This document shows, piece by piece, positions 1-64,000 of a stretch of 64,000 nucleotides of DNA. How positions within the stretch are numbered: position 1 is the first letter of the stretch; each line of letters begins with the position of its first letter. The notes under the pieces are model-generated. The model did not search any database. It saw only the letters and a program-made list of their open reading frames with translations, and was not told where the DNA came from. The DNA lies in the NCBI GenBank assembly GCA_025041175.1, contig JAKCFJ010000001.1, forward strand, positions 496,001-560,000. The letters run 5' to 3'. The position numbers and the translations under genes were made by a program. This stretch comes from Halobacteriales archaeon YIM A00010 (GTDB taxonomy: Archaea > Halobacteriota > Halobacteria > Halobacteriales > Haloarculaceae).

Positions 1-2
1 AC

Positions 3-659
3 GTGTCGTTTCACACGATGCACTGGGATTTCAACACTGCCCAACAGGAGCTGGAAACTCGGATCCTCGTCACCGGCGCGGATCGCGGCGCGCTGACCAA
101 CGGTTTCGAGGCGTTGCAACGCCACGACGGGATGATGGGGTTCGAGTTGCTCTCCCGGCGCGGGGAGACGGCCGTGATCAAATCGTCCATCGGCGAGACG
201 AACGCGATGGGGACGATCCGGAAACACGACGGCTACATCACCGGTCCGTTCCAGATCCGCGACGGAAGCGAGCGCTGGAGCGTCGGATTCGACACCGATT
301 CGGCCGCTGACGCCGCCCTGTCCGCCCTATCGACAAAGAACGATTTCAGGGTGGAGACCCGAAGCGACGCGTCGTTCGAGGAGTATCTCGACGTGATCCA
401 GCACATCGACGCAGCGAAAGGGTTTCTAGACGGGTGTCGAGAGCTTTCCGACACCGAGCGCCGGACGCTCCGAACGGCCGTGGAGATGGGGTACTTTCGA
501 ACCCCGCGCGATGCGACGCTCGAAACGCTGACCGAGGTGTTCGACATTTCCAAAACGGGGGTTTCGAAGAACCTGCGACGCGCCGAGCGGAAGCTCCTCG
601 AACGGACCGTTTCTCTCTTTCCGTCCGTCGAGGAGGACGACCGGTCCCGTCGGGAGTAA
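3..659 (+). CDS. Bat-type HTH-10 transcriptional regulator (start uncertain)
   Basis: Likely DNA-binding regulator of the haloarchaeal bacterio-opsin-activator (Bat) type. The last 60 or so residues hold the HTH_10 region: after LSDTERRTLRTA comes MGYFRTPRDATLETL and a recognition-helix stretch with SKTGVSKNLRRAERKL. The N-terminal 130 residues are an uncharacterised alpha/beta sensor-like part typical of such proteins. The listed start is GTG two bases into the window; an ATG five codons later (MHWDF) is an alternative, and the frame is open to the window edge, so the true start may lie outside. Nothing shows its target or ligand. Family assignment is firm, start is not. Confidence 0.75.
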   Translation: MSFHTMHWDFNTAQQELETRILVTGADRGALTNGFEALQRHDGMMGFELLSRRGETAVIKSSIGETNAMGTIRKHDGYITGPFQIRDGSERWSVGFDTDSAADAALSALSTKNDFRVETRSDASFEEYLDVIQHIDAAKGFLDGCRELSDTERRTLRTAVEMGYFRTPRDATLETLTEVFDISKTGVSKNLRRAERKLLERTVSLFPSVEEDDRSRRE

Positions 660-715
660 CACACGGACTGAGCAGGAAACCGAGATCAGACCAATCCGGT
701 TCACACCGGATCGAA

Positions 716-1168
716 TCAGGGTAGCCGCGTCGTTTCGACCGCGATATCGATGTGGGAAAGCGCTGGTTCCTCCCGGAGTGCTCGGACGATGTCGGCGTGT
801 GACTCCTGGGACCGCGTGCCGTACAGTTCGACCGACGTGGCGTCGTTTTCCTGCCACGCCACGGTCAGGCCGGCGCGCCGGAGCCGGGAGCCCTCTCGAA
901 GACGAACGCAGCGAATCGAATCGAGCGCGACCTCGAAGTTCCGATCGGCAAGCGTTAGCGCTCGCTCGGGGGTCGCGCGATCGACCTCCCGACGACCGCG
1001 TTCGCCGGTGTCCGCTCGCAGGAGGAGCGATTTGAACGACTCACCGACGAAACACCAGACGACACGGCTGTCGGTTACCACCAGCTCCCAGAACTCCAAC
1101 GACGTCGGCCGTCGCCGGAACCATCCCGTGAACCGCGCGAGGTCAGTTTCGTTCGAGTCCATCGTCAC
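716..1168 (-). CDS. conserved hypothetical protein, last gene of symporter operon
   Basis: A 150-residue soluble protein that I do not recognise. It has no signal peptide or membrane segment. The N-terminal part (FTGWFRRRPTSLEFWELVV...) followed by short beta-rich segments (SRVVWCFVGESFKSLLL, LTVAWQENDATSVELYG) suggests a PH-like or mainly beta fold, but that is only an impression. Its ATG overlaps the stop of the sodium:solute symporter gene by four bases, so it is translated with the transporter and could be an accessory or regulatory protein for it. Third gene of a leftward operon (3299 to 716). Confidence 0.7.
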   Translation of the reverse strand: MTMDSNETDLARFTGWFRRRPTSLEFWELVVTDSRVVWCFVGESFKSLLLRADTGERGRREVDRATPERALTLADRNFEVALDSIRCVRLREGSRLRRAGLTVAWQENDATSVELYGTRSQESHADIVRALREEPALSHIDIAVETTRLP

Positions 1169-2733
1169 CGTTCGATGAGGACAGCGATGTCAGCCGGAAC
1201 CGACCGACCGTCCTGGGTCGCCAACGACACGACGACGAAGAGGACGACGGTTACGAGCAGCGCGACCGTCCCGACGGGGAACGGAGCGGGGAACGGATAC
1301 AGCCCTGCGATCGTGTCAGCGACTCCCTCGAAACCGGCCGTCTCGGCGATTCGGGGCACAGCGCTGTAGAAGAGGTTGACCGCTAATCCGCCCAACAGCG
1401 CGACGATTGCGCCCTCTTTGGTTGCGCCCGTCCAGTTCAATCCGAGCGCCGCGATGGCGAAAAACGCCGCTGCGAAGAACCCCCACCCGATGGTGCCGAG
1501 GATGCCGACCAGCGTTTCCGAGAAGTAGACGATGAGCGTCGAGACGACGGTGATGCTGGCCAGGGCGGCCTGGGTCACTCGGAGTTCGGTCGTGTCGTTC
1601 TCGATCGGCCGTCCCAGCGCGCGCGGGAGATCCCGGGAGATGGCCGCCGCGCCGATGTTGAGAAACGAGTCGCTCGTGCTCATGATCGCCGCCAACAGCG
1701 CTGCCAGAATGAGTCCGGCCACGACGCCGGGCGTGTGTTCGAGCACGAACACCGGCCCGACGACGGAGGCGCTTTTCGGAGCCGCGGTCTGTCCGGCCTC
1801 GACCATCGCGCGCATCGACAGCCCGGCCGAAAACGCGATCAAACTCGAGATCGCGTACGTCACCGCGGCGATCGGTGCGCCCCACCGGAGGATGCGCAGG
1901 TTCCGGCTCATGTAGAACTTGGTTATCAGGTGTGGCTGTCCGGCCGTACCGATAGAGAACAGTATCCACCAGCCGAGCGCCGTGAAGATGGTCGCGGCCG
2001 GCGCATCCATGGCTCCGAACGGGGAAACGAACGCCGGATCGGCGCTCGCAAGCGATCGTGAAATGGACTCCATGCCGCCACCGAACGAGAGCGCGAAGGC
2101 GAAGACGAAGACCGAACCGACGATCATCGTGATGGCCTGGACGAAATCGGTCCAAACGCCCGCGATCATTCCGCCGAGCGTGCTGTAGGCCAGCAGGATG
2201 AACGCGCCGATGAATAACCCCCACACCACCGGCAGGCCGAAGATCGCGCGCATCACGTACTGCAACGCCGCGAGGTTGGTCGCGAGGTACGCCATTACGC
2301 CGACGATGACCGCGACGGCCGTCAGTCCGCGCACCCACGCGCTCTCATACCGGACGTACATCCCGTCTGCAAGCGTCATCACGTCCCGAACGTCCGCCAA
2401 CAGGCGCAGCCGCTTTGCCAGTAGCATCCACGCGACGACGAAGCCGAGTGGAGCGGTGAAAAAGATCCACAGCGCGGTCGTTCCGAACGAATAGACGAGC
2501 TCCGGTCCGCCGACGAATCCGAACCCGGACTGGATGACCGAGAACGCTGTCAGCGCGAGTACCCACGTGCCGACGCTCTTGCCGGTGATGAGAAAATCCG
2601 CCGTGCTCTCTGTTTGGAGGTAGCCCCAGACGCCGATCCCCAACACCAACGAAAGATAGACGCCACCGAACAGCAGCACGTACGGGCTGTCTGTGACCGG
2701 TATCTCCTGTAACGGAACGATCGGTACCGTCAT
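1165..2733 (-). CDS. sodium:solute symporter (SSS family)
   Basis: Integral membrane transporter of the solute:sodium symporter family, 522 residues, the usual family length, with about 13 hydrophobic segments. Family-like features include the N-terminal block LGIGVWGYLQTESTADFLITGK (SSS proteins have a similar loop after the first helix), GGMIAGVWTDFVQAITM in the middle, and LAAIMSTSDSFLNIGAAAI in the conserved sodium-site region. The substrate cannot be read from sequence; panthothenate, proline or carboxylates are possible in this family. It sits between a small membrane protein gene and an unrecognised soluble protein gene, both joined by four-base ATGA overlaps, which indicates translational coupling. 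Confidence 0.88.
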   Translation of the reverse strand: MTVPIVPLQEIPVTDSPYVLLFGGVYLSLVLGIGVWGYLQTESTADFLITGKSVGTWVLALTAFSVIQSGFGFVGGPELVYSFGTTALWIFFTAPLGFVVAWMLLAKRLRLLADVRDVMTLADGMYVRYESAWVRGLTAVAVIVGVMAYLATNLAALQYVMRAIFGLPVVWGLFIGAFILLAYSTLGGMIAGVWTDFVQAITMIVGSVFVFAFALSFGGGMESISRSLASADPAFVSPFGAMDAPAATIFTALGWWILFSIGTAGQPHLITKFYMSRNLRILRWGAPIAAVTYAISSLIAFSAGLSMRAMVEAGQTAAPKSASVVGPVFVLEHTPGVVAGLILAALLAAIMSTSDSFLNIGAAAISRDLPRALGRPIENDTTELRVTQAALASITVVSTLIVYFSETLVGILGTIGWGFFAAAFFAIAALGLNWTGATKEGAIVALLGGLAVNLFYSAVPRIAETAGFEGVADTIAGLYPFPAPFPVGTVALLVTVVLFVVVSLATQDGRSVPADIAVLIER

Positions 2734-3299
2734 CGTCGTTCCTCACTGTCGCTTTCGCTTTCACTCTCGGACTGTTTCGCCTCCCGACGCGGCGTGGACG
2801 GCTCACCGCCGTCGGCTTCGGGTGGGGACGGTGATAACGGATACCGTTCAGTCCGTTGTACTCGTCTCACATCGCTCATGATGTCGTTGATGACCCGTTC
2901 GTTCCCGATCGACGGGAAGACGAGGGCGTAGTACACCGCACCGAGGATCGGGAGCAACCAGAGGAAAACCACGTAGATCAACGTCGAAGCTGGCAGCCCG
3001 AGCACGTAGGTGTATTCGGTCGTGCCCGGCTCCCAGCGGAGCCAGATGCCCGTCAGCCCGATCACGAAGGTCGCTCCGAGACCGACCACCAACCAGGAGT
3101 ACGGCGCGAGATCGAGTTCCCTGTCGTTTCGTTCTACCGATGCAGCTCCCAGCACCGCGACGATGAACAACGCCGCAAAGTACGAGAACACGCGATACAG
3201 TCCTGTCGCCCCGGCGAGCAACAGGCCAACCGCGAGGAGGGCGATCGCGCCCATCATCCCATTCCGAGTTCTCCGCGTTTGTTGCTGTGGTGACTCCAT
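2730..3299 (-). CDS. small integral membrane protein, first gene of symporter operon
   Basis: A 189-residue protein with four to five predicted membrane segments (MMGAIALLAVGLLLAGATG, YFAALFIVAVLGAASV, YSWLVVGLGATFVIGLTG and a C-terminal pair) and a highly charged tail rich in Glu, Ser and Asp. I do not recognise the family. Small membrane partners commonly precede SSS transporters (for example DUF485 or DUF3311 proteins), but this one is longer and not clearly either. Start chosen at MESPQQQ because upstream reading is Arg/Ser-rich and lacks protein character. Its end overlaps the symporter start by four bases. Confidence 0.72.
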   Translation of the reverse strand: MESPQQQTRRTRNGMMGAIALLAVGLLLAGATGLYRVFSYFAALFIVAVLGAASVERNDRELDLAPYSWLVVGLGATFVIGLTGIWLRWEPGTTEYTYVLGLPASTLIYVVFLWLLPILGAVYYALVFPSIGNERVINDIMSDVRRVQRTERYPLSPSPPEADGGEPSTPRREAKQSESESESDSEERR

Positions 3300-3557
3300 T
3301 CTTCGATATACCAGGGAAGCAACGAGCGAAAAACGACGGGTTGATATGTGAACGATCCGCCGTACTCGGCCGCTGTAGGGCACAGAAGGCGGTGAACGAC
3401 GCGAGCCGGATCCACCGAGAACACTGTCTCGACGACATCTACAAGATAGTATAGATATCATTCATGAATGATTCGTTCGTGGGTGGGTGCGCACGTGGAT
3501 CCGTACAAGCAAGGATTTTTATCCGAGAGTTTCGTCAACATGCACAGTGGATGAGCC

Positions 3558-4142
3558 ATGTCCCCGAACGACATACGAGATGAACGTCGGACAGATGCCG
3601 AACAGCAGAATTCCGTCCGTCCGCGGATGAGACGGAGTGCCGCCACGGGGGAACTGGATGAGTCTCTCATCGAGTTACTGACATTTATGCTCGACACCGA
3701 CACTCGCGCCCGCATTTACCTGTATCTCCGGCAGCAGCCGGGAGCGACGAGCGACGAGATCGCAACGGGAACAGGGCTGTATCCGAGCACGGTTCGGGAG
3801 TCGCTCGCGGTGCTTCACGAGGAGGGCGTCGTCAGACGCTACGAGCGCGAGCTGAGTGGTACCGACGGTCCGTACGTCTACGAGAGCATCCCTCCCAAGG
3901 AGTTGGTGCTCGACATCCTCGAACCGATACAGGAGAAGCTAAACAGGGCGTTCATGCTCGACGAACTGCTCGGGGTCGACGGGGCCGATCGGGATCGAAC
4001 CCCGCGTGGGGAACCCATTCAGCGCCAGGCACGGGATCACGAGGAGGAGCAAGACGGGGAGCAGGATCGAGAGCGCGCCCAACAGCGGACCCCCATCACC
4101 GTTACCGTCACGGAGTCAGCGTTTCGCTCCGATGATCGGTGA
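3558..4142 (+). CDS. winged-helix transcriptional regulator (ArsR/TrmB-like)
   Basis: Residues about 35 to 120 form a winged helix: LLTFMLDTDTRARIYLYL, then PGATSDEIATGTGLYPSTV as helix-turn-helix, and a wing VVRRYERELSGTDGPYVYE. Such proteins occur widely in haloarchaea as transcription regulators. The last 45 residues change character to a Gln/Arg/Glu-rich string (QARDHEEEQDGEQDRERAQQR) unlike the rest, discussed as a finding. A TATA-like TTTTTATCC lies near 3514, roughly 25 bases before the region preceding the ATG. It precedes coaD by about 90 bases on the same strand. Confidence 0.72.
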   Translation: MSPNDIRDERRTDAEQQNSVRPRMRRSAATGELDESLIELLTFMLDTDTRARIYLYLRQQPGATSDEIATGTGLYPSTVRESLAVLHEEGVVRRYERELSGTDGPYVYESIPPKELVLDILEPIQEKLNRAFMLDELLGVDGADRDRTPRGEPIQRQARDHEEEQDGEQDRERAQQRTPITVTVTESAFRSDDR

Positions 4143-4229
4143 GGCAAACGAGCGGCCGGTTTGACAGATCGGGAGACGGTGTTGTGCGAGCCGAAGCCAC
4201 TAAGCCACGGGCGACGCATGACCGAACGT

Positions 4230-4721
4230 ATGCAAGTCGCGCTAGGGGGGACGTTCGATCCGGTTCACGACGGTCATCGGAAGTTGTTCGATCGGGCGTT
4301 CCAACTCGGGGCTGTCACAGTCGGTCTCACGAGCGACGAGCTGGCACCTCAAACCCGCAACGAAGAACGCCACATTCGTCCGTTCGAGGAGCGACAGCGC
4401 GATCTCGAACGCGAACTCGAACGGGCTGGTGATCGTTACGACCATCGATTCGAGATCCGACGGCTCGATGAGCCGACCGGTATCGCAACGGAGCCGGGGT
4501 TCGAGTATCTCATCGTCTCCCCAGAGACCGAACCGACCGGGAAAACGATCAACCGAATCCGGGCGGACCGAGGTCTCGATCCGCTCGAAATCGTTGTTGT
4601 CAACCACCTCGAAGCCGAGGACGGGGAACGCATTTCGAGCACGCGAATCGTGAAGGGTGAAATCGACGAGCACGGTGCCCTCACCCCAAAGCGACAAGGA
4701 CGACCGACCTCCGAGCAGTAA
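4230..4721 (+). CDS. coaD: phosphopantetheine adenylyltransferase, archaeal type
   Basis: Transfers AMP from ATP to 4'-phosphopantetheine, the penultimate step of coenzyme A synthesis. The nucleotidyltransferase signature is at the N-terminus: GGTFDPVHDGHRKLFDRAF, including the HxGH motif as HDGH, and the C-terminal ISSTRIVKGEID matches the family's ISSTRI block. Length 163 residues from the ATG at 4230 is normal for archaeal CoaD; an in-frame ATG at 4218 would add four residues. It is followed convergently by a TFB-like gene. Confidence 0.92.
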   Translation: MQVALGGTFDPVHDGHRKLFDRAFQLGAVTVGLTSDELAPQTRNEERHIRPFEERQRDLERELERAGDRYDHRFEIRRLDEPTGIATEPGFEYLIVSPETEPTGKTINRIRADRGLDPLEIVVVNHLEAEDGERISSTRIVKGEIDEHGALTPKRQGRPTSEQ

Positions 4722-4755
4722 CTGACGCCGGCTATGGGATCCAGCCGCTTTTTCC

Positions 4756-5064
4756 TCACCACTCCGGTGGTTTCAGTCCGGCCTCCTCGATGAGTCCTTT
4801 CCATCGTTGTTGGATTGTCAGCCGCGACACGCCGACCGCGTCCGCGACGGCCTTCTGTGACCGGCGGTCGCCTTCAATGAGCGCGCCGGCGTACAGACTA
4901 GCCGCCACGGTTGCGCGCTTCGATCGCTCGGCGTCGGGCACCGTCGATAGAAACAGATCGATCGCGCGCGCGCTAACCGTCGCATCGAGTTCCAACTGCT
5001 CGGCCGCCCGCTCGATCTCTGCGAGCCACCGCTGGTTTTCCACCTGCTCCCGGGCGCGGTACAT
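4756..5064 (-). CDS. short TFIIB-like (cyclin-fold) protein
   Basis: A 102-residue protein resembling one cyclin repeat of transcription initiation factor B: QRWLAEIERAAEQLELDATVSARAIDLF..., then RATVAASLYAGALIEG, and a C-terminal helix-turn-helix KAVADAVGVSRLTIQQRW. Full TFB has a zinc ribbon and two cyclin repeats; both the ribbon and one repeat are missing here. Such short TFB-family proteins occur beside coaD in haloarchaea. It could modulate transcription or simply bind DNA; no function has been shown from this sequence. Confidence 0.75.
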   Translation of the reverse strand: MYRAREQVENQRWLAEIERAAEQLELDATVSARAIDLFLSTVPDAERSKRATVAASLYAGALIEGDRRSQKAVADAVGVSRLTIQQRWKGLIEEAGLKPPEW

Positions 5065-5179
5065 GCTTGCTCTACCGTTTCATCGGTTATGATCGGAGTA
5101 AAACTTTGTGAGGTGTGATAGCACGAATAGCCGTGAGTAACGACAGGCTTTTTTCACCGTTCGTTGTACCTCCGGGTGC

Positions 5180-5263
5180 GCGTGGGTAGCCAAGCCAGGA
5201 AACGGCGCAGCGCTTAGGACGCTGTCCCGTAGGGGTCCGCCGGTTCAAATCCGGTCCCACGCA
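5180..5263 (+). tRNA. tRNA-Leu(UAG)
   Basis: An 84-nt type II tRNA with a long variable arm. Acceptor strands GCGTGGG and CCCACGC pair fully; the anticodon stem CAGCG/CGCTG encloses the loop CTTAGGA with anticodon TAG; the T-loop is GGTTCAAATCC. The 3' CCA is not encoded. No intron is present. An accessory segment begins just downstream, but I found no second copy of the tRNA 3' end nearby. Confidence 0.96.
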
Positions 5264-5304
5264 TTTCGATACTTGTTATCCAAGTGATTCTCACACCACT
5301 ACTA

Positions 5305-6470
5305 TCAGAACAGGCCGTCGGTCGTCTCCGCGTTTCGGATACTATCGAGCGTCGTATATCGAAGGCTCTGTGGGTATTTGCTCTCGTAGGGAATCGGGTC
5401 TTCCAGCTCGTAAAGAGATCCTGATTCGAAGGTCACGACCATTTTGTCGTCCGCTATCTTGGCTCGATCTTTGTAATCAAGCGGTTCCCGCAGCAGATCG
5501 GCCTCTTCGGGTGTGACTACGGTATCAACCGTTGCGAAGTATTTCACTGATCGAACGTCGCGGGTAACGTACATCGCCACGTAATCGAATTCACTTCCGA
5601 TTCGGACGAAACCCCACGCTTCGTTCTCCTTGAGAAACGGAAGACCAGATTCCGAACAGGAAATACCGCTACTTTCGCGTCCGGATCGCCGTCGATTTCG
5701 TTCCGATCTATCTTCCCCTTCACATGGTTCTCAAGCGGCTCAATCTCACCGGAACCGTCCGATTTCTGTGATTTGGAGGGGGGTGCTTCACTAACGAACT
5801 GTCGTTGCTCTCCGAGCACCGAGACGAGGTTTTGGACGAACTCACGGGCCTGTTCTTCGAGATCGATCGGCAGCTCATCGACCTCGTTCTCGACAGTCGT
5901 GGCGATGGATTCGCTAACGCTGTCCTCGTTCTCTCGAAGACACCGGATCGTTCGATTCGTCTGTGCGACTTATTCGGCTATCTCGTCTGATTTTCCCGAG
6001 CGGATCGACTCTTTGGAAAGCAGTTCCAACACGCCCGGATTCTCAGTGAGATCGTCGAGATCGAACTGAACCACCGATACTTCCTCCCCGTCGTTCCGAG
6101 AGCGGCTCTTGGTTAGCACCTCGAACGACCGTCCATTCGTGAGGATCCCCCAGTCGACATCGAGCTCCTGTCTCATGTAGCTGCGCAACTGCTGGACGTT
6201 CCCGTCGGTGAGCGTAGAGCGAACGGGCTTTGCCTCCACGAACACGACGGGGGTCTCCCCAACGAGAAGCGCGTAATCGACGTGGGTGCTCCCGGAGGCC
6301 ATCGGAACCGTGTATTCTAGCGCGACTTCAGTCGAGTAGAGATTCCAACCGAGCAGTTCGAGAAACGGCTGTACGAGCTTGATCTTCGTGTTCTGTTCGT
6401 CCATCTGTGGTGACGATTCGATGAGCTGCTGGCACCGCCCGACGTATTCCGTGATCGCGTCCCGGTCCAT
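5305..6470 (-). pseudogene. HsdR N-terminal-domain protein, interrupted by a stop and a frameshift
   Basis: Reads as a roughly 385-residue protein with a type I restriction HsdR N-terminal (PD-D/ExK nuclease) domain: MDEQNTKIKLVQPFLELLGW, then HVDYALLV and VVFVEAKPV with the Asp and Glu-x-Lys catalytic residues. An in-frame TAA at 5970-5972 stops the first part (a CAA Gln codon would restore it), reading continues in the same frame to about 5648, and then a one-base shift moves to the frame of 5305-5580. The ATG at 6470 is supported by a TATA-like ATATAT about 27 bases upstream (leaderless type). No HsdM or HsdS is near, so even when intact it was a stand-alone gene. Confidence 0.8.
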
Positions 6471-6735
6471 TAGCCACTCATCGGACAGCGTGCACACATA
6501 TATCGTATGAAAAAGGCGCAATACTGCTAATTCAACGGCAACCCCCTACCCACCGAGCACGCCGAAGCCGAACAGCGGGCCAAAGAGCAGATGTAACCCG
6601 ATCCCGACGAGGAGCGCGGGGACGGTGGTGTAGATAGAGGCGATGACGGCGGCTTTTTTGTCCATCGCAATCAGCGGGAACAGCGCGTCCCCGTCCTGGC
6701 TGATGGCGTTGGCAGCGAGCGCCGGGAAGGGGAGA
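6343..6735. repeat. 0.39-kb direct repeat, copy A
   Basis: Nearly identical to 10866-11260. It spans the 5' third of the HsdR_N gene, the 70-bp gap and the 3' end of the 10-TM exporter gene. In this copy the HsdR_N gene continues while the exporter gene is cut. Differences are few (for example an indel near 6535 and scattered substitutions), so the duplication is recent or kept similar by recombination. Confidence 0.9.
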
Positions 6736-6896
6736 CTCTCTGGATGGTACACATGTGTTGAGAATATAGCTGGTTCGTCGTCCTCATCGAGCCAGAGAGG
6801 CGTGATCGCAGAGGGTGCGATAGGTCGACTCCAGATCTCCGTGGCTGGTCCATCGTCCATATCTTCCGATACGCTATTTACTAACTGATTAGTCAA
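6546..6896 (-). pseudogene. chimeric ORF ending in a copy of the exporter C-terminus
   Basis: The last 60 codons are almost identical to the C-terminus of the intact 10-TM exporter (11071-12324), including ALAANAISQDGDALFPL and the tail FGPLFGFGVLGG. The first 56 codons are unrelated, Asp/Glu-rich and not recognised. The junction falls exactly at the edge of direct repeat A (about 6735), so the ORF is a by-product of the duplication. It has two membrane segments and could be expressed, but a working transporter is not possible. Confidence 0.75.
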
Positions 6897-6953
6897 ACGA
6901 CTTGAGGACTAGTACACCCGATAGCGCGCCCACGCAACCGTCTGTATTCATCT

Positions 6954-6968
6954 ACTCAATTGATGAGT
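6954..6968. promoter_or_regulatory. inverted repeat upstream of TetR gene, possible operator
   Basis: The sequence ACTCAATTGATGAGT has arms ACTCA/TGAGT around a 5-base centre. A perfect palindrome GACTAGTC follows at 6976-6983. Both lie 55 to 85 bases upstream of the TetR start, and TetR regulators usually bind such sites near their own gene. Binding itself is inference. Confidence 0.35.
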
Positions 6969-7038
6969 CGATACTGACTAGTCGGATCTAACGAGTGAGT
7001 CACAACTATTATCTGATCTCCAACAGATCTATTACACA

Positions 7039-7656
7039 ATGGCTGATCCGCCGGAACACACAGCCCCGGATCCAAACGAGGAGATCATGCGTGCGACCTA
7101 CCGGGCGCTTCGAAAACACGGATACGCCGATCTCACGATCAAACGGATCGCTGAAGAGTACGGCAAGTCGACCGCTGCTATCCACTACCATTACGAGACG
7201 AAAGACGACCTGTTGGCAGCGTATCTAGATTATCTGCTCGACCAGTTTGTCGATACCGTTCGGGACATCAAAACGACCGATCCCGAGGAGCGGATGGAAT
7301 TGCTGCTCGACAAACTGCTCGTCGATCCAGTGGACCATCAGGATATGTTGATCGCGATGTTGGAGATGCGGAGTCAAGCGCCGTACAAGGAGGCGTTCTG
7401 TGAGCGGTTCCAGCAGAACGACGAGTACACCCGGTATATGCTCAAGGCAGTCATCAACCACGGGATTGACGAAGGAATATTCGAGAATGTCGACGCCGAA
7501 CACGCGGCACGCGCATTAATGATAATTGTTGACGGCGCCCGAACTCGAACTGTTGTCCTTGATGAGGAGGATGCGCTGGCGACAGCCAGACGGACCGCTG
7601 ACGAATACGTAACTGCCATCCTATCGACCGAGGAAGCAGCAGATGGAATAGAGTGA
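7039..7656 (+). CDS. TetR/AcrR family transcriptional regulator
   Basis: One-component regulator of 205 residues. The TetR DNA-binding domain is clear at residues 14 to 62: EEIMRATYRALRKHGYADL, TIKRIAEEYGKSTAAIHYHY and the following YETKDDLL. The C-terminal helical domain would hold the ligand and dimer interfaces; it resembles the BetI/AcrR-type C-terminal domains of haloarchaeal members. TetR genes usually sit next to an efflux pump; here none is adjacent, and the next gene rightward is a sulfatase 460 bases away. It is the leftmost gene of the block enclosed by the 0.39-kb repeats. Confidence 0.9.
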   Translation: MADPPEHTAPDPNEEIMRATYRALRKHGYADLTIKRIAEEYGKSTAAIHYHYETKDDLLAAYLDYLLDQFVDTVRDIKTTDPEERMELLLDKLLVDPVDHQDMLIAMLEMRSQAPYKEAFCERFQQNDEYTRYMLKAVINHGIDEGIFENVDAEHAARALMIIVDGARTRTVVLDEEDALATARRTADEYVTAILSTEEAADGIE

Positions 7657-8120
7657 CGAGTACGTCTGCGCTGTAACAAATTATTGGCCGATGGCGTTGG
7701 ACTCGCCTAGATGTGGAGGGAGGGCCAGGACGATGAATGGTTGTTTGAAATACCATAATAGTGTTTTCATTGATGGTGGATCGTGTTGGTATATACCCGG
7801 TGACTCAGCGCTCACATTACTCACAGGAACACAGTGGGTGAATGAGGCCTCCGATACGGTGTTAGTGATTCAACGTTAGAGCCACGTACGAACGTTCTCC
7901 ATCGGGCACACTACTACTCACAACACACAACTCGTCAAAGAAACCGAAACTATAAAGACGACAACTAACCGTCTAATTAGTATCGTAGCAGTGATCTTGG
8001 CTAACGGACAGTGGATGTTCACACTCCCTCCTCTCCAGCGAATGGACTGGCCGCAGTCACCGCCTACTGATTGGAGAGCTATTGCTTGAACGAGGGTAAA
8101 TCGACGTAGTACCAACGAAT
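7657..8120. other. 464-bp intergenic region, no gene seen
   Basis: A/T-richer than the flanks. A 62-codon ORF (7691-7879) has Cys/Trp-containing, non-acidic content unlike the surrounding proteins and no promoter that I can see, so I do not call it. The right end serves as the upstream region of the sulfatase operon. No tRNA, hairpin series or repeat was noticed. Confidence 0.5.
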
Positions 8121-9545
8121 ATGAGTGTCACAGATATATCGAACGTCGTCCTCATCACGGTCGACTCGCTTCGGGCAGACGCAATCGGTCCGTACGACGA
8201 GAACCGCCACACACCGGTGATGGATGCTCTCGCCGAGCGTGCAACCGTGTTTGATAACGCTTTCGCGACCGGAAACTGGACGCCGTTTTCGTTTCCATCG
8301 ATCCTGGGGTCACGGCCAGTGTTCGCCGATACTGGACACATCGGCGTCGATAGATCGTCGACACTCTCGGCGGTGCTGTCGGAAGCCAACGTCTTGACGG
8401 GTGGCTTCAATGCCGCGAACGGATTTCTTACCTCACATTGGGATTACGATGCCGGATTCGACGAGTTCGAACCGTTTGTTGCCAGTATGGGATCTAGTAT
8501 TTATAGTCGCTATCTGGCGAGACATCCCACTGTCGAAGCGTGGCTTCAGTTGGTGACCTCCCCCGTTCGCCGCATCAGTTCGTGGCTCCGCGGGGAAACC
8601 GACGATCGGCCGTTTCTCGATACGTCCCGTATGTTCGATGTCGAGCACGCCGCGACATCGTTCATTGAGGAGGCGGAAACCCCGTTCTTCCTTTGGGTCC
8701 ATTACATGGATACGCACACACCGTACGTCCCCGCCCCCCGCTATATCCGTGACGTATCGTCGGATCTACTCGGCACACACCGAATGTTGCATGCACACAC
8801 CCGAACTGGCCTTGGCAGGAATGTCGGTAAGCGAACGCTCAGGGACCTTCGCACCCTCTACCAGGCAGCAGTCCGACAGGTGGATGCCAGCATCGGTCGT
8901 CTTCTCGGTACGCTCTCGTCGAACGGCATCGACGAGGAAACTGCCGTTATCGTGGCAGGCGACCACGGCGAGGAGTTCCAGGAGCATGGTCATCTCGCAC
9001 ACTATCCGAAACTATACGATGAACTGATCCGGATTCCACTCATCATCGATGTTCCCGGTACGAACGCTCGCTGGATCGATCGCCAGGTCGGTCTCGACGC
9101 GATTCCGCCCACAGTAGCTGATATTCTGAACGTCGAGCCGCCGACCGAGTGGCAGGGCGATACCCTCACACCAAGCATCTTCGAAGGCGATGACCCTGTC
9201 GATACTCCCGTCGTTTCAGTTACCGTACGCGGTGAGGAGGTAACAGCACAACCCATCCCTCGCTCACTCGCGGAGGGTGATCTTCTCGTAAGCGTTCGAA
9301 ATCAGGACTGGACCTACATCGAGAACGTCGACGAGGGAAGGAACGAACTGTATTACCGTCCTTCCGATCCGACTCAGCAGGAGGATCTATCGATTGATCC
9401 AACCACAGAGGAACAACGCCTGATCGAGCAGTTTGGTTCGATCGTTGAATCGCACGCTAGCACGCTCCGCAACCGGGAACGGGATACGGCGGACGACATC
9501 AACGACGAGATCGAGACACGACTGGAGGCACTGGGTTATCGATAG
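8121..9545 (+). CDS. sulfatase / alkaline phosphatase superfamily hydrolase
   Basis: A 474-residue metal-dependent hydrolase of the sulfatase fold. The N-terminal VVLITVDSLRADAIGPY carries the first metal-binding Asp, and VIVAGDHGEEFQEHGHLAHY holds the Asp-His-Gly metal ligands. The position expected for the Cys/Ser-x-Pro-x-Arg formylglycine motif reads NWTPFSFPSILGSR, so no standard formylglycine site is visible; phosphoglycan or phosphoethanolamine-type activity is as likely as sulfate ester cleavage. No signal peptide is seen. The stop codon abuts the ATG of a GtrA gene, so the two form an operon, suggesting a role in cell-surface glycan modification. Confidence 0.86.
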   Translation: MSVTDISNVVLITVDSLRADAIGPYDENRHTPVMDALAERATVFDNAFATGNWTPFSFPSILGSRPVFADTGHIGVDRSSTLSAVLSEANVLTGGFNAANGFLTSHWDYDAGFDEFEPFVASMGSSIYSRYLARHPTVEAWLQLVTSPVRRISSWLRGETDDRPFLDTSRMFDVEHAATSFIEEAETPFFLWVHYMDTHTPYVPAPRYIRDVSSDLLGTHRMLHAHTRTGLGRNVGKRTLRDLRTLYQAAVRQVDASIGRLLGTLSSNGIDEETAVIVAGDHGEEFQEHGHLAHYPKLYDELIRIPLIIDVPGTNARWIDRQVGLDAIPPTVADILNVEPPTEWQGDTLTPSIFEGDDPVDTPVVSVTVRGEEVTAQPIPRSLAEGDLLVSVRNQDWTYIENVDEGRNELYYRPSDPTQQEDLSIDPTTEEQRLIEQFGSIVESHASTLRNRERDTADDINDEIETRLEALGYR

Positions 9546-9971
9546 ATGCTTGGAACGTTCCTTTCCGATCTCCACAGTGGCCTGATTACGCCACAGCTGC
9601 GACGGTTCGTCGTCGTCGGGACCGCCGCCGCCGGAGTGCAGATGGTACTGCTCTGGGCACTCGTCGATACTCTCGGCCTTAATTACTTGCTCGGTGCACT
9701 GATCGCCATCGAAATCACAATCATTCTTCAGTACAATCTCAACAACGCCTGGACATTTCAGGCAACACAGAATACTGGTGTCGCTGCGTATCTCATTGGG
9801 TTGCTCAAAACCAACGTTGTCCGTGGATCGGCAATACCGATCCAGCTCGCTCTTCTCTTCCTTTTCGTTGAGTTGCGGAACATTCCGTATCTAGTGGCCA
9901 ACGCGATCGCTATCGTTCTTAGTGGGTTGTATCGGTACGTGCTCGACGCACGATGGACATGGGGACAATAA
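9546..9971 (+). CDS. GtrA family membrane protein
   Basis: A 141-residue protein with four membrane segments, matching the GtrA/DPMS family: LRRFVVVGTAAAGVQMVLL, LNYLLGALIAIEITIILQY with following NLNNAWTF, and a C-terminal LSGLYRYVLDARWTW. GtrA proteins are thought to help move lipid-linked sugars across the membrane. Its ATG follows the sulfatase stop codon directly, with no spacer. The pairing supports polyprenyl-linked glycan work, though neither glycosyltransferase nor flippase is adjacent. Confidence 0.88.
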   Translation: MLGTFLSDLHSGLITPQLRRFVVVGTAAAGVQMVLLWALVDTLGLNYLLGALIAIEITIILQYNLNNAWTFQATQNTGVAAYLIGLLKTNVVRGSAIPIQLALLFLFVELRNIPYLVANAIAIVLSGLYRYVLDARWTWGQ

Positions 9972-10067
9972 TAACAGGAAATTGTTATCTATACCAGATG
10001 GTGAATATCGTGAGTGAATACCGATCGACCGTACAACGGAATACACTACATGTGATCTTTTAATTAT

Positions 10068-10625
10068 ATGTTGTTAATATCGTTACTTACGTTCGAGTTC
10101 TCGATCGCCTCCTTCACCCAGAGTCTCGAGGCACTCGTTGAATCAGCAACAGGCTGGCCCGGTGTGGGCATTATCTTCATATACTCGTTTCTGATCGCGT
10201 TCGTACTTCCTGGTCCGAGCGAGATCGTACTGATCGCGCCGCTCGATCTTGGTCTCCCGCCGTGGATGCATCTCTCGAGTATTATGTTAGTGAGTGCGAT
10301 TGGAAAGGCCGCCGGGAGCGTAGTCGCGTTCCATATCGGCCAAGAAGTCAAACGATCTGGGCCAATAATTCAATGGATACGGCGCTCCAGATGGGGTGTA
10401 CTAGAATGGTCGGAGCAACGTTCCGTACAGCTCGCACAGCGCTACGGCTACGGTGGTCTTGCGATAGCTTTGTCCGTCCCGTTCTTTCCCGACACAATCT
10501 CGATCTACGCATTTGCTGTGCTGGAAAAGAACTATACGAAATTTGCTTTGGCGACGTTTTTCGGGAGCCTGGGGCGGCTCATGGTTACAGTTGGATTTTT
10601 TGGAGGACTCTCTATGACGTTTTGA
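10068..10625 (+). CDS. VTT/DedA-type membrane protein
   Basis: A 185-residue membrane protein with the SNARE-associated (VTT, DedA-like) pattern: FLIAFVLPGPSEIVLIAPL with the conserved Pro-Glu region, then MLVSAIGKAAGSVVAFHIG with the Gly-x-x-x-Gly character, and a C-terminal ALATFFGSLGRLMVTVGF. DedA relatives act as lipid flippases or scramblases, including for polyprenyl phosphate. Together with the sulfatase and GtrA genes this suggests a small envelope-glycan module. About 100 A/T-rich bases separate it from gtrA; a TTAATTATA run just before the ATG may be its own promoter region. Confidence 0.8.
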   Translation: MLLISLLTFEFSIASFTQSLEALVESATGWPGVGIIFIYSFLIAFVLPGPSEIVLIAPLDLGLPPWMHLSSIMLVSAIGKAAGSVVAFHIGQEVKRSGPIIQWIRRSRWGVLEWSEQRSVQLAQRYGYGGLAIALSVPFFPDTISIYAFAVLEKNYTKFALATFFGSLGRLMVTVGFFGGLSMTF

Positions 10626-10792
10626 GGCGCGGAATTCGACCGAGATCACTGCTTCTATTTCTTATATAATAGTGTTGTTGAGATAACTCGTATCATCACC
10701 GGGCCGGTACTTGCCACAGATACAGTGTCACAGGATGGAGTCAGTGAGCCAAATTCTACTGAGAAGTATCAGACACCGATGACAGTCATCAA

Positions 10793-10993
10793 CTATTTCT
10801 CGTATCCAGCAAATCGTGAAGCGATTTGCGCGACCCCGAAGTTCTCGGCCTGTATTCTTTCGAGGTTCCAACCGAGCAGCTCGAGAAACGGCTGTACGAG
10901 CTTGATCTTCGTGTTCTGTTCGTCCATCTGTGGTGACGATTCGATGAGCTGCTGGCACCGCCCGACGTATTCCGTGGTCGCGTCCCGGTCCAT
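10793..10993 (-). pseudogene. 5' fragment of HsdR_N gene (in repeat copy B)
   Basis: The first 42 codons from the ATG at 10993 match the HsdR_N protein at 5305-6470 (YVGRCQQLIESSPQMDEQ and PFLELLGWNL). At 10866 homology ends and the frame runs into unrelated codons before stopping. It has no catalytic residues. It is the truncated partner created by the duplication. Confidence 0.82.
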
Positions 10994-11260
10994 TAGCCAC
11001 TCATCGGACAGCGTGCACACATATATCGTATGAAAAAGGCGCAATACTGCTAATTCAACGGCGATCCCTCTCACCCACCGAGCACGCCGAAGCCGAACAG
11101 CGGGCCAAACAGCAGATGTAACCCGGTCCCGACGAGGAGCGCGGGGACGGTGGTGTAGATCGAGGCGATGACGGCGGCTTTTTTGTCCATCGCAATCAGC
11201 GGGAACAGCGCGTCCCCGTCCTGGCTGATGGCGTTGGCAGCGAGCGCCGAGAAGGGGATG
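10866..11260. repeat. 0.39-kb direct repeat, copy B
   Basis: Second copy of 6343-6735. Here the 10-TM exporter gene is intact and the HsdR_N gene is cut. The two copies are in the same orientation and enclose 6736-10865 (about 4.13 kb). Together they imply that exporter and HsdR_N genes were once adjacent. Confidence 0.9.
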
Positions 11261-12324
11261 CTCCCCTGGGAGTAGGCGGTTGCGAGCACGATCTGTGGGC
11301 CACAGCCGGGGATCAGTCCCAGCCCAGCACCGGCAACCGGCGCGAGCAGCCCGGCCGCGGCAGCGATCCCGGCGATGTCGAGCGAGAACAACGCGACGCT
11401 GTACTCGTAGACGAGATACGCGGCCAACACCCAGACGGTGACGAAGGAGGTTTCCATCGCCGCGTGGGTGAACGCCTCCCTCGCGCTGTCGACCGCGTCG
11501 GTCGCTTGCTCCAGCCGTCCGTGGCCGATGTACCGCCGGCCGACAAAATACAGGTAGAACGAAAGGACGGTCCCCACGACGCCCAACGCGGTGAACGCGC
11601 CGGCGAAACTCGCGTTCGCAACCAGCGCCACTTCAGGCGCGCCGCGCGCGAGATACGCCACGCCTACGACGAGCGCACCGACGGCGACCACCCACCACAG
11701 CGCGAGCGCGCCGTTGCTCAGCCGTTTCATGACGGGGGATTCGTGCGTCGCTGGCTCGTGGTCGCAGCTCTCACCGGGGTAATGGTGCACCTGACTACCC
11801 ACACCAGCGGGAGTGTTCGTGCTCTCTGACTGCGCAACCCTCCCGCCGTTGGTCACCACCCCCCCATCGGTTGCGGTGGGATCGAGCCGGCTGACCGCCC
11901 GATCGATGCGGTCAACGCCGAACCCAAACTTGTCAACGGCGTACCCCGAGATGATCGCCACACCGAACCCGATACCGTAGGCGTACAGCGCCGCTTCGGG
12001 AGCGAGCACTAGGATGACGAACGCCGAATCACCCGCCGTGGCGATGAGCGTCGCAACCACCGTCCCGAACGTCACGCTGCCACGAATGTACAACGGCATC
12101 ATGACGATTGCACCCCCACAGCCCGGCGTCAACCCCATCAACGCACCGACCACCGGCTGAGCGCGGCGGTTCGATTCGAGCCGTTCGATCAACCGGCCGT
12201 CGGTTCGGTGCTGTACGTAGCTGAACAGAAATACCGTGATCGCAACGAACGCGCTCACCTGCACGAACCCGTCACGAACCGAGAGGACGAAAATCTCCCA
12301 CAACTCACCGACCACGGGAATCAC
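11071..12324 (-). CDS. putative 10-TM metal exporter (ArsP_2 / putative manganese transporter type)
   Basis: A 417-residue membrane protein built from two similar halves, each with a Gly-Pro-Gly-Cys-Gly motif: GALMGLTPGCGGAIVMMP near residue 95 and GLGLIPGCGPQIVLATAY near 330. A charged, His-containing loop lies between the halves. This pattern fits the putative heavy-metal exporter family PF11449; members are annotated as manganese or arsenic transporters on weak evidence. The start is GTG. An inverted repeat overlaps the promoter position upstream (12352-12367), consistent with metal-responsive control. Its last 60 codons are duplicated at 6546-6735. Confidence 0.78.
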   Translation of the reverse strand: MIPVVGELWEIFVLSVRDGFVQVSAFVAITVFLFSYVQHRTDGRLIERLESNRRAQPVVGALMGLTPGCGGAIVMMPLYIRGSVTFGTVVATLIATAGDSAFVILVLAPEAALYAYGIGFGVAIISGYAVDKFGFGVDRIDRAVSRLDPTATDGGVVTNGGRVAQSESTNTPAGVGSQVHHYPGESCDHEPATHESPVMKRLSNGALALWWVVAVGALVVGVAYLARGAPEVALVANASFAGAFTALGVVGTVLSFYLYFVGRRYIGHGRLEQATDAVDSAREAFTHAAMETSFVTVWVLAAYLVYEYSVALFSLDIAGIAAAAGLLAPVAGAGLGLIPGCGPQIVLATAYSQGSIPFSALAANAISQDGDALFPLIAMDKKAAVIASIYTTVPALLVGTGLHLLFGPLFGFGVLGG

Positions 12325-12351
12325 CGCGCCAACCAGACGAATTAGCCATGT

Positions 12352-12367
12352 CTAAATCTATCTTTAG
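12352..12367 (-). promoter_or_regulatory. inverted repeat at exporter promoter, possible metalloregulator site
   Basis: Arms CTAAA and TTTAG flank a 6-base centre, 28 to 43 bases before the GTG of the exporter gene, where a TATA box would lie. Read on the minus strand it begins TTAGGCTAAAG, similar to one half of DtxR/MntR-type sites. The match is partial. Confidence 0.35.
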
Positions 12368-12433
12368 CCTAATATCATAAATAACCATCGGATGGGGAAC
12401 AGATTCCTACGGCTGCATTCGAGGCGACGGATC

Positions 12434-12976
12434 TCAAAGAAGTCGGATATCGGTATCGGCCAGTTCCCCAGCGAGCCGTCTGCCGTCGATGATCGTGATC
12501 GAATCGGCGACCGATCGCGCCCGAAACACGTCGCGCATCGCGGTTTCTGCGCCCACATCGGCCATCAGGATCGTCACAGTTGTCACCTCTTGATCTGTGG
12601 TGAGTAGCTGCACCGCGAGTCCTGCAAGCGCAGTATCCGTTTTCTCGACCGCGTCATCGCGGCTGTTTGCCCGTTTGGCCATTCGAGCTCGAACTGCATC
12701 CATCACAGCAGCAACGTCGGAATTCGTGTAGTCCAGAGTCGGTGCAGGTGTCAACCATCCTTGATCGATTGCCGCACGGACGCGTGTTCGCTGGGTGGCG
12801 TACTGTGGAGGACTTTCGTCGAGTTCCTCAAGAACCCGGCGAGGAAGTTGGAAGACGTGATCCCGTTGTGTTGCATATTCGGCGAGCGCCTGAAATTTTT
12901 CGTTTTCCGGCCCACCGACCGCGATAAGAACACTTGAGTCGATGATGACCGTGCTATCCGGATCGATCTTATTCAT
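12434..12976 (-). CDS. PIN-like domain protein, toxin candidate of wHTH-PIN pair (copy 1)
   Basis: A 180-residue PIN-fold protein. The N-terminal VIIDSSVLIAVGGPENEKF supplies the first acidic residue, RRVLEELDE the second, and AVEKTDTALAGLAVQLL the third, as in PIN ribonucleases. It is clearly homologous to the product of 43638-44153 (shared blocks KFQ.LA, P.RV.EEL, LDYT.S.VA.VMD, EK.DTA). Start taken at MNKIDPDS, which overlaps the upstream winged-helix gene by eight bases; the longer reading would add a non-acidic stretch. The arrangement suggests a toxin-antitoxin-like pair, with this as the nuclease. Function is inferred. Confidence 0.8.
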   Translation of the reverse strand: MNKIDPDSTVIIDSSVLIAVGGPENEKFQALAEYATQRDHVFQLPRRVLEELDESPPQYATQRTRVRAAIDQGWLTPAPTLDYTNSDVAAVMDAVRARMAKRANSRDDAVEKTDTALAGLAVQLLTTDQEVTTVTILMADVGAETAMRDVFRARSVADSITIIDGRRLAGELADTDIRLL

Positions 12977-13562
12977 CGGTCCGCGTAACCTCGTCCATGT
13001 CGAAATACGGATCGTGTTCGACAGCGTCGGCCAACACAGTCCGAAGAGCAGTAACAATTGTGACACCTTCGATAGGGTGGAGATCCATCTCGCGCGCCGC
13101 CATTCGTTGTGTGATTTCTCCTCTGTGATTGGCCGCTGCGTAGTCGATAGCCGCAGCTAACGCTGCGAGTCCGTTACGCTCGACAAACGTCGTGATGTCC
13201 TCATTCTTCCGTTGATACGTCCGCCCAACAGCATCGATGAGAACCGGTGATACCTCGTACACACCGTGGTCCGACTGGACTCGAAGATGCACCGGCTCGA
13301 CGGTTACTTCCATCGGCTCAGCCGTCTCGTTTTTTGTTAACACGCCTAGTTCTACCAGATGATTTACATCCTTGTACACGGTCGAGCGGGCCATCTCGCT
13401 TTCCGTGATGGTTCGATCGACCGTCGTCGGTCCTTGCTGTAAGAGGTGCGTATAGAGCCACGCAAGGCGTGGTTCCCACAGTAGTTCCATTAACGAGAAC
13501 AGATCGGTAACGGTTGCCTCTGTCCCGGTTGCTGTCTGTTCTCTCTGAGAGACATTGATCAT
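12969..13562 (-). CDS. winged-helix protein, partner of PIN protein (copy 1)
   Basis: A 197-residue protein. Residues 20 to 90 form a winged helix: LMELLWEPRLAWLYTHLL, a helix-turn-helix around ITESEMARSTVYKDVNHL, and ELGVLTKNE leading into the wing. A second domain follows (YEVSPVLIDAVGRTY ... FVERNGLAALAAAIDYA ... REMDLHPIEGVTIVTALR). It is homologous along its length to 43105-43632, whose neighbour is also a PIN gene. Being first in the operon and DNA-binding, it probably represses its own promoter and neutralises the PIN protein, by analogy with VapB, though it is not of a VapB family. Confidence 0.8.
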   Translation of the reverse strand: MINVSQREQTATGTEATVTDLFSLMELLWEPRLAWLYTHLLQQGPTTVDRTITESEMARSTVYKDVNHLVELGVLTKNETAEPMEVTVEPVHLRVQSDHGVYEVSPVLIDAVGRTYQRKNEDITTFVERNGLAALAAAIDYAAANHRGEITQRMAAREMDLHPIEGVTIVTALRTVLADAVEHDPYFDMDEVTRTDE

Positions 13563-13679
13563 TGTATCTCTAGTCTATAGATGAGAGACGATAAACTTTC
13601 TCCGCCACTATACCCCAGCAACGTTCGAGCGTCCTTTCCCAACCGTAGCACAGTAGTGCCGTGCTGGCGGAGTGTAGGT

Positions 13680-14873
13680 ATGTCCGAAGCGTACGTAGTC
13701 GGGGCGGGGCAGTCGGATTTCGGCTCGTTTCCCGACGAGAGTTACCGGTCGTTGTTCACGACGGCCTACGGGAACGCGCTCGACAGCGTTCCGAGCGGGC
13801 TTTCGACGGAGGAGATCGATGAGGCGTACATCGGCACTCTCGGGGTCGGTGGTCGACAGCTCGGACTGTCCGGGCCGGCGGTCACCGAGCACGTCGGGCT
13901 GGATGGAGTTCCGTGTACGCGCGTGGAGAACGCGTGTGCTGCGGGGGGATACGCCGTTCGCCAGGCCGTGATGGCGGTTCGGTCGGGGATGGCGGACGTC
14001 GTTCTCGCGGGTGGGTTCGAGGTGATGACTGACGTGTCCGGTGAGTCCGTGCGGTACTGGCTGGGCGTCAGCGGCGAGACCGAGTGGGAACGGCTGTCGG
14101 GGACGACGTTCGCCGGCGTGTACGCCCAGATGGCGCGCGCGCACATGGAAGCGTACGACACCACCGCCGAACAGCTCTCTCGCGTGGCGGTGAAAAACCA
14201 CGACAACGGCGCGAAGAACCCCCACGCACACCTGCAGTTCGCGTGTTCGCTGGAGGACGCCCGGACAGCACCGACCGTTGCGGATCCGCTGACGCTGTAC
14301 CACTGTTGTCCCACGACGGACGGGGCCGCGTGTGCGCTCGTCGTGAGCGAGGACGTGGTCGACGAATACACCGACGACCCCATCCGGATCGCCGGCGTCG
14401 GTGCTGCGAGCGACGCGGTCGGTCTCTTCCAGCGCGAGACGTACACGGGGATCCCCGCGTCTAGGCGGGCCGCCACCCGGGCCTACGAGACGGCCGGGAT
14501 CGGCCCGGACGACGTGGACTTCGCGGAGGTACACGACTGCTTTGCGATCGCGGAGCTGCTGGCCTGCGAGGATCTGGGCTTCTGTGAGCGCGGGGAATCC
14601 GGGCCGTTCGTCGAGAGCGGCGCGACAGCACTCGATGGGGAGCTTCCGATCAACACGTCCGGCGGGTTGAAGTCCAAGGGCCACCCGATCGGCGCGACCG
14701 GCACCGGACAGGTCGTCGAAGCGTTCGAACAGCTGTCCGACCGCGCCGGCGACCGGCAGGTCCACGAGCCGCGGTACGGACTCACCCACAACGTCGGCGG
14801 CAGCGGCGGCGCGGCAGTGGTACACGTTTTCGAACGCGAGGACAGGGGGGACACGACGGAGGTGGAACGGTGA
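13680..14873 (+). CDS. thiolase-family acyltransferase (SCP2/archaeal type)
   Basis: A 397-residue thiolase. Catalytic features are present: the nucleophile Cys in RVENACAAGGYAVRQAV, the HDCFAIAE block, GHPIGATGTGQ with the catalytic His, and THNVGGSGGA replacing the Cys-Gly motif of bacterial thiolases, as usual in SCP2-like and archaeal enzymes. Likely reaction is acetoacetyl-CoA formation or cleavage, or another beta-ketoacyl-CoA. The ATG at 13680 (MSEAYVVGAG) fits the family start. Its TGA overlaps the ATG of a synthase/DUF35 fusion gene, so the two are coupled and probably form a complex. Confidence 0.88.
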   Translation: MSEAYVVGAGQSDFGSFPDESYRSLFTTAYGNALDSVPSGLSTEEIDEAYIGTLGVGGRQLGLSGPAVTEHVGLDGVPCTRVENACAAGGYAVRQAVMAVRSGMADVVLAGGFEVMTDVSGESVRYWLGVSGETEWERLSGTTFAGVYAQMARAHMEAYDTTAEQLSRVAVKNHDNGAKNPHAHLQFACSLEDARTAPTVADPLTLYHCCPTTDGAACALVVSEDVVDEYTDDPIRIAGVGAASDAVGLFQRETYTGIPASRRAATRAYETAGIGPDDVDFAEVHDCFAIAELLACEDLGFCERGESGPFVESGATALDGELPINTSGGLKSKGHPIGATGTGQVVEAFEQLSDRAGDRQVHEPRYGLTHNVGGSGGAAVVHVFEREDRGDTTEVER

Positions 14874-16279
14874 TGACCGACACCACACGGATCAGATCAG
14901 TCGGCGCGTACACGCCCGCACTCCGGATCGAAGCAGAAGCGTTCGCGGACGCGTGGGGACAGTTCGAGCCGCCAGGGATCGAATCCAAAGCCGTGCCCGA
15001 CGCCGACGAGGACGCGCTGACCATGGCGGCCGAAGCGGGACGGCGGGCGCTGGACGCGGCGGAGATCGACGGGAACGCGATCGACTGGCTCGGGTTTGCG
15101 ACCACGACGCCGCCCCTCGCAGAGGCGGAACTCACTCCGCGGCTGGCGTCGATGCTCGGCGTCTCCGAACGATCGCGCCTCCGATCGTTCACAGCGAGTA
15201 CGCGCGCCGGCACGCAAGCGCTGCTCGCCGCCCCCGCGGTCGAAACGGCGCTCGTCGTCGCGGCTGACTGTCCCCGGGGCGCGCCCGACGAAACACGGGA
15301 ACACGCCGCCGGCGCGGGTGGGGCCGCGTTCGTGCTCGGTCCGGACGGCTCGGCTCCCATCACCGAGCACGCCGAGCACGCCGAGCCGTACCCGGGCACT
15401 CGGTTCCGGCCCACGGGCAGCGAGCGAATCGAGGGGATCGATGTCGGAACGTACGAGCGCCACGCGTTCACGGAGACCATTTCGACGGCGGCCGCGTCGG
15501 TGGAAACCGACGGAGCGACGGCGGCAGCGGTCCAGGCCCCCGACGGCAAGCGACCCTACCGGGCTGCATCGGCGCTGGGCGTCCCATCGGACGCCATCCG
15601 CGCGTGTGCGACCGTCCACGAACTCGGGGACACCGGCGCGGCGAGCGTCCCCCTCTCGCTCGCCCGCGCGCTCGCCGGCGACCACGAGACGGTGCTCGCG
15701 GCGTCGTTCGGCAGCGGCGCGGGCGCGGACGTGCTTCGGATCGAGGTCGAAGACGCCGTCGTGAGCGACTGTGCGTTCGACGGCCAGCGGACGCTCACCT
15801 ACCCGGCGTACCTCCGGCGGCGGGGGGAGATCACCTCCCCGGGCGTCGATACGGGCGCGGCGTACGTGTCGGTCCCGTCGTGGCACCGGTCACTCCCACA
15901 GCGCCACCGCCTGGTTGCGGGCCAGTGTCCCGACTGTGGCGCGCTCACGTTCCCGCCCGAGGGGGCCTGCTCGGGCTGTGGCGCGCTCGTGAGCTACGAG
16001 CAGATCGAGCTGTGGACCACCGGCACCGTCGAAACCGTAACGAGCATCGACCGCGGTGGCGCACCCCCAGAATTCGCCGGACAGCAGGCGCGTTCTGGCG
16101 CGTTCGGCGTGGCGATCGTCCGGCTCGAACGCGACGGAAACACCATCAGCCTCCCCGGACAGCTCACCGATGAGGCAGCCGTCGGCGAAACCGTCGTCCC
16201 CGTCATCAGACACGTCTACACACAAGAGGGGGTCCCGCGCTACGGCGTGAAGTTCGTGCCTCGGTCTGCCCATCGGTGA
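14873..16279 (+). CDS. HMG-CoA-synthase-like protein fused to DUF35 zinc-ribbon/OB domain
   Basis: A 468-residue two-part protein. Residues 1 to about 330 follow the thiolase-fold pattern of archaeal hydroxymethylglutaryl-CoA synthase, but the position of the catalytic Cys reads FTASTRAGTQALLAA, with no Cys. Residues about 335 to 460 form the DUF35 part: QCPDCGALTFPPEGACSGCG gives four zinc-ribbon cysteines, followed by an OB-fold. In archaea, thiolase, HMG-CoA synthase and DUF35 proteins form a channelling complex. Here synthase-like and DUF35 parts are fused and coupled to the thiolase gene. The missing Cys argues for a structural or changed role, not classical mevalonate synthesis. Confidence 0.8.
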   Translation: MTDTTRIRSVGAYTPALRIEAEAFADAWGQFEPPGIESKAVPDADEDALTMAAEAGRRALDAAEIDGNAIDWLGFATTTPPLAEAELTPRLASMLGVSERSRLRSFTASTRAGTQALLAAPAVETALVVAADCPRGAPDETREHAAGAGGAAFVLGPDGSAPITEHAEHAEPYPGTRFRPTGSERIEGIDVGTYERHAFTETISTAAASVETDGATAAAVQAPDGKRPYRAASALGVPSDAIRACATVHELGDTGAASVPLSLARALAGDHETVLAASFGSGAGADVLRIEVEDAVVSDCAFDGQRTLTYPAYLRRRGEITSPGVDTGAAYVSVPSWHRSLPQRHRLVAGQCPDCGALTFPPEGACSGCGALVSYEQIELWTTGTVETVTSIDRGGAPPEFAGQQARSGAFGVAIVRLERDGNTISLPGQLTDEAAVGETVVPVIRHVYTQEGVPRYGVKFVPRSAHR

Positions 16280-16343
16280 CACGATCCACGATCCGACGGG
16301 CGGTTTGACAACAATTATATCTCGGCGACCACTCAGGACGAAC

Positions 16344-16520
16344 ATGAGCGCAGAACAGCGAGCACAGCGCAAATGCACCTCCTGTGGCATCAACATCGCC
16401 GGGCTGAGCGCAGCGTCGTTCGACTGCCCGGAGTGTGGCCACCGGCTCCACCGGTGTGAGCGCTGCCGGAAGCAGAGCAACCTCTATGAGTGTCCTGATT
16501 GCGGATTCACGGGCCCGTAA
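16344..16520 (+). CDS. HVO_2753-type double zinc-finger microprotein
   Basis: A 59-residue protein with eight cysteines in four CPxC-like knuckles: [21 protein letters not shown] and ECPDCGFTG. Length and spacing match the HVO_2753 family of Haloferax, where such a protein is needed for normal swarming and biofilm. It directly precedes the aEF1B gene (five bases), the same neighbour as elsewhere in haloarchaea, suggesting a translation or RNA-related role. The ATG at 16344 is chosen because the reading upstream has no protein character. Confidence 0.9.
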
Positions 16521-16525
16521 CGACC

Positions 16526-16792
16526 ATGGGAAAAGTCGCAGCCAACATCAAGGTCATGCCGGAAAGCCCGGACATCGATCTCGACGAGCTTCAAGAGCGA
16601 CTCGAGCACTCGCTCCCCGAAGGAGCGAAGATCAACGGCTTCGAACGCGATGACGTCGCGTTCGGTCTCGTCGCGCTCGTTCCGACGGTCATCGTTCCCG
16701 ACGATTCGGGCGGTACTGAAGCCGTCGAAGATGCGTTCGACGGCGTCGACAGCGTCGAAAGCGTCTCCGTCGAAAACGTCGGCCGTATCTGA
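16526..16792 (+). CDS. translation elongation factor aEF1B
   Basis: An 88-residue nucleotide-exchange factor for aEF1A, which replaces GDP by GTP during elongation. The sequence [17 protein letters not shown], the central [18 protein letters not shown] and the C-terminal [12 protein letters not shown] are typical of archaeal EF-1beta. Acidic, single-domain, of normal length. Transcribed with the preceding zinc-finger gene with only five bases between. Confidence 0.93.
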
Positions 16793-16917
16793 ACCGGGAA
16801 TCGTCGTTTCCCTGTTCGGTGGTTTGTGCCCGGCCGAGCGTTTGTACCATCCGTAGGGACGACTGTTGCGGTCGGGTCACGAGAGAATCATACCGTTTCG
16901 GGTTCAGGTTCTACACG

Positions 16918-18159
16918 ATGGTCGATGTCATACTCCTCTCCGTCGGGCTGGTAATGGCTGTTTTCGTCGGGATCAACATCGGTGGCTCCAACACGGGAGC
17001 TGCGTTCGGTCCCGCAGTCGGTAGTGACGTTCTCTCGAAGCTGGCTGCCGGCGGGTTGATGGCCCTGTTCGCGCTGCTCGGTGGGTGGGTTCTCGGACCC
17101 AACGTCGTCGAGACGCTGGGCGGGGACGTGGTTCCCGCGGAGCTGTTCTCGATCGGCGTCAGCATTGCGATCCTCTTTTTCATCGGATTCGCATTGCTCA
17201 TCTCGAACTGGTTCGGCGTGCCCGCTTCCACGTCGATGACGGCGGTCGGTGCCATTGCGGGACTCGGCTTAGCGACCGGTCGGCTCGACTGGGCAGTGAT
17301 GGGGCGGATCGTCGTCTGGTGGCTGGTCGCCCCAATTATAGCGTTTTGGATCAGCGGCGTCATCGGGCGCTACTTCTACCCGATGCTGGTCGCGAAGTTC
17401 GAGATCGCCCGGACCCAGGGACCGCTGTTCCAACTGAACCGCTCGGGGACGGTACCGCGGGTCGCGTTCGGACCCGGGACGACCCGACGAGAGGTCATCG
17501 GGACGGGCGTGGTCGTTGCCATCGGCTGCGCGATGGCATTTTCCGCAGGAGCGAGCAACGTCGCCAACGCCGTCGCCCCGTTGGTGGGGTACGAGGCGAT
17601 CGGGATGGAACAGGGTGTGGTGCTCGGTGGGCTGGCCATCGGTCTCGGCGGACTGACGGTCGGACGGCGCACCCTCGACACCGTCGGGAACGACCTCACG
17701 GAGCTGCCGTTGCTGGCAGCGGTCGTCGTGGAACTCGTCACAGCGGTGCTCGTGAGCTTTCTGTCGTGGCTCGGCATCCCCGCTAGCTTCGTCGTGGTCG
17801 CCACGATGTCCATTCTCGGGCTGGGATGGGGGCGGGCGACCCGCACCGTCACCGCCTCCGACGCCGTCCGGCGGGGGACCGATGGGAGCGTCTCGGTCGG
17901 TGCCCTGGCCGCGGAGGGAGAGGAAACCGGCGTGCCCACCGTCGGCCACCCCCACCCAGCCGACGAGGTGGGCGACGGGCGAAACGGACACACCGAAAAC
18001 GTGCCGGCAATCGGGGAGGAGGATCCCGAGGATCTGCCCAACGCCGGGGATCTCTTCGAACCTGGAACCACTGCTCGGGTCATCGTGCTGCAGAACTTCG
18101 TCCCCGGAATCGCAACGGTGGGTGCGTATCTGGTGTTTCGGTTCATCCCGCTGGCGTAG
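16918..18159 (+). CDS. inorganic phosphate transporter, Pit family
   Basis: A 413-residue membrane carrier of the PiT family with about ten membrane segments in two halves. The two conserved signatures are visible: GINIGGSNTGAAFGPAVG near the N-terminus and FSAGASNVANAVAPLVG in the second half. The loop between residues about 310 and 380 is acidic and of low complexity. It imports phosphate with protons or sodium. The ATG at 16918 opens directly into the first helix (VDVILLSVGLVMAVFVG). No PhoU homologue adjoins it. Confidence 0.9.
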   Translation: MVDVILLSVGLVMAVFVGINIGGSNTGAAFGPAVGSDVLSKLAAGGLMALFALLGGWVLGPNVVETLGGDVVPAELFSIGVSIAILFFIGFALLISNWFGVPASTSMTAVGAIAGLGLATGRLDWAVMGRIVVWWLVAPIIAFWISGVIGRYFYPMLVAKFEIARTQGPLFQLNRSGTVPRVAFGPGTTRREVIGTGVVVAIGCAMAFSAGASNVANAVAPLVGYEAIGMEQGVVLGGLAIGLGGLTVGRRTLDTVGNDLTELPLLAAVVVELVTAVLVSFLSWLGIPASFVVVATMSILGLGWGRATRTVTASDAVRRGTDGSVSVGALAAEGEETGVPTVGHPHPADEVGDGRNGHTENVPAIGEEDPEDLPNAGDLFEPGTTARVIVLQNFVPGIATVGAYLVFRFIPLA

Positions 18160-18222
18160 CCGGACAGAATCAGCGACCGCAGAACGCACCTTTTATATCT
18201 CTCACCGGGAAACGTACTGCAA

Positions 18223-18513
18223 ATGCCGAGTTCCAACGGACCTTCTAATGGCACGCGGAATAAGCTCTCGAACGATCCTCGTGACAGGGGGACAACGCCC
18301 CCCCAGCAACAGGTCGAAGAGTTCGATGTCGGTGAGACAGTCCACCTCAAAATCGACCCGAGCGTTCACGAGGGGCGGTTCCATCCCCGCTTTAACGGTA
18401 CCACTGGGGAGGTCGTCGGCACGCAGGGACGGGCGTTCAAGGTCCGGGTCACCGACGGTGGGTCGCAAAAGACGCTCATCTCCCGCGCAGCTCACCTTCG
18501 CCGGCAGCGATGA
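18223..18513 (+). CDS. rpl21e: 50S ribosomal protein L21e
   Basis: A 96-residue large-subunit protein of the archaeal/eukaryotic L21e family. Key stretches are [34 protein letters not shown] and the beta-rich [18 protein letters not shown]. It starts the conserved cluster L21e-rpoF-DUF655-ksgA-hemK2, and its stop overlaps the rpoF start by four bases. Confidence 0.96.
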
Positions 18514-18866
18514 CGATATTCAAAGAGAAGATCGAGGAGGAGCACCTCACGATTCCGGAGGTCAAAGAGCTGCTCGCCGAGGTCGAAGCCGAACGTGCCG
18601 CGGACGAGGAGCGCGAAATGCGCTACGAACTCGCGCGCGCCATCGAACACGTCAACCGGTTTTCCGAACTGAGCGCAAACGATTCGCGCGCGTTGGTCGA
18701 GGAGCTACAGGAACACGAGAAGGTCGAGACCGTGACCGCGTTCAAAATCGTGGATCTCCTGCCACAAACCCGCGACGAACTCCGTGCCGTCTACGCACAG
18801 GAACGCTACTCGCTGTCGGGTGAGGAACTCGACGAGATCCTGAACGTCGTCGCACGGTACGTCTGA
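18510..18866 (+). CDS. rpoF: DNA-directed RNA polymerase subunit F (Rpb4)
   Basis: A 118-residue Rpb4-like subunit, which with RpoE forms the stalk of archaeal RNA polymerase. Recognised by [17 protein letters not shown] and the C-terminal [16 protein letters not shown] with the HRDC-like ending [13 protein letters not shown]. Mostly helical, as expected. Coupled to rpl21e by a four-base overlap; same order as in other haloarchaea. Confidence 0.95.
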
Positions 18867-18956
18867 TCGACGCTGCCCTCTCCACCGCCGTGTGGGACAT
18901 TCGATACCACGCTCACGGGTAGTTCACTTAAGTGTGTGGTTCCCTTTGTACGGAAC

Positions 18957-19511
18957 ATGAGTGATGCCGAAAACGGGAAATCGAATTCCGTCGTCGTGCT
19001 GGACTACCTCCCCCACGGGCGTCCCGATGACGACCGTCCCCAGTATAAGAAGCCGTCGCTCGCCCACGCCATCGGAATCGAGACGTTCGAACTCCTCGAA
19101 TGTGTGCTCAGCGACGACGCGGGGATATCGATCGGCGACAGGGTGGCGCTCGACAGCGAGAGCGTCGATCGTACCCGGCCAATCTCCTATGATGATCTCA
19201 CCTCCAGCGCGCGCTCCGAGCTCGAGTACGCCATCCAAGCGATCATCGACGAGGACGAACAGCGGTTCGTGGAGTATTACAACGAGGCCCAGCCGATCAC
19301 CCTCCGGCTCCACCAGCTGAATCTTCTCCCCGGCATCGGGAAGAAACTCCGGAACAACGTCTTAGAAGAGCGAAAGCGATCGCCGTTCGAGAGCTTCGAG
19401 GATCTCGAAGACCGCGTGTCCGGCCTGCACAACTCTCGCGAGATCCTCGTGGATCGTATTCACGAAGAGCTCCGCGAAGAGGATCTGAAATACCGCTCGT
19501 TCGTCGGGTGA
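18957..19511 (+). CDS. DUF655 family protein
   Basis: A 184-residue member of the archaeal DUF655 family. It carries an N-terminal OB-like segment (VVVLDYLPHGRPDDDR) and a helix-hairpin-helix near residue 125 (LNLLPGIGKKLRNNVLEER), the latter suggesting nucleic-acid binding. Location between rpoF and ksgA is conserved across Archaea and hints at a role in rRNA or transcription. The ATG at 18957 (MSDAENG) follows a TATA-like TTCACTTAAG stretch about 25 bases upstream, so a separate leaderless transcript is possible. Confidence 0.9.
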   Translation: MSDAENGKSNSVVVLDYLPHGRPDDDRPQYKKPSLAHAIGIETFELLECVLSDDAGISIGDRVALDSESVDRTRPISYDDLTSSARSELEYAIQAIIDEDEQRFVEYYNEAQPITLRLHQLNLLPGIGKKLRNNVLEERKRSPFESFEDLEDRVSGLHNSREILVDRIHEELREEDLKYRSFVG

Positions 19512-19574
19512 GCGCCGCGCTTCGACAGTTCGAGAGCGAATCCGTTTTGCGACGTGACGGTCTACACCGAGGAA

Positions 19575-20435
19575 ATGACTGATTCGTCTCGGTCGTTTCG
19601 CGACCCCGACGCGCTGATGGCCCGCGCCGGGGTGGCCGGTAATCCGGACCACGACCAGCATTTTCTCGTCGACGACCGCGTGCTCGACCGACTGCCGGAG
19701 TATCTTCCGGCCGAGGCCGACAGGAGTCACCTGTTGGAGATCGGTGCGGGGACGGGTGCGCTCACCGACCGGCTGCTCGAACGCGGCGAGCGCGTGACCG
19801 CCGTCGAACGCGATCCCGAACTCGTGTCGTTCCTCCGATCGGAGTTCGAAGACGCGATCGCCGCCGATCGATTGGCGCTCATCGAGGGAGACGCGCTCGA
19901 TGTCGAACTCCCCGACGCGACCGCATCGGTTTCGAACCTTCCGTACAGCGCGAGCAGCGACGTTCTGTTCCGGCTGCTCCCGCGTTCGGTTCCGCTGGTG
20001 GTGATGGTACAGCGGGAGTTCGCCGAACGGATGGCCGCCGATCCGGGCACCGACGAGTACGGCCGGCTGTCGGTCACCGCCGGACACTACGCGGCGTGTG
20101 AGATCGTCGAACCCGTCCCCAGGGAAGCGTTTTCGCCACCGCCCGCCGTCGAGAGCGCGGTCGTTCGGGTGGTGCCCCGCACGCCGGCGTACACGGTCCC
20201 CGACGACAGGTTCTTTCTCGACTTCGTGACGGCGGTGTTCACACAGCGCAGAAAAACGGTGCGCAACGCGATCCGGAACACCGCCCACATCTCGAAGCTC
20301 GCGGATCCGGACGCCGTCGTCGCGGCCGCCCAAGCGGAAACGCTGGGTAAACGCCCCGGTGATCTCTCACCCACCCAGTTCGCGGCGCTCGCCCGACTCG
20401 CCGTGGACCACGGCGAGCCGGAGGTCGAGTCGTGA
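19575..20435 (+). CDS. ksgA: 16S rRNA dimethyladenosine methyltransferase (KsgA/Dim1)
   Basis: Uses S-adenosylmethionine to dimethylate two adjacent adenosines in helix 45 of 16S rRNA. Motif I is LLEIGAGTGALTDRLL, motif II ERDPEL, and motif IV SNLPYSASSDVLFRLL carries the NLPY catalytic residues; the C-terminal domain has QRRKTVRNAIR. 286 residues from the ATG at 19575 is normal for the family. Its stop codon overlaps the GTG start of hemK2. Confidence 0.94.
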   Translation: MTDSSRSFRDPDALMARAGVAGNPDHDQHFLVDDRVLDRLPEYLPAEADRSHLLEIGAGTGALTDRLLERGERVTAVERDPELVSFLRSEFEDAIAADRLALIEGDALDVELPDATASVSNLPYSASSDVLFRLLPRSVPLVVMVQREFAERMAADPGTDEYGRLSVTAGHYAACEIVEPVPREAFSPPPAVESAVVRVVPRTPAYTVPDDRFFLDFVTAVFTQRRKTVRNAIRNTAHISKLADPDAVVAAAQAETLGKRPGDLSPTQFAALARLAVDHGEPEVES

Positions 20436-21007
20436 CCGATCTGCGCGACCAGCGCGGCGTCGAACAGGTGTACCAACCCGCCGAGGATTCACACCTGCTC
20501 GCTACCACCGTGTGTGACCACATCCATCCCGACGATTGGGTGCTCGATGTCGGCACGGGATCGGGCTACATCGCCGCGACCGTTCGGGAACGAACCGGCG
20601 CGACCGTGCTCGGAACGGACATCAACCCACACGCCTGCCAGCAAGCCCGCGACCACGGCGTCGATGTCGTTCGCACGGATCTCGTCGACGGAATCTGTGG
20701 ACCGTTCGACGTCGTGCTCTGCAATCCCCCCTATCTCCCGACCGATCCAGAACAGGAATGGGACGACTGGATGGAACACGCGCTCTCGGGCGGACCAACC
20801 GGACGAGCCGTCATCAACGAGTTTCTCGACGCACTCCGATCGGTGCTCGACCCGTCCGGACGGGCGTATCTCCTCGCCAGCACGCTGTCGGATCTCGATG
20901 CCGTGGACGAACGCGCGAACGAGAACGGCTTTACGACCAACTCCATCGGAGAAGATTCCGTCCCGTTCGAAACGCTCGTCGTGCTCGAAATTACTATGAA
21001 ACATTAG
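20432..21007 (+). CDS. HemK2/MTQ2-type protein glutamine methyltransferase
   Basis: A 191-residue class I methyltransferase with motif I VLDVGTGSGYIAATV and the NPPY motif in LCNPPYLPTDPEQEWDDW. This matches the archaeal/eukaryotic HemK2 (Mtq2) group, which methylates the Gln of the GGQ loop in release factor 1. Starts at GTG 20432, overlapping the ksgA stop by four bases, so both modification enzymes are made together. Substrate is from family knowledge. Confidence 0.88.
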   Translation: MTDLRDQRGVEQVYQPAEDSHLLATTVCDHIHPDDWVLDVGTGSGYIAATVRERTGATVLGTDINPHACQQARDHGVDVVRTDLVDGICGPFDVVLCNPPYLPTDPEQEWDDWMEHALSGGPTGRAVINEFLDALRSVLDPSGRAYLLASTLSDLDAVDERANENGFTTNSIGEDSVPFETLVVLEITMKH

Positions 21008-21052
21008 ACGGAGTAGAAAATATTATTTGTGGGGATGGCGTAGCCGGTCTCA

Positions 21053-22054
21053 ATGGTGAACGTAGTCGCGTCCACACCGGGGCTGTTCCCGCTTCCGGAC
21101 CGGGCGAAAACGGAATTATCAGATCTGAAAGGCCATCAGAAGAGCGATCTGGTCGACGGCGACGAGGGAGCGGACGTGTCGGCGGTGTACGACCGCGCGC
21201 GCACGGAACTGATCGAGCGCCAGCAGGCAGCGGGTCTCGACCGTATCGTCGAGGGGCAGTTGCGCTGGGACGACATGCTCGCACACCCCCTGACCGTCCA
21301 CGACAACGTGGAGACGCGGGGGATCGTCCGGTACTACGACAACAACAACTTCTACCGGGAGCCGGTCGTCACCGGCGAGCTGACCGAAAGCGGCGACATG
21401 GCCGCGGATCTCGCTAGCGTCGGTTCGGTCGATGGGTTGCAGGCGATCGTTCCGGGACCGTACTCGCTCGCGGAGCTTGCGACCGACGAGTATTACGGGG
21501 ACAGCGGGGAATTCCTCGCTGCTGTCGCCGACTTTCTGGTCGGAGAGATCGAGTCGTTCCCCGCGGTCGACACGCTGTTCGTTCTCGAGCCGTCGCTGGT
21601 CGAAGCGCCGCCGGCAGACGGACGGAACGCAGCAGTGAGCGAGGCGATCGACGCGGTTGCGGGCGCGACCGACGCGGACGTCGTCGTGCACACGTATTTC
21701 GGGGCGCTGCCCGAGAAGGTCCACGCCCACCTGCTCGACGCCGACATCGACGCCGTGGGGTACGATTTCGTGACCGATCACGAGGACTCGTTGTACAACA
21801 TCAACGAGTACGGGACGAAAGACGACATCGCACTCGGTATCGTCGACGGGCAGAACACCCGCGTGGAGAAGGCGGCCACGATCAAAGACCGGATCAGGTG
21901 GGTCCAAGAGAACACGCCGGCAGCGGAGTTCGAGACGGTGTACGCGACCGCTAACTCCGGGCTGTTTTACCTGCCCGTGAACCGATTCGAGGAGAAGCTG
22001 GACGCCCTTGCGGATGCGGCGGCCGTCGAGGAGGTGCACGCATACAATGACTGA
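21053..22054 (+). CDS. MetE-family protein, N-terminal-like half of methionine synthase pair
   Basis: A 333-residue TIM-barrel protein of the cobalamin-independent methionine synthase (MetE) superfamily. Family features: early STPGLFPLPDRAKTELSDLK, GLDRIVEGQLRWDDM, and VPGPYSLAELA. The zinc-ligand Cys pair of MetE (HxC and a late Cys) is not seen, so it is probably not catalytic by itself and may act as the substrate- or folate-binding half. Its end overlaps the start of the zinc-bearing partner gene (22047) by eight bases. Confidence 0.78.
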   Translation: MVNVVASTPGLFPLPDRAKTELSDLKGHQKSDLVDGDEGADVSAVYDRARTELIERQQAAGLDRIVEGQLRWDDMLAHPLTVHDNVETRGIVRYYDNNNFYREPVVTGELTESGDMAADLASVGSVDGLQAIVPGPYSLAELATDEYYGDSGEFLAAVADFLVGEIESFPAVDTLFVLEPSLVEAPPADGRNAAVSEAIDAVAGATDADVVVHTYFGALPEKVHAHLLDADIDAVGYDFVTDHEDSLYNINEYGTKDDIALGIVDGQNTRVEKAATIKDRIRWVQENTPAAEFETVYATANSGLFYLPVNRFEEKLDALADAAAVEEVHAYND

Positions 22055-23123
22055 CACGCGCGAACAGTTCAGACCGGAGGACCATCCCAACGATAACTTC
22101 CTGCTGACGACAGTGGTCGGGAGCTACCCCAAACCGAAGTGGGTCCACCGCGTTCGGGAACTGCACGACGGGGAACTCGACTGCGACGCGGAGTTCGACC
22201 AAGAGCAGTGGGACGCGGCCGCAGACGACGCCGCCCGGATCATCACCAACGAACACGAACGGGCCGGACTCGACGTCGTCGTGGACGGCGAGATGCGCCG
22301 CACCGAGATGGTCGAGTACTTCGCCGACCGGATCGAGGGGTACGAGTTCAATGGGCCGGTGAAGGTGTGGGGACACAACTACTTCGACAAGCCGTCCATT
22401 ACCCGCGATGTCGAGTACGACGAGCCGTGGCTGGTCGATGAATTCGAGTTCACCGACGACGTTGCCGACCGTCCCGTCAAAGTCCCCATCACGGGGCCGT
22501 ACACCCTCGCAAACTGGAGCTTCAACGAGACCGAGAAGACCGAGGAGCAACTGGCCTACGACGTCGCCGAGCTGGTGAACGAGGAGATCGAGCAGCTCGT
22601 GGCGGCGGGTGCCCGCTACATCCAGATCGACGAGCCCGCGCTGGCAACCACGCCGAACGACCACGCCATCGTCGGGGAGTGTCTGAAGACCATTGCCGAC
22701 GGCATCCCCGACGACGTTCGTCTGGGCTTGCACGTCTGTTACGGAGATTACTCGCGCATCTACCCCGAGATACTGGAGTATCCGGTTCACGAGTACGATC
22801 TCGAACTCGCCAACGGCGACTACGATCAGCTGTCGGTGTTCAAAGAAGCGGAGTTCACGAAGGATCTCGCGCTGGGCGTGATCGACGTACACACCGCCTC
22901 CGTCGAGCCTGTCGCCCAAATCAAAGAGAACATCAAAAAGGGTCTCGAGGTCGTGCCCCCCGAGCGGCTCACCATCAGCCCCGATTGTGGGCTGAAACTG
23001 CTCCCACGGGAGGTCGCCTACGGCAAAATGAAGAACATGGTCAAAGCGACCCGCGAGATCGAGCAGGAACTCGATGCGGGGACGATCGACGTGAGCGCAC
23101 CCGTGGCGAGTGCTGACGACTGA
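22047..23123 (+). CDS. MetE-family methionine synthase, catalytic half
   Basis: A 358-residue protein with the zinc site of methionine synthase MetE: GLHVCYGDYS (His and Cys) and SPDCGLKLLPREVA (Cys), with a Glu between. Start region LLTTVVGSYPKPKWV and VVDGEMRRTEMVEYF fit the family. It transfers a methyl group to homocysteine to make methionine; in archaea the donor may be a corrinoid protein or methyl-tetrahydropterin rather than polyglutamyl folate. The ATG lies within the end of the preceding MetE-like gene, so the two halves are co-translated. Confidence 0.87.
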   Translation: MTDTREQFRPEDHPNDNFLLTTVVGSYPKPKWVHRVRELHDGELDCDAEFDQEQWDAAADDAARIITNEHERAGLDVVVDGEMRRTEMVEYFADRIEGYEFNGPVKVWGHNYFDKPSITRDVEYDEPWLVDEFEFTDDVADRPVKVPITGPYTLANWSFNETEKTEEQLAYDVAELVNEEIEQLVAAGARYIQIDEPALATTPNDHAIVGECLKTIADGIPDDVRLGLHVCYGDYSRIYPEILEYPVHEYDLELANGDYDQLSVFKEAEFTKDLALGVIDVHTASVEPVAQIKENIKKGLEVVPPERLTISPDCGLKLLPREVAYGKMKNMVKATREIEQELDAGTIDVSAPVASADD

Positions 23124-24009
23124 TTTGCGGCGATAGCCCTGTCTCTGCTCTTGTCTTTCCCTCCATCGGAGCGGCCGTACCGCGTCACACTCCGGACACG
23201 CTGGGACCGTTGGAGCGCTGGTTGGCGGGGGGCGTCCGGGTCGGGGTGTTTCTCGGACCAAACACTACCGTTCCGTCGCGGACCGTGCCCCTATATCAGC
23301 CACTCGTGAAAATTGTCGTCCGTTCCCGGTGGTACCGAGCTCGGAGGGCGCGACGAGCCACGCAGTGCGTTGGGGACGTGTTTGGCCCGTACGCGGTCGC
23401 CCCGTGTTTCCGGGCTCCGGCGGTGATGCGGTTCAGTCCGAGATCGCTATCGATCGCGCACGCCACCGCACCCCCCCGGCAACTACCCCATCCCCAACGG
23501 CTGTCAGTCCTCACCGTCCGAATCAGCCAGCAGGGACCGTTTCCGTGATTCTCTGTCTCGGCGGTGAACGATGCACGGATACTCGCTGTCCGACGCCAAC
23601 CGACATCGCTAGGCCCGAGGGTGATAACCGAACCACGATCGGGATCGGACAGCCGGGAACCGCTCACAATGCTCCTCCCGCGAGTCCTCCGTCATCGTTT
23701 TACCGCGGTTGTAACTGGGGGCTTGCCCTGCTTTGCCTTAACTACCGCAAAACGTGCCACCGGTTGATCACTAGTGTATAAATCATTTGGTGTAGAGCAC
23801 CATCGCACGCCGTCGTGTCCACCACGCCAGCGTGGATGCGCCGCCGTAACCGCGTGCCACGGACGGGGCCGACGACGAGGAGTCCCGCCTCGTGGATATC
23901 GTGTTGGGCCGGTTGCCGCCGCGAACCAGTGGCTATTTATACTACCTTTCGCCATCCAATAAATTTCGTAACGGATAATGGGATATACTATCCGGTCGTA
24001 CAGTATTGT
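23124..24009. other. 886-bp gap without a convincing gene
   Basis: GC-rich and long for this genome. ORFs on both strands are Arg/Pro/Ser-rich and look like out-of-frame reading. A TATA-like GTGTATAAATC lies near 23774 and another TATTTATAC near 23935; between them are perfect small hairpins (CCACGCCAGCGTGG; CGAGG..CCTCG). This could be a small RNA gene or debris. The right end holds the promoter of the lipoprotein gene (TATACTAT near 23985, about 25 bases before the ATG). Confidence 0.45.
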
Positions 24010-25266
24010 ATGTCAGGATCCGGTGTTTCACAGCCTGATTCGAACTCGAACAGCCGAGCTGGTTGTGGGGCGTCCGTTGGTGGGAACGCGCTCGTGAGCC
24101 GTCGACGCCTCCTTTCGGGCCTTGTTGGAGGTGTGGCCCTTCTGTCGGGGTGTAGCGATCTCATGGGTAGCAACGGAACGGACACGCCGTCGACCTCGAC
24201 CGTCTCCCCCACGGCGAACGGAACCGAGAACGGGGAGACAGCTACCGACACCGCGTCACCCACGGAGACGCCGCCCACGGACAGTGATCCGCGTTTGGAG
24301 ACGTACACCAACAGCGAGTACGGCTACCGCGTCCAGTATCCGGCGGAGTGGTCCGTCGACGAAAATTCGCCCACGAAGACGGTATTCCGGGCGGAGGATA
24401 ACATGGCCGTGATCGAAGCCAGGGTGCCTGGTAGCCCCGGCCAGGATGAAACGCTCGATGAGGTCGTCGAGACGGCGCTCTCGTCGACTCGCCGCCGAAT
24501 GGACGATGTGGAGGTGTTGGACGAGCAAGAGGCGACGCTCGAAAGCGGCGAACCGGCACGCGTCTCCCAGATCCGGTACGACAACCCGAACGACAACGCG
24601 GGGATGATACGGAGCAGCTACCTCGTTGCGCTGGCCGAGGGTCTCGTTTACGAACTCGAGTTCGCGATGGAGGACGCAGAGCACACCGAAGCAGACGAGC
24701 AACTCGCCACTGCGATCATCAACTCGTACGAGATCACCGGACAGCAACCGGACGGTCGTCAGACGACTGATCAGTCGACCGAAACGGAGACGAACGACAC
24801 CGACGGTCTCCCCCCGTTAACGACGTACACTAACAGCGAATACGGCTATCGCGTCCAGTATCCGGCGGAGTGGTCTGTCGACGACAGCGCGCCCACGGAG
24901 ACGATATTCAGGGTGGATGATGATACGCCCGCGCTCGAAACCAGGATTCGCAGTGTCCCCGACGACGCGACGACGTTGGACGAGGTCGTCGAGGTAGCAC
25001 TCTCATCGAGTCGCAGCCGAATGGACGATGTGGAGGTGTTGGACGAGCAAGAGGTGACGCTCGAAAGCGGCGAACCGGCACACGTTATCCAGTTCCGGTA
25101 CGACAACCCGAACGACAGTGGGGGGACGTTACGGACCACCTACCTCGTTACGCTAGTCAAGGGTCTCGCTTACGAGGCCGAATTCGTGCGGGAGGACACC
25201 GAGTACACCGAACGGGACGAGCGGCTCGCCGCCGAAATCGTCAGCTCGTACGCGCTCACCGGCTAG
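24010..25266 (+). CDS. Tat-exported lipoprotein with two tandem PsbP-like domains
   Basis: A 418-residue secreted lipoprotein. Twin-arginine signal SRRRLLSGLVGGVALLSGC ends in a lipobox Cys; then a Thr/Ser/Asn-rich linker. Two closely similar domains of about 140 residues follow, each beginning YTNSEYGYRVQYPAEWSVD and containing RMDDVEVLDEQE and a RYDNPND block. The pattern resembles PsbP/DUF1795-like domains seen in surface proteins. The ATG at 24010 is preceded by a TATA-like TATACTAT about 25 bases upstream. The two copies are also very similar in DNA, indicating a recent internal duplication. Confidence 0.82.
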   Translation: MSGSGVSQPDSNSNSRAGCGASVGGNALVSRRRLLSGLVGGVALLSGCSDLMGSNGTDTPSTSTVSPTANGTENGETATDTASPTETPPTDSDPRLETYTNSEYGYRVQYPAEWSVDENSPTKTVFRAEDNMAVIEARVPGSPGQDETLDEVVETALSSTRRRMDDVEVLDEQEATLESGEPARVSQIRYDNPNDNAGMIRSSYLVALAEGLVYELEFAMEDAEHTEADEQLATAIINSYEITGQQPDGRQTTDQSTETETNDTDGLPPLTTYTNSEYGYRVQYPAEWSVDDSAPTETIFRVDDDTPALETRIRSVPDDATTLDEVVEVALSSSRSRMDDVEVLDEQEVTLESGEPAHVIQFRYDNPNDSGGTLRTTYLVTLVKGLAYEAEFVREDTEYTERDERLAAEIVSSYALTG

Positions 25267-25329
25267 TTCCTGTGTGGGTGGCAGAGATGGCCGCTCTTAT
25301 CCGTGTTCTCGTGAACGACTAGGCAGGAA

Positions 25330-25692
25330 ATGACCGAGCACACGGTCGAAATCGCCGTTCCGGAAGATGCCGAGCTTCCCGAAGCGGGCGAAACGGTCGA
25401 GCTGACCGTTCCCGAGTCCGAAACGATCCTCGGTGTCGCCCGCGCTTCGGGTCTCTGGCTGCCCGCGGACTGCCAGCAGGGGTGGTGTACGACGTGTGCG
25501 GCCCGGCTCGAATCGGGTGAGGTAGACCAATCGACCGCCCGCCGGTACTACGACACCGACGAGGAAGCGGGGTTCATTCTGACGTGCACCGCAAAGCCGC
25601 GGTCGGATCTCCGTCTGACGGCGTGTCGACACGAGGCAATCCTCGACTACCGCGCCGAACACGATCTGCCACCGGGCAGCTCGAAACGGTAG
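25330..25692 (+). CDS. 2Fe-2S ferredoxin
   Basis: A 120-residue plant-type [2Fe-2S] ferredoxin. The cluster ligands appear as ADCQQGWCTTCAARL (C-x4-C-x2-C) and, about 35 residues later, FILTCTAKP. Acidic, soluble, electron carrier. It differs from the abundant halophilic ferredoxin in lacking the long N-terminal insertion, so it is likely a second, specialised carrier. No redox partner gene adjoins it. Confidence 0.9.
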   Translation: MTEHTVEIAVPEDAELPEAGETVELTVPESETILGVARASGLWLPADCQQGWCTTCAARLESGEVDQSTARRYYDTDEEAGFILTCTAKPRSDLRLTACRHEAILDYRAEHDLPPGSSKR

Positions 25693-25728
25693 CGAACCAT
25701 TTATTCGAGCCACGAAGAAAGCGGGGGC

Positions 25729-26754
25729 ATGGACACCGCCGAGCGGCGGGCGCTGGCAACCCGCTACACGGAGGAGATCGTGACCGACGAGGAACTCGAG
25801 GAGCTGTTGGCTCGTGAGGAACCGACCGTGTACATCGGCTACGCTCCCACGGGTGAGATGCACATCGGTCATTTCACGACGATACGAAAACTCGCGGATT
25901 TCATCCGTGCAGGCTTCGACGTGACGGTACTGATCGCGGATCTCCACGCCCACTTGGACGACGAGAAAAGCCCGTTCGAGTTGCTCGACGCCAGATCACG
26001 GTACTACCGAACGGCGATCGAGGCGATGATCGAGACCGCCGGTGCGTCGGCCGATCGGCTCACGTTCGTGCGCGGGAGCGAGTTCGAGCTCGATTCGGAG
26101 TACACCCTCGAACTCCTCCAGATAGCGGCTGACACGACGATCAAGCGCGCCAAGCGCGCCGGCAGCGAGGTCGTCCGCCAGAGCGAGAACCCGAAGCTCG
26201 GTGGCGTGCTCTACTCGCTGATGCAGTCGCTCGACGTCGCGGCGCTCGATGCGGATGTCGCGTACGGCGGCATCGATCAGCGCGGCATCTACATGCTGTC
26301 CCGAGAGCTGCTCCCCGAGTGGGGGTACGAGAAGCCGGTGTGTGCGTTCGCGCCGCTGCTGTCGGGACTCTCGGGCGGGAAGATGAGCGCCTCGGATGAA
26401 TCCTCGAAAGTGGGTCTGACGGACGGTCCCGAAGAGGTCCAAGAGAAGCTGAACCAGGCGTACTGCCCGCAGGGCGAGGTCGAGGACAACGGCGTGCTCG
26501 AATACGTCCGCTACCTCGTGTTCCCGGTGCTCGAAGAGCGCGGCGAGTCGTTCCAGATCGAACGACCCGAGAAGTTCGGCGGCAACCTCGTGTACGAGAG
26601 CTACGAGGAGCTCGAAGCCGACTTCCTCAGCGAGGAACTCCACCCACAGGATCTGAAAAACGCCGCTGCCGCCGAGATCGCCGACATCGTCGCCCCCGTC
26701 GGCGAGACGCTGCGCGACGATCCCGAGCTGATCGACGACGCGTACCCCGAGTAA
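25729..26754 (+). CDS. tyrS: tyrosyl-tRNA synthetase
   Basis: A 341-residue class I synthetase of archaeal type that charges tRNA-Tyr. The HIGH motif is in PTGEMHIGHFTTIRKLADF and the KMSKS-like motif in SGGKMSASDESSKV. Tyrosine-binding features include YIGYAPTG and QSLDVAAL with GGIDQRGIY. Length is normal. Follows the ferredoxin gene by about 36 bases and faces the VapC gene convergently. Confidence 0.95.
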   Translation: MDTAERRALATRYTEEIVTDEELEELLAREEPTVYIGYAPTGEMHIGHFTTIRKLADFIRAGFDVTVLIADLHAHLDDEKSPFELLDARSRYYRTAIEAMIETAGASADRLTFVRGSEFELDSEYTLELLQIAADTTIKRAKRAGSEVVRQSENPKLGGVLYSLMQSLDVAALDADVAYGGIDQRGIYMLSRELLPEWGYEKPVCAFAPLLSGLSGGKMSASDESSKVGLTDGPEEVQEKLNQAYCPQGEVEDNGVLEYVRYLVFPVLEERGESFQIERPEKFGGNLVYESYEELEADFLSEELHPQDLKNAAAAEIADIVAPVGETLRDDPELIDDAYPE

Positions 26755-26776
26755 TTGATCTGGGCTGAAGACGTAC

Positions 26777-27163
26777 TCAGTACGTTTCGACGCCGATGGC
26801 GTCGACCCGCTCGAACTCCTCGACGTTGCGGGTGAGAACGTTCTCGCCGCGTTCGGCTGCGGTCCCCGCTATCAACACGTCGACGGCATCGATCGGTTCC
26901 CCACGAGCGTAGAGATCGCGCTGAATCGAGAGCGCACGGCGGGTTTCAGCCACGCCGAGATCCGCGGTCTCGATATTATCGATCACCGCGGAAAACCCTT
27001 GTCGGTGCTGTTTGGCCTCTCCCCGCAGTCCGATCCCCACCTCGAAGACGGTGAGCGATGACAGGGCAACGGGGGTCCCCCGATCGATCAGTTCGTCTAG
27101 CGTCCTGTCAGCGTCCGCACGCCCACGAACGAGATCGTTGATAAACGTCGAATCGAGGAGCAT
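26777..27163 (-). CDS. VapC-type PIN ribonuclease
   Basis: A 128-residue PIN-domain protein typical of VapC toxins. Acidic residues are in MLLDSTFINDL, SLTVFEVGIGL and PIDAVDVLIAGTA; the last block ENVLTRNVEEFERV matches the family. It presumably cleaves a tRNA or other structured RNA. The start ATG directly follows the stop of the upstream wHTH gene, with no spacer. The partner is a winged-helix protein rather than a VapB RHH/AbrB protein. Confidence 0.86.
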   Translation of the reverse strand: MLLDSTFINDLVRGRADADRTLDELIDRGTPVALSSLTVFEVGIGLRGEAKQHRQGFSAVIDNIETADLGVAETRRALSIQRDLYARGEPIDAVDVLIAGTAAERGENVLTRNVEEFERVDAIGVETY

Positions 27164-27544
27164 CTACGTGTTCTCTGTGTCCGTTTCCGAAGCATCCTCG
27201 ATTCCCATCTCACGATCGAATCGATCCCGCCACTCACGAGCCCGCCTCTCGGAGCGGTCTGCCGCCTCCGGATCGAGCATCCCAACGATCCGTTTCAGTG
27301 GCGCGGCGGGAGCGGCCGTCTCCGCATCCTTGTCGATCCACCACACGACAGCACGCCCACCGACCTCCTTGCGCGAAAGGCGGCCGCTCTCTGCCAACTC
27401 ACGGAGCCGAGGATGAACGCCGCTCCGACTGATCGGAAGCTGATCGGCCACCTCCCGTGCGGTGAGCACGGGCGCGTCAGCGTCTGCAAACACCTGAAGG
27501 ATGGCATCGTCGCTGACCCGTCGTTTCCGGCCGGGAGTGCTCAT
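27164..27544 (-). CDS. winged-helix protein paired with VapC
   Basis: A 126-residue protein. The N-terminal winged helix is clear: SDDAILQVFADADAPVLTA, AREVADQLPISRSGVHPRL and a wing RLSRKEVGGRAVVWWID. A charged C-terminal tail (DRSERRAREWRDRFDREMG) would be well suited to bind the PIN partner as an antitoxin does. Start at 27544 (MSTPGRKRR), because the reading upstream has Cys/Arg content without acidity. The stop abuts the vapC start. Confidence 0.8.
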   Translation of the reverse strand: MSTPGRKRRVSDDAILQVFADADAPVLTAREVADQLPISRSGVHPRLRELAESGRLSRKEVGGRAVVWWIDKDAETAAPAAPLKRIVGMLDPEAADRSERRAREWRDRFDREMGIEDASETDTENT

Positions 27545-27735
27545 ACCATCTCTACGGCCTGCACAGTGATAAAACGTCCACATGTGTCTGAACCTTCTTG
27601 TATTGGGAATAGACCACTACTACTGTCTGTATCGTTTCTGCGCTCGTGGATAGTAAAACGATCCATTGGATTGCGTTCCCAGAGACGGCGAGGATTGTTG
27701 GGAAGGGCGGTGCTTATCCCTTCGGGGGGGAAGGT

Positions 27736-28911
27736 ATGCGTATGACCGATGAGTTCCTTCTGTTGAATCCAGGGCCAGTACCGCTCACAGACGACGTACG
27801 CCGGGCGATGGACGCGCCGCTGGTGTCCCACCGGTCGGCGGCGTTCGAAGCGACCTACGAGCGCGCACAGCGCGGTCTCGACTACGTGTTCAGCCAGTCG
27901 ACGCTCGACGGACGGACCACGGGGGATGGAACGAGCCTCATCCTCAACGGCACGGCCACGATGGGAATGGAGATGGCCGTGGCGAACCTAACAGAGAACG
28001 ATAGCGAGATCGTTGCGCTCGTGAACGGGAAGTTCGGTCGGCGGTTCAAGCGGATCGCGGAGCGCCACGCGCGCGCCACTCCCGTGGAGGTGGAGTGGGG
28101 CGAGTCGTTCGATCTCGACGCTGTCGAGCGAGCGATCACCGGCGACACCGATCTCGTCACGATGGTTCACAACGAGACGAGCACGGGGCTTCTCAACCCG
28201 GTCGCTGCAGTGGGCGAACTCGCGGTCGAACACGACGCGCTGTTCGTCGTGGACGGCGTCACGAGCATCGGCGGCGACGCGTTCCACATCGACGACTGGC
28301 ACGTCGATCTCGCCATCACCGACGCCCAGAAAGCGCTGGCCGCTCCCCCGGGTGTCAGCGCGATCTACGTCACCGACCGGGCAGCGGAGGCGGCCGACGG
28401 CGAATCAGCGCCGTTTTATGCGGATCTCGACTGGCACCTCCGGAAAGCAGAGAGCAACCAAACGCCGTTTACGAGCGCCGTTCCGCTGTTCCGGGCGCTC
28501 GCGGTGGCCGTCGAGAACATCCGTGAGGAAGGAATGGACGCTCGCATCCGCCGCCACCACCGCCAGTCACGGGCCTTCCGTGCTGGGTTCGCTGCGCTCG
28601 GGCTCGATTCGTTCCCAACGGTCGAGGAACCCACACAGCTTTCGAACACGCTCACAGCGATCGAACTGCCCGAGCCGGTGAAAGCCGCGCCCGAGGAGTT
28701 TTTCGACGCCGTCGGGGAACGAAACGTCTCCATCAGCGGCGGCCAGGCCCACCTCGGTGGGGAGATCTTCCGTGTGAGCAACATGGGGAACCTCACGACC
28801 CAACAGGTGCTCCGCGGCGTTCGGACGGTCGGGGAGGCGCTGAACGAGGCCGGCATCGACTGTTCGGTCACCGACGGCGTCGACGCAGCCCGACAGCAAC
28901 TGGAGGAGTGA
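27736..28911 (+). CDS. class V aminotransferase (alanine-glyoxylate / serine-pyruvate type)
   Basis: A PLP-dependent enzyme of 391 residues. Early LLNPGPVPLTDDVRRAMDAP and SHRSAAFEATYER match the class V pattern; the PLP lysine is in TDAQKALAAPPGVSAIYV, and VDGVTSIGGDAFHIDDW is the conserved cofactor-binding strand. Likely reaction is glyoxylate or serine transamination; the exact substrate is not fixed. The ATG at 27736 has a G-rich stretch just upstream; an ATG six bases later is an alternative. Divergent from the wHTH-VapC pair. Confidence 0.87.
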   Translation: MRMTDEFLLLNPGPVPLTDDVRRAMDAPLVSHRSAAFEATYERAQRGLDYVFSQSTLDGRTTGDGTSLILNGTATMGMEMAVANLTENDSEIVALVNGKFGRRFKRIAERHARATPVEVEWGESFDLDAVERAITGDTDLVTMVHNETSTGLLNPVAAVGELAVEHDALFVVDGVTSIGGDAFHIDDWHVDLAITDAQKALAAPPGVSAIYVTDRAAEAADGESAPFYADLDWHLRKAESNQTPFTSAVPLFRALAVAVENIREEGMDARIRRHHRQSRAFRAGFAALGLDSFPTVEEPTQLSNTLTAIELPEPVKAAPEEFFDAVGERNVSISGGQAHLGGEIFRVSNMGNLTTQQVLRGVRTVGEALNEAGIDCSVTDGVDAARQQLEE

Positions 28912-28914
28912 CGG

Positions 28915-29889
28915 CTACAGTTCGATCCGTTCGTTCGATTCGGCGCTTCGCACGATCGCGTCGAGGACGGCCATGTTCTTTCCGGCGTCGCGGGCGTCCG
29001 TTTCCGGTGTGTTGTTCTTGGCGACACAGCGGGCGAAGTGGTCGATCTCTCGCTCGTACTGGTCGACGGGGTCGAACCGTTCGGTGCCGCGCCGACCGTC
29101 GATCACGTACTCGATCGTCGCCTCCTCGGCGCTGTCGATGTCGAACGCCGTGTGGGTTTCGATCCAGCCGTTTTCGGCCTCGACCCGGTAGTACTGGTCC
29201 ATCTGGGTGTCGAAACTCGATTCGACCGTCGCACACAGCCCGGATGCGTACTCCAACAGGGCGGTCATGGACGTATCGACGCCAGCACCGCGCGCGTCGT
29301 GTAAGACTCCAGTGACTGCGTCCGGCTCCCCGAGGAACAACCGCGCCGCGTTGATGGGGTAACAGCCGACATCCATGAGACTCCCGCCGTGAAGCTCCGG
29401 ATCGAGCCGGATGTCGTCCGGCCGCCCCCTGAGCGGATATTTGAAACTAGATCTGAACGACGTGAGCCGACCCAGCTCCGAGTCGACGAGTTCGACCGCT
29501 CGCCGGGTTTGCGGGTGGAACCGATACATGAACCCCTCCATCAGGGTCACGCCACGCTCGTCGCAGTACTGTTCTAACTCTCGACACGCCTCCGCATCGA
29601 CCGCGAGCGGCTTCTCACAGAGCACGTGCACACCGGCGTCAGCCGCCCGCTTCACCCATTTCGCGTGGAGTGCGTTCGGAAGCGGAATGTACACCGCGTC
29701 CAATCGTTCGTCGTCCAGTAGCGCTTCGTAGCTCGGATACCACTGGGGAACGTCGAACGCGTCGGCGGTCGCTTTGGCTGCCTGTTCGGTTCTGGACGCG
29801 ATACACCGGAGGTGGTGATCGGTCTTCTGTATCGCGGGCATAACGGCCTTCTGTGCGATCCCTGCCGTGCTTATGACGCCAAACTCCAT
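28915..29889 (-). CDS. Gfo/Idh/MocA family oxidoreductase
   Basis: A 324-residue NAD(P)-dependent sugar dehydrogenase type. The N-terminal Rossmann fold is FGVISTAGIAQKAVMPAIQ; the catalytic EKP motif lies in HVLCEKPLAVDAEACREL, and GGSLMDVGCYPINAARLFL is the conserved C-terminal helix with Asp and His-substituting Tyr nearby. It resembles the haloarchaeal glucose/xylose 1-dehydrogenase group (Gfo6 type), but substrate cannot be read. Ends three bases from the convergent aminotransferase gene. Confidence 0.88.
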   Translation of the reverse strand: MEFGVISTAGIAQKAVMPAIQKTDHHLRCIASRTEQAAKATADAFDVPQWYPSYEALLDDERLDAVYIPLPNALHAKWVKRAADAGVHVLCEKPLAVDAEACRELEQYCDERGVTLMEGFMYRFHPQTRRAVELVDSELGRLTSFRSSFKYPLRGRPDDIRLDPELHGGSLMDVGCYPINAARLFLGEPDAVTGVLHDARGAGVDTSMTALLEYASGLCATVESSFDTQMDQYYRVEAENGWIETHTAFDIDSAEEATIEYVIDGRRGTERFDPVDQYEREIDHFARCVAKNNTPETDARDAGKNMAVLDAIVRSAESNERIEL

Positions 29890-29953
29890 ACACGGAACAG
29901 CGATCCGAACGCCTATAGCCCTATTGAGAGCGGCGTCTGTGTGACCGAACCAC

Positions 29954-30763
29954 TCACGTGGAGTCGGACTGAAGCCGGGTGGTCGTCTCGATGAGCGGGT
30001 GGTGTGCGTAGTCGACGACAGCGATGTCGTCGATGCTCTCCAGGTCGCCTTTCCGAGCCGTTTCGGCCATTCCCAGCTCGACCGGCTCTTTGAGCGCGAT
30101 GACGTAGGCGTCCATCTCCTCGACCTCGAGCCGAGAGGCCGCTTTCACGCGGTGGTGGCCGTCGGCGAGCAACAGCCGACGGCCGCCGTTGTCGATCACC
30201 ACCAGCGGCTCGGCCAACCCGTTTTCGAGCTCGTAAATTCGACCCTCTAATTCGTCGGTGTACACCTTTCCCTGCGTCGGGATGAGCTCCGAAAGCGAAA
30301 CCGTCCGGCGGATCTGTCGCATATCGACCCCGTGAATGTTTTTGAGCGTTTGCACGAGTTTGTCGACCTTGCCGGGGGTGGCGCGCTCGATCTGGCTCCG
30401 GACGACATCGGCGTTCGAGATGATTCCGACGAGATGGCCCGCGTCGTCCACGACCGGCAGTTTTTGGATTCCCGAGCGGAGAATGACGCGCGCGGCATCG
30501 GTGATGTCCATCTCGGGATGGGCAACGATGAGCTCGTCGCTCATCACCGTGAAGATCGGATCCTCATCCTCGGCGAGGAGGAGATCCCGCGCGGTGATGA
30601 TTCCCTGAACGTATCGTCCGTTACACACCGGAAACCCGCTGTGGCCCTCGTTTTCCGCGATGCGTCGAGCAACGTCAGAAACCGTCTCGTCCGGACTGAC
30701 GGTCACGACCTCTCGGGTCATGTAGTCTTTCACGCGCGGCTTACCCCCCTCGCTGTCGTCCAT
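29954..30763 (-). CDS. CBS-pair protein with C-terminal ParB/Srx-like domain
   Basis: A 269-residue protein with two parts. Residues about 10 to 130 are two CBS motifs (VKDYMTREVVTVSPDETVSD and FTVMSDELIVAHPEMDITD, with IQKLPVVDDAGHLVGIISN). Residues 155 to 230 resemble the ParB/sulfiredoxin nuclease-like fold: LSELIPTQGKVYTDELEGRI and LLLADGHHRVKAASRL. CBS pairs bind adenine nucleotides; the combination suggests an energy-sensing regulator. The ATG at 30763 is used; nine bases upstream only a TTG is available. Downstream of a DHH gene on the same strand. Confidence 0.83.
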   Translation of the reverse strand: MDDSEGGKPRVKDYMTREVVTVSPDETVSDVARRIAENEGHSGFPVCNGRYVQGIITARDLLLAEDEDPIFTVMSDELIVAHPEMDITDAARVILRSGIQKLPVVDDAGHLVGIISNADVVRSQIERATPGKVDKLVQTLKNIHGVDMRQIRRTVSLSELIPTQGKVYTDELEGRIYELENGLAEPLVVIDNGGRRLLLADGHHRVKAASRLEVEEMDAYVIALKEPVELGMAETARKGDLESIDDIAVVDYAHHPLIETTTRLQSDST

Positions 30764-30808
30764 TGTATTCAAGTATGGATGTACTGGTTAAATGATTCCC
30801 GGTCAAGG

Positions 30809-32293
30809 CTACCAATAGACGGAGTCGACATCAGTAGTGTTTCGTTGCCACGAGGGGCGTTCTCGGATCGTTTCGAAAAATCGTTCGTCGATGACCGTCC
30901 GAACGATTTCGACCAGTTGCTCGCGTGCGTCGTCGGTGACTTCCTCGTCCTCGATAACGCCCAAGAACCCGAGCGGGATCTGTGCGCCAGCCATGTCGGC
31001 GTGGCCGCCAGCGTCCCCGATCTGGTCGAACGCGTTGCGGAGCGTTTCACCGACATCGAGCGGGGTGCTCCGCGTCCGGGCGGATGCGTACACGGTGTCG
31101 TTCCGGATGCCGTAGACGAGCGTGGTCGTGACCCCCTCGATGTTCAGCAATCGGTCGGACGCTTGTGCGATCGCGTCACGATCCCTGAAATGCCCCACAC
31201 AGCTCGAGAGAACCGATCCCTTGACGGTCCGACTCCGAATCGCGCGCCCGATCGTCTCGAACGTCTCCACGGTCATCTGTGGTTCCTGGATCTGATCGAG
31301 AATGGCCATGTCTGCGAACGGGATGAGATACGCCGCGGCCTCGAAATCGTCGACAGCGATCTCGCGGCTGAACTGCTTGGTGTCGACCCAAATCCCGAAC
31401 AGCAACCCGGTCGTGATCGGTGTCTGGGGCATGATATCGAGCCGTTGGAAATAATCGACGAGCAGCGTGCTCGTCGCGCCGACATCGCTGCGTAGATCGA
31501 CAAAGCGCGCCTCGACGGGCTTCCGTGGCGGGTGGTGATCGATGACGATGTCCACGTCCGTCCCTGGGAGAAGTGGATCGTTCACACCCGGCCGCGCGTG
31601 ATCGACGAGCGCAATGCCGCCGTACTCGGAGAGATCGATCGTATCGTCTTCGAAGTGAAGCAGATCGTAATCGAGGAGGTTCACGAGCGCTCGGTTCTCC
31701 TGGTGGGTGATATCGCCCGAGTAACAGGCATCAGCCGGGCAGTTCACCCGTTCTGCGAGGGATACCAACGCGAGCGCGCTGGCGATCGCGTCCGGATCGG
31801 GATTGTCGTGCATCACGACGGCGAGTCGACCGTCGATGCCCCGGAGCGTGCGGTGGAGCTGTCGGACTCGGTGGCCCTGCCGGCCAGCGGATGCGAGCAC
31901 CTGCTCCGCGATCGCCGCCCCCGGATCGATCACGCGGTCGGCGACCGACGACAGCGCGGATCGGAGCTCCCCGTCGGCGTTCGTTCCCAGATAGGCGACG
32001 AGCATCGCTTGTGGATACGTCCCGCGCGCCGTGCGTGCCGCCCGGTGGTTCTGTCTCGCGTCGTCGCTCGCAACGAGGATCGAATCCACTGGAGGATCAC
32101 ACACCGATCTGAGCACCTGCGCGGAGACGTCATCGGCCTGTGTGGCTGGAATGCCGTCACCCCGTAACGTTTCGGCCCGAGCCGTGTCGCTGACGACGAC
32201 TTGCAGCTCGCCGGGGCGTTCATCGAGTGTGTCGGCCAGCAGCTGCCCGAGTGATCCACACCCAAGCACCAGCCGGGTTACCATACGCTCCAT
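30809..32293 (-). CDS. TrkA_N-DHH-DHHA1 phosphoesterase
   Basis: A 494-residue protein fusing an N-terminal NAD-binding TrkA_N domain (RLVLGCGSLGQLLADTL) to a DHH phosphoesterase. DHH motifs are VVMHDNPDPDAIASALAL, a metal-binding IALVDHARPG and DIVIDHHPPRKP; the C-terminal DHHA1 part has DAGGHADMAGAQIP. DHH proteins hydrolyse oligonucleotides or cyclic di-AMP; the TrkA_N link suggests a signalling nucleotide or ion-homeostasis role. Two in-frame ATGs (32293, 32284) are possible. Next to the CBS-ParB gene. Confidence 0.87.
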   Translation of the reverse strand: MERMVTRLVLGCGSLGQLLADTLDERPGELQVVVSDTARAETLRGDGIPATQADDVSAQVLRSVCDPPVDSILVASDDARQNHRAARTARGTYPQAMLVAYLGTNADGELRSALSSVADRVIDPGAAIAEQVLASAGRQGHRVRQLHRTLRGIDGRLAVVMHDNPDPDAIASALALVSLAERVNCPADACYSGDITHQENRALVNLLDYDLLHFEDDTIDLSEYGGIALVDHARPGVNDPLLPGTDVDIVIDHHPPRKPVEARFVDLRSDVGATSTLLVDYFQRLDIMPQTPITTGLLFGIWVDTKQFSREIAVDDFEAAAYLIPFADMAILDQIQEPQMTVETFETIGRAIRSRTVKGSVLSSCVGHFRDRDAIAQASDRLLNIEGVTTTLVYGIRNDTVYASARTRSTPLDVGETLRNAFDQIGDAGGHADMAGAQIPLGFLGVIEDEEVTDDAREQLVEIVRTVIDERFFETIRERPSWQRNTTDVDSVYW

Positions 32294-32385
32294 TGTGGGG
32301 TCGGCCGGTAAATACTTCTTCTTTCAGTTCCCGACCGATGCGATCCGGTCGCGCGCGAGAACGATCCGAAGAACGAGTGATTCGT

Positions 32386-33918
32386 TCAGAACAGCCCGCT
32401 GCCGGCGGTGAGTGCTGGATCCGAGAAGATCGCAAGCGCCGGGAGGAGCAACAGCGTCACCACCGCCGCCGTGACGATCGCAGCGTACAGCCCGGTCGGA
32501 TACCCCTCGATGGAGAGGTCACCGGCTGGCTCTTCGATCCACATCGCTTTGACCACCCGGGAGTAGAAGTACAGCGACAGGGCGCTGTTTATGATCAGGC
32601 CGGCGGCGAGCACGTACGTCTGGGCCTCGACCGCCCCGATCAGGAGGAAGTACTTCGAGAGGAAGCCACCGCCGGTCGGCAGCCCCGCGAGGCTGAACAG
32701 GAAGATCGACATGGCCGCACACGCCACGGGGGCCTTGCTCGCCAGCCCGTTGTAATCCTCGAACGTTCGTCCGATCCCCCAGTGTTCTGCGAGCGCGACG
32801 AAGAGGAACGCGCCGGTGTTCATGAAGCCGTAGACGAGCAGGTGAATCATGCCCGCGCTGAGCACGAACGGCTGATTCGCAGCGCCCGTCAGCGCGCCGA
32901 GCGCGATGAGCGCGTAGCCCGCGTGTCCGATCGAGGAGTACGCGAGCATCCGCTTGACCGTCTCTTGGGTGGCGGCGGCGAAGTTGCCCAGCGTCATCGT
33001 CACCAACGCGAGGATCTGGAACGCTAGCACCCAGTCGACGCCCGCGATCGCGTCGATCGGGAACGCGGTGAGGAACACGCGAAACGCCAGCACGAACCCG
33101 GCGGCCTTCGACGCCGAGGAGAGGAACGCCGAGATCGGGGCCGGAGCGCCCTCGTACGCCTCTGGCGCCCAGAAGTGGAACGGGATGCTCGCGGTTTTGA
33201 ACGCCACGCCGCCGAGGATCATCACCACGCCGATCCCGAGGACGCCCGTGAGGCTCCCGTCGATGCCGGCACTGAGCGTGGCCGCAACCTCGGTGAACAG
33301 GAGGCTGCCCGTCGCGGCGTAGACGAGGCTGATCCCGTACACGAACACCGCCGATGAGAGCGAACCGATGAGGAAGTATTTCAGCCCGGCCTCGACGCTG
33401 CCGCGGTTGTCCTTGAGGTACGCGACGAGCGCGTAGGAGGGGAGTGACGTGAGTTCGAGGCTCACGAAGGCCGTGGCGAGGCTGTTCGCGCTCGCAATCA
33501 GCGTCATTCCCGTGGCCGCGAGCACCACCAGGACGTAGTACTCGGCCTGGTACGCCCGATCACCGACGTACTCGTGGCTTGCGAGCGCGACGAGGGCGGT
33601 GACGCTGGTGAAGATGAACGTGAAAAACAGGCTCATCCCATCGACCACCAGCTGGCCGCTGAACAGCTCGACCGAACCAGCGCCGGTCAGAAGCTGCCAG
33701 CCGGTCACGACCACCGCGATGAGCGAGCCGACGACCGTCACGCCCGACAACAGCGTGTTGTTTCTCGACTCGGGGGCGATGCTGTCGATGGTGAACAGCG
33801 CGAGCGCCGTGAGTCCGAGAATGATCGTGGGGGCGATCGCTTCGTACCCCCCCAGCCCGAGCTGTAGTGGTTGGTTCGACACCGCTGCCGGCGTCGTTAT
33901 CGTGGTTGCAACACTCAT
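32386..33918 (-). CDS. nuoN: complex I-type subunit NuoN
   Basis: A 510-residue antiporter-like membrane subunit of the NADH dehydrogenase-like complex (in haloarchaea the electron donor is probably not NADH). About 14 membrane segments; characteristic blocks are LTSLPSYALVAYLKDNRGSV, the FHFWAPEAYEGAPAP loop with the helix-7/8 Lys environment, and GLPTGGGFLSKYFLLIGAV. Last gene of the nuoJ-N operon; its ATG overlaps the nuoM stop by four bases. Confidence 0.93.
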   Translation of the reverse strand: MSVATTITTPAAVSNQPLQLGLGGYEAIAPTIILGLTALALFTIDSIAPESRNNTLLSGVTVVGSLIAVVVTGWQLLTGAGSVELFSGQLVVDGMSLFFTFIFTSVTALVALASHEYVGDRAYQAEYYVLVVLAATGMTLIASANSLATAFVSLELTSLPSYALVAYLKDNRGSVEAGLKYFLIGSLSSAVFVYGISLVYAATGSLLFTEVAATLSAGIDGSLTGVLGIGVVMILGGVAFKTASIPFHFWAPEAYEGAPAPISAFLSSASKAAGFVLAFRVFLTAFPIDAIAGVDWVLAFQILALVTMTLGNFAAATQETVKRMLAYSSIGHAGYALIALGALTGAANQPFVLSAGMIHLLVYGFMNTGAFLFVALAEHWGIGRTFEDYNGLASKAPVACAAMSIFLFSLAGLPTGGGFLSKYFLLIGAVEAQTYVLAAGLIINSALSLYFYSRVVKAMWIEEPAGDLSIEGYPTGLYAAIVTAAVVTLLLLPALAIFSDPALTAGSGLF

Positions 33919-35513
33919 AGTAGAACACCTCCGAGAAGCGAAACACCGAGACCGAGCATCCCAGCGGGTCCGGCGTCAGCCTGCTGTGTGGTTGTGAGTT
34001 CGGTCATCGGTCTGACCGCGTCCTCGATCATACCGAAGACGATCTCAGGGGCAGACCCCAGCGCGATGATCAACACGATGAGCACCACCAACGGCACCAC
34101 GTCGTGGACGGCTGCGCGGGTGATCTCGTAGTCGGTGCTCACGCTGAACTCCCCGAACAGAGTCCGCTGCATCGCAAACAGGTAGTAGCCCGCCACGATG
34201 ACGATCCCGAACATGGCGACCGCCGTGAACACCGGCGCGTACGCGAAGTCCGCGGCGAACGAGCCGCTGAACACGAGAAACTCCGCCACGAAGCCGGACA
34301 TCAGCGGCAGTCCCATGTAGGCGAACGAACCGGCCACGATCGCGCCCGCGGTGATCGGCATCCGTTCTGCGAGACCACTCATGTCCCCGACCATGCGGGT
34401 GTGGGTCGTGTTGTAGACGACGCCCACACACAGGAACAACAGTCCCGAGATCAACCCGTGGCTGATCATCTGGAACGTCGCCCCACCGAGTCCGTACAGC
34501 GTGAACGCGACCAGCCCGAGGATCACGTACCCCATCGACGACACCGAGGAGTAGGCGACGATGCGCTTGAGATCCTGCTGCGCGAGCGCGAGCAACGCGC
34601 CGTAGATCACCGACACGATCGCAAACGCGACCAGCACCAGCGCGTACTGCTGGGCGATCTCCGGAAGGAGCGTGAAGTTGAACCGGAGCAGCGCGTACGT
34701 CCCCATCTTCAACAGCACGCCCGCCAGGATCACCGACACCGGCGTCGGGGCCTCGACGTGGGCGTCGGGGAGCCACGTGTGCACCGGAACCACGGGCACC
34801 TTCACCGCGAAGCCGGCGAACATGAGGAAGAAGGCGGCTGTCTTCACCGCGTTGGGCGAAAGTCCCCCGACCGATCCCACAGCGCCAGGCGCTGAAAGCG
34901 CCCCCGCTATCGCTGGGAGACCGAGCGACTGGACCGAATCACCCAGCCCGAACACCAACAGGAAAAAGCCCACGAACATCACCAGCGAGGCGACGTTCGT
35001 GTAGACGAAGAACTTGATCGCGGCGTACTTCCGGCGGGGACCGCCCCACACACCGATGAGGAAGTACATCGGGATGAGCACGGCCTCCCAGAAGACGAAC
35101 CAGACAAAAAAGTCGAGCGCAGCGAACACGCCGATGAGGCTCGCTTCCATCAGGAGCATCAGCCCATAAAACTGGGATTTGCGCTCGTCGATGGGCGTCC
35201 ACGCGCTCAGAATGGCGAGCGTCGTTAGTATCGTCGTGAGCACGATCAACGGCATGCTCACGCCGTCCAACCCGACGTGGTAGAACAGCTCGTAGGGACC
35301 GACGCTCAGCCAGTTAACCCTCGTCTCGAAGGCGAGCGTGCTGCCTTCGAGCAGCGCGTTCCCCACGCCGTCGAAGGTGGCGTACATGTACGAGCTGGCG
35401 AGGATCGGGAGCAGGCTGATCCCGAAGGACAGTCGCGCCGAATACCGATCCGGCAGCAAGAACACGGCGAGTCCCCCGACGAGGCAGACGCCGAGGAGCA
35501 GTTCGATCATCAT
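33915..35513 (-). CDS. nuoM: complex I-type subunit NuoM
   Basis: A 532-residue antiporter-like subunit. Family marks include FWEAVLIPMYFLIGVWGGPR (with the key Glu in the early helix), PVHTWLPDAHVEAPTPVSVI and GVLLKMGTYALLRF with the channel Lys, and LMSGFVAEFLVFSG. Pumps protons as part of the membrane arm. Start taken at ATG 35513, whose A is shared with the preceding stop region (TGATG type overlap); a GTG upstream at 35522 is possible. Confidence 0.93.
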   Translation of the reverse strand: MMIELLLGVCLVGGLAVFLLPDRYSARLSFGISLLPILASSYMYATFDGVGNALLEGSTLAFETRVNWLSVGPYELFYHVGLDGVSMPLIVLTTILTTLAILSAWTPIDERKSQFYGLMLLMEASLIGVFAALDFFVWFVFWEAVLIPMYFLIGVWGGPRRKYAAIKFFVYTNVASLVMFVGFFLLVFGLGDSVQSLGLPAIAGALSAPGAVGSVGGLSPNAVKTAAFFLMFAGFAVKVPVVPVHTWLPDAHVEAPTPVSVILAGVLLKMGTYALLRFNFTLLPEIAQQYALVLVAFAIVSVIYGALLALAQQDLKRIVAYSSVSSMGYVILGLVAFTLYGLGGATFQMISHGLISGLLFLCVGVVYNTTHTRMVGDMSGLAERMPITAGAIVAGSFAYMGLPLMSGFVAEFLVFSGSFAADFAYAPVFTAVAMFGIVIVAGYYLFAMQRTLFGEFSVSTDYEITRAAVHDVVPLVVLIVLIIALGSAPEIVFGMIEDAVRPMTELTTTQQADAGPAGMLGLGVSLLGGVLL

Positions 35514-37534
35514 ACGAACCACCCCCCGAGGATGCCGACTGCAACCAGCAACACGACCAACCCCAACGTGAGCAGCGCCGCGTAGTTGGTGACGACACCG
35601 GTCTGGAGCCGACGAGCACGGTCACCGAGGAACAACGAGACGCTAGAGACGCCGTTGACAGCGCCGTCGATGATCCCCTGATCGAACGTGTCCGCACCGC
35701 GGGCCACGTTCGCAGTCAGGCCTTCTGCGAGCCATACCTGATATTCGTCCTGGTAGTAGTTGTTGAACAACACCGTCTTGATCGATCCGAGTTTGTCCGT
35801 GTGTTCGTCCGGGTCGGGAACGTTGTAGAGGACGTGGGCAGCTCCCGCGCCCGCTAGCGCGAGCAGCAAGGAGACGGCTCCGGAGCCGAGCACGAGCGCC
35901 GTGCTCGCGTCCACCGCTCCGTAGCCGGCCCACTGTTCGAGCAACGCGCCGTAGTGTTCGACGGTGAGCGTCTCGCCGCCGTGTTCGAACCAGATGTGGA
36001 GGAACTCGATGTGTGCGCCGGTCAGCTCCGCGACGGGCGTCATGTTGATGAGCCCGACGACGGTGGCCAACACCCCGAGGACCACCATCGGGAACTTCAT
36101 GTTCCAACCGAAGTGGTGAGGATCCTCCGCGATGGTGGTGCGTGGCTCACCGTGGAAGGTGAGAAACACCATCCGGAAGGTGTACAGGCCGGTGAAGAAC
36201 ACACCGATCAGGCCCATCGCGTAGGCGACCAGAAAGATCGGGTTGTCCATTCCGCGGAGCAGCGCTTCGAACAGCACCTCATCTTTCGACCAAAAGCCCG
36301 CGAACGGAATGATTCCTGCCAACGCGAGCGAGCCCGCGAGGAACGTGTAGTAGGTGACCGGCAGTCGCTCCTTCAGACCACCCATCTTCCACATGTCCTC
36401 GTTGTGGTGCATCGCAACGATCACTGCCCCCGCGCCGAGGAACAACAACGCCTTGAACATCGCGTGGGTGGTCAGGTGGAACACCCCGGCGACGTACCCT
36501 CCGACGCCGAGCGCGAGCATCATGTAGCCATACTGGGAGATGGTCGAATACGCGAGCACCTGCTTGATCTCCCGTTTGACGACGCCCATCGTCGCTGCGA
36601 ACAGCGCGGTGAAGCCACCGACGAAGGCGATGATAGCGAGTGCAGTCGGGGAGAGCGCGTAGAATCCGTACATGCGCGCGACGAGATACACACCGGCGGC
36701 GACCATCGTCGCCGCGTGGATGAGCGCCGAGACGGGGGTTGGACCCTCCATCGCGTCGGGCAACCACGTGTGCAGCGGGAACTGGGCCGACTTCCCCATC
36801 ACGCCGCCCAACACGAGCAGCCCGAGGATGGTGAACCAGGTCTGCGGGTCGAAGCCGAACGTGTTGATCCCGGCCGCCTCGCCGGCGAGTGCCTGCTCTG
36901 CGAGCACCGGGAAGCTCCCATCTCCGGCGAAGGCCGCCGTGCCGAACGTCCCGAGCACGCCGACCACGCCGATGAGGAAGAAGTAATCACCGAAACGGGT
37001 GACGAGAAACGCCTTTTTCGCCGCCGACGGCGGGGCGTCCGCGCGAAACCAGAAGCCGATGAGCAGATACGAACACAGCCCCACCAACTCGAAGAACATG
37101 AAGGCCATGAACAGGTTCGACGCCATGACGAACGCCAGCATACTGAAACTGAACAGGCTCAATCCGGCGTAGTACCGCGGAAGACCGGTTTCACCCTCGT
37201 CGTTCATGTAGCCCAGCGAGAAGACGAACACCAAAAAGGAGATGAGCGAAACGATGAGCAACATCAACGCCGACAGTTGATCGATGAGGATTCCGAGTTC
37301 CAACGAGAACGGATCCGTGACACCGATCAGCGTGTGAACGATCTCTACGTGGGGATCTCCCGAGGTCAGCACCGCGAGATACACCCACAACGAGAGCAGC
37401 AACGATCCACCTGTGGCTGTGATTCCTGCGAGCGCGCCCTTTTTGGGCATGAAACGACCCACAAAGAGCGCGACCAGGAACGATACGAACGGTAGCGCAG
37501 CGATCGCCGGCGCGAATTCGAATGCTCCTACCAT
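35510..37534 (-). CDS. nuoL: complex I-type subunit NuoL
   Basis: A 674-residue subunit, the largest of the membrane arm, with about 16 helices including the long lateral helix region. Key stretches are FELVGLCSYLLIGFWF, PLHTWLPDAMEGPTPVSAL, the Lys-bearing FGVLGTFGTA to GKSAQFPLHTW part, and the C-terminal segment with DEHTDKLGSIKTVLFN. In the same operon as nuoK and nuoM, with a four-base gap from nuoK. Confidence 0.94.
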   Translation of the reverse strand: MVGAFEFAPAIAALPFVSFLVALFVGRFMPKKGALAGITATGGSLLLSLWVYLAVLTSGDPHVEIVHTLIGVTDPFSLELGILIDQLSALMLLIVSLISFLVFVFSLGYMNDEGETGLPRYYAGLSLFSFSMLAFVMASNLFMAFMFFELVGLCSYLLIGFWFRADAPPSAAKKAFLVTRFGDYFFLIGVVGVLGTFGTAAFAGDGSFPVLAEQALAGEAAGINTFGFDPQTWFTILGLLVLGGVMGKSAQFPLHTWLPDAMEGPTPVSALIHAATMVAAGVYLVARMYGFYALSPTALAIIAFVGGFTALFAATMGVVKREIKQVLAYSTISQYGYMMLALGVGGYVAGVFHLTTHAMFKALLFLGAGAVIVAMHHNEDMWKMGGLKERLPVTYYTFLAGSLALAGIIPFAGFWSKDEVLFEALLRGMDNPIFLVAYAMGLIGVFFTGLYTFRMVFLTFHGEPRTTIAEDPHHFGWNMKFPMVVLGVLATVVGLINMTPVAELTGAHIEFLHIWFEHGGETLTVEHYGALLEQWAGYGAVDASTALVLGSGAVSLLLALAGAGAAHVLYNVPDPDEHTDKLGSIKTVLFNNYYQDEYQVWLAEGLTANVARGADTFDQGIIDGAVNGVSSVSLFLGDRARRLQTGVVTNYAALLTLGLVVLLVAVGILGGWFV

Positions 37535-37538
37535 AGGA

Positions 37539-37841
37539 TTACCACCTCATCGTAGTTGCCGTCGTCACGTCCACGTCATTGAAGTTCCGGTAGAGAACGA
37601 GGATGATACCGATCCCAACAGCCACCTCCGCGGCGGCCGTCGCTATGGTGAACAGGCTGAACACCTGTCCCGTGAGATTGCCGTTCTGGACGGAAAAGGC
37701 AACGAGATTGATGTTCGCCGCGTTCAACATCAGTTCGACACTCATCAGAAAGACGAGGGCGTTCCGACGGGTCAAAATCCCGAACAGACCGATGCAGAAC
37801 ACCGCTGCCGAGAGCACCAGATAGTACTGGGATGGAACCAT
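37539..37841 (-). CDS. nuoK: complex I-type subunit NuoK
   Basis: A 100-residue protein with three membrane helices. The conserved Glu residues sit in [19 protein letters not shown] and [19 protein letters not shown]. Start at ATG 37841, whose A overlaps the last base of the nuoJ2 stop; a TTG one codon upstream is less likely. Links nuoJ and nuoL as in other haloarchaea. Confidence 0.94.
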
Positions 37842-38200
37842 CAATGATCACTCTCCGTCTCAGTTTCAATGGCGCCGTCGGCGCGCACGTCTCTCGAGCC
37901 GGACCCCGAAAGCGGTCCGAGGCCACCCTCCTCGCGTGCGAGCATCACTGCCCCCACGAGCGCGGCCACGAGAAGGACGCCCATGATCTCGAACGCGACG
38001 AGGAAGTATTCCGAGGTGATCGGTCCGCTCAGGTCGAATATCGCATACCCGATGCTTGCAGTGATCGATCCGGATCCGAACCCCTGTGGCGCCGGGAATT
38101 GGGCCGACAGGAACGCCGCCGCCATCACGACGAACAACGCGACTGCGGCCAACCCCGGAAGGAGGTGACTGCCGAGTTTCAATCGTGGGCGGGTCGTCAT
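37841..38200 (-). CDS. nuoJ2: complex I-type subunit NuoJ, C-terminal part (nuoJ2)
   Basis: A 119-residue protein with two membrane helices ([19 protein letters not shown] and [19 protein letters not shown]) corresponding to the second half of bacterial NuoJ; haloarchaea normally encode NuoJ as two proteins. The C-terminal tail is acidic. It starts at ATG 38200, overlapping the nuoJ1 stop by four bases. Confidence 0.9.
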
Positions 38201-38469
38201 GTTGCCGCCTCCTCGATCGGATCGTCGCGGGTGAGCATGACCGCGAACGTGATCAGGATCAACACCCCCCCGACGTACACGAGTATTTGCATCGTGGCGA
38301 CGAACGCCGCTTGACGCATGACGTAATGCACTGCCACCGAAAGAAGCGCTATCCCGAGCAGGAGCGCAGAATGCCATACGTCGCGCACGAGCACGACGCC
38401 CAAGCTGCTCCCCACCGTGATAACGGCAAACAGCGCGAATGCCAATGTCTCATACGGTGCTACTGCCAT
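38197..38469 (-). CDS. nuoJ1: complex I-type subunit NuoJ, N-terminal part (nuoJ1)
   Basis: A 90-residue protein with three membrane helices, the first half of NuoJ: ETLAFALFAVITVGSSLGVV, VWHSALLLGIALLSVAVHY and the Tyr/Gly block TMQILVYVGGVLILITFAVM. It is the first gene of the operon here; nuoA, B, CD, H and I, which usually precede it, are absent from the window, and an A/T-rich gap followed by a divergent gene lies upstream. Confidence 0.92.
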   Translation of the reverse strand: MAVAPYETLAFALFAVITVGSSLGVVLVRDVWHSALLLGIALLSVAVHYVMRQAAFVATMQILVYVGGVLILITFAVMLTRDDPIEEAAT

Positions 38470-38849
38470 TAGTGTCCCTCATGTTGGCTTCCCTTTGAAG
38501 ATTTCGAGAACGTACGGAGCACAGCTCGCCGACTCACATCCTGACAATCCGTTTTACCACCGAATAAATAACATGAGATATAATAAAATAAATAGAATGT
38601 GGGCGTAGTAAATGGACGATGCCGTGGCCGTTCGAGAGTGGTTCGGGCCGTTCACCATAGCGAACTAGATTGTGTCACGTATTGATCCTCCACTCATTTT
38701 ATGTATTCCATTGTTATTGATCTAGGTACTACTACACTGACGGTACGCTCGTGATACTGCCGATACACACGTAGTAATCACATTATGTATGCCTAACATT
38801 TTAGAGAAGGAATATATTTAAATAATATATCGGCATACGGCGTATTGCC
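38470..38849. other. 380-bp A/T-rich gap at the head of the nuo operon
   Basis: No gene seen. Left part must hold the promoter of nuoJ-N; a TTATTTATTC about 95 bases upstream of nuoJ1 is a candidate box. The middle is markedly A/T-rich (around 38560-38600). The right part holds the promoter of the Tat repeat protein. Confidence 0.55.
38811..38849 (+). promoter_or_regulatory. TATA box and inverted repeat before Tat repeat protein gene
   Basis: A long TATA-like run AATATATTTAAATAATATAT (38811-38830) is followed at once by GGCATACG and CGTATTGCC, an inverted repeat filling the space to the ATG at 38850. The repeat could be an operator over the transcription start or a 5' hairpin. Confidence 0.5.
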
Positions 38850-39815
38850 ATGGTTCGAGAACAGTCACGACGGCGGTTTTTACAGCTGGCGGCAGCAGGC
38901 GCAACGTCAGTCGGGATCAGCAGTGTGGCCTCCCGGAACGGTCGGGCGGTGTCGGCAGTCGATGGGCCGTCAGTGGTCGGTCAGACCGGAACGATCGTGG
39001 CCAGCCACGGTACTGCCGACACGTGGCAGCGCGTCAGTTTCGAGACGCCGTTTGCACTCACGCCGGTCGTGATCATGCAGCCGGTCTCGGTCCGCGAGCC
39101 GGTTTCGGTGCCCGTCTCCGTTCGTAAAGTAACCCGGCGGGGGTTTGAGTTCACGCTCGCGGGACAGGGCCACCGGATAGACGATCCCGAGCGGATCAGT
39201 TACCTCGCTGTCGCCCGCGGCGTCCACGAACTGTCCGGGTCGCTGATAAACGCAGAGGCCGGGTTCGTCACCGCCGACGCGTCGCCTCAAACCGTCTCGT
39301 TCGATCACCCATTCAGGGGACAACCCGTCGTGTTCGCGCAGCCTCAAACCCACAACAGTTACCGCGGAGACGCTGCCGGACCGGACGATTCGATCGGCAC
39401 AAAGATCGATGTGGCCGGTCCTGACCAATTTTCCGTGCGCCTCCGCGACCAGGAGCGGTACCGACGGTTCCATCGATCCGAGACCGTCGGCTATCTCGCG
39501 TTTGAAACCGGTGGAGGCGTGTTGGATCCACCGAAGAGCGCGCTCGACCGACTGTTAGGACGGTTCGAGATTGCCACCGCTCCAAAATCCATCACCGACC
39601 CGTGGCATCAGCTCGTGTTCGAACAGACCTACAACCAACCCATCCTGCTGGCAGGCATGCAGAGGACTGAAACCACCACTGCCACCCCTCACGTCGCCAA
39701 TCTCGAAAGCGAGAGCGCTGCCATCCGTGTCGAGGAAGAGGGCAGTCGTACCATCGCCGCCTCCGAGCGCATCGGCTACGCCGTCTTCGAGAACGAGCAC
39801 CTTCTCTACGTGTAG
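38850..39815 (+). CDS. Tat-exported protein with repeated beta (H-type-lectin-like) modules
   Basis: A 321-residue secreted protein. The N-terminal twin-arginine signal is REQSRRRFLQLAAAGATSVG, with no lipobox Cys. The rest consists of two to three similar modules of about 90 residues: WQRVSFETPFALTPVVIMQP, then QTVSFDHPFRGQPVVFAQPQ, then HQLVFEQTYNQPILLAGMQ, each followed by a RVxxxxxxRF segment and a SERIGYAVFE-like ending. The spacing is reminiscent of H-type lectin domains, so sugar binding at the cell surface is possible, but the family match is not certain. Confidence 0.72.
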   Translation: MVREQSRRRFLQLAAAGATSVGISSVASRNGRAVSAVDGPSVVGQTGTIVASHGTADTWQRVSFETPFALTPVVIMQPVSVREPVSVPVSVRKVTRRGFEFTLAGQGHRIDDPERISYLAVARGVHELSGSLINAEAGFVTADASPQTVSFDHPFRGQPVVFAQPQTHNSYRGDAAGPDDSIGTKIDVAGPDQFSVRLRDQERYRRFHRSETVGYLAFETGGGVLDPPKSALDRLLGRFEIATAPKSITDPWHQLVFEQTYNQPILLAGMQRTETTTATPHVANLESESAAIRVEEEGSRTIAASERIGYAVFENEHLLYV

Positions 39816-39991
39816 AAAACTCCCCGTGGTACGCGACGATCTCGCTTGCGCCCTCTCAGGAACGGCACGGGACTGGAAAATTCCGGTCTCCAGCAGATGG
39901 TTGCGCGATTTCGGAGATCAGAGGCATTCGGTCTGCTTTATCTGTAGAAACATTTGTGTGGGATGGACCGTATTGATCGCATGTACTAGGC

Positions 39992-40312
39992 ATGGCCAAT
40001 CGAACTAACACACAGACCGTTGATCGGGTTACTGACCTCCGGATCAACGACCGGATAGATGTTCGATCATTGGAGACAGGACGAGAAGACGCGTTCATCG
40101 TTGACGGTTTCGAGCTCAACGTCGTCGACGGACGACCGGAAGTCACCGTCCAACTCCGGACGCCACACGACGAACCGGGACCGATCGTCTTGTTCGAGAC
40201 ACCCACCGGCATCTGTCTGAGTCCGACCGACGTTCCACAACGACAAGACATCGAAGCAGAAGTCATCCTGTACGATGCGCACGAGCAACAACAGCCACAC
40301 CACCGTCGGTAG
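39992..40312 (+). CDS. hypothetical protein, 106 aa
   Basis: An acidic, soluble protein without recognised domain. The first 80 residues are beta-rich (LRINDRIDVRSLETGREDAF, GRPEVTVQLRTPHDE) and could be a small barrel; the tail is Gln/His-rich. Codon use and acidity fit a real haloarchaeal gene. No clear operon partner. Confidence 0.55.
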   Translation: MANRTNTQTVDRVTDLRINDRIDVRSLETGREDAFIVDGFELNVVDGRPEVTVQLRTPHDEPGPIVLFETPTGICLSPTDVPQRQDIEAEVILYDAHEQQQPHHRR

Positions 40313-40413
40313 TGATACATCGGGCTGGGTGAGTGGAACAAAACGAGGGGAAACGAAACACCTAGTCGTGTCGATCCCGATCCGTATCTCCAACGCAGTT
40401 TGAATAACACAAT

Positions 40414-40833
40414 TTAAATCAATTTTAGTGCGCGTGTATACCACGTTGCGCTGATCGGGACAGCGAGGGCAGCGAGGACCAGCACGTGACGGTGGTATTC
40501 GAACGCGGCGTCTGTGGGGTAGGAGAACACGAGACGTTCCGGAACGGTGACGGCCCAGACGATCGCAAAGCCAGCGATGAACAGCCCGAAGACGAGACAC
40601 ACGCCAGCAGCGAGCGCGGGATCAGAGCGTTGGGAGCGGCCGGCAGCGAAGATGACGACGCAGACGAGCGCGAACAGGGCGGCAAACAGCGGGTTGAACG
40701 CGCCGGTGGTGTAGTACGTCCCAGCCGAACCTGGTGAGAGAAGGACGTATGGAACCGCGAGAACGAGTATAACCGACACACAGGCGATGATACCGACCAT
40801 TGGAGCGAGACGAACGTCGTCCATATCCGTCAT
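40414..40833 (-). CDS. four-TM membrane protein, hypothetical
   Basis: A 139-residue protein with four hydrophobic segments: MVGIIACVSVILVLAVPYVL, NPLFAALFALVCVVIFAAG, LAAGVCLVFGLFIAGFAIVW and HRHVLVLAALAVPISATWY. No family is recognised; small proteins with this layout are common in haloarchaea. Start chosen at 40833 (MTDMDDVRLAPM), an ATG three codons later is possible. Divergent from the coiled-coil gene at 40907, sharing a 70-base promoter region. Confidence 0.72.
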   Translation of the reverse strand: MTDMDDVRLAPMVGIIACVSVILVLAVPYVLLSPGSAGTYYTTGAFNPLFAALFALVCVVIFAAGRSQRSDPALAAGVCLVFGLFIAGFAIVWAVTVPERLVFSYPTDAAFEYHRHVLVLAALAVPISATWYTRALKLI

Positions 40834-40906
40834 CCCGAGCGCGATCGGCTTAATTCTCGTGAAACGCCACCGCAAAGTACACAACCCTTCGGCTCTCGAA
40901 TCCGGT

Positions 40907-41290
40907 ATGGGTCTCGGTGGAACAGCGAAAAAGCTCCAGCGGATCGCCAATATGGCCGAAGAGATGTATGCTCGGGTGAACGATCTCCGCGAGCAGCTCA
41001 ACGGGCTCGGCCAAACGGTCGAGCAAACGAACGCGTCGGTCGAACAGCTCCGTCGGGAACACGCCGAGACGCGCGCGCTGGTCGAGCGGTTGGCGGAAAA
41101 AGAGGGGATCGATGTGGACGACGTCCTCACGAACGCGAACGTCCCGAAACCCCCGTCCGAACGAGAGCCCCACAGCGGTCACGATCCCGGTGAACGCAAT
41201 CCCGGTGAACGCGATCACGGTCGCGGACGCGGCGGACGAGGAACAGCGCCCGGCTCCTCGTCGGTCGATCGTGCGCCGGGGAACGAGTAG
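40907..41290 (+). CDS. DUF5798-type coiled-coil protein
   Basis: A 127-residue haloarchaeal protein starting MGLGGTAKKLQRIANMAEEM, then a long helix that reads as a coiled coil (LREQLNGLGQTVEQTNASVE ... LVERLAEKEGIDVDDVL), and a disordered Gly/Arg/His-rich tail. The N-terminal pattern matches the DUF5798 family. Function unknown; scaffold or oligomer protein is plausible. Confidence 0.78.
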   Translation: MGLGGTAKKLQRIANMAEEMYARVNDLREQLNGLGQTVEQTNASVEQLRREHAETRALVERLAEKEGIDVDDVLTNANVPKPPSEREPHSGHDPGERNPGERDHGRGRGGRGTAPGSSSVDRAPGNE

Positions 41291-41327
41291 CGCGTTCCTG
41301 CGTGGGCCACATTTTGTATCGGGAGTG

Positions 41328-41741
41328 TCATCCCAGCAGCCGTTTGTGTTCGACTTTCATACAGCGGTCCTGTACGAACTGCCGTCCGGACGATTTGACC
41401 CGTCGCCCGGATCGGTCGTCCCGGATGCCGAGCTGGAGCCAGACGGTTTCGATGTCGTGCCGATCGAGCACCTCCGCAACGATGCCGTCTACTTCTGCGC
41501 TCGGCCGAAACACATCGACGATATCGATCTCGGCGTCGACCTCGCTCAGGGAGTCGTGAGCGGTGTGTCCGAGGACCTCTTCGGCGTAGGGGTTGACGGG
41601 AACGACCGTGTACCCGCGTTCGGACAGGTATTTCGGGATCTCGTGGGCGTCCTTTCCGGGCGTCGAGGAACAGCCGACCACGGCGACGGTGTCGGCGTCG
41701 AGGATCGAACGGATGGTGTCGTCGTCCGTCGAGTGAGCCAT
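41328..41741 (-). CDS. CoA-binding (YccU-type) protein
   Basis: A 137-residue Rossmann-fold protein of the CoA-binding domain family: ADTVAVVGCSSTPGKDAHEI (nucleotide loop), YLSERGYTVVPVNPYAEEVL and IDIVDVFRPSAEVDGIVAE. Members bind acyl-CoA or dinucleotide; their cellular role is not settled. Length and order of blocks are normal. Stands alone, close to the prenyltransferase gene on the same strand. Confidence 0.88.
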   Translation of the reverse strand: MAHSTDDDTIRSILDADTVAVVGCSSTPGKDAHEIPKYLSERGYTVVPVNPYAEEVLGHTAHDSLSEVDAEIDIVDVFRPSAEVDGIVAEVLDRHDIETVWLQLGIRDDRSGRRVKSSGRQFVQDRCMKVEHKRLLG

Positions 41742-41789
41742 ACCGGTACTATCACGATCATCGATAAAAACCTGTCCGCGCGGTCTCAG

Positions 41790-42623
41790 TCAGACGACTG
41801 CTCGTCCGACGACGAACGCCGCTGCTGCGAGGAACATGCCGTATTTCATGTGTGACTGGGCCGCAGATGGGTCGCGGAACCCCCCTATCGTTCCGGCGAG
41901 CAACACCAGATCGGCGGGGATCACGACCGCGAGATACGCCCCGCCGAACGTCCCATCGACGTAGGGGACCGGACTTGCGAACACCGCGACGAGGCTACTC
42001 ACGAGCGCGACGGCGAGCGCTGGCTTCACACCGACAGCGATCGGGAGCGTGTTGAGTCCCTCCCGGCGGTCGCCGTCGATGTCCTCGACGTCTTTCACGA
42101 TCTCACGGGCGATCGTCGAGAGCGCTGCCAGGAGCGCGAGCGTCGCCACCGTCCGCAGTGAGCCACTGGCTACCGCCGCCCCGCCGAACAGGAACGTGCT
42201 CCCGCCGAGACAGGCGACGACCACGTTACCGACGCCAGCAAGCCCCTTGAACAGCTCCGTGTAGGCGACCAGGGCGACGAGATCGATCACAGCGATAGCG
42301 ATCGCAAGCCTCGGAAGCACGAGCGAGAATCCGACAGCGGCGGCGAACAGACCGATGCTTAGAATGAGTGCCCCCCGTGGTGAGACGGCTCCCCGCGGAA
42401 TGGGCCGCTCGGGATCGTTGATGCGGTCGATCTCCCGGTCGAAGTAGTCGTTGATCGCGTTGCCCGCACCGACTGCGAGAACGGTGGCAGCGCCAGCCGC
42501 ACCCGCGGGAATCGGATGCTGAACGATGCTGCCGGCGACGTACCCACCGATGAGCGTAAGCACGCCCGCAGCGAGGGCGTTCACGGGACGGGTGAGTTCG
42601 ACCAGTCCGCGAAACCTGTCCAT
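41790..42623 (-). CDS. geranylgeranylglycerol-phosphate geranylgeranyltransferase (UbiA family)
   Basis: A 277-residue membrane prenyltransferase that adds the second geranylgeranyl chain in archaeal ether-lipid synthesis (DGGGP synthase). UbiA motifs: GNAINDYFDREIDRINDPER with the first Asp-rich site, and REIVKDVEDIDGDRREGLNT with the second. About eight membrane segments. The combined motifs are characteristic of the archaeal DGGGPS group rather than heme or menaquinone prenyltransferases. tRNA-Arg lies just upstream. Confidence 0.9.
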   Translation of the reverse strand: MDRFRGLVELTRPVNALAAGVLTLIGGYVAGSIVQHPIPAGAAGAATVLAVGAGNAINDYFDREIDRINDPERPIPRGAVSPRGALILSIGLFAAAVGFSLVLPRLAIAIAVIDLVALVAYTELFKGLAGVGNVVVACLGGSTFLFGGAAVASGSLRTVATLALLAALSTIAREIVKDVEDIDGDRREGLNTLPIAVGVKPALAVALVSSLVAVFASPVPYVDGTFGGAYLAVVIPADLVLLAGTIGGFRDPSAAQSHMKYGMFLAAAAFVVGRAVV

Positions 42624-42705
42624 GCGAGGTGGTGCTGGGGCAGCGAAATAAGTGACGCGAAAGGAATGGATAGACTTAAATCACTCCGATGATTCGCCCT
42701 CAATA

Positions 42706-42782
42706 GGGCGCTTAGCTCAGCCTGGATTTAGAGTGCTTGGCTTCGGACCAAGTTGCCGGGGGTTCAAATCCCTCAGCGCCCG
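42706..42782 (+). tRNA. tRNA-Arg(UCG)
   Basis: A 77-nt tRNA. Acceptor arms GGGCGCT/AGCGCCC pair, the anticodon stem CTTGG/CCAAG encloses CTTCGGA with anticodon TCG, and the T-arm is GGGGGTTCAAATCCC. No intron and no encoded CCA. Its 3' end is repeated at 42841-42865, marking it as an integration site. Confidence 0.96.
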
Positions 42783-42783
42783 T
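42759..42783 (+). repeat. attachment-site repeat, copy 1 (within tRNA-Arg)
   Basis: A 25-bp sequence covering the T-arm and acceptor 3' strand of tRNA-Arg plus one base. It recurs without change at 42841-42865. Tyrosine recombinases commonly use this part of tRNA genes as attB. Confidence 0.8.
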
Positions 42784-42840
42784 CTGTGTTTCTGTCAGTG
42801 CTGAGGATTTGAATCAGGGAGTGGAGTGTGCGGAACGATC

Positions 42841-42865
42841 GGGGTTCAAATCCCTCAGCGCCCGT
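42841..42865 (+). repeat. attachment-site repeat, copy 2
   Basis: Exact 25-bp copy of the tRNA-Arg 3' end, 82 bases downstream of copy 1. The 57 bases between are not tRNA-like. It marks a past integration or excision event; the gap to the next gene (43105) has no integrase and nothing else that I recognise. Confidence 0.8.
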
Positions 42866-43104
42866 TCGTTTTCCGAACGATTCGAATCCAACAGACGGCA
42901 GTTTGGTGTATATAACTCTACCGTCGTTTGCAGCTGGGAGTTCGTTCGGTTTCGGGTCGATTCCGACAGAGGTCGGTGCTGTCATGTGGTTCGCTACATC
43001 CAATGTTGGTTGCATGGGACTTCATCAATCGCCCAATGCGTGTGCGCGTTCGTTCTGAAGCATGGTGAGAAGACTTATTGCTGATTGCACACAATTTACA
43101 ATTG

Positions 43105-43632
43105 ATGTCGAAGACTGACCAGTCCCACGGGACGGCGCTCGGTGAGATGGTCTCGCTCGTGGATATCATCCGCGAGCCGACGCTGGCGCGGATCTACACC
43201 ACTATCCGGCGCATGGGGCCCAAATCCGTCGGGGAGATCGTCGCCGAACTCGATGTGCCCGAGCGCACCGCCTACGAGTACGTCCACACCCTGGAAGATG
43301 CCGGGTTTCTGGAGCCGACGTCGGAGACGCGTCCAGTGTCGTACACTGCCACCGAGATCGATCTCACGCTCCAAGTGGAGGGCGAAACACGAGCCATCAC
43401 GCCTGTGTTCGTCGCGGCGATCGCCCGGCGCGACACCGACGACGATATCGATGTGTATCTCGATAAGCACGGCCTCGACGGGTTGGCGACCGCGCTCGAC
43501 TACACCCGCGAGTACGTCGACGGCAACGTGAACCATCGGATTATGGCCCGCGAACTCGATCTCTCGCCGCTCGAGGCTTCGATCATTCTGCAAGCGCTCC
43601 GCGAGGTCGTCGAGGCGGAACAAGAGGAGTAG
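43105..43632 (+). CDS. winged-helix protein, partner of PIN protein (copy 2)
   Basis: A 175-residue paralogue of the protein at 12969-13562. Winged helix at residues 10 to 75: VDIIREPTLARIYTTIRRMG, ELDVPERTAYEYVHTLEDAG and a wing LEPTSETRPVSYTATEID. The second domain has ITPVFVAAIARRDTD, YLDKHGLDGLATALDYT and the C-terminal ARELDLSPLEASIILQALRE. The start at 43105 (MSKTDQ) is preceded by a TATTG-type A/T-rich stretch. It is followed after five bases by the PIN gene. Same order as copy 1, so it is the likely antitoxin or autorepressor. Confidence 0.8.
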   Translation: MSKTDQSHGTALGEMVSLVDIIREPTLARIYTTIRRMGPKSVGEIVAELDVPERTAYEYVHTLEDAGFLEPTSETRPVSYTATEIDLTLQVEGETRAITPVFVAAIARRDTDDDIDVYLDKHGLDGLATALDYTREYVDGNVNHRIMARELDLSPLEASIILQALREVVEAEQEE

Positions 43633-43637
43633 CGTGG

Positions 43638-44153
43638 ATGTCGGAGCACGTAGCCCATATCGTTGATACATGTGTGTTCGTGGCCTGCGGTCGAACGGAT
43701 AATCCGAAATTTCAAGGTTTGGCCAACGAAGCAAAGAGACGAGACGCCACCTTTCGGATTCCTCCTCGCGTCTACGAGGAACTCGGTGGTGACCCCGAGA
43801 TGGACGTGTACGGCTCCGGATCATTGCCGATCGAGAGCGCGGTCCAAGCAGGATGGGTCACGGTCGCGGAATCGCTCGACTATACGGATTCGACGGTGGC
43901 ACGAGTGATGGACGATGCACGACGATTTATTGCGGCTGAAACGGACAGATCCGAAGACAACATCGAAAAGGCGGACACGGCTGTAATCGGGCTGGCAGTC
44001 CAGCTACTGAATCAGGGACGTGCAAAAACGGTGATCATCTACACGGGTGATCAACCTGCAGGGAACGCGGCCAAGCGAATTATCCCTCGGTATGGGTTCG
44101 ACGCCGACCAGATCGAATGGATCGATGGGAATTCGTTCGTCGACTGTCTGTAG
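43638..44153 (+). CDS. PIN-like domain protein, toxin candidate (copy 2)
   Basis: A 171-residue paralogue of 12434-12976. Acidic residues of the PIN active site are visible in AHIVDTCVFVACGR, PPRVYEELGG, NIEKADTAVIGLAVQLL and IIYTGDQPAGNAAKR. The N-terminus is shorter than in copy 1. Starts five bases after the winged-helix gene. A third, broken copy lies at 47045-47205. Nuclease activity is inferred from the motif, not shown. Confidence 0.82.
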   Translation: MSEHVAHIVDTCVFVACGRTDNPKFQGLANEAKRRDATFRIPPRVYEELGGDPEMDVYGSGSLPIESAVQAGWVTVAESLDYTDSTVARVMDDARRFIAAETDRSEDNIEKADTAVIGLAVQLLNQGRAKTVIIYTGDQPAGNAAKRIIPRYGFDADQIEWIDGNSFVDCL

Positions 44154-44331
44154 GCAGAGTTGTACCAAATAGTGTTAGGATATGTTCCGGATTGTTGGTG
44201 GACCATCCCTGTCGGTCGTTCGTGGCGATGGCGTGATTCGGATTCCATACCCCACCTCGTCGACAAGAGCGATAGCGGCGACCACCACGCGGTCACGGAG
44301 GAGACAACTGACGCTTTAGGAGGCAGACTTT

Positions 44332-44351
44332 TGTATATACATGACTGTACA
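44332..44351 (+). promoter_or_regulatory. TATA region with two palindromes, likely VapB operator
   Basis: The perfect palindrome TGTATATACA (44332-44341) includes the TATA-like element, and a second one, TGTACA (44346-44351), follows at once. They lie 15 to 34 bases upstream of the RHH gene, right for self-repression by a ribbon-helix-helix protein. Confidence 0.5.
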
Positions 44352-44365
44352 CTAATTGGGAACCC

Positions 44366-44656
44366 ATGAGCACCGATCGAAAAGAGGAGATGATCACCGT
44401 TCGACTCGACAGCTCGCTCAAAGCAAAGATGGACAAGCGTGAGGAGATCAACTGGAGTGGCGTCGCGCGCAAGGCCATCCGAACCACCATCGAGAACCTA
44501 GAGACGATGGACGATATTGCGGCGAGTAACCAACTGACTGAGCGAGAGGCACAGCAGGTCGCCGAAAGCATCACTGACTCTGCCAACAGGCGAGCACGGG
44601 ACGCCGGCGACGAGGACGATCACTCGAAAAACAGCGGCACGGTCGCCACACAATGA
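44366..44656 (+). CDS. RHH antitoxin, VapB-like
   Basis: A 96-residue protein. The N-terminal ribbon-helix-helix reads EEMITVRLDSSLKAKMDKR followed by INWSGVARKAIRTTIENLE. The rest is charged and probably disordered until it binds a toxin. Palindromes sit over its promoter. The next gene, 82 bases downstream, encodes a PIN protein, giving a VapBC-type operon. Confidence 0.8.
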   Translation: MSTDRKEEMITVRLDSSLKAKMDKREEINWSGVARKAIRTTIENLETMDDIAASNQLTEREAQQVAESITDSANRRARDAGDEDDHSKNSGTVATQ

Positions 44657-44738
44657 CGCTGGCACCCACAGGAACCGTTCCAACGCACCCTCTGAGAGTG
44701 GTTTCTGACGGAGACGCGGCGGCAGACGAATCGAATTG

Positions 44739-45218
44739 ATGAACGACGAGCACGTTTCGTACCCGGCGAGGATCGTTATCGATGCAAACACGCTCATTTC
44801 GGCGACGTTGACGCCCGGGATCACCCGAGAGATGCTCCTCACAACCGAGGATGAACTCTACTCACCCGCATTCATTCGTGACGAACTGGACAAGCATCGA
44901 GCCGTGCTCAGGGACAAGTCCGGTCTCGCAGACGCAGACCTTGACACACTCCTCGATGCGCTTTTCACGCCGATCGAGACCCTTCCGGAGGATCGTACAA
45001 CCCGGTATCACAAGCAAGCAGAGCAAGCAATGGACGAGATCGATGTCAAGGACGCGCTCTATGTCGCTGCCGCGCTCGAACTTGACGCAGCAATCTGGAG
45101 TAATGACCCCGATCTCCACGAACAGACGCTAACGCCAGCTCTCACAACAGAGGCAATGGTCGCACGAGTCCGGCAGGCACAACGAGAGACCGGTGATGCG
45201 TCCGACCGGGAAGAGTGA
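44739..45218 (+). CDS. PIN-domain nuclease, VapC-like
   Basis: A 159-residue PIN protein: ARIVIDANTLISATLTPG provides the first Asp, SPAFIRDELDKHRAVL the second acidic site, and EIDVKDALYVAAALELDAAI the third, with WSNDPDLHEQ last. Different sequence group from the PIN proteins at 12434 and 43638. The start is ATG 44739 (a TTG precedes it). Likely toxin of the RHH gene upstream, although the 82-base gap is longer than usual for vapBC. Confidence 0.82.
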   Translation: MNDEHVSYPARIVIDANTLISATLTPGITREMLLTTEDELYSPAFIRDELDKHRAVLRDKSGLADADLDTLLDALFTPIETLPEDRTTRYHKQAEQAMDEIDVKDALYVAAALELDAAIWSNDPDLHEQTLTPALTTEAMVARVRQAQRETGDASDREE

Positions 45219-45258
45219 TGCACTCTATGCGTCGCTTTGACGAGTGACACGGCGCTAT

Positions 45259-45519
45259 CTATCCGTCGAATTCTATTTCATCTGCTGTGGCCTCACCTGT
45301 AATGAATGATTCACCGAGCGCTGTAAGGCGGTAGTTCGAGGCATCCACTCGTTGAAGAAGTTCGGCGTCTGTGAGCGTTCGACAACGCCGGGAAATATAC
45401 TCCCCCGTGTAATCGATATTCGCGGCGATCACTGAGGGGGATGCAACGATATCCTTCTCGTAGAGAAACTCCATGATGCGCTCATCCCCCTGGGTCATCC
45501 AATCTATCCGTGGCCGCAT
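45259..45519 (-). CDS. small winged-helix protein (phiH1-repressor-like)
   Basis: An 86-residue wHTH: IDWMTQGDERIMEFLYEKD, SPSVIAANIDYTGEYISRR with CRTLTDAEL, and a wing RVDASNYRLTALGESFITG. Such proteins resemble the repressor of halovirus phiH and are frequent in mobile regions of haloarchaeal genomes. Start at 45519 (MRPRIDW); an upstream ATG at 45546 would add nine residues. Confidence 0.75.
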   Translation of the reverse strand: MRPRIDWMTQGDERIMEFLYEKDIVASPSVIAANIDYTGEYISRRCRTLTDAELLQRVDASNYRLTALGESFITGEATADEIEFDG

Positions 45520-45721
45520 GTGCCCTCGAATACACAGAATGACCACCTTACATCAGGTGAAAACCTGTCTCTAGACATCGAAAACAGAACTGTTAGACAC
45601 AGATTTTTGATGTTGAACATGGTATGATCACTCATAATAGACCGATCAATTGACCACCGTACACACCAATCGAGGTATTGGGATGGGGTATGCCGTCAGG
45701 TGCAGTATCGTCACTCCGGAT

Positions 45722-46006
45722 ATGAGTAACTCGGAAGAGGCGCTGTCGGCACTCTATCACGCTCTTCGCGCACCTCGTCGACGAGCTGTTATTCATCTTC
45801 TGCAGCAAGCCGATGACGAGGTGATAACGACGCGCGAATTGGCTCGACAGATCGAAAGCCGTGAACAGGACCTTACCGATCAACAAGCCACTGGGAAGCC
45901 GTATCGGAACGTCTACAACGCACTGTCTCAGACGCGTTTACCGACACTAGCGCGCTGGCATTATCAGTACCGTCTGGTTGATTTCACCATTCATGAATGG
46001 CGATAG
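45722..46006 (+). CDS. DUF7344-like wHTH protein, probably truncated or divergent at the end
   Basis: A 94-residue protein whose first 70 residues follow the haloarchaeal wHTH pattern LSALYHALRAPRRRAVIHLL, TTRELARQIESREQDLTD and YRNVYNALSQTRLPTL. In intact family members an acidic stretch with a LPxLxxAGVVxYD block follows; here it reads ARWHYQYRLVDFTIHEWR and ends. Either frameshifted or diverged. The ATG at 45722 is preferred to 45650. Located in the toxin-antitoxin-rich accessory segment. Confidence 0.55.
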   Translation: MSNSEEALSALYHALRAPRRRAVIHLLQQADDEVITTRELARQIESREQDLTDQQATGKPYRNVYNALSQTRLPTLARWHYQYRLVDFTIHEWR

Positions 46007-46063
46007 ATATCCGGCAGAACGCTCATTTTACATACATTCCTCACTTGCACAGGTGATGATACC

Positions 46064-46804
46064 ATGACACACGATAGAGCGGACAGTCGAACGGCCACCC
46101 GGAGACGATTTCTCACGCGGATGGGAACAGCCGGCATCACAGCGGTTGGCATCGCTGGCAGTAGTCGAGCCACAACAACGAGCGACCGAAACCCGGTCCT
46201 CATGGTTCACGGGTTTCTTGATTCTGGAGTGACACCGTGGTGGGACATTACCACGCATCGATTGAAAGAACTCGGCTACACCGAGGAGCAACTGTACGTA
46301 TTGAGCCTCGGAGCGCTATCAACGACGTTCGATTCGCCGAAGGTGTACGCCGAGGAAGTAACAGCAAAACTCCGGTCCATCAGTGCCGACCATGCGAGTG
46401 CTGTCGACATCATCGCTCATTCGATGGGAGGACTCGATTCTCGGTGGGCGATCGAAACAATGGGTGCCGACCAGTACGTCGATTCGCTCGTCTCACTCGG
46501 CACGCCCCACCAAGGAACCTACGTCGCCTTCCTCGCATACATTACACCAGGTGGTCGGACCATGGTTCCCAACAGCGAATTCCTACAGGAGTTAAACGAC
46601 GGGCAGCTCGCAAAAAGCGTCGAATATACGGCCCTCTGGTCTGATTTTGATGAATTAATTACACCTGATGAGTCTGCGATGCTTCCCGACCCAGACCGCG
46701 AATCGGTGCCGACCGCGCGAAACGTCTTCGTTCCGTACAAAGAACATATCCAACTCGCCTTCGACGAGGAGGTGTTTCGGACGTACGCGCCGTATCTCGG
46801 CTGA
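46064..46804 (+). CDS. Tat-exported lipase (alpha/beta hydrolase)
   Basis: A 246-residue secreted hydrolase. Signal RRRFLTRMGTAGITAVGIAG is a twin-arginine type. The lipase core starts VLMVHGFLDSG; the nucleophile Ser is in IIAHSMGGLDSRWAIE (Gly-x-Ser-x-Gly as AHSMGG), VSLGTPHQGTYVAFL follows, and a His near the C-terminus (PYKEHIQLAF) can complete the triad. It matches class 2 / EstA-type bacterial lipases and probably attacks lipids or esters outside the cell. Confidence 0.86.
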   Translation: MTHDRADSRTATRRRFLTRMGTAGITAVGIAGSSRATTTSDRNPVLMVHGFLDSGVTPWWDITTHRLKELGYTEEQLYVLSLGALSTTFDSPKVYAEEVTAKLRSISADHASAVDIIAHSMGGLDSRWAIETMGADQYVDSLVSLGTPHQGTYVAFLAYITPGGRTMVPNSEFLQELNDGQLAKSVEYTALWSDFDELITPDESAMLPDPDRESVPTARNVFVPYKEHIQLAFDEEVFRTYAPYLG

Positions 46805-46990
46805 GAGGACGGTCGTCCAGATCTGCTCGACTGACCGCCCGCTCGTGTTCCGGTACTGCGTCAGCAAATCGATCCCACAGCAACGCGATGGGTGGCTGGG
46901 GAAGTCACAGAATCGCTTTGGGTTCTGTGAGTCACTGTCATCACCGCGCTGTACCCCTATTCAACACAACGGATAAAACACGCGCGATAG

Positions 46991-47021
46991 CAAAATCGTG
47001 ATTTTACTAATTACGATTTTG
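46991..47021. promoter_or_regulatory. 9-bp inverted repeat upstream of PIN debris
   Basis: Arms CAAAATCGT and ACGATTTTG are perfect, with 13 A/T-rich bases between. It could be a hairpin terminator for the lipase gene (190 bases upstream) or an old operator of the lost winged-helix/PIN operon. Confidence 0.35.
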
Positions 47022-47044
47022 GAGCTGAGTCGAGTGATACACGA

Positions 47045-47205
47045 AGCTACTGAATTTCGACGATTGGCCAATGAAGCCAAGACACATCCTTTCTGAGTCC
47101 TCTGCGGGGCTACGAGGAACTCGGTGGTGATCCCGAGACTGACGTGTACGAATTCGGGACACTACCGATCGAGAGCACGATCCGAGCAAGGGGCGCTCAC
47201 GGTCA
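47045..47205 (+). pseudogene. remnant of PIN gene (third copy)
   Basis: About 160 bases closely similar to 43705-43870 in the second PIN gene, including the segments for ANEAK, YEELGGDPE, DVY and PIES. No start, no first active-site residue and no C-terminal half; frames are broken. The matching winged-helix gene is absent. It is decaying debris of the same module. Confidence 0.8.
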
Positions 47206-47391
47206 ATCTAAACCGTTCATCGGGGAACAAAATATAATCGAGAATATTATTCAGCCACCAAAACAATATTAATATTGGTAAAATAATTTATAGTATTTTG
47301 AGTGAATTCATTACTGTCGGTCGGCTACCAAGACCGTCCCACTCGCTCGCGTCGTAAGGCGGTCGGTGGCCGACAACAGAGTGTACAGACG

Positions 47392-48288
47392 ATGACCGAC
47401 GACAGCTCACGCGGATCGAGAGACGAACCGACCAGCAACCGACTCCGGCGCAGGCACTTCCTGCAGACCGCGGTGGCCACAATGGGCGGCGTGGCCGCCG
47501 CTTCGACCGCGAGCGCCGCATCCAGCAGCAATGTAGATTCGAATCGGATGCACACACAAGCGTTCGACGGCAACGAGTGGACGCTCAGTTGGCGCGACGA
47601 GTTCGATCAGGGGTCCATCGACCAGGGTATCTGGAACTTCGAGACCGGCAACAACGACGGGTGGGGGAACAACGAACTCCAGTACTACCAGCGTGAGAAC
47701 GCGTGGGTCGAGAACAACCAGCTCGTCATCGAGGCTCGCGAAGAACAGGTCGGTGGCTACGACTACACTTCTGCACGCATGACCACCGCCGGGACGTACG
47801 AAAAGCAGTACGGTCGCGTGGACGTGCGTGCCCGCCTCCCACGAGGGCAGGGGATCTGGCCCGCGATCTGGATGCTCGGTGCCGACATCGGATCGGTCGG
47901 ATGGCCCACCTGCGGCGAAATCGACATCATGGAACTCATCGGGAACGATGTTGACACTGTCCATGGCACCATCCACGGCCCCGGCTACGCCGGCGGAAAC
48001 AGCATCGGCGGCTCCTACACCAACGGATCGTTTGCCGACGCCTATCACGTCTTTCAGCTCACGTGGTATCCCGATGCGATCAAGTTCTTCGTCGACGGCC
48101 AGCACTACTTCACCATCACCCTGTACGATGTACAGGCCTCGGGGTACGACTGGGTGTTTGACGACGGCCCGTTTTTCTTCATCTTGAACGTCGCCGTCGG
48201 CGGCGATTGGCCCGGTTATCCCGACGCCAGCACGCCGTTCCCCCAGCGCATGGCGGTCGACTACATCAGGGTCTACGACTGGGTCTAG
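47392..48288 (+). CDS. Tat-exported glycoside hydrolase family 16 (beta-glucanase-like)
   Basis: A 298-residue secreted enzyme. Signal LRRRHFLQTAVATMGGVAAA is a twin-arginine type. The GH16 catalytic motif is present as CGEIDIMELIGNDVD (ExDxxE), with WRDEFDQGSIDQGIWNFE at the N-terminal strand and FDDGPFFFILNVAVGGDWPG and VDYIRVYDW at the end. Likely hydrolyses beta-1,3 or mixed beta-glucans such as laminarin. Probably foreign to the core genome; no carbohydrate transporter is adjacent. Confidence 0.9.
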   Translation: MTDDSSRGSRDEPTSNRLRRRHFLQTAVATMGGVAAASTASAASSSNVDSNRMHTQAFDGNEWTLSWRDEFDQGSIDQGIWNFETGNNDGWGNNELQYYQRENAWVENNQLVIEAREEQVGGYDYTSARMTTAGTYEKQYGRVDVRARLPRGQGIWPAIWMLGADIGSVGWPTCGEIDIMELIGNDVDTVHGTIHGPGYAGGNSIGGSYTNGSFADAYHVFQLTWYPDAIKFFVDGQHYFTITLYDVQASGYDWVFDDGPFFFILNVAVGGDWPGYPDASTPFPQRMAVDYIRVYDWV

Positions 48289-48525
48289 CGAATCGGATCC
48301 ACGACCGAACCATCTTCGTTCGCTGGTCGGGACAGAGGATTGCTGTGTTCGATACTGGTGGGAAGCACCAATATATGGATAGAAATGCCCTTCTTCAAGG
48401 AGCGGCCGTATCGTAGTGGAAGATGGCGTGTGTGGTTTCTCCTGGGTGGAGAGACCGATACAGGCACTCGAACCGGCAGAAGCAGCCCTAAAGGGTTTCC
48501 CTCGACAATACCACATCTCAAACAC

Positions 48526-48690
48526 ATGGTTGGACCACTCGTGACAGGCAAAAAGGCGGCAGAATTCGGGTACAAACGATACGGTCTCCCTGGCGCCATC
48601 GTTGCTGGAGCTGGCGTGGCCGTCGGCACAGCGGTCGGTGTCAAGAGGCTCAAATCAGCAGCCACCACGAACGATGACGAACAGCAGTAA
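48526..48690 (+). CDS. microprotein with GYKRYGLPGA motif (54 aa)
   Basis: A 54-residue protein: start MVGPLVTGKKAAEFGYKRYG, then LPGAIVAGAGVAVGTAVGV as one membrane segment and a short charged tail. It is related to the N-terminal part of the product of 54861-55250, where GKKAVMFGYKRYGLPGAI recurs. I do not recognise the family. A single-helix membrane protein is likely. Confidence 0.65.
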   Translation: MVGPLVTGKKAAEFGYKRYGLPGAIVAGAGVAVGTAVGVKRLKSAATTNDDEQQ

Positions 48691-48747
48691 CGACCAACGC
48701 ATGATACGCATCTCCTCGCTGGTGACACTGTGGAACAGGAGACACAG

Positions 48748-48894
48748 ATGAGTCAGCGAACGACGATCGGCTGGTCACTGTTCAGCGCAGGTATTACTGC
48801 AATAATATTGACCATCCTTCCGTTTCCGAACTGGTGGTGGGGCGTGGCGTTGATCGTCATCGGAATGGTAGTCATGACGCGTCGCGTCGGTTAG
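48748..48894 (+). CDS. microprotein, one or two membrane segments (48 aa)
   Basis: A 48-residue frame starting MSQRTTIGWSLFSAGITAII, then LTILPFPNWWWGVALIVIGM and ending VVMTRRVG. It has two hydrophobic segments split by Pro-Asn-Trp-rich turn, starts at ATG and stops at TAG. Fifty-seven bases after the preceding microprotein gene, so likely co-transcribed. Such sequence is hard to get by chance in this GC-rich DNA. Confidence 0.6.
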   Translation: MSQRTTIGWSLFSAGITAIILTILPFPNWWWGVALIVIGMVVMTRRVG

Positions 48895-49094
48895 CTCGGT
48901 GTATCTCTCACACCAACGACGGATGGTGTGCCGACTCTCGATTGCTCATTCCTGTGTCTCCTCATTGCTCCTGAAGGATAGGCTCTCGTGTGGCTCTCCG
49001 CAATCAATCCTAGCAACAGTGGGCTTCTGTCAGTTAACGTTCCCAGAATCTTCGGGTTCAGGTGGGCGACAGGATCGACGATTCCGTCAGCATC

Positions 49095-50468
49095 TCACGG
49101 AGTATACGCACGTCTACTGGCGTGCTCACTGAAGTCGTTCAGTGGCATGCCACGCTCCTCTTTTTGCCCTGCCGACGACGTTCGCTGATAGTCGATGAAC
49201 TGCACCGATACAGCGACTGGTCTGTTCGTGTCCGCTGTGATTTGGCGTTGCAGCGCCCCAGACAAGTGTGGATACGTCTCGTTCGAAGGGCGACGAACGA
49301 TGATGGTCACGGATGTATTGTTCGATCCATCGACGATCGTTCCACCACCGTAATCGGTCTGGGCGTGAACGAGTTCGAGAGATGCATACGACGGCTGGGA
49401 GAGAACATCATTGACGTTGTGATTGACCGTCCGTCCGAAGAGGAAGTACTGGTACGTGCTGGCTGCCAGCACGACGAGAAGAAAAACCACTGCCACGGCT
49501 CCGATCGTATAGATGATCGTGCGGTGATCGAGTTGGATGGATTCTACTATCGTCGTGTTGCTCGATGATCGATACCCAATGCTCCAGAGAGCGAGGAACG
49601 CAGTGATGTTGATGAACACCATATTCATGAGAAGGACCGCGAGCGCGCCGAGACCCAGGAGTGGTTGACGCCAGACGATGCCGAGACCGACGGCAGCGGC
49701 GGCCGGAACGATCGCCGCAGCAACCGCAACGCCAGCAATCGCCACGGGGAGATCCGTCGCCAGCGCGAGTGCTCCTGCGGCTCCTGCGGCAATCGCTATC
49801 GTGAGCGTGAGCAGCGTCGGTGTGGAGAAGCTACTCACGACATCGATGTTCCCGACGGCCAACACGGGAGGAGTGAAAAAGCCCCATCGGAACACCAGGC
49901 CGGCAACCGTCGCGCTACCGATGGCGACACCAATCCCGAGGAGTTGCGATCTGAAACTTTCGAAGATCGAGTCGTAATCACCGATCACCGCGCCGACGCT
50001 CGCGGACAACGACGAACCGGCGAACGGCGAGATCACCATCGCACCGACGATGACGATCGCTGAATTGAGCAACAATCCAGCGGTCGCGACGATCGCACTG
50101 AGTGCGGCAAACGTAACGAACATCGGCGTTTCCGGTGTCAGCTCCTGTGCTTTCGTTCGCAATTCCGCGTGTGAAAGTCCGATCTCTTCCTCTGGTCCTT
50201 GCGTATAGCGACCCTCCAGCTCATCGAAGTGTGGTGTGGTGGCCGTCTCGATCTGTGAAACGACCGTGAACACGTCGTCATCGAGCCCGTTCTCGCTGAG
50301 TCGATCGAGCATCGTCTCGACCGCGCCGTCTGGCAGCGGAAAGTAGACGAGAGACGCCTCGCTGTCGGCTCCTCCGTCTGCGATGGCGTAATCGGCATTT
50401 GCGTCGTCGAGCGTATCGAGAACGCCGTCCAGAACGTCATCGGGAACGCGGATCTGTACGAGACGCAT
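49095..50468 (-). CDS. TIGR00341/DUF389 family membrane protein
   Basis: A 457-residue protein. An N-terminal ACT-like soluble part (MRLVQIRVPDDVLDGVLDTL) is followed by a membrane domain of about six to seven helices beginning VTFAALSAIVATAGLLLNSA, then IVIVGAMVISPFAG and the family block GDYDSIFESFRSQLLGIG. A C-terminal soluble part ends in an unusual charged tail. Function of this family is unknown; it is widespread in haloarchaea and cyanobacteria. Confidence 0.88.
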   Translation of the reverse strand: MRLVQIRVPDDVLDGVLDTLDDANADYAIADGGADSEASLVYFPLPDGAVETMLDRLSENGLDDDVFTVVSQIETATTPHFDELEGRYTQGPEEEIGLSHAELRTKAQELTPETPMFVTFAALSAIVATAGLLLNSAIVIVGAMVISPFAGSSLSASVGAVIGDYDSIFESFRSQLLGIGVAIGSATVAGLVFRWGFFTPPVLAVGNIDVVSSFSTPTLLTLTIAIAAGAAGALALATDLPVAIAGVAVAAAIVPAAAAVGLGIVWRQPLLGLGALAVLLMNMVFINITAFLALWSIGYRSSSNTTIVESIQLDHRTIIYTIGAVAVVFLLVVLAASTYQYFLFGRTVNHNVNDVLSQPSYASLELVHAQTDYGGGTIVDGSNNTSVTIIVRRPSNETYPHLSGALQRQITADTNRPVAVSVQFIDYQRTSSAGQKEERGMPLNDFSEHASRRAYTP

Positions 50469-50769
50469 ACGTCTCCTTCCGTGAGCCGCACAATGGGTGC
50501 TCTGGTATGTTATTATTAATATTCTAAAAATAATTTATTAATTCTATAACAGAATAAAAGATGCATCCGACGACTAGCACTGAGTATTGGCGGTCCTCCG
50601 TTTGAAATGGACGAGTCGTTTGAACACCAGTCACACCGGATTACAGGACAGAATCGGAAAGAGTAATTTATAACAAATTTAAATTAGTTTCTTGATGATA
50701 TGTGTGATCGGGAACGTCTCGGGACAAACACCAGACGCTTAACTCCTGGGTTACCGTACGAAGGTTATC
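50469..50769. other. 301-bp A/T-rich gap, divergent promoters
   Basis: Located between two divergently transcribed membrane-protein genes. It contains long A/T-rich runs (about 50505-50560 and 50665-50695) that could hold TATA boxes for either side. No gene seen. Confidence 0.55.
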
Positions 50770-51825
50770 GTGAACGATTCGAATAACGTTTCGCGGCCAG
50801 GTGACACGATGCGCGAGCGTGTCGGTGAGACGCGTCTGAAAATATGGCTGCTGATCAGCGCGAACCGTTGGCTCGTCACTGGCCTCATACTCGCGGGCAC
50901 GTACGTGTCTCTTCTCGTGCTCCACGTGCTCGGTCCCAGTACGTCCCAGAAACTCACAACGACCAGCGGGGTGGCCTCGGTGTTCGGTTCGATGGTCATC
51001 GCCATCGTCACGAGCGTAACCCTCGTCCTCTCGATTTCGCAGTTCGTGCTCGCCGAGGAGATCGGCACGCTCGGTGAACAACGCGAGCGCATGGCGAACG
51101 AAACCGAGTTTCGAGAAGAGATAGAGGAGACCGCGGGCATCGGTGTGGGTCCGGCTGAGCCCTCCCGATTCCTCCGGATGCTCATCGAAACGGCCGATAC
51201 GCGCGCGAAGGAGCTCAACGAGGCGGTCACTGAGAGCTCCGCCTCGGAGCAATTAGAAGGGATCGCCGAATACACTGACGGGCTTATCGAACACAGCCAG
51301 ACCGTCACCGACGATCTGGCAGGCGCGGAGTTCGGCTCGTTCGAGCTGCTGCTTCCCGTCCTAAACTACAACTACTCGTGGAAGGTGTTCGCCGCGCGGT
51401 CCCTCCGCGACGAATACGCCGAGTCGCTCTCGGAGGAGGCAGACGAGGCGTTCGACGATCTGATCGAAGTGCTGCGGTTTTTTGGGCCGGCACGGGAGCA
51501 CTTCAAAACCCTCTACGTTCAGTGGGAGATCATCAACATCTCACGGGGCGTGCTCTACGGCGCGATGCCGGCGCTGGCCATCGCAGGCTACATGATGCTC
51601 GAATTCGACGCCTCGCTGCTCCCTGGGACGGTGTTCGGCGTCAGTACCGCCTATCTCGTCGTCAGTTTCCTCTACGTGGCCACGTTCGTCCCGTTCGCCG
51701 TGTTGCTCGCCTACGTTCTCCGTATTCTCACGATCATGAAGCGAACGCTGTCGATCGGACCGTTCATCCTCCGGGAGACCGAGCAGTTGGAGAACATTCG
51801 TCACGAGGAGTTAGATGAAATCTAA
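50770..51825 (+). CDS. haloarchaeal membrane protein, member 1 of a three-copy family
   Basis: A 351-residue protein with four to five membrane segments: two near the N-terminus (WLVTGLILAGTYVSLLVLHV and VIAIVTSVTLVLSISQFVLA), a soluble middle of about 170 residues (LRDEYAESLSEEADEAF, LRFFGPAREHFKTLYVQW) and two or more at the C-terminus. The start is GTG. Paralogous to 52238-53271 and 57218-58264: all share the block QFVLxEE / GPAREHFKTLYxQWE / RILTIMKRTLSIGPFIL. I do not recognise a named family. Confidence 0.78.
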   Translation: MNDSNNVSRPGDTMRERVGETRLKIWLLISANRWLVTGLILAGTYVSLLVLHVLGPSTSQKLTTTSGVASVFGSMVIAIVTSVTLVLSISQFVLAEEIGTLGEQRERMANETEFREEIEETAGIGVGPAEPSRFLRMLIETADTRAKELNEAVTESSASEQLEGIAEYTDGLIEHSQTVTDDLAGAEFGSFELLLPVLNYNYSWKVFAARSLRDEYAESLSEEADEAFDDLIEVLRFFGPAREHFKTLYVQWEIINISRGVLYGAMPALAIAGYMMLEFDASLLPGTVFGVSTAYLVVSFLYVATFVPFAVLLAYVLRILTIMKRTLSIGPFILRETEQLENIRHEELDEI

Positions 51826-51979
51826 TCGAAGACCGATACGGATTCGAAGTGATCCCACGAGTGCGAACTAACACAGCGAAAGCGTTGGATCGGAGATTCA
51901 TCCCGTGACGCGAGGGGATCCTCCGCGATAGCCTCTTCCGGCTCCGTGGAACTATATACGTCTCGTCGATACTAGGGCT

Positions 51980-52168
51980 ATGGCCGAACAGCAGTACGAA
52001 TACCACGTCGAGCCGGTCTCTATATCACCGAGTGAGCTACGTGACGAGCGGTACAAGCTCAACGAGCTCCTGAACGAACTGGCTGGCGAGGGCTGGGTGC
52101 TAGAGGATACTCTCTGTATCACTTCTTCATCCCTGCTGTTTTTCTTTCATCGTCCAATTGATTCATGA
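51980..52168 (+). CDS. DUF4177 family small protein
   Basis: A 62-residue protein: QQYEYHVEPVSISPSELRDE, then LNELLNELAGEGWVLEDTL and a beta-strand end SSSLLFFFHRPID. This is the DUF4177 pattern (short antiparallel sheet with one helix). Role unknown. A TATA-like element AACTATATACG sits about 25 bases upstream. Confidence 0.8.
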   Translation: MAEQQYEYHVEPVSISPSELRDERYKLNELLNELAGEGWVLEDTLCITSSSLLFFFHRPIDS

Positions 52169-52237
52169 TCTGTCTTACACCAATTCCGGCGCTGGACGTC
52201 GGTCGCTTCGGTTGCCATCAGTTGACACGTTCGATCA

Positions 52238-53271
52238 CTACTCCCACTCGATGTTGGTAGCGCGTCCCGAACTGCGGAGGATGAACGGCCCGATTGCGAG
52301 CGTGCGCTTGGCAACCGTTGCGAGCCGCAGCACATAGGCCGTAAGCAGTAGAAATGGGAACGAACCGACGGTGATACCAGCGCTGACGATCCAGACGAGA
52401 TTACTGATGCCCAACGTGACGCCCGGAAACGACGAGGGCGCGAGATACGTCGCGAGGGCGGCAGAGCTAACAAGCGCGGAATCGACGTATAGAGGATACT
52501 CCGGGAGAGATCGACCAGTTCCCACTGGAAATACAGCGTCTTAATGTGTTCGCGTGCTGGGCCGAAGAACGTGAGCACCCTGATGAGGTCAATGAGGGCG
52601 CGCTGTTCGTCATCGCTCATATCCTCACCGAAGATGTCCCGAAGCCGGTGTGCTTGATAGATCTTCCACGAGTAGTTGTAATCGAGGGCTGCTTTGACGA
52701 CAGCGTAACTCCCGAAATCCTCGTCCTCGAGGTTTTCGCTGACCACTTCCGCATCGTCAGTGATATTATCAACGAACTGGTTCGTGTTCGTGACGAGATC
52801 GTCATTCGAGTTGCCGGAGACGGTTTCGCGGAGGGTTTCAGCCTTTTCGGTCGTGTTCTCGACAAGGGCGCGAAGGAACGCGGCAGGCTCGGGGGGGCTG
52901 GCCGTCCCGAAGATGTCCTCGACGTCGCCCCGAAACGACATCGATCCGCTCATCCGCTCTCGCTGGTCTGGGAGCGGTCCGAGTTCCTGGGACAGTACCA
53001 ACTGATTGATCGTTACGACGAGTGTCACACCTGTGATCAGTGCAGTGATGAACGCCTGAAAGGTGTACCGCGTCGGAACGGACTGTGTCATATACGTTCG
53101 GAACGCTGGCACAGAGTACGCACCGAGACCCACGAAGACACCGAACATCACGATCGCGAGTATCCCGGCCAGTAACGTTCGGTTCATGGTCATCAGAACA
53201 TAGAGCCGGAGTCGGCTCCGCCGGTTCCCGACTCTCTCTTCCATCGTATTACCCGGATTCGATTCACTCAT
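52238..53271 (-). pseudogene. membrane protein, member 2 of the three-copy family, frameshifted
   Basis: The N-terminal 275 codons (from ATG 53271) match the product of 50770-51825: LLAGILAIVMFGVFVGLGAY, FGSYAVVKAALDYNYSWKIY, LTFFGPAREHIKTLYFQWEL. At about 52474-52481 a single-base loss shifts the frame; the true C-terminal membrane part continues in another frame to 52238 (YVLRLATVAKRTLAIGPFIL, matching the paralogue). Without correction the ORF reads into Arg/Ser-rich non-protein text until 52147. It may also be a sequencing error. Confidence 0.8.
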
Positions 53272-53463
53272 CGGATACCGCTACTCCTACCAGTGACAAA
53301 AAAGTGGCACTGACAGGTGTGTTCTGTGAATGACGGCCGCGCTCGCCAACAGCTCTGGTGACCAGATAGAAATCAGAATAGCCCACTGTTGATCTCGATC
53401 GCCTCGTTGCTACCAAACTGCTATCCCGTCCGTACGGCCCGAGCGGCCCTGCCAAAAATTCCG

Positions 53464-54648
53464 TCAATCACCATCGGCTGCTGCATCGTCGTCCTCGTCC
53501 GACGATTCCTCGCGCGTCGACCGGAGGGTGGCCCCAACACTCTCACCGATCGACACGTCGGGTGTGAGGGGGTCGCCGCGGACCAGCTCGGGAAGGACGA
53601 TGCGGATCGCTTCGAGCATCACGGTGAAGATGATCGGCAAGAGGAAAAACCCGTACCAGCCGAACAGTATGGGACCGAGCAGATAGCCAAACATGAGTAG
53701 TACCGCATCGAGCTGTCGGCCAGTGATGTAGGGTTGGAGGAACGTCTGGGGGAGGATATCGAGGACGAGAAAGTAGACGAGGAGTGTTCCACCGACGAAC
53801 GCGAGCCCAGTCCCACCCGCCTCGACCGCCTGCACAGCAAGGTAGGCGACGACCGGCACGTAGATGAGCTTGCCGACGACGATGGGGACGAGGCTGGCGA
53901 TGCCGGTGAGAAATCCCAACACGAGGACCATTGGGACGCGAAGCCCCCCGGGTGCGAGAACGTTCGTTGCCCAGTAGGCGATCATTGCGAGAGCGGCCAT
54001 GGCGACGACGAACAGTAGATTGCCGAAGAACACCGATTCGAGGTCCTCATCGACCGCCGCTGCGTAGGCGTACGCGACGGTATCCCGCCCGCCGAACAGT
54101 TCCTGCAGTCCGCCAGCGAGGTGGGTGTCGTTTCGCAACAGGAAATACGAGAGCGTCAGCGCGAGTCCCACGAGCAGCAACCCCCCGGCGACCGCGCCGA
54201 ACACCTGCGATCCCACATCCAGTAGCGTCCCGGCCACCTGCTGGGGCTGGCTGATGGACTGTCCCGGGTTTTGGAGCAGCGTGGTTACCGTTTCGCGCTG
54301 CTTGTCCGGGAGCGCACCCAGGTCGAGTACTCCGCCGACTGCAGCGGAACCGCCGGCATCGAACACCTGTTGGACCTGCTGGACGAGTCGCACCCCGATG
54401 TACGCTACGAGCAGGACGATCGGAAGGACAACTAGCAGGACGGTTCCGCCCGCCGCGACGCCGTCCGACTCGGTATGGCGCGCCAGCCGCCGGCAGATCG
54501 GTCGCGTCGCGTAGTAGCCGAAGACGCCGAGCACTACCATCCCAACGAAGGAGTAGACGATGAACGCCGCGGCGACGGCGAGGGCGAGAATGAACGCCCA
54601 CCACCCGACGCGTGCCCGGTTAGCCAGGGGACCAGCTTCACGACTCAT
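53464..54648 (-). CDS. AI-2E/PerM family membrane protein
   Basis: A 394-residue protein of the AI-2E transporter (UPF0118/PerM) family with seven to eight membrane segments. Features: WWAFILALAVAAAFIVYSFV, VFGYYATRPICRRL, a soluble middle, and PMVLVLGFLTGIASLVPIVV then GPILFGWYGFFLLPIIF. The family includes export and sodium/proton antiport proteins; the substrate here is unknown. Start at ATG 54648 (MSREAGPL). Acidic Asp/Ala-rich tail at the C-terminus. Confidence 0.88.
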   Translation of the reverse strand: MSREAGPLANRARVGWWAFILALAVAAAFIVYSFVGMVVLGVFGYYATRPICRRLARHTESDGVAAGGTVLLVVLPIVLLVAYIGVRLVQQVQQVFDAGGSAAVGGVLDLGALPDKQRETVTTLLQNPGQSISQPQQVAGTLLDVGSQVFGAVAGGLLLVGLALTLSYFLLRNDTHLAGGLQELFGGRDTVAYAYAAAVDEDLESVFFGNLLFVVAMAALAMIAYWATNVLAPGGLRVPMVLVLGFLTGIASLVPIVVGKLIYVPVVAYLAVQAVEAGGTGLAFVGGTLLVYFLVLDILPQTFLQPYITGRQLDAVLLMFGYLLGPILFGWYGFFLLPIIFTVMLEAIRIVLPELVRGDPLTPDVSIGESVGATLRSTREESSDEDDDAAADGD

Positions 54649-54860
54649 TCTACTCCGACGAACAGCTCTTGCCGGGAAATAATTGTGGTTACAGCCGACG
54701 TCACTTCTCGACGCCTCGTTTGCCTTATCCACCGACAGTATGTCCACAGTGCTACGGATGGGTGCACCGTCTACGCTGGCGGGAGATCGGCCTACATCAC
54801 GCTTAACAACGCTGTCTTGGCAAGCAACGGTCTTTCATCACTCCAAGAGAAGACGTTGGT

Positions 54861-55250
54861 ATGGTTGGCGTGCTTGCAATCGGAAAGAAGGCGGTGATGT
54901 TCGGATACAAGCGCTACGGGCTTCCCGGAGCGATTATGACCGGCGGCGCCACAGCGATCGGATACGTCGTCGTGCGGCGGGCGCTCAGATCGACCATCGA
55001 TCTGGATTCCGTCAAATCAGCAATCGATACAGATGACCTCAAATCGGCAGTCGAGGAGAAAGGCGTGGACGCAGTCCGTGAGAGGGACACTCTCGAATCG
55101 GCGATCGACGAGGACGAACTCGAATCCGCCGTCGACATAGATGTGGTTCAATCCGCTGCTGAAGCGGAGGCTGATGAACTAGCCGAGACCACAGAATCGA
55201 CGAACGAAGACCACGGTGATGAACACTCGGATGAAGAAGAATCATCGTGA
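54861..55250 (+). CDS. GYKRYGLPGA-motif protein with acidic tail
   Basis: A 129-residue protein. Its first 40 residues (VLAIGKKAVMFGYKRYGLPG, then a membrane segment AIMTGGATAIGYVVV) match the microprotein at 48526-48690. The remainder is a repetitive acidic tail with DLDSVKSAIDTDDLKSAV, LESAIDEDELESAV and a DHGDEHSDEEESS end. Likely anchored at the membrane with a soluble acidic extension. Unrecognised family. Confidence 0.72.
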   Translation: MVGVLAIGKKAVMFGYKRYGLPGAIMTGGATAIGYVVVRRALRSTIDLDSVKSAIDTDDLKSAVEEKGVDAVRERDTLESAIDEDELESAVDIDVVQSAAEAEADELAETTESTNEDHGDEHSDEEESS

Positions 55251-55258
55251 GCAGTATA

Positions 55259-55807
55259 CTACTCTGTGTCGTCGTTCGAGTGTTCGAGCCGCCATACGTC
55301 GACGTTCGGCCCCGTCGCCGCATCGTGTTCGGCAACGGTAGCGAGAACGTCACGAGCGAGCGACTCCGCGGTGTCGAGATCCACGTCCAGAGCAACCCCT
55401 TCGAGCCGGCCGAACGCGATCTGCACGCCGCTACCGACCGCCAGCACGTCCTCGTCTAGAATTCGTCCATCGCTACCAACTTCGCGGATCCGGGCGACTG
55501 ACGCATCATCGTACGCCGAGACGATCGCATCGACACCCGCGGTGTCGGCGACTGTTGCGCCAACACGGGCGAGACGCTGTATCCCCATGTTTTCCCCTCG
55601 TTCGGTCCGGTAGCCCTGTATTTCGGATTCGAGCCGCCGCCTAAATTCGTCGATCCCGCCGGGGTCGCCCGTTACTGCGGCCCCCACTGGCGCGAAGTCG
55701 AACACCTTCCGTTCGTCGTCGCTCCGGACAGTGGTTCCGCTGGTGACCCGCCGGTCGCCAGCGAGGACAGCTCCGCTCCCAGTCTCGATCCCAACGATCG
55801 TTCCCAT
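55259..55807 (-). CDS. proteasome-beta-like Ntn-hydrolase family protein
   Basis: A 182-residue protein of the 20S proteasome-beta fold: MGTIVGIETGSGAVLAGDRR at the N-terminus, then VGAAVTGDPGGIDEFRRRL and AYDDASVARIREVGSDGRIL. The true proteasome beta gene has a propeptide and a TTT nucleophile; here no propeptide is present and the only Thr near the start is at position 3. A regulatory or inactive paralogue is therefore likely. Start at ATG 55807. Confidence 0.8.
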   Translation of the reverse strand: MGTIVGIETGSGAVLAGDRRVTSGTTVRSDDERKVFDFAPVGAAVTGDPGGIDEFRRRLESEIQGYRTERGENMGIQRLARVGATVADTAGVDAIVSAYDDASVARIREVGSDGRILDEDVLAVGSGVQIAFGRLEGVALDVDLDTAESLARDVLATVAEHDAATGPNVDVWRLEHSNDDTE

Positions 55808-56035
55808 GTATGAACCGACGGCAACTGCGTGTAAGAGCCTTGTTCCCCCCGGAGACACGGTCGAGGTCCAGTACACCCGGACACGAATAGCTCAACACGC
55901 AGGTGACCGCATCCTGGACAACAGGATTGGTCCCGGTCAATCAGGCGACATATCGGTACATGAATCGTGTCCGGGTGTAAGCCCGATTGAGCCAGTCGAC
56001 GACAGTGTGTACGGACAGGACGACTGTGATCTCGA

Positions 56036-56893
56036 TCAGTCACTAGATCGTTCGAGGATGGTTTGGATTCGCTGGATGAGGCCATGCTCCGATGTCGGTC
56101 CATCCACTTCCGCTGTGGACCGGCCGGCGAGGACGACGTTGACGACAATCCCCCACAGCAGGATGAACGCGCCGACGTACATCCAGAGCAATATGAGAAT
56201 CACGCTGCCGACCACGCCGTACATGTCATTAATTGGTGTCACTGCCGCGTACACATGAAAGAGCCCCTGGAGGAGTCCCCAGCCGATCGCAGCGACAGCT
56301 GCCCCGGGGATGATCTCCCGGAACGTGACCGGGACGGGCGGGAAGATGTAGTACAACGGGAGAAAGACGATCGTGAGACCGATAAGCAATAATATCGGGG
56401 CGACCGCGCCGAGCAGCGGCAGCCTCGCAACCAGTGCGAGGAATACTCCGGCCACAATCATCGCTGCGACCGCCACGCTGATTGCGAGGAAGCCAACAAG
56501 ACCGTCGCGGACTTGACGCATGAGAGATTTTCCATCGGGCTGACTGTACAGCTGTCGGAACACGATGTCTACCCCTCTGATGATGCGGATGATACTCCAG
56601 ACGAGTACGGCCACCCCGAGGATCGATCCATTGGCCTCGGTGCGCGCGGTGCGCACCGCCTCCACGATCACGGCTTGTCCACTCGGTGAAAGGTATTGGC
56701 GCGTCCACTCGATGAGTTGCTCGGTGACGGTGTCTCCAGCGACGGTTGCGGCACTGATCCAGACGAGAAGGATGATCGGCAGCAGCGAGAGGAACGTGTA
56801 AAACGCGAGGCTTCCCGCCAGAAACGAGAGGTTGTGTGCACGCGTTTCTCTCAGAATCACTCGTACTGTCGTGAGCCACTCGGGGTCTCTCAT
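56036..56893 (-). CDS. YihY/BrkB family membrane protein
   Basis: A 285-residue protein with six membrane segments. Characteristic blocks: AHNLSFLAGSLAFYTFLSLL at the first helix, VLVWSIIRIIRGVDIVFRQL, FREIIPGAAVAAIGWGLLQG and YGVVGSVILILLWMYVGAFI. Family members are called YihY, virulence factor BrkB or tRNA-processing ribonuclease BN (the latter is wrong in most cases). Role unknown; probably membrane homeostasis or transport. Confidence 0.9.
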   Translation of the reverse strand: MRDPEWLTTVRVILRETRAHNLSFLAGSLAFYTFLSLLPIILLVWISAATVAGDTVTEQLIEWTRQYLSPSGQAVIVEAVRTARTEANGSILGVAVLVWSIIRIIRGVDIVFRQLYSQPDGKSLMRQVRDGLVGFLAISVAVAAMIVAGVFLALVARLPLLGAVAPILLLIGLTIVFLPLYYIFPPVPVTFREIIPGAAVAAIGWGLLQGLFHVYAAVTPINDMYGVVGSVILILLWMYVGAFILLWGIVVNVVLAGRSTAEVDGPTSEHGLIQRIQTILERSSD

Positions 56894-57217
56894 TGTAGCA
56901 GTCTCCTGTACTCGTTCACCTAGTCCGACTCATACCTGTAGTGTCTTGTTGGCTGTCTTTCCGTGCACAGCGTCGGCCGTCGCTTCTGTCTGGTCTATCC
57001 ACTGACCACTATGTTCTGAAACGGTATCGGTCGCGTCTGGTCCGATCACAAAGCCAGCTCCCCGCCTGAGACGGCTCCAAACCCGAGACCATCCCATGCG
57101 AAGGTCAGGTCCTCGCCCACCAAGGTGTTGGCGATTGTACGGATCGAGATGGATTCTGATCGATGAGCAGAAATATTCGACCGTTCCTGTTGCTGCCGTC
57201 CGAACACTCACACCGTT
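56894..57217. other. 324-bp gap, no gene supported
   Basis: Mixed composition. A 93-codon minus-strand ORF (56930-57211) is Arg/Gly-rich and lacks the acidic character of real genes; not called. It should hold the promoter of the YihY gene; I see no repeat or RNA feature. Confidence 0.5.
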
Positions 57218-58264
57218 CTACTCCTCCCCGTACGAAACCGCGAAGGACCCCTCGCTGTGATCCTTCTGGGGGAGCAGCGGCCCAACCGCCGCGGTCCGCC
57301 GGGTTAGCGTCGCAGTCCGTAGGATGTACGATCCGAGGAGGATCAGTGGGACGAAAACCACTGTCGCAAGCAGCGAGGTCACGTAGGGGAGGTACGCGGG
57401 CGTGATCGTCGTACCGCCGGTGGCGCCGTGCAGCAGAGCGATGAGGACGGACGCCAACACCGCTGGCACGCCGCAGTAGATCGTCAGCTGGGAGAATCGG
57501 GTGAGTTCGCGTTGCAAGTATATCGTCTTGAACTGTTCCTGTGCGGTGCTGAACAGCTGTAGCGTCTCGATTAGTTCGTCGAACGCCTGGCTGGTCTCCG
57601 CTGAAAGCGCAGGAGCCTCGTTGCGGAAGTGTCTGGCGGCATACAACTGCCGGAGGTCATCGTACTCGACCGCTGCTGAGAGAGCGTCGAGCGTGTTCAC
57701 CTCCGCGCTACTCAGGGTTTCGTCGATCTGCTCGGCGCTGTCAGTAACGCTGGCAGCGTAGTGGACGATCTGGTCGCGATACTCCTCGTTGTCGTTATCG
57801 TCGACGGCGTCGGCAAGAACGCCCGCGCGCTGACGGATGTCCGTAGCGATCAGTTCGAGCAATCGCGTTGGCTCTGCTGGGGCCGCTGGCACGCCCGTTG
57901 CGGCCGCAACGTCCTGGCGGAACTCCAGCACACTCCCGCGGCGGTCACGGAATTCGCCGGCCGGAGTGAACTCCTCAGAGAGGATGAGCTGATTGACCGA
58001 AACGACCAGTGTGACGAGCGAGAACGTACCGGCAATCATTCCGCTCGCCATCCGGGTGATCGAATCGTCGTTCGTGAACGCGACCACCCCAAACAGGTGA
58101 AGCAGGAGAAACAGTCCGAAGAGCGCGACCGAGCCGCCGATTGTGAGAAACATCCGGTCCCCATCGACTAACACCCACTTCACGAATTGGTGTCGTGAAT
58201 TTGTCTGTCTATAAACATTATCCTCGGACGACGCTTCTGCTCCGCTAGTACTGGTAGAACCCAT
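57218..58264 (-). CDS. haloarchaeal membrane protein, member 3 of the three-copy family
   Basis: A 348-residue paralogue of 50770-51825. Shared blocks: MASGMIAGTFSLVTLVVSVN (then QLILSEEF), EQFKTIYLQRELTRFSQL and ILRTATLTRRTAAVGPLLP. About four membrane segments and a soluble central domain; the N-terminal extension is Ser/Thr-rich. It lacks the GPAREH wording (STAQEQ instead). Start at 58264 (MGSTSTSG), which removes eight residues from the longest reading. Confidence 0.78.
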   Translation of the reverse strand: MGSTSTSGAEASSEDNVYRQTNSRHQFVKWVLVDGDRMFLTIGGSVALFGLFLLLHLFGVVAFTNDDSITRMASGMIAGTFSLVTLVVSVNQLILSEEFTPAGEFRDRRGSVLEFRQDVAAATGVPAAPAEPTRLLELIATDIRQRAGVLADAVDDNDNEEYRDQIVHYAASVTDSAEQIDETLSSAEVNTLDALSAAVEYDDLRQLYAARHFRNEAPALSAETSQAFDELIETLQLFSTAQEQFKTIYLQRELTRFSQLTIYCGVPAVLASVLIALLHGATGGTTITPAYLPYVTSLLATVVFVPLILLGSYILRTATLTRRTAAVGPLLPQKDHSEGSFAVSYGEE

Positions 58265-58549
58265 GCTGTGAACTCGACGCGATAACATAATGAACCTTGG
58301 TTACATCGGGGGGGAGGCTTATACTGTCGGACCTGTGGACAGAGTACGACGGACGAGCCAGCTGCTGTCTGGCGACTCACCAGCAGCCGATACGCAATCA
58401 CCCCTGTCCGACAGTACACCACTCGATATATCTCAAACGTGTCTGCTAGAGTGAGCATCTGCTGTGAAGGGGGTATACTGAAATGCGTTCCCCACGTCCA
58501 TTCCATCCATGACTGCCGATGGGGAATACGATGCCAGGGGTGGGCAGCG

Positions 58550-59059
58550 GTGACGGTTCCTTCGGAGCACTCGACTCGTCGTCGCTTCGTGGCGACAGTG
58601 GGCGGCGGAGCAGTAGCCCTCCTCGGCGGCTGTATTGGAACGAGCGATAAACCAACGTACGAGGAAGGCGAGGTAAACACGTCCGACATCAACGAGTCGA
58701 ACCGGTCCCCTCGCTCAGCCGAGGAACAGATCGCAGCGGAGGCGCTCGCAGAGACGGCAGCCAACGAATCCGCACGCCCAGTCGACTCGCTCGAACTCGA
58801 ACAGCACGAGTTCGTCGTCAAATCGGGGTACAAAGGTCCGATGGTACAGGGTATCGTCGCCAATACTGGGGGTGAGCGTATCAGGCTTGCCGAGGTTCGT
58901 GTGCGTGTATACGACGCTGCCGGTGACCAGCTCGGACGATATCTCGACAGCACGGGTGATATTGGGGGCGGGACAACGTGGCGGTTCACCGCCGTCCTTC
59001 TCGAGTCGGTTGCGGACATCGCTGACTACGATATCGCCGTGCTCGGTGTTCCAAAATGA
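58550..59059 (+). CDS. Tat-type lipoprotein with FxLYD-like domain
   Basis: A 169-residue exported lipoprotein. Signal STRRRFVATVGGGAVALLGG ends in a lipobox Cys. The mature part starts with an acidic, low-complexity linker and then a single beta domain (EFVVKSGYKGPMVQGIVANT, RVYDAAGDQLGRYLDS, TTWRFTAVLLES), resembling FxLYD domains of haloarchaeal surface proteins. GTG at 58550 is the likely start, because ATGs further upstream lead to a Cys/His-rich reading. Confidence 0.75.
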   Translation: MTVPSEHSTRRRFVATVGGGAVALLGGCIGTSDKPTYEEGEVNTSDINESNRSPRSAEEQIAAEALAETAANESARPVDSLELEQHEFVVKSGYKGPMVQGIVANTGGERIRLAEVRVRVYDAAGDQLGRYLDSTGDIGGGTTWRFTAVLLESVADIADYDIAVLGVPK

Positions 59060-59247
59060 GTCATCGATCGGGAACGAGAAATCGGTAGCGGCGTCTTTCT
59101 GCTACGACTTCGCTTGGCTCCGCGCCGACAACTATCCGTTCGAGTCTTCTGAGAAACGACAGCCGTACTGACACGCCGGGGTGCCCCACTCACGGTGTTC
59201 GCGCAGAAGAGAAACGCACATACCACCCGACTATTTTCGCTTACATA

Positions 59248-60276
59248 ATGCTGTTCAGTGTCCCGGACACGCCGGTCGGGAACGTGGCTGTCATCGTCGT
59301 TGCGACGGGATTCATCTGGTTCGGGAGCGGGTGGCTTGAAGCATCCGCGGAGCGACTCGCCGGACACTACGGGCTGCCGGCGGTGGTGCAAGGCTCGGTC
59401 GTGGTCGCGGTTGGATCGAGTTTCCCCGAGCTTGCGAGCGTGGTTTTCACAGCGCTGGCTGGCGCGTTCGACATGGGCGTGGGCGCGATCGTCGGCTCGG
59501 CGGTGTTCAACGTCCTCGTGATTCCCGCGCTAGCGGGCATCTTTACCGACACGGAGATCGAGTCCAGTCGCACGGTCGTGTACAAGGAGGCCCAGTTTTA
59601 CATGATCGCCGTTTCGGCGCTGGTCGTCACGTTCGCGCTGGCCGTGATCTACGCGCCGGTTTCCGACGGGCCGGGGATTTCGGGGCTGATCACGCGCCCG
59701 TTGGCTGCGATTCCGCTCTTGCTGTACGGGCTGTACCTCTTCATCCAGTGGCAGGATGTGAGTGACAGCCAACGGGAAACGAGCGGTGCGGGCGGCGTGC
59801 TCCGGTCGTGGGGGAAGCTCGTCGTTGGCTTGCTCGTCATTTTACTCGCCGTCGAGCAGCTCGTTGGGAGCGTGAAAGCGCTCGGAACCACGTTCGGCAT
59901 ACCGGAGTTCCTCGCTGGCGTGACGATCGTTGCGGCGGCAACGAGCCTGCCGGACACGCTGGTGAGCGTTCGGTCGGCTCGCGCCGGGAAGGATATTGCA
60001 AGCCTCGGAAACGTACTCGGATCGAACACGTTCGATCTGCTGGTAGCGCTCCCGCTCGGCGTCCTCATCGACGGAAGCGTCCCGGTGAATTTCGCGGTTG
60101 CGGCCCCGATGATGGGCGTCCTGACGGTCGCAACCATTCTCCTGTTCACCGTTTTGCGGACTGATCTCTCGCTCAGTACCGCCGAATCCTACGTGCTACT
60201 GGTTGGGTATATCCTCTTTGTCGGCTGGGTCGTCGCCGAATCGGTCGGCGTCTCCCGCCTGCTCAAAGGGACGTAG
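59248..60276 (+). CDS. sodium:calcium antiporter (CaCA family)
   Basis: A 342-residue cation exchanger with ten membrane segments in two inverted halves. The two alpha repeats show VAVGSSFPELASVVFTALAG and VGSAVFNVLVIPALAG in the first half, and IVAAATSLPDTLVSVRSARA and LGSNTFDLLVALPLGVLID in the second, with the Glu/Asp ion ligands. Likely exports calcium in exchange for sodium or protons, important in a halophile. No operon partner. Confidence 0.9.
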   Translation: MLFSVPDTPVGNVAVIVVATGFIWFGSGWLEASAERLAGHYGLPAVVQGSVVVAVGSSFPELASVVFTALAGAFDMGVGAIVGSAVFNVLVIPALAGIFTDTEIESSRTVVYKEAQFYMIAVSALVVTFALAVIYAPVSDGPGISGLITRPLAAIPLLLYGLYLFIQWQDVSDSQRETSGAGGVLRSWGKLVVGLLVILLAVEQLVGSVKALGTTFGIPEFLAGVTIVAAATSLPDTLVSVRSARAGKDIASLGNVLGSNTFDLLVALPLGVLIDGSVPVNFAVAAPMMGVLTVATILLFTVLRTDLSLSTAESYVLLVGYILFVGWVVAESVGVSRLLKGT

Positions 60277-60304
60277 CCGACGACACCACCGGGACCCGGA
60301 ACGA

Positions 60305-60949
60305 TCACGGCGCGTCAGTCACGGGGGCTTCGCGTTCTCCCATCTCGGCGTGGATCGTCTTGGTGATGAGATCGACTGCGCTGTGGTTGAGTCCTTCGGG
60401 AATGATGACGTCAGCGTGTTTTTTTGTCGGCTCGACGAACTGCTCGTGCATCGGTTTGACGGTCGTGAGATACTGGTCCATGACGCTCTCGAGGGTGCGA
60501 TCGCGCTCGATCACGTCGCGTCGGATCCGTCGAAGGATTCGCACGTCAGCGTCGGTCTGGACGTAGACACACAGGTCATACAGCTCGCGCAAGCGCTCTT
60601 CGAACAGCGACAGAATGCCCTCGACGATCAGTATCTCGGTCGGCTCGACCCGAACCCGCTCGTCAGTGCGGTCGTGAACAGTAAAATCGTACTGCGGCAT
60701 CCCAATGGGGCTGCCATCGAGAAGCGTCTCGATCTGTTCGGCGAGCAACTCCCACTCGAACGCCGACGGATGATCGTAGTTTACCTGGTCGCGCTCCTCG
60801 ATGGGGAGGTGGGAGTGATCCCGGTAGTAGTTGTCGAGCGGCAGGATCGACACCGCTTCACCGACCGTTTCACCGACTTCGCGCGCGACAGCCGTCTTTC
60901 CTGCACCCGTCCCACCCGCGATCCCGATCACGAACGAGGGAGCTGCCAT
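60305..60949 (-). CDS. udk: uridine kinase
   Basis: A 214-residue P-loop kinase of the pyrimidine salvage pathway (uridine or cytidine to UMP/CMP). The Walker A motif is IGIAGGTGAGKTAVAREVGE; substrate and lid blocks are LPLDNYYRDHSHLPIEERD, YDHPSAFEWELL and VEGILSLFEERLRELYDLC, with RRIRRDVIERDRTLESVM. Start at ATG 60949 (MAAPSFVI); an ATG at 60997 is less likely. Normal length. Confidence 0.9.
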   Translation of the reverse strand: MAAPSFVIGIAGGTGAGKTAVAREVGETVGEAVSILPLDNYYRDHSHLPIEERDQVNYDHPSAFEWELLAEQIETLLDGSPIGMPQYDFTVHDRTDERVRVEPTEILIVEGILSLFEERLRELYDLCVYVQTDADVRILRRIRRDVIERDRTLESVMDQYLTTVKPMHEQFVEPTKKHADVIIPEGLNHSAVDLITKTIHAEMGEREAPVTDAP

Positions 60950-61103
60950 TGGCTCTTTTGAGAACCCAGGCCGTTTAAGCTGATCTATCGATCCCATCCG
61001 CCCGCGTGCGAACAATCCCTTGGTGGCCGTTCCCAAGAGATCGGTCAGCTTCGGCAGTCGCCTTTCAGTAGAGTTATGTCCTATTCGGAAACGACACACA
61101 TCC

Positions 61104-61874
61104 GTGTGGTCGAATCTTCGCTCTCCGGATGATCGCGTCTCTCGCAGAACGGTCCTCTCCGCGATCAGTGCGGGACTGTTCGCAAGCAGTGCTGGCTGCG
61201 TCCACCCACTGCCCCCCCCACAAGGGGTACTCATGCAAAAGGGGATCTTCGGGGAGCGCAACAACCGACGGGTTCCCGTGCTCAAAGCCGGGGACAACGA
61301 GATCCAGATCAACGAGGAGGAGGTGATTGGGTCTGTCCTCCCCCGATCGGAGGAACCAGCCAACACGACGATCCCGGAATCGCTCCACGATCAGCTCAAA
61401 CGCCACTACGACGATGTCCACTACTACATCCAGGTTCGCAAGCTGAACTCCCACGGCCCGCTCGTCGAAACCAAATCGGGAGAACAACCGAAACAACCAG
61501 CGCTCGGCGGAACGCCCCGCTATCTCCTCTCGCGGGAGGCGTTCGGAAAGCTGATCTCGGGCGATCGGATCGAGTATACGATCGATATGCTCGACGATCA
61601 GAGAGTAAGCGCTCTCACCCTGATAATCCGAGAAGGAACGGTAGCAGAAAAATACTCCGAGCCGGATTCACCCGGAGGAACCCCTGCGTATCGCATCACA
61701 GTCGATCACGGAGAACGACCCAACGGCGATCCGTTTACACGGACGTACTTCGCGTCCGAGGAAGCGTACAACGACGCTCAGGTCGATGAAAAGACGTATT
61801 TCGACGTCATCTTCGAAAATCGCACCCGGCCGACGATACGGGGTTTCGCTCCCGATCCGTACGGAAACTTGTAA
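61104..61874 (+). CDS. exported lipoprotein-like protein, hypothetical
   Basis: A 256-residue protein. After the N-terminus comes a twin-arginine-like signal SRRTVLSAISAGLFASSAGC with a Cys at the lipobox. The mature part shows NEIQINEEEVIGSVLPRSEE and later YLLSREAFGKLISGDRIEYT; no known domain is recognised. GTG at 61104 is preferred; the ATG at 61020 would add 28 residues with Ser/Arg character. Divergent from uridine kinase, with 155 bases between. Confidence 0.65.
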   Translation: MWSNLRSPDDRVSRRTVLSAISAGLFASSAGCVHPLPPPQGVLMQKGIFGERNNRRVPVLKAGDNEIQINEEEVIGSVLPRSEEPANTTIPESLHDQLKRHYDDVHYYIQVRKLNSHGPLVETKSGEQPKQPALGGTPRYLLSREAFGKLISGDRIEYTIDMLDDQRVSALTLIIREGTVAEKYSEPDSPGGTPAYRITVDHGERPNGDPFTRTYFASEEAYNDAQVDEKTYFDVIFENRTRPTIRGFAPDPYGNL

Positions 61875-61895
61875 TCGACCGTCTCCCGAAACGGA

Positions 61896-62261
61896 TCAGA
61901 GCCGTTGTTGTTCAGACGGTGATCGCGCTTTCGGTGTCGATCGAGAATCAGGTGTCGATCGTGTGACGGGCAGACCGATGGAGTCGATCATCGTCGAGCT
62001 AGTGGTCTGGCACGCGTACAACAGGTGTTCGACATCGTCTGCAGTGAAGTAATAGCAGTATCCGACGCCAGTGAGCACCATCAGAACGAACGAATAGTAC
62101 ACCAATGCCGTGTAGACACCGGTCTCGAAAAGTGCGAAATAAACACCATTGATGAGCAGAAACCCGCCGATCACCTGTAGGGCCGTGTTGGTGCGCTCTA
62201 CCCACTCCTTCGACCGCCCGACAGTCGGTGTCTGAGAAGTCGCGCCATCCAACGATTCCAT
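61896..62261 (-). CDS. two-TM membrane protein, hypothetical
   Basis: A 121-residue protein with two hydrophobic segments, TALQVIGGFLLINGVYFALF and YTALVYYSFVLMVLTGVGY, and a Ser/Thr/Pro-rich C-terminal tail. Not recognised. Start at 62261 (MESLDGATSQ). Convergent with the lipoprotein-like gene. Confidence 0.65.
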   Translation of the reverse strand: MESLDGATSQTPTVGRSKEWVERTNTALQVIGGFLLINGVYFALFETGVYTALVYYSFVLMVLTGVGYCYYFTADDVEHLLYACQTTSSTMIDSIGLPVTRSTPDSRSTPKARSPSEQQRL

Positions 62262-62568
62262 GCCTTTCAATTGGAAACACACACCCAAGAACCTTCGTCA
62301 GACATCCGTCACACGGTCACCGGTCGCCAGGTGTGGTATACTGTCTGACGTGCGTTATGACAGTCCCGCAGCATAATTTTGAACACTCGATGGCCTGTTC
62401 AGTCAGGCACTTGCTCCCTGCTCCCGAAAACGCCACCGTCGAGCCACGTACGTATGACCGACAGTGTATCGTTCGACGAGGTGAGAACGACGTCGTTCGC
62501 GGCGATACCCCTTGTAACGACAACCCCCCTCACACAATCCTTTTATCAGGGGATCTATGACCGTTAAC

Positions 62569-64000
62569 ATGGCGAAGGAACCCCAAGACCAGGGTTTTCT
62601 GGAGAAACTGAACGTACCAGAGGCGTTGACGTTCGACGACGTGCTCTTGCGTCCGACCGAAAGCCACGTTGAGCCAGAAGAGGCGGACACACGGACGAAC
62701 GTTTCGAAAAACGTTGCGCTGTCCGTTCCGGTGCTGTCGGCGGCGATGGACACGGTGACCGAAAGCGAGACGGCGATCGAGATGGCCCGGCAAGGAGGTC
62801 TCGGCGTTCTCCACCGGAACATGCCGATCGAAGACACCGCCCGATCGGTCGAGCGCGTCAAACGCGCAGACGAGTTGATCATCCGGGACGTCGTGACGGC
62901 GAGTCCGGAGCAGACGGTACGGGAAGTCGACCGAATGATGAACGACGAAGGCGTCAGCGGTGCCCCCGTGGTGGACGAGGACGGCGTCGTTCTCGGCATC
63001 ATCTCCGGAACGGACATCCGACCGTATCTGGAGGTTGGTGAGCGCGATGAGGTGCGCGAGGCGATGACCGACGAAGTCATCACGGCAGCCGACGACGTGA
63101 CCGCCCGGGAAGCGCTCGAACTGATGTACGAGCACAAAATCGAGCGCGTGCCGATCGTCGATGCGTCGGGAACGCTCACCGGTCTCGTGACGATGCAAGG
63201 GATCCTCCAGCGCCGCGAGTACGACGCCGCCGCTCGTGATGAGGACGGTCGGCTTCGTGTCGGGGTCGCCGTCGGACCGTTCGAGGACGACCGTGCGGAC
63301 GCTGCCGACGACGCTGGTGCGGACGTGCTGTTCATCGACTGTGCCCACGCACACAACCGATCGGTCATCGAGAGTGCCCGGGAGATCACGTCGATGGTCG
63401 AGGCCGACGTGGTCGTCGGGAACATCGGAACGGGTGAGGCCGCACGAGCGCTCGTCGACTTCGCTGACGGGCTGAAAGTCGGTATCGGTCCGGGAAGCAT
63501 CTGTACGACTCGCGTCGTCAGCGGTGCTGGGATGCCACAGATGACCGCTATCGCCAACGTCGCCGACGTTGCAGCCCGACACGACGTTCCCGTTATCGCC
63601 GACGGTGGCATCCGGTATTCGGGTGACGCGATCAAAGCCATCGCCGCCGGCGCTGACGCTGTTATGCTCGGGTCGTACTTCGCCGGGACGGATGAAGCCC
63701 CCGGACGGATCATCACCATGAACGGAAAGAAGTACAAGCAGTACCGGGGGATGGGAAGCGTCGGCGCGATGCAGTCCGGTGGCGGTGATCGCTACCTGAA
63801 AGAGGCCGACGAAGACGAGGAGTACGTTCCCGAAGGCGTCGAGGCCGCAACGCCCTACAAAGGGAGTCTCGAAAGCGAACTCCACCAGCTCGTCGGTGGG
63901 ATGCAGTCCGGGATGGGGTACGTCGGTGCCGAATCCATCCCCGCCGTCAAGGAGGACGCCGAGTTCGTGCGCGTCTCACCCGCCGGACAGACCGAAGGAC
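62569..64000 (+). CDS. guaB: IMP dehydrogenase (3' end beyond window)
   Basis: Oxidises IMP to XMP, the first committed step of GTP synthesis. 477 residues of the protein are present; the remainder is cut by the window end. A CBS pair occupies residues about 105 to 215 (RDVVTASPEQTVREVDRMM, VREAMTDEVITAADDVTAR). The catalytic Cys lies in GIGPGSICTTRVVSGAGMPQ, and IADGGIRYSGDAIKAIAAGA and KYKQYRGMGSVGAMQSG (flap) are typical. ATG at 62569 fits leaderless transcription from a TATA-like TTTTAT about 25 bases upstream; an in-frame ATG at 62557 is possible. Confidence 0.95.
   Translation, partial: MAKEPQDQGFLEKLNVPEALTFDDVLLRPTESHVEPEEADTRTNVSKNVALSVPVLSAAMDTVTESETAIEMARQGGLGVLHRNMPIEDTARSVERVKRADELIIRDVVTASPEQTVREVDRMMNDEGVSGAPVVDEDGVVLGIISGTDIRPYLEVGERDEVREAMTDEVITAADDVTAREALELMYEHKIERVPIVDASGTLTGLVTMQGILQRREYDAAARDEDGRLRVGVAVGPFEDDRADAADDAGADVLFIDCAHAHNRSVIESAREITSMVEADVVVGNIGTGEAARALVDFADGLKVGIGPGSICTTRVVSGAGMPQMTAIANVADVAARHDVPVIADGGIRYSGDAIKAIAAGADAVMLGSYFAGTDEAPGRIITMNGKKYKQYRGMGSVGAMQSGGGDRYLKEADEDEEYVPEGVEAATPYKGSLESELHQLVGGMQSGMGYVGAESIPAVKEDAEFVRVSPAGQTEG

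Follow-up and report, generated by a model that had tools for sequence, protein, structure and literature searches.

A four-gene block lies between two copies of a gene junction

We analyzed a 64,000-nucleotide stretch from Halobacteriales archaeon YIM A00010, referred to here as the window (C1:496001-560000). The genome comprises 5.97 Mb in seven contigs, and the contig that contains the window, C1, is 2.86 Mb long. The features of the locus are listed in Table 1.

Table 1. Features of the repeat-flanked locus in window coordinates. G003 and G005 are genomes of the same genus.
Feature	Position	Strand	Basis or remark
HsdR_N-domain gene, pseudogene	5305..6521	-	In-frame stop and frameshift; intact (392 aa) in G003 and G005
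Left repeat copy: HsdR_N 5' part, intergenic stretch, exporter 3' fragment	6339..6733		Exporter part has most derived changes
Block left edge: 73-bp fragment of a multi-copy haloarchaeal gene of unknown function	6739..6812	-	Five other places in the genome, 76-81% identity
TetR family regulator	7039..7656	+	Pfam TetR_N, TetR_C_6
Sulfatase-superfamily hydrolase	8121..9545	+	Pfam Sulfatase, 5.5e-33
GtrA-like membrane protein	9546..9971	+	Pfam GtrA_DPMS_TM
VTT-domain membrane protein	10068..10625	+	Pfam VTT_dom
Block right edge: dispersed end with 9-bp hairpin stem, like the right end of an IS200/IS605-type TnpB element	10795..10861	+	About 20 places in the genome
Right repeat copy: truncated HsdR_N 5' part, intergenic stretch, exporter 3' end	10862..11258		Repeat alignment
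ArsP_2-type exporter gene, 10TM, complete	11071..12324	-	Pfam ArsP_2, 9e-113; NCBIfam arsenic efflux

The direct repeats enclose about 4.13 kb, and their alignment spans 397 columns with 97.2% identity. A search of the whole genome found no third copy. When 2.46 Mb of C1 was scanned for unique direct-repeat pairs, this pair was the longest two-copy direct pair with more than 90% identity, and a chance origin of the repeats is therefore excluded. In each copy, the exporter gene contributes its 3' end and the HsdR_N-domain gene its 5' end, and the two are joined. The whole exporter gene (417 aa) is present only to the right of the block, and the 3' continuation of the HsdR_N gene, which is a pseudogene, only to its left. 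A sequence-only reading had placed near-identical repeats at 6343-6735 and 10866-11260, which is right to within a few bases. Its assignment of TetR, sulfatase, GtrA, and VTT genes to the enclosed segment agrees with Pfam, and its description of each repeat as an exporter end joined to an HsdR_N start was borne out by the gene content. An assembly artefact is hardly credible as the source of the repeat pair, since the copies differ at about 13 sites, have distinct flanks, and lie in a contig of 2.86 Mb.

The block differs from its surroundings in base composition. Its G+C content is 0.528, compared to 0.607 in the left flank and 0.64-0.655 in the right flank, and the GC3 values of its genes are 0.58-0.64 vs. 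0.73-0.83 in the core neighbours tested. The same arrangement of TetR, sulfatase, GtrA, and VTT genes, with order and direction conserved, is present in Natronomonas aquatica, Halorubrum cibi, Halopenitus persicus, and Halorubrum aquaticum. Among the 80 operon loci fetched, the sulfatase-GtrA pair was nearly universal, and none of them showed the window's flanking-gene arrangement around the operon homologues. Composition and gene order indicate that the block is a foreign haloarchaeal operon. The closest relatives of the sulfatase protein are only 72-75% identical, showing that the operon donor was not sampled. Known plasmids were also considered as the donor and were rejected: sulfatase relatives on haloarchaeal megaplasmids reach at most 72% amino acid identity, and none is close.

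Congeners carry a single-copy junction without the block

Positions 1-6731 of the window, and again those from 10862 on, are collinear with the genomes G003 and G005, and the block is absent from both genomes. Each has a single copy of the junction, with the intact HsdR_N gene directly adjoining the exporter gene, and nothing is missing at the window site relative to them. If one repeat and the block are taken out of the window, the gene order is exactly that of G003 and G005. The earlier observation that such a removal makes both genes neighbours agrees with this comparison. In none of the other genus members compared was the right edge of the block joined to the junction.

Of 397 aligned sites, 13 distinguish the repeat copies from each other, compared to 93 differences from G003 and about 102 from G005. 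This corresponds to approximately 3% between the copies vs. 23-26% to the congeners. Provided that no gene conversion masked an older age, the duplication is therefore recent and took place on the lineage of the window's genome. With the same proviso, these divergences rule out an ancient, genus-wide duplication.

The block ends in scraps of other sequences and lacks element genes

The edges of the block are scraps of other sequences. At the left edge lies the piece of a multi-copy gene family given in Table 1. The right edge (approximately 66 bp) has its matches dispersed over the genome, and the longest of them stop within a few bases of the repeat start. The folding energy of its hairpin is unremarkable in comparison to shuffled sequences (z -1.28). 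One other copy of this edge (in L032) is located at the 3' end of a TnpB-like ORF, for which the Pfam match is weak and below the cut-off. We infer that the right edge resembles the right end of an IS200/IS605-type element; the truncated HsdR_N copy begins directly after it. An IS200/IS605 unit carrying the operon was rejected as an explanation, because the right-end-like scrap stands alone, with no left end at the other edge. A known RNA at the block edge was also dismissed: an Rfam search over positions 5000-14000 gave one tRNA, which lies outside the block.

According to Pfam, no integrase or replication gene is present among the four genes of the block. An integrase-borne element (ICE, provirus, or integrated plasmid) was rejected, since only the TetR, sulfatase, GtrA, and VTT genes lie inside. 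A transposon was rejected as well: the duplication is 395 bp long and not short, the edges are scraps, and there is neither a transposase nor a shared end. We also considered a small integrating element with an attachment region of approximately 395 bp, or a TnpB nuclease acting in trans and guided by the sequence beside the IS-like end. Such an origin would suit the IS200/IS605-like right end abutting the repeat and the genes left whole at both ends, as with target-restoring integrases. We nevertheless regard it as very unlikely, because the block lacks an integrase, a transposase, a replication gene, and a common end, because operon homologues occur in other contexts without these flanking genes, and because the other two repeat-flanked inserts of this genome (see below) share neither ends nor genes with the block. 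We saw no sign that the block is mobile.

The locus resembles the product of insertion-duplication

Target sequence that is present once in relatives flanks the insert as repeats, which is the outcome of single-crossover insertion-duplication. The block thus looks like DNA that was trapped by insertion-duplication without destruction of a target gene, and like an accidental capture rather than a mobile element. The most fitting name for the locus is natural insertion-duplication; it represents a variant of a known process and not a new system.

In our preferred history, to which we give an even chance, a linear fragment was closed to a circle by illegitimate joining and was integrated by a single crossover. 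The starting point would be an allele in which an IS-type end cut off HsdR_N, with the operon next to it, on a linear fragment. The broken ends of this fragment, one in the multi-copy gene and one in the exporter gene, would then be ligated, giving a small circle with the 395-bp junction. One homologous crossover in this junction would bring the circle into the chromosome. In the product, the exporter gene would be complete on one side and the HsdR_N gene whole on the other, with the block bordered by dead remnants of both genes. Afterwards, selection would keep or lose the operon, and if it were lost by recombination between the repeats, the original site would be recovered exactly as it was.

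This history is preferred because of the IS-end joint and of an experimental precedent in Escherichia coli, and not because of proof in the sequence. When linear DNA with one homology was used in E. coli, a duplication PCR product was obtained from 56 of 60 recombinants, and the 14 sequenced recombinants had 109-950 bp duplicated, which was explained by re-ligation and a single crossover (PMC3240628). In this Campbell-type integration of non-replicating or re-ligated DNA, as at the window's locus, a foreign insert lies between direct target repeats (PMC3240628). The E. coli events took place in the laboratory with plasmid DNA, whereas the event in the window is natural and archaeal and is deduced from its end product only. 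The sequence-only reading had proposed the single-crossover integration of a 4.5-kb circle. Its topology fits, as does the empty single-copy site in congeners; the circle as an element is not supported, given the lack of replication and integration genes and the broken scraps at the edges. Since the block is without element genes, its edges are scraps, and other routes give the same product, the integrated circle is the preferred route and not a demonstrated one.

One of these other routes is direct capture. Here, the chromosome would break in a staggered manner, or a polyploid cell would suffer breaks in two of its chromosome copies at points 395 bp apart; fill-in and end joining to a foreign fragment would then duplicate the stretch between the breaks. 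The outcome is the same as that of a 395-bp tandem duplication that trapped foreign DNA at its junction. The tandem duplication that had been named as the alternative to the circle would therefore give the same product if it captured foreign DNA in this way; it is ranked below the circle. Direct capture requires only two illegitimate joints, and both are seen, each at a scrap of another gene and each with short similarity (TCGAG at the right, CTGG at the left). Integration of a circle needs one step more, and neither a circular form nor a donor with the same right joint was found. In addition, indels are numerous in haloarchaea, as are deletion-coupled insertions of foreign DNA (PMC3119063). 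However, it would be unusual for fill-in to duplicate 395 bp around a 4-kb insert, we found no direct archaeal precedent for this, and the right joint at an IS-like end suggests that this joint pre-existed. We therefore consider direct capture a possible route, but lean against it.

The insertions described in Haloquadratum walsbyi are deletion-coupled, with loss of target DNA (PMC3119063). They are similar to the window's block in that foreign DNA lies in a haloarchaeal chromosome without a recognised element. They differ in that target DNA is lost, whereas the window's locus gained it in the form of long flanking repeats.

The differences between the repeat copies were polarised using G003 and G005. 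In the HsdR_N half, all three changes are derived in the truncated copy on the right. The exporter half has six changes derived in the left copy (the fragment) and two in the right copy (the intact exporter gene). Altogether, nine derived changes fall in dead fragments vs. two in intact-gene copies (one-sided P 0.03), the other sites being ambiguous or at the repeat end. With integration of a circle, such an excess is expected, because the copy either was nonfunctional already in the circle or lost its function upon integration. From one end of the repeat to the other, the derived changes pass from the right copy to the left copy, with the switch located between repeat positions 116 and 202; decay of dead fragments predicts the same. 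Decay following the event accounts for the pattern just as well as a donor copy that was dead beforehand, combined with a crossover in this interval. The pattern is not specific to the circle: fragments that merely decayed after direct capture would show the same pattern.

Two further loci in the genome have a similar structure

The scan of C1 revealed two further loci that resemble the window's. At C1:1577652-1578859 (L192:17652-18859), two 194-bp copies of the mutY 3' end (99.5% identity) flank an 820-bp insert with low G+C content. By eye, the insert gene is PIN-like; it gave a weak DUF3368 match only. The downstream region is rearranged, making the empty site less clean. At C1:662242-665025 (L147:2242-5025), 170-bp copies of the 3' end of an Lrp-type gene (90% identity) flank 2.4 kb with a TnpB gene. 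The empty site of this locus was found in G003. In G005, the block is present with the same right joint, but the whole gene and the left repeat are absent; its allele is either of the donor type or the result of a later deletion. All 17 differences between the two repeat copies lie in the first 99 of the 170 bases (P about 1e-4), and this clustering suggests a conversion or crossover tract.

The G005 allele bears on another route to the window's locus, homology-facilitated illegitimate recombination of linear DNA or a two-haplotype hybrid. Here, a donor allele consisting of the block, truncated HsdR_N, and exporter gene would have been joined homologously at the right and illegitimately at the left. 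Such recombination likewise gives one homologous and one illegitimate joint, with trapped foreign DNA and gene remnants beside it (PMC3240628, PMC5361080), and has been proposed to leave remnants of displaced genes at Vibrio T6SS loci (PMC5361080). The locus at C1:662242-665025 speaks for this route: in G005, the block with the same right joint lies by a truncated gene and the left repeat is missing, whereas in the window's genome the complete gene is present upstream as well. However, G005 may have undergone a later deletion there, and no relative of this type is known for the window's locus. Moreover, homology-facilitated recombination usually deletes target DNA on the illegitimate side, whereas the target in the window is duplicated and the comparison with G003 and G005 revealed no such deletion. 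We consider this route improbable.

The two additional loci suggest that the capture route may recur in this genome. The three loci differ in their ends, their ages, and their genes, and do not define an element. A broader reading, which we find doubtful, is that the genus repeatedly gains small cassettes by natural insertion-duplication (via a circle and a single crossover, or via capture at a staggered break). This would leave a class of inserts flanked by 0.15-0.4-kb copies of gene ends, with the site here possibly set by an IS200/IS605-type end. If the process is natural and recurrent, haloarchaea would gain small operons without a mobile element and with their own genes unbroken. Its signature would be a low-G+C insert together with a unique pair of long gene-end repeats, which would be datable since dead fragments accumulate changes.

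Two other repeat pairs in C1 were rejected as cases of the same structure. The pair at 1492307/1496451 is a fragment inside a larger insertion, and the repeat of the pair at 1037354/1039543 belongs to a family that is multi-copy in relatives. The latter locus (C1:1037354-1039909; L256:7355-9910) has 367-bp direct repeats (96.5% identity) around a 1.8-kb insert with a methyltransferase-like gene, and several neighbouring copies of the repeat family are present in congeners. Repeat pairs of 82.9% identity with short inserts were also noted at C1 1029978/1030833 and 1175201/1176483. Among the genomes used, G002 and G006 each contain a contig of 3,915,224 bases, in which the matches have identical coordinates; G006 is larger and is rated 9% contaminated.

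Within the window, positions 12386-13634, just upstream of the exporter gene, are a second low-G+C (0.55) insertion relative to G003 and G005. No long flanking repeats were seen there. It holds two overlapping genes, by eye those of a PIN-type protein and an HTH partner. Elsewhere in the window, adjacent 441-bp direct repeats with 80.5% identity and a spacing of 522 bp are located at 24300-24740 and 24822-25262, and direct repeats of approximately 155 bp with 75% identity lie 3.2 kb apart at 43708-43865 and 47053-47204.
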